NCBI GenBank assembly: GCA_900544295.1
Contig: UQUO01000037.1
Location: forward strand, 1-18,849
Direction of reading: 5' to 3'
Source: an uncultured Eubacteriales bacterium
Lineage (GTDB): Bacteria > Bacillota > Clostridia > Oscillospirales > Oscillospiraceae
Length of the DNA: 18,849 nt
A program made the position numbers and the translations under genes. Shown here piece by piece: positions 1 to 18,849 of the stretch. Within the stretch, counting starts at the first letter, position 1. Every line of letters starts with the position of its first letter. Under the pieces are notes generated by a model, which saw nothing but the letters and a program-made list of their open reading frames with translations, had not been told where the DNA came from and made no database searches.

Positions 1-27
1 CGTGGGGCTGGCGGTGGACGAAGGAAA

Positions 28-55
28 GGGTCGTCGAGGACGCCGACCCCTACGG
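28..55 (+). repeat. GC-rich intergenic repeat A, copy 1
   Basis: Core reads GTCGTCGAGGACGCCG followed by ACCCCTACGG. It shares the CGTCGAGGACGCCG core exactly with the copies at 159-188 and 299-328. Function unknown; it is probably a dispersed intergenic element. Confidence 0.7.
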
Positions 56-158
56 CGGGGGGAAAACGGGCCGTGTGCCACGTGATATACTGCGAGGTTA
101 TCCCACGCCCGGGCGGGGGTCGGCGGAACGGAGTGACGCCGGCGGTAACCGCAGCAGC

Positions 159-188
159 GGGACGTCGAGGACGCCGTCCCCTACAGGG
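159..188 (+). repeat. GC-rich intergenic repeat A, copy 2
   Basis: Begins GGGACGTCGAGGACGCCG and continues TCCCCTACAGGG. Its ends, GGGACG and CGTCCC, can pair. It starts 131 bp after copy 1 and 140 bp before copy 3. Confidence 0.7.
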
Positions 189-225
189 CGGCTGCGGCAA
201 CGTGAGGTCAGCGATAATACCGCGT

Positions 226-259
226 CCGGGCGGGGGTGGAACCCCGCCCCTACAGGGGG
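226..259 (-). repeat. GC-rich hairpin repeat B, left copy
   Basis: Read on the minus strand this is TGTAGGGGCGGGGTTCCA then CCCCCGCCCGG. GGGCGGGG and CCCCGCCC form a hairpin around the TTCCA-type loop. The same element lies in the opposite orientation at 18691-18723, differing at one base over the core. A partial copy (CCCGGGCGGGGGT) is at 108-120. Confidence 0.75.
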
Positions 260-298
260 ATGGCGGAACACGATAGGGTCGGCGGTGACCGTGACGGC

Positions 299-328
299 GG
301 GTCGTCGAGGACGCCGTCCCCTGCGGGG
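299..328 (+). repeat. GC-rich intergenic repeat A, copy 3
   Basis: Begins GGGTCGTCGAGGACGCCG and continues TCCCCTGCGGGG. Its first 18 bases match copy 1 exactly, and it differs from copy 2 by one base there. Confidence 0.7.
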
Positions 329-355
329 CTTTGCCTGTCTCACGGTTGTACGAAA

Positions 356-385
356 GAAAAATGCCGCCTCAGGGCGGCATTTTTC
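356..385 (-). terminator. intrinsic terminator of the hyp-mbh operon
   Basis: A perfect 13-bp stem runs from GAAAAATGCCGCC (356-368) to GGCGGCATTTTTC (373-385) with a 4-nt loop. The GC stem is flanked by A5/T5, so it can work in both directions. It lies 15 bp past the mbhN stop codon, where the minus-strand operon would end. Confidence 0.85.
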
Positions 386-400
386 TCTTTGTGTTTTGGT

Positions 401-1018
401 TTACATAACTATTGCCTTCTTGGGGCAGATGTCGTGGCAGGTGCCGCAGGCGATGCATTTGTCCTCGTCGAGGGTCCAGGTCTTGGCGGCGCGGTCCACG
501 GCGAGGGCGCCGGCGGGGCATTTCTTGGCGCAGAGCGTGCAGTAGATACACTTGGCCGGGTCCTGGACGGGCAGGCCGTCCTCCCGCGGCTTCGGGCCCT
601 CCGGCTCCGGGGCGGCCGCCTCGCCGCAGGCGGCGGGCGGGGCCTTCTTCACCGGCTTCTTCTTCAAATACGTTCCGGTCACTACCAGGTCGTCCTCGCA
701 CCTCGCCACCATGTGGTAGTCCTGCGTCAGCTCTATGGCATGCTTCACGCAGAAGTCCGCACAGGTGTTGCAGAAGGTGCAGGAGCCAAGGAAAAACCGG
801 CGGGTCACGAGGATGCCGTCCTCGGTCTCCTCAGAGCTGGTCGAAATGGCGCCGCCGGCGCAGACACGCTCGCACATGCCGCAGCTTATGCACTGGTCCG
901 CGTGGAAAACTATGCGGCCCCTGTAGCCTATCGGCGCCTCCTTCGGCGTGAAGGGATAGCCCTCGGTGCTGGGCTTGGAAAAGAGCTGGGTCACGGCCTC
1001 TTTAAGAAACGGTATCAT
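401..1018 (-). CDS. mbhN: Mbh-type hydrogenase ferredoxin-like subunit with four [4Fe-4S] motifs
   Basis: Electron-entry subunit of the membrane-bound hydrogenase, related to complex I NuoI and MbhN/EchF. It would take electrons from reduced ferredoxin and pass them to MbhJ at the cytoplasmic face. The 205-residue protein has four C-x2-C-x2-C-x3-C motifs: C43/46/49/53, C80/83/86/90, C157/160/163/167 and C188/191/194/198. The first pair with its N-terminal segment (PIGYRGRI) is the usual MbhN/NuoI fold. The second pair is an added ferredoxin-like domain after a Lys/Pro/Ala/Glu-rich linker (about 119-150). Family members usually have two clusters and about 120-180 residues, so the C-terminal domain is an extra. 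The start overlaps the end of mbhJ by 4 bp, and this is the last gene of the operon. The family call is firm; the electron path is inferred. Confidence 0.9.
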   Translation of the reverse strand: MIPFLKEAVTQLFSKPSTEGYPFTPKEAPIGYRGRIVFHADQCISCGMCERVCAGGAISTSSEETEDGILVTRRFFLGSCTFCNTCADFCVKHAIELTQDYHMVARCEDDLVVTGTYLKKKPVKKAPPAACGEAAAPEPEGPKPREDGLPVQDPAKCIYCTLCAKKCPAGALAVDRAAKTWTLDEDKCIACGTCHDICPKKAIVM

Positions 1019-1458
1019 TCCTTGGCCCCCCTTTTCTCCTTGAGTATCTGCGTCGCCAGGGCCAGGCCGTCGATTATGGCCTCCGGCTTCGGCGCGCAGC
1101 CGGCGATGGACACGTCTATGTCCACGTACTTATCCAGCGGGCCGACAACGGAGTAGCTGCCCTTGAACACGTTGCAGGACCTCGGGCAGCTGCCCAGGGT
1201 CACGATGACCTTCGGGTCCGGCACCTGCTCTATGGTGCGCAGCACCCTGTCCTTCGACTGCGCCGTGATGGGGCCGGAGACGACGACGATGTCCGCATGC
1301 CTCGGCGTACCAGCCAGCTTGAAGCCCAGGCGCTCCGCATCGTACCTCGGGGTCAGCACGGCGACGAGCTCTATGTCGCAGCCGTTGCAGCTGCCCGCGT
1401 TGATGTGGAACAGCCAGGGAGATTTGGCCGCGGAATTGTCTATTATCTTCTTAAACAT
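1015..1458 (-). CDS. mbhJ: [NiFe]-hydrogenase small subunit, NuoB/MbhJ type
   Basis: Small subunit carrying the proximal [4Fe-4S] cluster, homologous to complex I NuoB. It passes electrons from MbhN to the NiFe site in MbhL. The 147-residue protein has the compact group 4 form, without the second-domain cluster ligands or Tat signal of uptake hydrogenases. Visible ligands are C24 and C27 (GSCNGCDIE), C91 (LGSCPRSC) and C121 (AGCAPKPE). The last motif is normally GCPP, so Pro is replaced by Ala. GGAGG stands 6-7 bp upstream of the ATG. The gene lies 12 bp after mbhM and overlaps mbhN by 4 bp. Confidence 0.93.
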   Translation of the reverse strand: MFKKIIDNSAAKSPWLFHINAGSCNGCDIELVAVLTPRYDAERLGFKLAGTPRHADIVVVSGPITAQSKDRVLRTIEQVPDPKVIVTLGSCPRSCNVFKGSYSVVGPLDKYVDIDVSIAGCAPKPEAIIDGLALATQILKEKRGAKE

Positions 1459-1470
1459 CCTTCCGCCTCC

Positions 1471-2418
1471 TTACACTATCCACACGAGGATGAGGCTCAC
1501 GAGCGCCAGCCCGCTGACCACCGTCCAGAAAAACTTGAACACCTGCTCCACGCGGAAGCGGGCCATGACGGCGTGCGTAAGGGTCATGCTCACGACCGTG
1601 ACTATCGTGCAGAACACCAGCGCGATGATGACGTCCAGCCACATCATGCCCGTCGTCACACCGCCGAGGAAGAGGGCGGTGAAAAGCGCCGTCATGATGA
1701 ACATCTTGATGCAGTGCGAGAGCTTGAACACCGCCAGAGGCGCGCCGCTGTACTCAACGAGCGGACCCTCGCAGATCTCAGTCTCCGCCTCCCCGACGTC
1801 GAAGGGGTGCGCGCCGACCTCGCAGGGTATGATGAGCAGCATGGCCACCGCCGCCGGGATGAGCCGCCAGTCCAGCAGGAAGGGGCCGCTCAGGCCCTGG
1901 ATGATGGTTATCTGCTCCAGGGAGAAGGTGACGTAGCCGTAGCCCGCCGCGCGGCCCACCGCCAGCAGCACGAGGATGAGCGGCAGCTCATAGCTCATGA
2001 TGGTGACCATTGACCTGGACACGCCGACGCCCGCAAAGGGCGAACCGGAGGCCGAGCCGCCCAGGATAATGGCCAGCGAGGGTATCGCCAGCAGATACAG
2101 GATGACGACGGTATCCGCCGCGCTTCCGAAGGCCTGCAGCCCGCCCAACGGGATGAACAGCGCCGTCACGACAAGGCTGACGAGGCCGACATAGGGCGCC
2201 GCAAGGAAGGTCACCTTCGCGGCGTTGGCCGGGATTATGGTCTCCTTGCCCAGCAGTTTGAAGAAGTCATAGGTGGGCTGGAGCACCGGGGGGCCGACGC
2301 GCTTCTGCATGCGGGCCAGGAGCTTCCTGTCCACGCCGGCCAGCCAGAGTCCGAACACGCAGGCGAACAAAAGACCGGGGAAAATGAGGATATAGATCGC
2401 TTTTATCAGTATTTCCAT
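1471..2418 (-). CDS. mbhM: Membrane anchor subunit, NuoH/MbhM type
   Basis: Integral membrane subunit that joins the hydrogenase peripheral arm to the ion-pumping arm, homologous to complex I NuoH (ND1) and MbhM/EchB. The 315-residue protein has about eight hydrophobic segments. Family signatures are present: the loop after helix 1 with LLARMQKRVGPPVLQPTYD, and the acidic loop PFDVGEAETEICEGPLVEYSG near residues 200-220, whose Glu residues are linked to ion coupling in this family. It follows mbhH by 15 bp, with a GGGGGTGG ribosome binding site, and precedes mbhJ. The call is strong. Confidence 0.93.
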   Translation of the reverse strand: MEILIKAIYILIFPGLLFACVFGLWLAGVDRKLLARMQKRVGPPVLQPTYDFFKLLGKETIIPANAAKVTFLAAPYVGLVSLVVTALFIPLGGLQAFGSAADTVVILYLLAIPSLAIILGGSASGSPFAGVGVSRSMVTIMSYELPLILVLLAVGRAAGYGYVTFSLEQITIIQGLSGPFLLDWRLIPAAVAMLLIIPCEVGAHPFDVGEAETEICEGPLVEYSGAPLAVFKLSHCIKMFIMTALFTALFLGGVTTGMMWLDVIIALVFCTIVTVVSMTLTHAVMARFRVEQVFKFFWTVVSGLALVSLILVWIV

Positions 2419-2433
2419 CTCTCGTCCACCCCC

Positions 2434-4350
2434 TTACATGAATGCGAAGCAGTACACGATTATCACCGCAAGGGCCGTTATGCCCCAGAGGACGTAATCG
2501 TTCGTCACGCCGCTGTGCGCCTTTGACATGAAGCCGAGGTAGCCGCGCAGATTGTGCTTGAAGCCCCAGAAGAGGTCCCCGCTCGCGACGTGCGAGTACT
2601 GGGCCTCCTCGCCGCCGAAGAAGACGGCGTGCTTGCTGTCGGGCGCGCAGTTCATGCCGCCCCTGTCGCGCCTGCCGAGGAGCGACACCAGGAACACGGC
2701 GGCGAGCACGATGACGAACAGCAGCAGCCAGTTCACCGGGCTCCACGCGCCGACGGCCTTCAGCTCGGGCGCTGCGAGATAGTAGGGGTCCGTTATCGTG
2801 GCCAGGGCGTAGCCCTCGCCCATCGCGGCGTCTATGTACTGCGGGAAGTTCAGCACGGCCGCGGTCGCTGGGCCGATGATGTACTTCATCATGAGGTTCG
2901 GGGCAACACCGGTGAAGATACACAGGGCCGCCATTATCCACATGGGTATGCGCATCGACAGCGGCGTTTCCTTGACGTTCTCCAGCTCCAGCGGCAGCTG
3001 GCCGAAGAACACGGACTGCCCGACCTTGATGAAGGAGGCCAGGGTCAGGACGCTCGTCACGACGCAGACGACGGTGACGAGGGCGTAGCCTATGCTGCCC
3101 GTCTCCGCGGACTTCTCAAAGGTGGCCTGGTATATGAGCCACTTGGAGTAGAAGCCGTTGAAAGGAGGTATGCCGCTGATGGAGAAGGCGCCTATGAGGA
3201 AGAGCGCCGCCGTCTGCGGCATCTTCCGCGCGAGGCCGCCGAGCTTCTCAAGGTAGGTCGTGCCGGTGGCGTACAGTACGGCGCCGGCGGTGAGGAAGAG
3301 CAGGCCCTTGAAGAGCGTGTGGTTTATGGCGTGGTACAGGCCGCCCGCGATGCCGAGCGCCGTGCACAGGCCGAGGCTCGTCAGGATGTAGCCTATCTGC
3401 GAGATGCTGTGGAAGGCCAGCAGGCGCTTGAAGTCGTGCTGGTTGAGCGCCATCGTCACGCAGACGAACATCGAGACGCAGCCGATGAGCACAAGGCCGG
3501 TCTGCATGGCCGGCAGGCCCATGCTGCGGAAGAGGAAGTAGCTGACCCTGATGATGCCGTAGACGCCGGTCTTGGTGAAGACGCCGGAGATGAGCACGGA
3601 GACCGAGCTCGGCGCGGCGCCGTGGGCGTCGGCGGCGATGGGGTGGAAGGGGAACATGAAGCTCTTGCAGCCGAAGCCGGTGAAGAGCAGCGCAAAGGCC
3701 AGGATCATGGTCGGGTTCATGTTGCCCGGGAGCAGGGCCGAGATCTGCGCCAGGTTCAGCGTGTGGCACTGGGCATACACCAGCGCCGTGCCGAGCAAAA
3801 CGCAGCTGGAGCCTATGGAGCCGACGACGAGGTACTTGAAAGCCGCCTCGCGGGCGTTGGGGTTCCAGGTGCGGAAGGCCGTCAGGCCCACGGCCGCAAA
3901 GGTCATGACCTCCAGCATTACGTAGATGTTGAAGAGGTCGCCGGAGAGGACTATGCCCATGACGCCGCCGGCCAGCATGAGGTAGAGCGTGAAATAGCTG
4001 CCGCGCGCGTCGTCCTGCTTTATGTAGCGGAAGGAGTAGAAGCAGGAGCAGGCCACCGCTATGGCAACGAGCAGGCCGAAGAACAGGCTCAGCGCGTCCA
4101 CCTCTATGGCGATGCCTATGGCGTAGCCGCTCACGGGCTCCCAGTTGCCCATCCAGTAGACTATCGTCTCGCCGCCTATCATGACGGGCTTTATAAGCAG
4201 CGCCAAAAGCGTCAGCGCCGCCAGGACGGCCACGCCGGCTATGACGTTGCGCAGCTTCTCGCGCTTGCCCGCGAGCGTCACGAGAAAGGCGCCCACGAAC
4301 AGCACCATGATGGCGAGCACGGGGAAATGCATATAGACATCGTGTGTCAT
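2434..4350 (-). CDS. mbhH: Antiporter-like subunit MbhH with C-terminal MbhI-like extension
   Basis: Large proton/sodium-translocating subunit, homologous to MrpD and NuoL/M/N. Signature residues of the family are in place: Glu147 in LEVMTFAAVG, Lys229 in GCKSFMFPFHP, Lys260 in FTKTGVYG and Lys348 in HTLFKGLLFL. The 638-residue length is about 100-130 more than typical MbhH/MrpD. After about residue 537 there is one membrane segment (539-558), a hydrophilic stretch (560-618) with HSGVTNDYVLW at its end, and a last membrane segment (620-637). No separate mbhI gene is found between mbhH and mbhM, so this tail may be a fused MbhI-like subunit (inference). Its ATG overlaps the mbhG stop by 4 bp. 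Confidence 0.92.
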   Translation of the reverse strand: MTHDVYMHFPVLAIMVLFVGAFLVTLAGKREKLRNVIAGVAVLAALTLLALLIKPVMIGGETIVYWMGNWEPVSGYAIGIAIEVDALSLFFGLLVAIAVACSCFYSFRYIKQDDARGSYFTLYLMLAGGVMGIVLSGDLFNIYVMLEVMTFAAVGLTAFRTWNPNAREAAFKYLVVGSIGSSCVLLGTALVYAQCHTLNLAQISALLPGNMNPTMILAFALLFTGFGCKSFMFPFHPIAADAHGAAPSSVSVLISGVFTKTGVYGIIRVSYFLFRSMGLPAMQTGLVLIGCVSMFVCVTMALNQHDFKRLLAFHSISQIGYILTSLGLCTALGIAGGLYHAINHTLFKGLLFLTAGAVLYATGTTYLEKLGGLARKMPQTAALFLIGAFSISGIPPFNGFYSKWLIYQATFEKSAETGSIGYALVTVVCVVTSVLTLASFIKVGQSVFFGQLPLELENVKETPLSMRIPMWIMAALCIFTGVAPNLMMKYIIGPATAAVLNFPQYIDAAMGEGYALATITDPYYLAAPELKAVGAWSPVNWLLLFVIVLAAVFLVSLLGRRDRGGMNCAPDSKHAVFFGGEEAQYSHVASGDLFWGFKHNLRGYLGFMSKAHSGVTNDYVLWGITALAVIIVYCFAFM

Positions 4351-4697
4351 CCGTGCAGCCTCCTTATCTCACGCGCGTCCAGAGTGCCGTATTCCTTGTA
4401 GATGCGCACGCAGAGCGCCAAGGCCATCGCCGTCACGCAGGCGCCGATGACGATGCTCGTCAGCGTCAGCGCCTGGGGGATGGGGTCTACAAAATACATG
4501 CCGCTCGTCAGCTCTCCGAAGGTGTATATGGGCGCCGTGCCGCCCTCGTTGAAGCCTATGGAGACTATCATGAGGTTCAGCCCGTAGTCCACGAGGCCCA
4601 TGCCGACGACTATCTTGATTATATCGCGCTTCATTGCCATGGCGTAGAAGCCGATGACGACCAGGGCCACGGCTCCGATGTAGTTTGCCAGCATCAT
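4347..4697 (-). CDS. mbhG: MrpC/NuoK-like membrane subunit MbhG
   Basis: Three-helix membrane subunit homologous to MrpC (MnhC) and complex I NuoK; part of the ion-translocating membrane arm. The protein starts MMLANYIG and is 116 residues, a normal family length. It contains the NuoK-like segment VVGMGLVDYGLNLMIVS and the MrpC-like region DPIPQALTLTSIVIGACVTA. I chose the ATG at 4697: it gives an ATGA overlap with the mbhF stop and sits 9 nt after GGAAGGGGG. An ATG one codon later (4694) is also possible. A longer frame reading in from further upstream is an artefact over mbhF. Confidence 0.92.
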   Translation of the reverse strand: MMLANYIGAVALVVIGFYAMAMKRDIIKIVVGMGLVDYGLNLMIVSIGFNEGGTAPIYTFGELTSGMYFVDPIPQALTLTSIVIGACVTAMALALCVRIYKEYGTLDAREIRRLHG

Positions 4698-5200
4698 TTG
4701 GACAGACCCCCTTCCTCGTGCTCCGTGGTGGGGATGGTGCCGTCGAACTCGTGCCCCTCGTCCATGCCTAGCAGGTAGATGACCAGCAGCAGCAGGAAGC
4801 CGACGCCGGTGAGCACTTTGAAGCCGACCGCATAGTTCATGAGCGCTATCGTGCCGGAGCTCCACAGGTCGCCTATATTGCCGCTGCTCCAGAGGATGTT
4901 GCGGCAGAAGTTGTAGCCTGCGAAGATGCCCAGCATGGCGAAGAGCACGTAGGCTATGGCGCCCACGGCCTCCAGCCTGTGCATGCGCTCCATGTTTATG
5001 GCCGACGCTATGCCCCTGAAGCCGTAGCCCAGGTACAGCAGCAGCACGCCGCTGGCCGCCAGGACGCCGCCCTGGAAGCCGCCGCCGGGGCTGATGTTGC
5101 CGTGCAGGATGACGTAGAAGCCCAGCACCAGCGCTATGGGCAGGTAGCTGTCCGCAAGGGAGCGGACGATGAGGTCGTCGCGTTTCCACTTTTTATTCAT
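4694..5200 (-). CDS. mbhF: MrpB-like membrane subunit MbhF
   Basis: Membrane subunit homologous to MrpB (MnhB domain) of cation/proton antiporters and to MbhF. The 168-residue protein has about four hydrophobic segments and the hallmark HGNISPGGGFQGG at residues 33-45. It is somewhat longer than minimal MrpB because of hydrophilic ends (KKWKRDD at the start, EGHEFDGTIPTTEHEEGG at the end). It overlaps mbhE by 8 bp and mbhG by 4 bp, consistent with translational coupling. Confidence 0.92.
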   Translation of the reverse strand: MNKKWKRDDLIVRSLADSYLPIALVLGFYVILHGNISPGGGFQGGVLAASGVLLLYLGYGFRGIASAINMERMHRLEAVGAIAYVLFAMLGIFAGYNFCRNILWSSGNIGDLWSSGTIALMNYAVGFKVLTGVGFLLLLVIYLLGMDEGHEFDGTIPTTEHEEGGLSK

Positions 5201-5549
5201 GGCCGCCGCCCTCCCATCTCTTGGTCTGCCGCCGCAGGATGACGGTGGCGCCGGTTATGGCGATGAGCAGGACGAAGCTCTCGCCCAGGGTGTCGTAGCC
5301 GCGGAAGTCGAAGACTATGGCGGTGACGTTGTTGACCGCCTGGGTCTTTGCGAGGTTCTCCTGGACTATTATGCTCGCCGCGCCGTCCGGGTCCGAGACG
5401 TCGTAGCTCTGCGGGTCCTGCTGGAGCTGGTAGACGTCCGTGCCACGCCCGTCGTAGGTAACGGGTATCTCGCTGTGCATATACGCCACGGAGTAGACGC
5501 CGACGATGAGGATGGCTATGAGCGAAACTGCCAGAACGAGCTTTTTCAT
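5193..5549 (-). CDS. mbhE: Hydrogenase subunit MbhE (MrpA C-terminal-like)
   Basis: Small membrane subunit equivalent to the last part of MrpA and to MbhE. The 118-residue protein has an N-terminal membrane segment (about 3-23), a polar middle, the family motif NVTAIVFDFRGYDTLGE at residues 74-90, and a second membrane segment (about 91-105) ending in a basic tail. In Mrp antiporters these parts form one MrpA protein; splitting them over MbhD and MbhE is characteristic of Mbh/Mbs-type complexes. Overlaps of 4 bp with mbhD and 8 bp with mbhF. Confidence 0.92.
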   Translation of the reverse strand: MKKLVLAVSLIAILIVGVYSVAYMHSEIPVTYDGRGTDVYQLQQDPQSYDVSDPDGAASIIVQENLAKTQAVNNVTAIVFDFRGYDTLGESFVLLIAITGATVILRRQTKRWEGGGHE

Positions 5550-5806
5550 TTCTCATCCTCCCCCTTTCCGCCGGTCTTGCGCAGCGCCACGACGAAGATG
5601 ATGGTCGTCAGCACGACGCCGACCGCAGCCTCGGCTATCGCGACGTCCGGGGCCTGGAGCATGATGAACTCCAGCGAGACGAAGGCGCCGCAGGCCGCCA
5701 GACAGATGATGCTGGAGAGCGTCCGCTTCGCCGTTACGGTCAGCACGGCGCTCACGACTATGCCGAGGACTATGAGCGTGTTGAGGATGTAGACGGGCGT
5801 TATCAT
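5546..5806 (-). CDS. mbhD: Hydrogenase subunit MbhD (DUF4040)
   Basis: Three-helix membrane subunit of 86 residues corresponding to a C-terminal part of MrpA, related to complex I NuoJ. The DUF4040/MbhD hallmark LQAPDVAIAEAAVG is at residues 50-63. The C-terminus is charged (GGKGEDEK). It starts inside the mbhC stop region (4-bp overlap) and overlaps mbhE by 4 bp. Its place between the MrpG-like and MbhE genes matches the gene order of archaeal mbh operons. Confidence 0.92.
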   Translation of the reverse strand: MITPVYILNTLIVLGIVVSAVLTVTAKRTLSSIICLAACGAFVSLEFIMLQAPDVAIAEAAVGVVLTTIIFVVALRKTGGKGEDEK

Positions 5807-6201
5807 GTCTCTTCACCCTCCTTTTCAACAGCGGCCTCCGCCTCGGGCTCGACGCAGGCGTCCGGCTCCGCCAGGTCGTCCACAGCAAGCTCGCGCTCGG
5901 GCCTTATGCCTATCCTGTATGCCGCGCGGGCGATCGCGTGGCCGCCCACTGGGTTCGCCAGCACCGTCAGCACGCCGATGATGACGACCTTCGCCGCGCT
6001 GCCCCAGCTGTGCATCACGAAGATGAAGTACAGCAGCGCGCCTATGAGCGTCAGCAGTATGCCCAGCGTGGTGATGTTGGTCGAGCTCTGCATGCGGGAG
6101 AAGGTGTCCGGCATACGCACTATGCCCACCGCCCCCGCGAAGGCGAAGAAGCAGCCGCCGACTATGAACAGGTCGATAATGACTCTGAGTGCAATATTCA
6201 T
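5803..6201 (-). CDS. mbhC: MrpG-like membrane subunit MbhC
   Basis: Membrane subunit homologous to MrpG/MnhG and MbhC. The family motif GAVGIVRMPDTFSRMQSSTN lies near residues 23-42, and there are three membrane segments in the first 90 residues. The protein is 132 residues. Its last 30 or so residues are acidic and Glu/Ala-rich (EPEAEAAVEKEGEE), a tail I do not associate with the family core. It overlaps mbhB by 4 bp and mbhD by 4 bp. Confidence 0.92.
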   Translation of the reverse strand: MNIALRVIIDLFIVGGCFFAFAGAVGIVRMPDTFSRMQSSTNITTLGILLTLIGALLYFIFVMHSWGSAAKVVIIGVLTVLANPVGGHAIARAAYRIGIRPERELAVDDLAEPDACVEPEAEAAVEKEGEET

Positions 6202-6452
6202 AGCGTGCCCTCCAGATACTTGCCTATCAGCACCTGGCTCAGGAAGCCCAGTATGGCCGTCACGATGGCTATGTCAAGGTAGATGCCGCGGCCGGAGTAC
6301 ATGGCCACCAGCACCAGAGCCATATCCGTCAGGACGTCCACACAGTCGCCCGCCACGGCCCTGTCGGGGGCGGTGGGGCCCTTTATGAGCCGCCAGATGG
6401 CGATGAAGCAGCACAGTATGTAGAAGATGGCAAAGTATATAAGCTCCGTCAT
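6198..6452 (-). CDS. mbhB: MrpF-like membrane subunit MbhB
   Basis: Small three-helix membrane subunit homologous to MrpF/MnhF and MbhB; it helps link the Mrp module to the rest of the complex. The conserved RLIKGPTAPDRAVAGD segment is visible. I chose the ATG at 6452 (MTELIYFAIFY, 84 residues): AGGAGG lies 8 nt upstream and the start forms an ATGA overlap with the mbhA stop. The ATG at 6458 is only 2 nt from AGGAGG, and the one at 6473 lies upstream of it. Confidence 0.9.
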   Translation of the reverse strand: MTELIYFAIFYILCCFIAIWRLIKGPTAPDRAVAGDCVDVLTDMALVLVAMYSGRGIYLDIAIVTAILGFLSQVLIGKYLEGTL

Positions 6453-6976
6453 TGCCATATCCTCCTTAACCATTTTTCCATGCGGCCCTTTATTATCTCG
6501 CCCGCCGCGGCCCTGTCGGTCTCGACCACGTCTATCCAGTGGATGTAGTACCAGGTCTGGCCCTCGTGCTCGTCTATGTCCACGGTTATGGTGCCGGGCG
6601 TCAGGGTGATGGAATTTGCCAGCATGGTCTTGCCGTATTCGGTGGGGACGTCCACCGGGACCTTGATGATACCGGGGTTTATTTTCAGCTTTGGAGAAAG
6701 AGCCCTCTTCGCCATGTCGCAGTTGGCCTTGATGAGCTCCCAGGGGAAGATGGCCACGCAGTACCAGATGAGAATGAACAGCCGCTTCCCGAAGAACCGG
6801 CCCGGGCTCTCATGCACGAACCAGCGCGCCGAGAACAGCGCCACGCCCGCCGAGACCACCGCGCCCGCGACAAGCTCCTGCCAGGCAAAAGAGCCTGTCA
6901 AAAGTATCCAGAAGAAGTAGCACAGCACGAACGTGGCGAACCATGCGCCAAACGTCGCCTTACGCTTTGCCTCCAA
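6449..6976 (-). CDS. mbhA: MrpE-like membrane subunit MbhA
   Basis: First gene of the Mrp-like module, homologous to MrpE/MnhE and MbhA. There are membrane segments in the first 80 or so residues, then a soluble domain with the conserved block TMLANSITLTPGTITVDIDE and the GQTWYYIHWIDV region. I chose the TTG at 6976 (MEAKRKATF, 175 residues) because GGAGGT stands 6 nt upstream and this leaves a 16-bp gap after hypA. The upstream TTG at 7000 would overlap the end of hypA and place GGAGGT inside the gene. Confidence 0.9.
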   Translation of the reverse strand: MEAKRKATFGAWFATFVLCYFFWILLTGSFAWQELVAGAVVSAGVALFSARWFVHESPGRFFGKRLFILIWYCVAIFPWELIKANCDMAKRALSPKLKINPGIIKVPVDVPTEYGKTMLANSITLTPGTITVDIDEHEGQTWYYIHWIDVVETDRAAAGEIIKGRMEKWLRRIWQ

Positions 6977-6992
6977 GTTGACACCTCCTGTT

Positions 6993-7328
6993 TTACTCAA
7001 CTTCTATCGAATCAATGTAAAACTCCCTGCCCTGCGTGAGTCTGAAGCTCCTGCCGCCGCAGCCGGGGCACTCCGCGCCCCGGGCCTGCCCCGAGTAGCC
7101 GCAGTCCGGACACTCGATGGCGGCGGGGATCACCCTCGTTACGAGCTTTGCCCCCTCGGCCACGCTGCCCGCGGCCGCAGCGGGGAAAAACTCGAACATG
7201 CACTCGGGCTCGAAGCCGCTCAGCGCCCCGACGGCGAGGGCTATGCTCTCCACCCGCCGGAAGCCCCTTTGCGCGGCCTCCCGCTCGCAGACCCGCACAA
7301 CGCTCTGCATTATCGCAAGCTCGTGCAT
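6993..7328 (-). CDS. hypA: Hydrogenase nickel-insertion protein HypA
   Basis: Zinc-containing nickel metallochaperone that helps load nickel into the hydrogenase large subunit, normally with the GTPase HypB. It starts with the required MHELAIMQSV (Met1-His2-Glu3 form the Ni site) and has the zinc site C73/C76 (ECPDCG) and C87/C90 (ECPGCG). The 111-residue length is normal. It starts 1 bp after the mbhL stop, so it is embedded between the large-subunit gene and the membrane-arm genes, away from hypFCDE. No hypB is present in the window. Confidence 0.96.
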   Translation of the reverse strand: MHELAIMQSVVRVCEREAAQRGFRRVESIALAVGALSGFEPECMFEFFPAAAAGSVAEGAKLVTRVIPAAIECPDCGYSGQARGAECPGCGGRSFRLTQGREFYIDSIEVE

Positions 7329-7329
7329 C

Positions 7330-8412
7330 TCACCTGTCGAGGCAGCTGAAGCAGGGGTCTATGCTCGCGATGATGAGGCCCGCATCCGCCACCGTGTTGC
7401 CGCGCAGCATGAGCGGCACGGTGGGCGTGTTCTTGTAGCTCGGGACATGGATGCTCACGCGCTGGTTCATCTGCCCGCCGTTGCCGGCGACCTTGTGTGA
7501 GAGCTGCCCGCGCGGCGCTTCGTGGCGCGCCACGAACTCGCCTTCCTTGAGCTTCGGGATCTTGTTGCCCAGGTTTATCGGCCCCGCCGGGAGGTTCTCC
7601 ATCGCCTGGCGGAGTATCTTCACGCTCTCATAGCACTCCAGCAGCCTCACCACCACGCGCGCAAACACGTCGCAGCTGTCGCAGACCGGCACGTCGAAGT
7701 CAAAGTCGTCGTAGGACGAATATGGCGCGTCGCGCCGGACGTCTATCTTCACGCCCGAGGCCCTCGCGTGCGGGCCGACCGCGCCGAGGCGTATGGCGTC
7801 CTCGGTTGACATAACTCCAACGCCCTTGGTGCGCATGGCGATGGTCTTGTCGTTCAGGCATATCTCGACTATCCTGTCCACGATGGGGCCGACTTTGTCG
7901 AGCTTGGCCAGGAAGTCGCGGCGCATGTCCTCGGAGATGTCGCGCCGCGCGCCGCCTATCGTGACCATGGCGTAGTTCACGCGGTTGCCGGAGAGCTCCT
8001 CAAGCATATCCATGATGAGCTCGCGCACGTCCCAGGTGTGCATGAACATGCTGTCATGGCCGATGATGTGGCAGGCGATGCCGGCCCAGAGCAGGTGCGA
8101 GTGCAGCCGCTCCAGCTCCGCCGTGATGACGCGGATGTACTGGCCGCGCTTCGGGACCTCTATCTCATTCAGGCCCTCGACCGCCATGGCGTAGGTGAAG
8201 GCGTGGGAATGCGAACAGATGCCGCATACGCGCTCCACCAGCACCAGGGTCTGGATGGCGTTGCGCTCCGTGGCCAGCTTTTCTATGCCGCGGTGGTTGT
8301 AGCCGACCATGACCTCCGCGTCCTTTATGACCTCGCCCTCTGTATACAGCTTTGCGTGAACGGGCTCCTCTAGTGCGGGATGGTAAGGCCCTATCGGTAC
8401 GATGTAGCTCAT
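7330..8412 (-). CDS. mbhL: [NiFe]-hydrogenase large subunit, group 4 (MbhL/EchE type)
   Basis: Catalytic subunit that holds the NiFe(CN)2CO centre, homologous to complex I NuoD. Both nickel-ligand motifs are complete: C63/C66 in ERVCGICSHSH and C354/C357 in DPCFSCLDR. The 360-residue size fits group 4 enzymes. The stop codon comes directly after Arg360 of DPCFSCLDR. In relatives such as E. coli HycE the maturation protease cuts just after this Arg, so this gene encodes no cleavable tail. ATG follows the mbhK stop by 6 bp and hypA starts 1 bp after the stop. The context with Mrp-like genes points to the Mbh (group 4d-like) branch; a phylogeny would settle the subgroup. Confidence 0.96.
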   Translation of the reverse strand: MSYIVPIGPYHPALEEPVHAKLYTEGEVIKDAEVMVGYNHRGIEKLATERNAIQTLVLVERVCGICSHSHAFTYAMAVEGLNEIEVPKRGQYIRVITAELERLHSHLLWAGIACHIIGHDSMFMHTWDVRELIMDMLEELSGNRVNYAMVTIGGARRDISEDMRRDFLAKLDKVGPIVDRIVEICLNDKTIAMRTKGVGVMSTEDAIRLGAVGPHARASGVKIDVRRDAPYSSYDDFDFDVPVCDSCDVFARVVVRLLECYESVKILRQAMENLPAGPINLGNKIPKLKEGEFVARHEAPRGQLSHKVAGNGGQMNQRVSIHVPSYKNTPTVPLMLRGNTVADAGLIIASIDPCFSCLDR

Positions 8413-8418
8413 ACGCCC

Positions 8419-8823
8419 TTATTCCCCCTTCTCCATGATTTCCACGCGCTTCTCCCTGAGCTCTGAAAGCGGTGTCACGAGTATGTGGCCCTTGCCCTGG
8501 GTCTCAAGCATATCCTCCGGCAGGAAGAGCCTTCTGGAGGTATCCAGGCCCTCGAAATTGAGCCCCATGAGCTCGTAGAGCTCACACTCCGGCCAGCGCG
8601 CGGCCTCGTCATAGATGTCCGAGATAGAAGGCAGATCGGTCTCCCCGACGACATAGTAGGACTCGATATCCGGGTCCACGGCATAGTCGTAGGACACGCG
8701 GACCTGCCCGTCCGGCTGGACGTAGCCGTGGATCATGACGAGCCACCTGCCCTCGTGCCGCATCCGCAGTGCGGTAGGGACTATCTCTTCCTTCGTTATC
8801 TGGATCATCTTGTATCCCTGCAT
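8419..8823 (-). CDS. mbhK: Hydrogenase subunit, NuoC/MbhK type (30-kDa subunit family)
   Basis: Soluble subunit homologous to complex I NuoC and MbhK/EchD; it packs against the large subunit in the peripheral arm. The typical region EAARWPECELYELMGLNFEG is present, followed by RRLFLPEDM. I chose the ATG at 8823 (MQGYKMIQITKEE, 134 residues) with GAGG 8 nt upstream; a GTG at 8832 overlaps the ribosome binding site. This is the first structural hydrogenase gene, set off from hypE by about 50 bp of unusually AT-rich sequence. Confidence 0.9.
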   Translation of the reverse strand: MQGYKMIQITKEEIVPTALRMRHEGRWLVMIHGYVQPDGQVRVSYDYAVDPDIESYYVVGETDLPSISDIYDEAARWPECELYELMGLNFEGLDTSRRLFLPEDMLETQGKGHILVTPLSELREKRVEIMEKGE

Positions 8824-8837
8824 TCTTTCCACCTCAC

Positions 8838-8865
8838 TGTTTTTAAAAGATATATTTAAAAAACA
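8838..8865. promoter_or_regulatory. AT-rich inverted repeat between hypE and mbhK
   Basis: Arms TGTTTTTAAA (8838-8847) and TTTAAAAAACA (8855-8865) match apart from one extra A, around the spacer AGATATA. In a tightly packed, GC-rich operon this roughly 50-bp AT-rich gap stands out. It could be an operator, an internal promoter for the structural genes, or an RNA stability element. I do not see a convincing -35/-10 pair, so the role is unknown. Confidence 0.4.
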
Positions 8866-8872
8866 TTGCGGA

Positions 8873-9865
8873 CTAACATATGCGCGGAAGCTGCGCCCCC
8901 GCGAGCTTTTGCAGCAGCCGGGCGCCGCCCGCCGCCGTCCTGAGCGCGACCCTTCCGGGCCGCTCCACCGTCACGCGGCCTATTATCGCGGCGTTTTCGC
9001 CCTCAGGGCGGCTCCTGAGCGCCGCCAGCGCCGCCTGCGCGTCCTCCGGCGCGACGACGGCAAGCATTTTGCCCTCGTTCGCGCAGTAGAGCGGGTCGAG
9101 CCCCAGCAGGGCGCAGGCCGCGGAGACGTCCCGCCTCACAGGGATTGCCGCCTCGTCGAGCTCTATGCCCAGCTTTGCGCTCTCGGCAAACTCGCAGAGC
9201 GTCGTCGCAACGCCGCCGCGCGTGGGGTCGCGCAGGACGCGCACCTGCGCGCCGGAGTCCAGCAACGCAAAGGCCAGGCCGTTCAGGGCTGCGCAGTCGG
9301 AGCGTATCTCGCCCTCCATCAGCCCGTCGCGCGCGAGCATGACCGCCGCGCCGTGGTCCCCCGCCGTGCCGGAAAGGAGCACGGCGTCGCCCGGGCGCAT
9401 CTTATCCGGGCCGAGGCCTGGGTATTTCACGAGGCCGATGCCCGCGGTGTTTATATAGAGCCCATCGCCCCTGCCGCGCTCGACGACCTTGGTGTCTCCC
9501 GTGACGACCTGGACGCCCGCCGCCTCCGCCGCTGACTTTATCGAGGCCACCACCCGCCGCAAATCCTCCGCCGGCAGGCCCTCCTCGATGATGAGGGCAA
9601 GGCTGAGGTACTTCGGCTCCGCGCCGCACATGGCAAGGTCGTTCACCGTGCCGCAGACGCTGAGCTTGCCTATGTCCCCTCCCGGGAAGAACAGCGGGCT
9701 CACGACAAAGCTGTCCGTCGAGAAGGCGAGCCCTCCCTCCAGCACCGCCCCGTCGCCCAGGCTGTTCAGCGCAGCGTTCCCCAGCTCGGGGACTATTATC
9801 TCGTCTATCAGCGCCGCGGTCTTTTTGCCGCCCGAGCCGTAGTCGAGGGTTATTATATCATCCAT
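8873..9865 (-). CDS. hypE: Hydrogenase maturation protein HypE (carbamoyl dehydratase)
   Basis: ATP-dependent enzyme that dehydrates the carbamoyl group placed on its own C-terminal cysteine by HypF, giving a thiocyanate used to make the CN ligands. The protein ends in the diagnostic PRIC, with the reactive Cys as last residue. PurM-like features include DYGSGGKKT, VCGTVNDLAMCGAEP, VTGDTKVVERG, RDPTRGGVATTL and CANEGKML. I chose the ATG at 9865 (MDDIITLDYGSGG, 330 residues), one base after the hypD stop; the longer frame would read back into hypD and lacks family similarity at its N-terminus. Confidence 0.96.
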   Translation of the reverse strand: MDDIITLDYGSGGKKTAALIDEIIVPELGNAALNSLGDGAVLEGGLAFSTDSFVVSPLFFPGGDIGKLSVCGTVNDLAMCGAEPKYLSLALIIEEGLPAEDLRRVVASIKSAAEAAGVQVVTGDTKVVERGRGDGLYINTAGIGLVKYPGLGPDKMRPGDAVLLSGTAGDHGAAVMLARDGLMEGEIRSDCAALNGLAFALLDSGAQVRVLRDPTRGGVATTLCEFAESAKLGIELDEAAIPVRRDVSAACALLGLDPLYCANEGKMLAVVAPEDAQAALAALRSRPEGENAAIIGRVTVERPGRVALRTAAGGARLLQKLAGAQLPRIC

Positions 9866-9866
9866 C

Positions 9867-10928
9867 TCAGCACTCCCGATATTTGTACGCCGCGGCGCAG
9901 GCTCCCTCCGAGGACACCATGCAGGGCCCCACGGGATCCTCCGGCGTACAGAGCTTCCCAAAGAGCGGGCAGCCCTCCGGGGCCAACCGGCCCGTTATCA
10001 CCTCGCCACAGCGGCAGGCCGTGGGTGCCTCGGCCGCGCCGGGCCTTATGTCGAATTTCTTTGCCGCGTCCCAGGCCGAGAGCTCCTCCCGGAAGGCGAG
10101 GCCGCTCGCCTCTATCTCCCCGAGGCCCCGCCAGGAGGCCCGCGCCGGCGTAAAGCAGCGCTCAAGCATCGCCCGCGCCAGCTCGTTGCCGCCGGGGCTC
10201 ACGGCCCTTTTGTACTCGTTCACGAGACCGGGCCTGTCGTCCGCGAGCATGCGCAAAAGCTCGTAGACGGAAAGCAGTATGTCCTCCGGCTCGAAACCGG
10301 CCACCACGGCGGGCAGGCCGTATTCCTCAGGCAGGAAGCGGAAGTGCTCCGAGCCCGTCACGACGGCGACGTGTCCCGGGCAGAGGAAGCCATGCACGCT
10401 GAAGCCCTCCGAGCCTATGAGCGCCCGCAGCGCCGGCTCCACCAGACGGAACATCGGGAACACCGAGTAGTTCCCCACTCCCTGCTCCCTGGCTGCGAGG
10501 ACGCTGGCCGCAGTGCCGGGGGCAGTCGTCTCAAAACCGACCCCCAGGAAGACCACCTCGCGCTCCGTGTGCTTTTTTGCCAGCTCCACGGCGTCCATGG
10601 GCGAGTACACCAGCTCGACCGAGCCGCCGCGCGCCCGCCTGTGCGCCAGGTCGTCCCCGCGCCTCGTGCCGGGGACGCGGAGCATGTCGCCGTAGCTCGC
10701 CACGGTGACGCCCGGCCTTGAGGCCAGCTCCAGCGCCGCGTCCATGAGCTCCGGCGGCGTCACGCAGACAGGGCAGCCCGGGCCGGAGACCAGCTCCACG
10801 CCCGGGGGCAGGAGCCTCTTTATCCCCGCCTTCGCTATGGCCATCGTGTGCGTGCCGCAGACCTCCATGAGCCGCGCGCGCATGGGCGGCAGGGCGTTTA
10901 TGCGCTCTATTATCTCAGCGGAGCGCAT
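9867..10928 (-). CDS. hypD: Hydrogenase maturation protein HypD
   Basis: Scaffold on which, together with HypC, the Fe(CN)2CO unit is assembled. The 353-residue protein has the expected motifs: MEVCGTHTMAIAKAG (Cys24), GPGCPVCVTP (Cys52/55), and a C-terminal cluster region with CRCGEVITG, GCPLFGKLCTPEDPVGPCMV and SSEGAC. These C-terminal cysteines bind a [4Fe-4S] cluster in known HypD proteins. The ATG has GAGGTGG just upstream and overlaps the end of hypC by 14 bp. hypE follows after 1 bp. Confidence 0.96.
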   Translation of the reverse strand: MRSAEIIERINALPPMRARLMEVCGTHTMAIAKAGIKRLLPPGVELVSGPGCPVCVTPPELMDAALELASRPGVTVASYGDMLRVPGTRRGDDLAHRRARGGSVELVYSPMDAVELAKKHTEREVVFLGVGFETTAPGTAASVLAAREQGVGNYSVFPMFRLVEPALRALIGSEGFSVHGFLCPGHVAVVTGSEHFRFLPEEYGLPAVVAGFEPEDILLSVYELLRMLADDRPGLVNEYKRAVSPGGNELARAMLERCFTPARASWRGLGEIEASGLAFREELSAWDAAKKFDIRPGAAEAPTACRCGEVITGRLAPEGCPLFGKLCTPEDPVGPCMVSSEGACAAAYKYREC

Positions 10929-11136
10929 TTTCCACCTCAGCCCACTCCGCTATGTCCTCCAGGGCCTGCTCCTCCGGCAGGCGCTCTATGGCAAAACCCG
11001 CGTGGACGATGACGTATTCGCCTATTTTCGGCTCCTTTATGAAGTCGAGCCTCATCCTCCGGCGCAGGCCCTCGACCTCGCCGACGGCGTCCAGGCCGTT
11101 TATTTCAACTATCTTCAGCGGTACCGCCAGACACAT
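10915..11136 (-). CDS. hypC: Hydrogenase maturation chaperone HypC
   Basis: Small chaperone that pairs with HypD during Fe(CN)2CO assembly and then carries it to the large subunit. It starts MCLAVPLKIVEI, where Cys2 is the essential residue, and has the GEYVIVHAGFAIERL motif. The 73-residue length is normal. A GGAGG lies 7 nt before the ATG. The start lies inside the end of hypF (32-bp overlap) and the end overlaps hypD by 14 bp. Confidence 0.96.
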   Translation of the reverse strand: MCLAVPLKIVEINGLDAVGEVEGLRRRMRLDFIKEPKIGEYVIVHAGFAIERLPEEQALEDIAEWAEVENALR

Positions 11137-13345
11137 ATTCTGCCTCCAAAGCCATGAGCTGCCCGAGCGCGACGCCCTCGTCGTTCGTCGAGACCCGGCT
11201 GTGCGTGTATACCTCCAGGCCGCAGGCCCGCAGGGCGCCGGTAAGGCGCTCCATGAGATACATATTCTGAAACACCCCGCCGGAGAGCACGATCCTCCGC
11301 AGTCCCGTCTTTTCGGCTGCGCGGCGGCACATTTCCGCCGCCATGCGCACGAGGGTGTTCATAAACTTCGCCGCGACCTTCTCCGCGGCCTCGCCGCCCG
11401 AGGCGATCTGCCTCACCATGGGCCGCCAGTCGAAAACCGCAAGCTCCCCGTCCTCGTAAAAGGCCGTCTCGTACTCGCTGCTCTCGTTCTCCGCCGCCGC
11501 GGCCTCCAGGAGCACAGCGCCCTGGCCCTCGTAGCTGCAATTCTCCCTTATTCCCGCAAGGGCGCAGACGCCGTCGAAGAGCCGGCCCATGCCGGAGCTT
11601 CTCGGGCAGTTCAGGGAGCGCAGGAGCATGGTTTTTATCGTGCTGTTCTTATTTTCAAGCCCCGCCTCGAACATTAGCGCCTCGGCGGTGCGCCATATCT
11701 CCTTTGTCGCGGCGTCGCCGCCGGGGAGCGGTATTGGCCTTATCGTGCCGAGCCGCCTGAAGCCCTTCGCACCGCCCGCGAGCAGCTCACCGCCCCAGAT
11801 GGCACCGTCCGTCCCGTAGCCCGTGCCGTCCCAGATGAGGCCCAGGCACTCGCCGGAAAGGCCGTTATCCGCCATGCAGGAGAGCATGTGCGCGTGGTGG
11901 TGCTGGACGCGCAGGAGCGGGATGCCCTTCTCCCTCGCCAGCGCTTCCGCAACGCCGGTGGAGAGATAATCCGGATGCAGGTCGCAGGCCACGGCCCGCG
12001 GCTCAAAATCAAAGAGTTTCGCAAAGTGGCGCAGCTGCTCCTCGTAGCAGTCCAGCGTTTCAAGGTGCTTAAGGTCGCCAATGTGCTGGCTCGGGAAGGC
12101 GTGGCCCTCCTTTGAAAGGCAGAAGCCCGCCTTTTGCTCCGCCCCGCAGGCCAGCAGCCCGGCGCTCAGGCCCGGGACGGCGACGGGGTATGGCACATAG
12201 CCCCGCGAACGGCGCAGGGGATAATCCCGGCCCTCGAAAACGCGGATGAGCGAATCATCACAGCGGGTCAGTATCTCCCTGTCGTGCAGCAGGAAGCCAT
12301 CCGCTATATTGCCGAGGCGCTCCATGGCCTCGGCGTTCTTGTATACGATGGGCGTATCGGAGAGGTTCGCGCTCGTCATAACGAGGCAGTCGAGGTCCTC
12401 GCCCAGGAGCAGGACGTGCAGGGGCGTATATGGCAGCATGACGCCAAGGGAGTTGTTCTCGCTCAGGTGCATGTATGTCCCACGCTCGCGTTTTTCGAGG
12501 AGGACTATCGGCCTCCTGAAGGAGGAAAGCGCCCGTTCCTCGTCCTGCGAGACCTTGCAGAGCCGCCGGACGGCGGCGATGTCCCGGCACATGAGGGCAA
12601 AGGGCTTCTCGTCCCGCCTTTTGCGCCGCCTCAGCCTGGCCGCGGCGGTCTCGTCCTCCGCCAGGCAGGCCAGATGCATGCCGCCCAGGCCCTTGACGCA
12701 GAGGATACCGCCGCTTTTAAGCAGCGCCCGCGCTGCCTCGATGCCGTCCCCCGGCAGGCGGCGGCCGTCGGTGTCCGTGAAAAAGGTATGCGGCCCGCAA
12801 GCCGGGCAGCAGTCAGGCTGGGCGTGGTAGCGCCGGTTTTCAATGTCCGCAAACTCCGCCGCGCAGTCCGGACACATCGAAAACTCCGACATGGAGGTGT
12901 AGGCCCGGTCATATGGGACGGAGCGGATGATGGTAAAGCGCGGCCCGCAGTTAGTGCAGTTTATGAAGGGGTAGCGGTAGCGTCTGTCCCCGGGAGTCAG
13001 CAGTTCCCTCAGGCAGTCAGGGCAGATGCCCGCGTCCGGCGAGACGAGCGTGCGCATTTTCTCTCCCCGCTCGCTCGGGACTATGCGGAAGCCTGTGAAA
13101 TGCTCCCCGCCGTGCAGCGCGCGCGCCTCGACGCCCTCTATGAGCGCCAGAGGCGGGGCCTCCGCCTCCAGCTCGCGCAGGAAGGCGGAAAGCTCCCCAG
13201 CCTCGCCCTCCAGCTCCAGCTCCGCGCCCTGCGGGCTGTTGCGCACCCAGCCCACAAGGCCGTGCCGCTTCACCAGCCGGTGGACAAAGGGGCGGAACCC
13301 CACGCCCTGGACTATGCCGCGCACATCTATGTGAAGCCTTGTCAA
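11105..13345 (-). CDS. hypF: Carbamoyltransferase HypF
   Basis: First enzyme of CN-ligand synthesis: it makes carbamoyl-adenylate from carbamoyl phosphate and ATP and transfers the carbamoyl to HypE. The 746-residue protein has all domains in order: acylphosphatase domain (VRGIVQGVGFRPFVHRL, residues 8-24), two zinc fingers (C108/C111/C130/C133 and C158/C161/C180/C183), YrdC-like domain (about 200-385) and Kae1-like domain with HHHAH at 482-486 and LSGGVFQN near the end. The start is a TTG at 13345 with AGGGGG 4 nt upstream. First gene of the operon; a near-consensus promoter and Rex-like sites stand just upstream. Confidence 0.95.
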   Translation of the reverse strand: MTRLHIDVRGIVQGVGFRPFVHRLVKRHGLVGWVRNSPQGAELELEGEAGELSAFLRELEAEAPPLALIEGVEARALHGGEHFTGFRIVPSERGEKMRTLVSPDAGICPDCLRELLTPGDRRYRYPFINCTNCGPRFTIIRSVPYDRAYTSMSEFSMCPDCAAEFADIENRRYHAQPDCCPACGPHTFFTDTDGRRLPGDGIEAARALLKSGGILCVKGLGGMHLACLAEDETAAARLRRRKRRDEKPFALMCRDIAAVRRLCKVSQDEERALSSFRRPIVLLEKRERGTYMHLSENNSLGVMLPYTPLHVLLLGEDLDCLVMTSANLSDTPIVYKNAEAMERLGNIADGFLLHDREILTRCDDSLIRVFEGRDYPLRRSRGYVPYPVAVPGLSAGLLACGAEQKAGFCLSKEGHAFPSQHIGDLKHLETLDCYEEQLRHFAKLFDFEPRAVACDLHPDYLSTGVAEALAREKGIPLLRVQHHHAHMLSCMADNGLSGECLGLIWDGTGYGTDGAIWGGELLAGGAKGFRRLGTIRPIPLPGGDAATKEIWRTAEALMFEAGLENKNSTIKTMLLRSLNCPRSSGMGRLFDGVCALAGIRENCSYEGQGAVLLEAAAAENESSEYETAFYEDGELAVFDWRPMVRQIASGGEAAEKVAAKFMNTLVRMAAEMCRRAAEKTGLRRIVLSGGVFQNMYLMERLTGALRACGLEVYTHSRVSTNDEGVALGQLMALEAEYVSGGTAEDS

Positions 13346-13360
13346 TTTTCCCCCTGATTA

Positions 13361-13378
13361 GTGTTAATTATTTGACAT
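13361..13378. promoter_or_regulatory. Rex-like operator, site 1 (5' leader of hypF)
   Basis: GTGTTAATTATTTGACAT matches the Rex consensus TTGTTAA-N4-TTAACAA at 11 of 14 defined positions by eye. It lies downstream of the hypF promoter, between the likely transcription start (near 13405) and the TTG, a position from which a repressor could block elongation. Confidence 0.5.
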
Positions 13379-13411
13379 TTCATAGTGTAAATGCCGCCTC
13401 AACTATGCTTG

Positions 13412-13440
13412 ATTCTATCACCAGCCCATATATTTGTCAA
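13412..13440 (-). promoter_or_regulatory. Promoter of the hyp-mbh operon
   Basis: On the minus strand, TTGACA (13440-13435), a 17-bp spacer and TAGAAT (13417-13412): a perfect -35 and a five-of-six -10 for the main vegetative sigma factor. The leader to the hypF TTG would be about 60 nt. The -35 lies inside Rex-like site 2. Confidence 0.8.
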
Positions 13441-13451
13441 CAAATTAACAT
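13434..13451. promoter_or_regulatory. Rex-like operator, site 2 (over the hypF -35)
   Basis: Minus-strand reading ATGTTAATTTGTTGACAA matches TTGTTAA-N4-TTAACAA at 12 of 14 defined positions by eye. It covers the -35 box of the hypF promoter, as expected of a repressor site. It shares TGTTAA-N4-TTGACA with site 1 but on the opposite strand. Confidence 0.55.
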
Positions 13452-13462
13452 CATCTCCGGCG

Positions 13463-13491
13463 TTGTTATTCTGAGTAAAATGTGTTAATAT
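13463..13491 (+). promoter_or_regulatory. Promoter of the DUF362 gene
   Basis: TTGTTA (13463-13468), 17-bp spacer, TAATAT (13486-13491). The start codon at 13521 is about 30 bp downstream, with AGGGAGG at 13507-13513. Weaker than the opposing hypF promoter. Confidence 0.55.
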
Positions 13492-13499
13492 TGTACAAA
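13482..13499. promoter_or_regulatory. Possible Rex-like operator, site 3 (over the DUF362 -10)
   Basis: GTGTTAATATTGTACAAA has an intact TGTTAA half-site but a poor second half; about 10 of 14 consensus positions match by eye. It covers the -10 of the plus-strand promoter. The weakest of the three. Confidence 0.3.
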
Positions 13500-13520
13500 A
13501 CCTTGTAGGGAGGCTTACAC

Positions 13521-14624
13521 ATGACTGAAGCAAAAGTCTACTATTCCGATATGCGCGCGCACGGCCGGAGCCTGCTCTCCAAGCTGCGCCGCCTTATGAA
13601 GGAGGCCGGTTTTGAGAGCATAGACTTCGACGGCAAGTTCGTCGCAGTCAAGATACATTTCGGTGAGCCAGGCAACCTTGCCTATCTGCGCCCGAACTGG
13701 GCGGCGGAGGTCTGCGACTACATACGCGAGCTCGGCGGCAAGCCTTTCCTCACGGACTGCAACACCCTCTACGTCGGCGGGCGCAAGAACGCGCTCGACC
13801 ACCTCGACAGCGCCTACAAAAACGGCTACAACCCCTTCCAGACAGGCGTACACACCATCATCGCGGACGGTCTCAAAGGCACGGACGAGGCGCTCATCCC
13901 CGTCGAGGGCGGCGAGTATGTGAAGGAAGCCAAGATAGGCCGCGCTCTGGCTGACGCGGACATCATCATCTCCCTTTCCCACTTCAAGGGCCACGAACAG
14001 ACCGGCTTCGGCGGCGCGCTGAAGAACCTCGGCATGGGCGGCGGCTCCCGCGCTGGCAAGATGGAGATGCACTCGGCTGGCAAGCCCTTCGTTAAGCAGA
14101 AAAAGTGCATCGGCTGCGGGGCCTGCGCGCGCATCTGCGCCCACGGCGCGCCCATCATCGAGGGCGGCAAGTGCACCATAGACCAGGACCGCTGCGTCGG
14201 CTGCGGCCGCTGCATCGGCGTATGTCCCAAGGACGCTGTGACCCCCGCCAACGACGAGGCCTTTGAGATACTGGGCTGCAAGATAGCCGAGTATGCCAAG
14301 GCCGTCTGCCAGGGCAAGCCGCACTTCCACATCAGCCTCGCCGTGGACATCTCCCCCTACTGCGACTGCCACGCGGAAAACGACGCCGCCGTCGTGCCGG
14401 ACGTAGGCATGTTCGTCTCCTTCGACCCCGTGGCCATCGACGTTGCCTGCGCGGACGCGGTGAACGCCCAGCCGCCCATCGCCAACAGCATGCTGGGCGA
14501 GGCCGAGCACTGCCACCACGACCACTTCAAGGACATCTCCCCCGATACGGACTGGAATTCGCAGACAGAACACGCCGAAAAGATAGGCCTGGGCAGCAGA
14601 AAATACGAGCTTATAAGGCTCTGA
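13521..14624 (+). CDS. DUF362 protein with two [4Fe-4S] motifs
   Basis: Belongs to the DUF362 family of anaerobe iron-sulfur proteins, whose biochemical role is not established. The 367-residue protein has the DUF362 body (KIHFGEPGNLAYLRP, residues 44-58; DADIIISLSHFKGHEQTGFGG, about 145-165; a further part after 240) with a ferredoxin-like insert: C196/C199/C202/C206 and C225/C228/C231/C235, each C-x2-C-x2-C-x3-C. It has no signal peptide. AGGGAGG stands 7 nt before the ATG. It is transcribed away from the hydrogenase operon from a shared control region, which suggests, but does not show, a linked redox role. No clear terminator follows it before the tRNA promoter. Confidence 0.85.
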   Translation: MTEAKVYYSDMRAHGRSLLSKLRRLMKEAGFESIDFDGKFVAVKIHFGEPGNLAYLRPNWAAEVCDYIRELGGKPFLTDCNTLYVGGRKNALDHLDSAYKNGYNPFQTGVHTIIADGLKGTDEALIPVEGGEYVKEAKIGRALADADIIISLSHFKGHEQTGFGGALKNLGMGGGSRAGKMEMHSAGKPFVKQKKCIGCGACARICAHGAPIIEGGKCTIDQDRCVGCGRCIGVCPKDAVTPANDEAFEILGCKIAEYAKAVCQGKPHFHISLAVDISPYCDCHAENDAAVVPDVGMFVSFDPVAIDVACADAVNAQPPIANSMLGEAEHCHHDHFKDISPDTDWNSQTEHAEKIGLGSRKYELIRL

Positions 14625-14657
14625 GTCAAAAAAATAGCCGCGCCGCCAAAAAATGTG

Positions 14658-14686
14658 TTGACAAGCGCCCTTTCGTCGGGTATAAT
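14658..14686 (+). promoter_or_regulatory. tRNA operon promoter
   Basis: Perfect consensus: TTGACA (14658-14663), 17-bp spacer, TATAAT (14681-14686). It lies 14 bp before the first tRNA. Confidence 0.9.
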
Positions 14687-14700
14687 TCACTTTGCCTTTT

Positions 14701-14777
14701 GGCGGCGTAGCTCAGTTGGCCAGAGCATTCGGTTCATACCCGAAGTGTCACCGGTTCGAATCCAGTCGCCGCTACCA
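14701..14777 (+). tRNA. tRNA-Met (CAT), elongator type
   Basis: Full cloverleaf: acceptor GGCGGCG/CGCCGCT (G1-U72 wobble, as in other Gram-positive elongator tRNA-Met), D-stem GCTC/GAGC, anticodon stem TTCGG/CCGAA with loop TTCATAC, TTCGAAT T-loop, discriminator A and encoded CCA (14775-14777). The T-stem ACCGG/CCAGT has one C-A mismatch. The initiator form is unlikely because position 1-72 is not the mismatch type of fMet tRNA. Confidence 0.92.
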
Positions 14778-14800
14778 CCGGGGCGCCTCTGGCGCCCCGG
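14778..14800 (+). other. perfect GC hairpin between tRNA-Met and tRNA-Glu
   Basis: CCGGGGCGCC (14778-14787), loop TCT, GGCGCCCCGG (14791-14800). It begins directly after the CCA of tRNA-Met. It is not followed by a T-run, so it is probably a processing or spacer structure rather than a terminator. Confidence 0.6.
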
Positions 14801-14808
14801 TGCCTTAT

Positions 14809-14883
14809 GGCCCGTTGGTCAAGTGGTTAAGACACCGCCCTTTCACGGCGGTAACATGGGTTCGAATCCCGTACGGGTCACCA
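14809..14883 (+). tRNA. tRNA-Glu (TTC)
   Basis: Acceptor GGCCCGT/ACGGGTC, anticodon stem CCGCC/GGCGG with loop CTTTCAC giving anticodon TTC, TTCGAAT T-loop with perfect T-stem TGGG/CCCG region, discriminator A at 14880 and encoded CCA 14881-14883. Confidence 0.95.
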
Positions 14884-14889
14884 ACCTAC

Positions 14890-14966
14890 GGAGGCTTAGC
14901 TCAGCAGGTTAGAGCGCCTGCTTCACACGCAGGAGGTCACTGGTTCGAGTCCAGCAGTCTCCACCA
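14890..14966 (+). tRNA. tRNA-Val (CAC)
   Basis: Acceptor GGAGGCT/AGTCTCC (one G-U), D-stem GCTC/GAGC, anticodon stem CCTGC/GCAGG with loop TTCACAC giving anticodon CAC, T-stem CTGG/CCAG with TTCGAGT loop, encoded CCA 14964-14966. It reads GTG codons, which suits a GC-rich genome. Confidence 0.93.
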
Positions 14967-15004
14967 GAAAGCGCCGGAGTCCTTTGACTCCGGCGCTTTC
15001 TTCT
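14967..15004 (+). terminator. terminator of the tRNA operon
   Basis: Perfect 14-bp stem GAAAGCGCCGGAGT (14967-14980) / ACTCCGGCGCTTTC (14987-15000) with a 6-nt loop, followed by TTCT. It starts directly after the last CCA. The T-tract is short. Confidence 0.75.
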
Positions 15005-15026
15005 CGTCCTACCGCGCATTTGGCAC

Positions 15027-15055
15027 TTGACATTGGGCCCGCGATGTTTTAGTCT
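15027..15055 (+). promoter_or_regulatory. candidate promoter of the SCIFF gene
   Basis: A perfect TTGACA (15027-15032) is followed, after 17 bp, by the weak TAGTCT (15050-15055); the better-looking TATATA/TATAAA at 15055-15062 are too far (22-24 bp). The scfA ATG is 48 bp beyond the -10. Confidence 0.45.
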
Positions 15056-15103
15056 ATATAAATGTAAATCCGTGCTTTTGCACTTATGATTGGAGTTCTT
15101 ATT

Positions 15104-15244
15104 ATGAAGAGGATCAAGACCCTTGAGACCCGCGACCTTTGCGCGAGCGTTAAGAACGGCGGCTGCGGCGAGTGCCAGACCTCCTGCCAGTCTGCCTGCA
15201 AGACCAGCTGCGGCGTTGCCAACCAGCCCTGCGAGAAGAAGTAA
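15104..15244 (+). CDS. scfA: SCIFF peptide precursor (six cysteines in forty-five residues)
   Basis: Ribosomally made peptide that is modified by the radical SAM maturase encoded just downstream; such pairs form a Cys-to-Thr thioether bond. It has 46 residues, starts MKRIKTLETRDLC, and contains the family core GGCGECQTSCQSACKTSC followed by GVANQPCEKK. The six family cysteines are C21, C24, C28, C32, C36 and C43; a seventh, C13, is extra. TGGAG stands 8 nt before the ATG. The gene is too short for a standard ORF size cut and is easily missed. The biological role of SCIFF peptides is unknown, although they are near-universal in Clostridia. Confidence 0.95.
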   Translation: MKRIKTLETRDLCASVKNGGCGECQTSCQSACKTSCGVANQPCEKK

Positions 15245-15263
15245 TAGCCTCACGCTGAATCCG

Positions 15264-15294
15264 GCGCCGTCTCCCAGCGAGGCGGCGCTTTTTT
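15264..15294 (+). terminator. intrinsic terminator/attenuator between scfA and scfB
   Basis: A 10-bp stem GCGCCGTCTC (15264-15273) / GAGGCGGCGC (15279-15288), one G-U pair, 5-nt loop, followed by TTTTTT (15289-15294). It begins 20 bp after the scfA stop and ends 26 bp before the scfB start. No promoter is evident between it and scfB, so read-through would have to feed the downstream genes. Confidence 0.8.
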
Positions 15295-15320
15295 ATGCTC
15301 TCGGAAAGGGGTTTTTTACT

Positions 15321-16694
15321 TTGGTCCACCAATACAAGCTCAATGGCTACGACATCGTCCTCGACACCGCCTCCGGCTCCGTCCACCTCGTGGACGACGT
15401 AGCCTATGACATAATCGATATGTACAAGTCCCGCTCCGCTGACGAAATATGCGCCGAGATATGTGCAAAATACCCCGAGGTCACGCGCGGGGACGTCCTT
15501 GAGTGCCTCGACGACGTTTCGGAACTTGAAAAATGCCGCAAGCTCTTTACCCCCGACGACTACGAGCAGCTCGCCGCGGACTACAAGGGCTCGTCCAGGG
15601 TCATAAAGGCCCTCTGTCTCCATGTCGCCCACACCTGCAACCTCAGCTGTGCCTACTGCTTCGCCAGCCAGGGCAAGTACCACGGCGAGCGGGCGCTCAT
15701 GAGTTTCGAGGTCGGCAAGCGCGCGCTCGATTTCCTCGTCGAGAACTCCGGCTCGCGCCGGAACCTTGAGGTGGACTTCTTCGGCGGCGAGCCGCTCATG
15801 AACTGGCAGGTCGTCAAGGACCTCGTCGCCTACGCGCGCTCCATTGAAAAGGACGCCGGAAAGAACTTCCGCTTCACCCTCACGACGAACGGCGTCCTGC
15901 TCGACGACGAGGTCACGGACTTCTGCAACCGCGAGATGCACAACGTCGTCCTCTCCCTCGACGGGCGGCCCGAGGTGAACGACCGCTTCCGCGTGGACGC
16001 CGCCGGGAACGGGAGCTACTCGCGCATCGTGCCCAATTTCCAGCGCTTCGTCGCAAAGCGCGGGGACAAGAGCTACTACATGCGCGGCACCTACACGCAC
16101 TACAACGCCGACTTCACGCGCGACCTCTTCCACATGGCCGACCTGGGCTTCACGGAGCTGAGCATGGAGCCCGTCGTCTGCGCGCCCGACGACCCCTGCG
16201 CGCTCACGGAGGAGGACTTCCCCGTCCTCTGCGAGCAGTATGAGCTGCTGGCGAAGGAAATGCTCCGCCGCCGGCGCGAGGGCAGGCCCATCACCTTCTA
16301 CCACTACATGATAGACCTCAAGCACGGCCCCTGCATCTACAAGCGCGTCACCGGCTGCGGCAGCGGCACGGAGTACATGGCCGTCACCCCCTGGGGCGAG
16401 CTTTTCCCCTGCCACCAGTTCGTCGGAGACCCGAAATACAGCCTCGGCAACATCTGGGACGGCGTCACGAACGCCGCAGCGCAGGAGGAATTCCGCGCCT
16501 GCAACGCCTACTCCCGCCCCGACTGCAAGGACTGCTGGGCCAGGCTCTATTGCTCCGGCGGCTGCGCAGCCAACAGCTACCACGCCACGGGCAGCATAGG
16601 CGGCGTCTACGAATACGGCTGCCGCCTCTTCAAGAAGCGGATGGAGTGCGCCATCATGCTCCAGGCCGCGTCGGAACTTGGTGATGACGAATGA
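15321..16694 (+). CDS. scfB: SCIFF radical SAM maturase (thioether-forming, SPASM domain)
   Basis: Radical SAM enzyme that installs thioether cross-links in the SCIFF peptide. With the TTG start at 15321 it is 457 residues and begins MVHQYKLNGYDIVLDTASG, matching how this family starts; GGAAAGGGG lies 9 nt upstream. A frame open to 15123 gives a false N-terminus running over scfA. The radical SAM motif is C106-x3-C110-x2-C113 (HTCNLSCAYCF), followed by FFGGEPL at about 153-159. The SPASM/auxiliary-cluster region has cysteines at 338, 346, 364, 394, 402, 405, 411, 415 and 434, for example CKDCWARLYCSGGC. The N-terminal peptide-recognition domain includes VHLVDDVAYDI. The stop overlaps the next gene by 4 bp. 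Confidence 0.95.
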   Translation: MVHQYKLNGYDIVLDTASGSVHLVDDVAYDIIDMYKSRSADEICAEICAKYPEVTRGDVLECLDDVSELEKCRKLFTPDDYEQLAADYKGSSRVIKALCLHVAHTCNLSCAYCFASQGKYHGERALMSFEVGKRALDFLVENSGSRRNLEVDFFGGEPLMNWQVVKDLVAYARSIEKDAGKNFRFTLTTNGVLLDDEVTDFCNREMHNVVLSLDGRPEVNDRFRVDAAGNGSYSRIVPNFQRFVAKRGDKSYYMRGTYTHYNADFTRDLFHMADLGFTELSMEPVVCAPDDPCALTEEDFPVLCEQYELLAKEMLRRRREGRPITFYHYMIDLKHGPCIYKRVTGCGSGTEYMAVTPWGELFPCHQFVGDPKYSLGNIWDGVTNAAAQEEFRACNAYSRPDCKDCWARLYCSGGCAANSYHATGSIGGVYEYGCRLFKKRMECAIMLQAASELGDDE

Positions 16695-18019
16695 GCACGC
16701 CCATCTGCGACTTCGTGCTGGGCTACTGCGAGAGCGTCTTGCTGCGCCTCCACATGCCCGGCCACAAGGGCCGCGGGGAGCTCGGCTGCGAGGCTCTCGA
16801 CATCACCGAGGTCCCCGGCGCGGACGACCTCGCCTGCCCGGAGGGCGTCATCCTCGAAAGCGAGGAGAACACCACGGAGCTCTTCGTCTCGCGGCACAGC
16901 TTTTACTGCACCGGGGGCAGCTCCCAGTGCGTCAAGGCCATGCTGCACCTCGCGTACCTTTTCCGCCCGGAGGGGACCGGGAACTGCATCCTCGCCGCGC
17001 GCAACGCGCACAAGAGCTTCCTGCACGGCTGCGCCCTGCTCGGCCTCGAACCTCGCTGGCTCTATCCGGAGGCGGGAACGCCCCTGTGCTCCTGCCCGGT
17101 CTCGCCCGCGGCGCTTGAGATGGCGCTCCAGACGGGCGAGAGACCGTTTGCGATTTACATAACTTCTCCAGACTATCTTGGAGGCGTGCAGGACATCTCG
17201 GCGCTGGCGGAGGTCTGCCACCGGCACGGACTGCCGCTTTTGGTTGACAACGCGCACGGGGCGTATCTGAAATTCCTCGAACCCTCGCGGCATCCTCTGG
17301 ACCTGGGGGCGGACATGTGCTGCGACTCGGCGCACAAGACCCTGCCTGTGCTGACGGGCGGGGCCTACCTGCACGTATCCGAGCGCGCGCAGGCTGCCTT
17401 TGAGGCTGAGGCGCGTCATTCCCTTGCCGTGTTCGGCTCTTCGAGCCCGTCCTATCTCATATTGCAGTCGCTGGACCTGTGTGCGGACAGGCTGGACAAG
17501 GACTATCCGGCGCTCATACGCGCGACGGCGCGGAGGGTCGCAGAGCTGGCGCGGGAGCTGGGCCTCCGGCCGCCAGAAGGCGACCCGCTGAAGCTGGCCA
17601 TACCCTCCTGCGACTTCGGCTGCACCGGCTTCGAGCTGGCCTCCCGCCTGCGCGACTGGCGCACCGTGGCGGAGTACGCGGACGAGGACTGGCTGGTGCT
17701 CATGTTCTCGCCCGGGCTGGGAGAGGGCGCTTTTGAGCACGTAAGGCGCGCCATGCCCCTTCGCAGGCCCGGCTCCCGCAAGCCCCGCAGCCTGCCTGAG
17801 CCGGGCGAGCGCCTGCTCTCCCCGCGCGAGGCGCTGCTGGCGCGGCGCGAGAGCGTCCCTGTGTCGGAAAGCGCGGGCAGGGTCTGCGCGGAGGCTGCCG
17901 TCAGCTGCCCCCCGGCCATACCCGTGGCCGTCTGCGGCGAGCGGATAACTCCCGAGGCGGCGCAGCTCATGGAGGAACTCGGTATCGGCAGCGTCAGCGT
18001 CGTACAGGGGCTTGAATAA
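16691..18019 (+). CDS. PLP-dependent Orn/Lys/Arg decarboxylase-family protein
   Basis: Fold-type I PLP enzyme of the Orn/Lys/Arg decarboxylase family; substrate not known. The 442-residue protein starts MSTPICDFV and has HMPGHKGRG (21-29), the cofactor-binding FYCTGGSSQC (71-80), the PLP-ring region VDNAHGA (185-191) and the Schiff-base Lys216 in CDSAHKTLP. The usual VDEAHGA has Glu where this protein has Asn187. It is shorter than classic catabolic decarboxylases and close to the short Gram-positive forms. Its ATG overlaps the scfB stop (ATGA), so translation is probably coupled to the SCIFF maturase. A true amino acid decarboxylase cannot be told from a relative with another activity. Confidence 0.85.
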   Translation: MSTPICDFVLGYCESVLLRLHMPGHKGRGELGCEALDITEVPGADDLACPEGVILESEENTTELFVSRHSFYCTGGSSQCVKAMLHLAYLFRPEGTGNCILAARNAHKSFLHGCALLGLEPRWLYPEAGTPLCSCPVSPAALEMALQTGERPFAIYITSPDYLGGVQDISALAEVCHRHGLPLLVDNAHGAYLKFLEPSRHPLDLGADMCCDSAHKTLPVLTGGAYLHVSERAQAAFEAEARHSLAVFGSSSPSYLILQSLDLCADRLDKDYPALIRATARRVAELARELGLRPPEGDPLKLAIPSCDFGCTGFELASRLRDWRTVAEYADEDWLVLMFSPGLGEGAFEHVRRAMPLRRPGSRKPRSLPEPGERLLSPREALLARRESVPVSESAGRVCAEAAVSCPPAIPVAVCGERITPEAAQLMEELGIGSVSVVQGLE

Positions 18020-18068
18020 GCGTACGGGCTGTGTTATTATGTCAACAACACTTCATTGGAGGTCCGCC

Positions 18069-18275
18069 GTGGAGAAGGCTACTGACATCATTCTTGTTAT
18101 CTGCGGGACGCTGCTGTGTATCGGCGGCATGTTCTCCGTCGGGGACAGCTTCCGCTCCGTCACCGGCATAGTGCTGGGGCTGGCTCTGGTCGTCCTCGGG
18201 CTCGTGGACAAGAACCGCGCCTGGCCCTTCGGCAAGGGGAAGAAAAAGCACGGTGCGGAAGGCAGGGAGGAATAA
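18069..18275 (+). CDS. small two-helix membrane protein, unknown function
   Basis: Not recognised. With the GTG start at 18069 (GGAGG 6 nt upstream) it is 68 residues: two hydrophobic segments at about 5-22 and 30-46 separated by a short GDSFRS loop, then a basic, charged tail (DKNRAWPFGKGKKKHG). An upstream ATG at 18012 in the same frame would add 19 residues and overlap the decarboxylase gene by 8 bp; I prefer the GTG for its ribosome binding site. The next gene starts 1 bp after its stop, so they are probably co-translated. Confidence 0.65.
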   Translation: MEKATDIILVICGTLLCIGGMFSVGDSFRSVTGIVLGLALVVLGLVDKNRAWPFGKGKKKHGAEGREE

Positions 18276-18276
18276 T

Positions 18277-18630
18277 TTGCAAAGGCTGAGTTTTGAGCGG
18301 CAGGCTCTGGGCCTGCCCATAAACGTGACGCTCTCCGGCTGCGGGAACGACACGCTGGTGAAGATAACGGGCGGCTGTTCGCCGCACATAGGCAGTGTCA
18401 GCGTCGCCTATTGGGACAGCGGGGAGCCCGTTCTGCGCACCCTGCTTCTGCCGGGACACAGGGACGACGTGGTAAGCGACATGTTTGCCGAGGGTCTGTC
18501 CCGCAAGCTGGGCGCCACCGTCACAGCCGTCTGCGGCATCCATTACGAAGCCCCTGGCCGGGACGGCATCGAGGCCGTGCTTGCGTGTACGCGCGAGCTG
18601 CTGGACGAGGTGCTCGGCGTCTGCGGATGA
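18277..18630 (+). CDS. LpdD-like (prenyl-flavin chaperone family) small protein
   Basis: With the TTG start at 18277 (GGGAGG 6 nt upstream) the protein is 117 residues. It shows the pattern I associate with the LpdD/UbiD-accessory family: TGGCSPHIGSV (31-41), LLPGHRDD (57-64) and VCGIHYE (85-91). In Lactobacillus LpdD is a small partner of a UbiD-type gallate decarboxylase. No UbiD or UbiX gene is in the window, so the role here is unknown. The longer frame from the GTG at 18253 overlaps the previous gene and lacks a good ribosome binding site. It is the last gene before the terminator at 18644. Confidence 0.65.
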   Translation: MQRLSFERQALGLPINVTLSGCGNDTLVKITGGCSPHIGSVSVAYWDSGEPVLRTLLLPGHRDDVVSDMFAEGLSRKLGATVTAVCGIHYEAPGRDGIEAVLACTRELLDEVLGVCG

Positions 18631-18643
18631 GGAGTCAAAGTTT

Positions 18644-18670
18644 GAAAACGCCCCCGATGGGGGCGTTTTC
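18644..18670 (+). terminator. terminator after the SCIFF-region genes
   Basis: A perfect 12-bp stem GAAAACGCCCCC / GGGGGCGTTTTC around GAT. Flanking A/T runs within the stem allow termination in both directions. It starts 13 bp after the last stop codon. Confidence 0.85.
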
Positions 18671-18690
18671 TATGTTTTCAGCGTTCCCCC

Positions 18691-18723
18691 CTCCTGTAGG
18701 GGCGGGGTTCCATCCCCGCCCGG
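18691..18723 (+). repeat. GC-rich hairpin repeat B, right copy
   Basis: TGTAGGGGCGGGGTTCCA followed by TCCCCGCCCGG. It matches the left copy (226-259, opposite strand) over the core with one C/T difference. Forms a hairpin GGGCGGGG/CCCCGCCC. Confidence 0.75.
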
Positions 18724-18784
18724 GTTTTTGGGGTGGGAGGAACTCGCCGTTTTGTTCTGCTTGGCTTTACCTTGTGCTGCTGTT

Positions 18785-18824
18785 CCACCCCATTTCTTTG
18801 GTCTTGCCCAAAGAAACGGGGTGG
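18785..18824. repeat. long palindrome near the right edge
   Basis: Arms CCACCCCATTTCTTTG (18785-18800) and CAAAGAAACGGGGTGG (18809-18824) pair over 16 positions with one mismatch around an 8-nt loop. No T-run follows. It is probably a dispersed intergenic element; the non-coding stretch 18671-18849 holds nothing else I can identify. Confidence 0.65.
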
Positions 18825-18827
18825 AGC

Positions 18828-18849
18828 CCCAAAGAAAAACGCTTTTGGG
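18828..18849. repeat. second inverted repeat cut by the window edge
   Basis: CCCAAAG at 18828-18834 pairs with CTTTTGGG at 18842-18849 apart from one bulged T. It follows the larger palindrome by 3 bp and may be part of the same element, which may continue beyond the window. Confidence 0.4.

Follow-up and report, generated by a model that had tools for sequence, protein, structure and literature searches.

The window, by which we mean the whole 18,849-nucleotide stretch of DNA analyzed here, contains an 18-gene, H2-making hydrogenase operon whose first gene is hypF. A short intergenic region separates hypF from a divergent gene for a ferredoxin-domain protein (Table 1). Behind hypF, a same-strand run of open reading frames encodes an energy-converting [NiFe] hydrogenase, with the maturation genes hypC, hypD, hypE, and hypA, a NuoC-like subunit, a NuoD-like hydrogenase large subunit, a NuoH-like subunit, a small subunit, a ferredoxin subunit, and Mrp-type antiporter subunits. 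When four genes of this run were scanned against NCBIfam, hypA exceeded the cut-off and the large subunit, NuoH-like, and MrpD-like proteins fell below it; the other names were assigned from gene order and by eye. The divergent protein is called DUF362 after the first-pass annotation of this DNA. Beyond its gene lie three tRNA genes (Met, Glu, and Val; 14701–14966) and a gene for a SCIFF peptide maturase (15123–16694; TIGR03974, 749 bits, above cut-off).

Table 1. Features of the hypF control region and its surroundings in the window. Site matches are counted against the Rex consensus TTGTTAA-N4-TTAACAA.
Feature	Positions	Strand	Details
Remaining same-strand run behind hypF	401..11136	-	Open reading frames; energy-converting [NiFe] hydrogenase
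hypF, first gene of the operon	11105..13345	-	TTG start; NCBIfam TIGR00143, 771 bits, above cut-off
Intergenic region between hypF and the divergent ferredoxin-domain open reading frame	13346..13520		175 bp
Second Rex-like operator, hypF leader	13361..13378	+	GTGTTAATTATTTGACAT; 11/14
hypF-mbh promoter	13412..13440	-	TTGACA 13440-13435, N17, TAGAAT 13417-13412; TG precedes the -10
Rex-like operator on the hypF-mbh -35	13434..13451	-	ATGTTAATTTGTTGACAA; 12/14
Claimed third site, rejected as an operator	13482..13499	+	GTGTTAATATTGTACAAA; 10/14
Divergent DUF362-type ferredoxin-domain protein	13521..14624	+	Open reading frame; ferredoxin-domain NCBIfam models below cut-off

The word TGTTAA-N4-TTGACA occurs twice in the intergenic region without a mismatch, at 13362–13377 on the plus strand and at 13435–13450 on the minus strand. 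The letters, positions, and opposite orientation that the first-pass annotation had given for these two sites were thus correct, and its by-eye counts of 11, 12, and about 10 matches for three sites were confirmed as 11, 12, and 10. Both sites are 18-bp palindromes with half-sites of the TTGTTAA/TTGTGAA type and a 4-bp gap, and both lie on or near a promoter, where a bound protein would be able to block RNA polymerase. A promoter scan of 13200–13700 returned two promoter-like matches, the better of which (11 of 12) is the hypF promoter. Given the position of this promoter, one site covers the −35 and the other lies in the leader, as had been proposed; with the transcription start placed from the −10, the leader site begins about 27 nt and ends about 44 nt into the hypF leader. 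The centers of the two sites are 73 bp apart, or about seven helical turns.

Two scoring matrices were built without any hypF site. One was made from six fucO sites of relatives, the first of which had been found with the Rex consensus while the other five are the sites of its orthologues; the other matrix added four acyl-CoA dehydrogenase sites, which had been found by the core pattern itself. Among the 18,832 window positions scored with the fucO matrix, the leader site ranked first (15.2 bits) and the −35 site second (12.7 bits), and the next position reached 8.2 bits. With the combined matrix, the corresponding scores were 19.9, 15.4, and 7.6 bits. When the 175-bp region was dinucleotide-shuffled 5000 times, its best score was reached 34 times, and two separate sites at least matching the second-best score occurred once. 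The third site, at ranks 25 (fucO matrix) and 16 (combined matrix), was indistinguishable from background. These results bear out two of the three Rex-like operators described previously, which score better than random DNA, but not the third. A further consensus match at 18031–18048 (11 of 14) was dropped, as it ranked 9th with the combined matrix and 19th with the fucO matrix.

Loci of relatives were fetched with HypF, and the best 80 of 573 (L001–L080) were used; their record titles name Oscillospiraceae, Ruminococcaceae, and other Clostridia. The nearest genome among these best 80 of 573, L001, has a HypF with 81% identity. We aligned eight hypF promoters, those of the window, L001–L005, L007, and L077. 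The columns of GTTAA-N4-TTGACA were invariant in all eight sequences, as were the −10 letters TA..AT, against a mean column identity of 49%. When spacings of 0–11 were tested, GTTAA-Nx-TTGACA occurred in the eight promoters at x = 4 and at no other spacing. All eight have G as the third base of the −35 half-site, a position occupied by A in the Rex consensus, suggesting a compromise between promoter strength and operator fit. Conservation in related hyp-mbh loci, which the first-pass annotation had expected of its sites, therefore holds for the −35 site, but the leader site is not conserved in the seven aligned relatives and the third site is not kept across the set either. In L001 (8901–9003), a palindrome, TGTGAATTTTTCACA, with a 3-bp rather than a 4-bp center, lies near the position of the window's leader operator.

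Rex elsewhere controls fermentation and electron-transport genes, and similar sequences were found at other Rex-type target genes of this lineage. At fucO, a site lies just downstream of the −10 in all six loci with upstream DNA, one of the six reading GACAA in its first half; the fucO of a seventh genome is cut at a contig start and falls outside this count. The fucO product of G001, the nearest genome, was identified as lactaldehyde reductase above the NCBIfam cut-off. A site also precedes each of the four acyl-CoA dehydrogenase genes found (in three of seven genomes), first noticed through the core pattern. For the two of these proteins that were scanned, the best model was acryloyl-CoA reductase, below cut-off, and the next gene is EtfB-like in three cases and crotonase-like in one. 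By a hand count, GTTAA-N4-TTGAC is listed 20 times in six of the nearest genomes (12.4 Mb): six times at hypF, once per genome, four times at acyl-CoA dehydrogenase genes, once upstream of a pyruvate kinase gene, and nine times elsewhere. The matches in L214, L217, L218, L222, L224, L225, and L227 were not accepted as operators, since a crude gene call placed them within coding sequence or at its margin.

The upstream regions of rnfC were scored with the combined matrix in 30 loci, out of 36 genomes with a match; 26 of the 30 outscored their shuffles at p ≤ 0.05, and 15 did so at the stricter p ≤ 0.01. The same regions (L126–L155, Oscillospiraceae) often contain a pair of Rex-like sites 20 bp apart, likely a tandem operator. 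Upstream of rex, only 6 of 30 regions beat shuffles at p ≤ 0.05, so rex itself is mostly unmarked. At the genome scale, the plain consensus with three mismatches showed no excess in G001 (37 places versus 36 for the reversed control). The core GTNAA-N4-TTNAC was found 17 versus 10 times in G001 and 84 versus 52 times in six more genomes, only a mild excess over the seven (101 versus 62). The genome-wide evidence resides in which genes carry the core and not in core counts, and the genome-wide rank of the window's sites was judged through the relatives' genomes alone.

The presence of a rex gene, which the first-pass annotation had named as a check on its reading, was likewise judged through relatives. 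Rex (PF06971) scored above cut-off in 41 of 50 relatives' genomes, including six of the seven nearest, and the two Rex proteins tested exceeded the cut-off of the NCBIfam equivalog NF003990. Among solved Rex structures, the nearest is 3wg9, which is identical in sequence to 3wgi. In nine of the 50 genomes, whose completeness is not stated, rex was not found; one of these is G005, the genome of L005, whose hypF promoter has the site. A hypF upstream score of at least 10 was counted by hand in two of nine genomes without a rex match (L005 and L046) and in 14 of 39 with one, and we draw nothing from this comparison because the genomes are related and possibly incomplete.

Several alternative explanations were considered. 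As one half-site of the −35 operator is itself the −35 and the 203-base stretch preceding hypF has a G+C content of 35%, the sequence might be nothing but a strong promoter, with the upstream TGTTAA an A+T-rich flank devoid of regulatory meaning. Among 64 promoters of the form TTGACA-N16-18-TANNNT collected from 81 sequences, GTTAA stood at N4 in eight, all of them the aligned hypF promoters, and in none of the 56 others, which come from related loci and are not all independent; at other distances no clustering of GTTAA was seen. This restriction indicates that the upstream half-site is no general promoter feature. Together with the invariance of the whole word in eight of eight promoters and the fact that the highest-scoring copy is the one in the leader, downstream of the hypF promoter, it makes an unregulated promoter very improbable. 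Also unlikely, in our view, is a single switch made up of all three sites and repressing the divergent DUF362 gene as well. The 10 of 14 matches of the third site, its counterpart in L001, and the divergent position of a DUF362 homologue in five of the seven nearest loci (L001, L002, L003, L005, and L077) fit such an arrangement. Nevertheless, among these seven loci the third site has a counterpart only in L001; none was seen by eye in L002, L003, L005, or L077 despite their divergent gene, and its matrix ranks are those given above. Moreover, the conserved operator would be centered some 55 bp ahead of the point where DUF362 transcription is supposed to start. The opposite promoter itself, TTGTTA-N17-TAATAT, is weak (8 of 12 by our own count) and was not among the promoter-scan matches in 13200–13700. 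The operator that the first-pass annotation had placed over the DUF362 −10 was accordingly given up, and its proposal of Rex at this control region stands for hypF-mbh but is unproven on the DUF362 side.

A more serious question is whether another repressor with a similar palindrome, for example of the LysR or CRP/FNR type, shares the GTTAA-N4-TTAAC core. This clade, which reads [AG][TC]GTTAA, does not retain the outer T of the Rex consensus. In addition, strong matrix matches were found 1.9–3.0 kb upstream of hypF in eight relatives (L013, L018, L019, L023, L037, L042, L049, and L057, the last with a further match 5.4 kb upstream), where they precede a gene judged by eye to encode an SNF-like sodium-dependent transporter. 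A LysR-type gene lies alongside in at least five of them, divergent from the transporter site in L018, L019, L042, L049, and L057, and a 32-residue piece of one is present in L013. These matches, to which those in L017 are akin in the matrix scan, may mark either another Rex target or a LysR operator resembling the Rex core. They show that fermentation genes are not the only ones to carry the core, and we excluded them as support for Rex control. Against a different repressor at hypF, no such regulator gene was recognized by eye among the window's open reading frames (10 scanned), and the genes with the core or similar sites (fucO, acyl-CoA dehydrogenase-Etf, rnfC, and pyruvate kinase) form a Rex-type set. 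Most relatives examined encode a Rex whose DNA-binding segment closely resembles the one in 3wg9. The predicted Rex regulon of Caproicibacterium lactatifermentans, with the seed TTGTTAANNNNTTAACAA, likewise includes reverse beta-oxidation and Rnf genes (PMC9600882). We therefore regard a different repressor as improbable.

Predicted Rex control of hypF-mbh is, by comparison of sequences, well supported by the conservation of the −35 site, the matrix made from other genes, the shared target set, and the rex genes of relatives. The sites over the hypF-mbh −35 and in the leader are very probably Rex operators, at which NADH would release repression. At a low NADH/NAD+ ratio, a Rex dimer on each of the two sites would keep RNA polymerase off the promoter, and Rex bound in the leader might block the polymerase a second time, so that the leader copy could serve as an added roadblock or in a loop. 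When fermentation becomes unable to dispose of its electrons, NADH would rise and NADH-bound Rex would leave the DNA. This would allow the cell to make the ion-pumping, H2-evolving [NiFe] hydrogenase along with its maturation proteins, and surplus electrons would exit as H2.

Such behavior agrees with that of Rex in general, which keeps promoters shut at low NADH and releases them at high NADH (PMC13077300). The closest published case is that of Caldicellulosiruptor bescii, in which a Rex site supported by gel shift lies 147 bp before a 19-gene Ech operon (Athe_1082) (PMC6391272). Both there and in the window, a Rex or Rex-like operator precedes a long energy-converting [NiFe] hydrogenase operon and takes the form of an 18–20 bp palindrome with an N4 center. 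They differ in that C. bescii belongs to another group of organisms and has the consensus TTGTGAA-N4-TTCACAA (PMC6391272), whereas in the window the −35 doubles as one half-site and the leader contains another site. The same study concluded that Rex represses NiFe hydrogenase structural genes in C. bescii; however, the Ech operon was lower in its rex deletion (log2 values of −0.43, −0.80, and −1.13), which speaks against simple repression there (PMC6391272). Rex sites have also been predicted at the Ni-CODH/ECH operons of Parageobacillus and Calderihabitans (PMC13077300; PMC7306483). As in the window, a Rex-like site near the promoter accompanies an energy-converting hydrogenase, and redox-linked expression was proposed; in contrast to the window, these hydrogenases are CO-linked, and the sites, one set of which lies 31–37 bp upstream of the genes (PMC13077300), are predictions. 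With Caproicibacterium lactatifermentans, the likeness lies in the seed motif and in the reverse beta-oxidation and Rnf targets, but the part of that source used here lists no energy-converting [NiFe] hydrogenase as a target (PMC9600882). No literature on Rex at this operon in Oscillospiraceae of the gut emerged from titles and the beginnings of abstracts, mostly outside subscription journals. Rex sites have thus already been published for an operon of this kind of hydrogenase, and the window is a probable further case, from gut Oscillospiraceae: a known type of control in a new instance.

Beyond the nearest relatives, 22 of the 61 matrix matches of at least 12 bits in L001–L080 fall within 200 bp upstream of hypF, where 0.78 would be expected if matches were evenly spread. 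Of 76 hypF upstream regions, 26 outscored their own dinucleotide shuffles at p ≤ 0.05, a number that fell to 15 at p ≤ 0.01, and the other 50 failed at p ≤ 0.05; L025, L029, L047, and L056 were omitted because less than 200 bp of DNA precedes hypF in them. In L049, L042, L031, L010, and L011, the sites lie 35–47 bp ahead of the hypF start and, judged by eye where the sequence was printed, downstream of a −10-like sequence.

Ten loci have hypF at the end of the operon with the large subunit upstream. The large-subunit upstream region was scanned in seven of them, the others being L074 (about 90 bp of upstream DNA), L078 (which starts inside the gene), and L075. TTGTTRC-N4-TTGACAA covers the −35 of a TTGACA-type promoter before the large-subunit gene in five of the seven (L060, L061, L067, L071, and L072); no such site precedes this gene in L045 and L076. 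The five are of the Pseudoflavonifractor type, with the large subunit first and hypF last, and their first half reads GTTAC or GTTGC instead of GTTAA. Here, the site accompanies the first gene of the operon, not hypF. In L061, L067, L071, and L072, matches lying some 8.7 kb ahead of hypF had been open to a chance or coding reading, which we rejected because the DNA shows the first-gene −35 there.

We give an even chance to a broader proposal, in which the leading gene of the operon in gut Oscillospiraceae has a −35 fused to an operator, and Rex uses this operator to gate the H2 output of the energy-converting hydrogenase. The leading gene is hypF in the group of the window and the large subunit in the Pseudoflavonifractor type, and the operator would have been kept or re-made upon rearrangement of the operon; the window's second operator, seven helical turns away in the leader, would make a tighter or looped switch. 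H2 from gut fermenters feeds methanogens, acetogens, and sulfidogens. If Rex does set the output of this ion-pumping hydrogenase, a kind of control already reported from Caldicellulosiruptor, H2 release would be coupled directly to the cell's NADH/NAD+ ratio, and a short word conserved in the promoter would predict which of the group's uncultured species are wired in this way.

The core also appears in other surroundings. In L219 and L232, GTTAA-N4-TTGAC lies downstream of a glycosyltransferase-like gene (by eye), in L219 ahead of a 64-aa open reading frame. L230 and L231 carry the same 18-mer, TTGTTAAATGCTTGACAT, after spmA-spmB-like genes (by eye), and the genes further downstream differ between the two.
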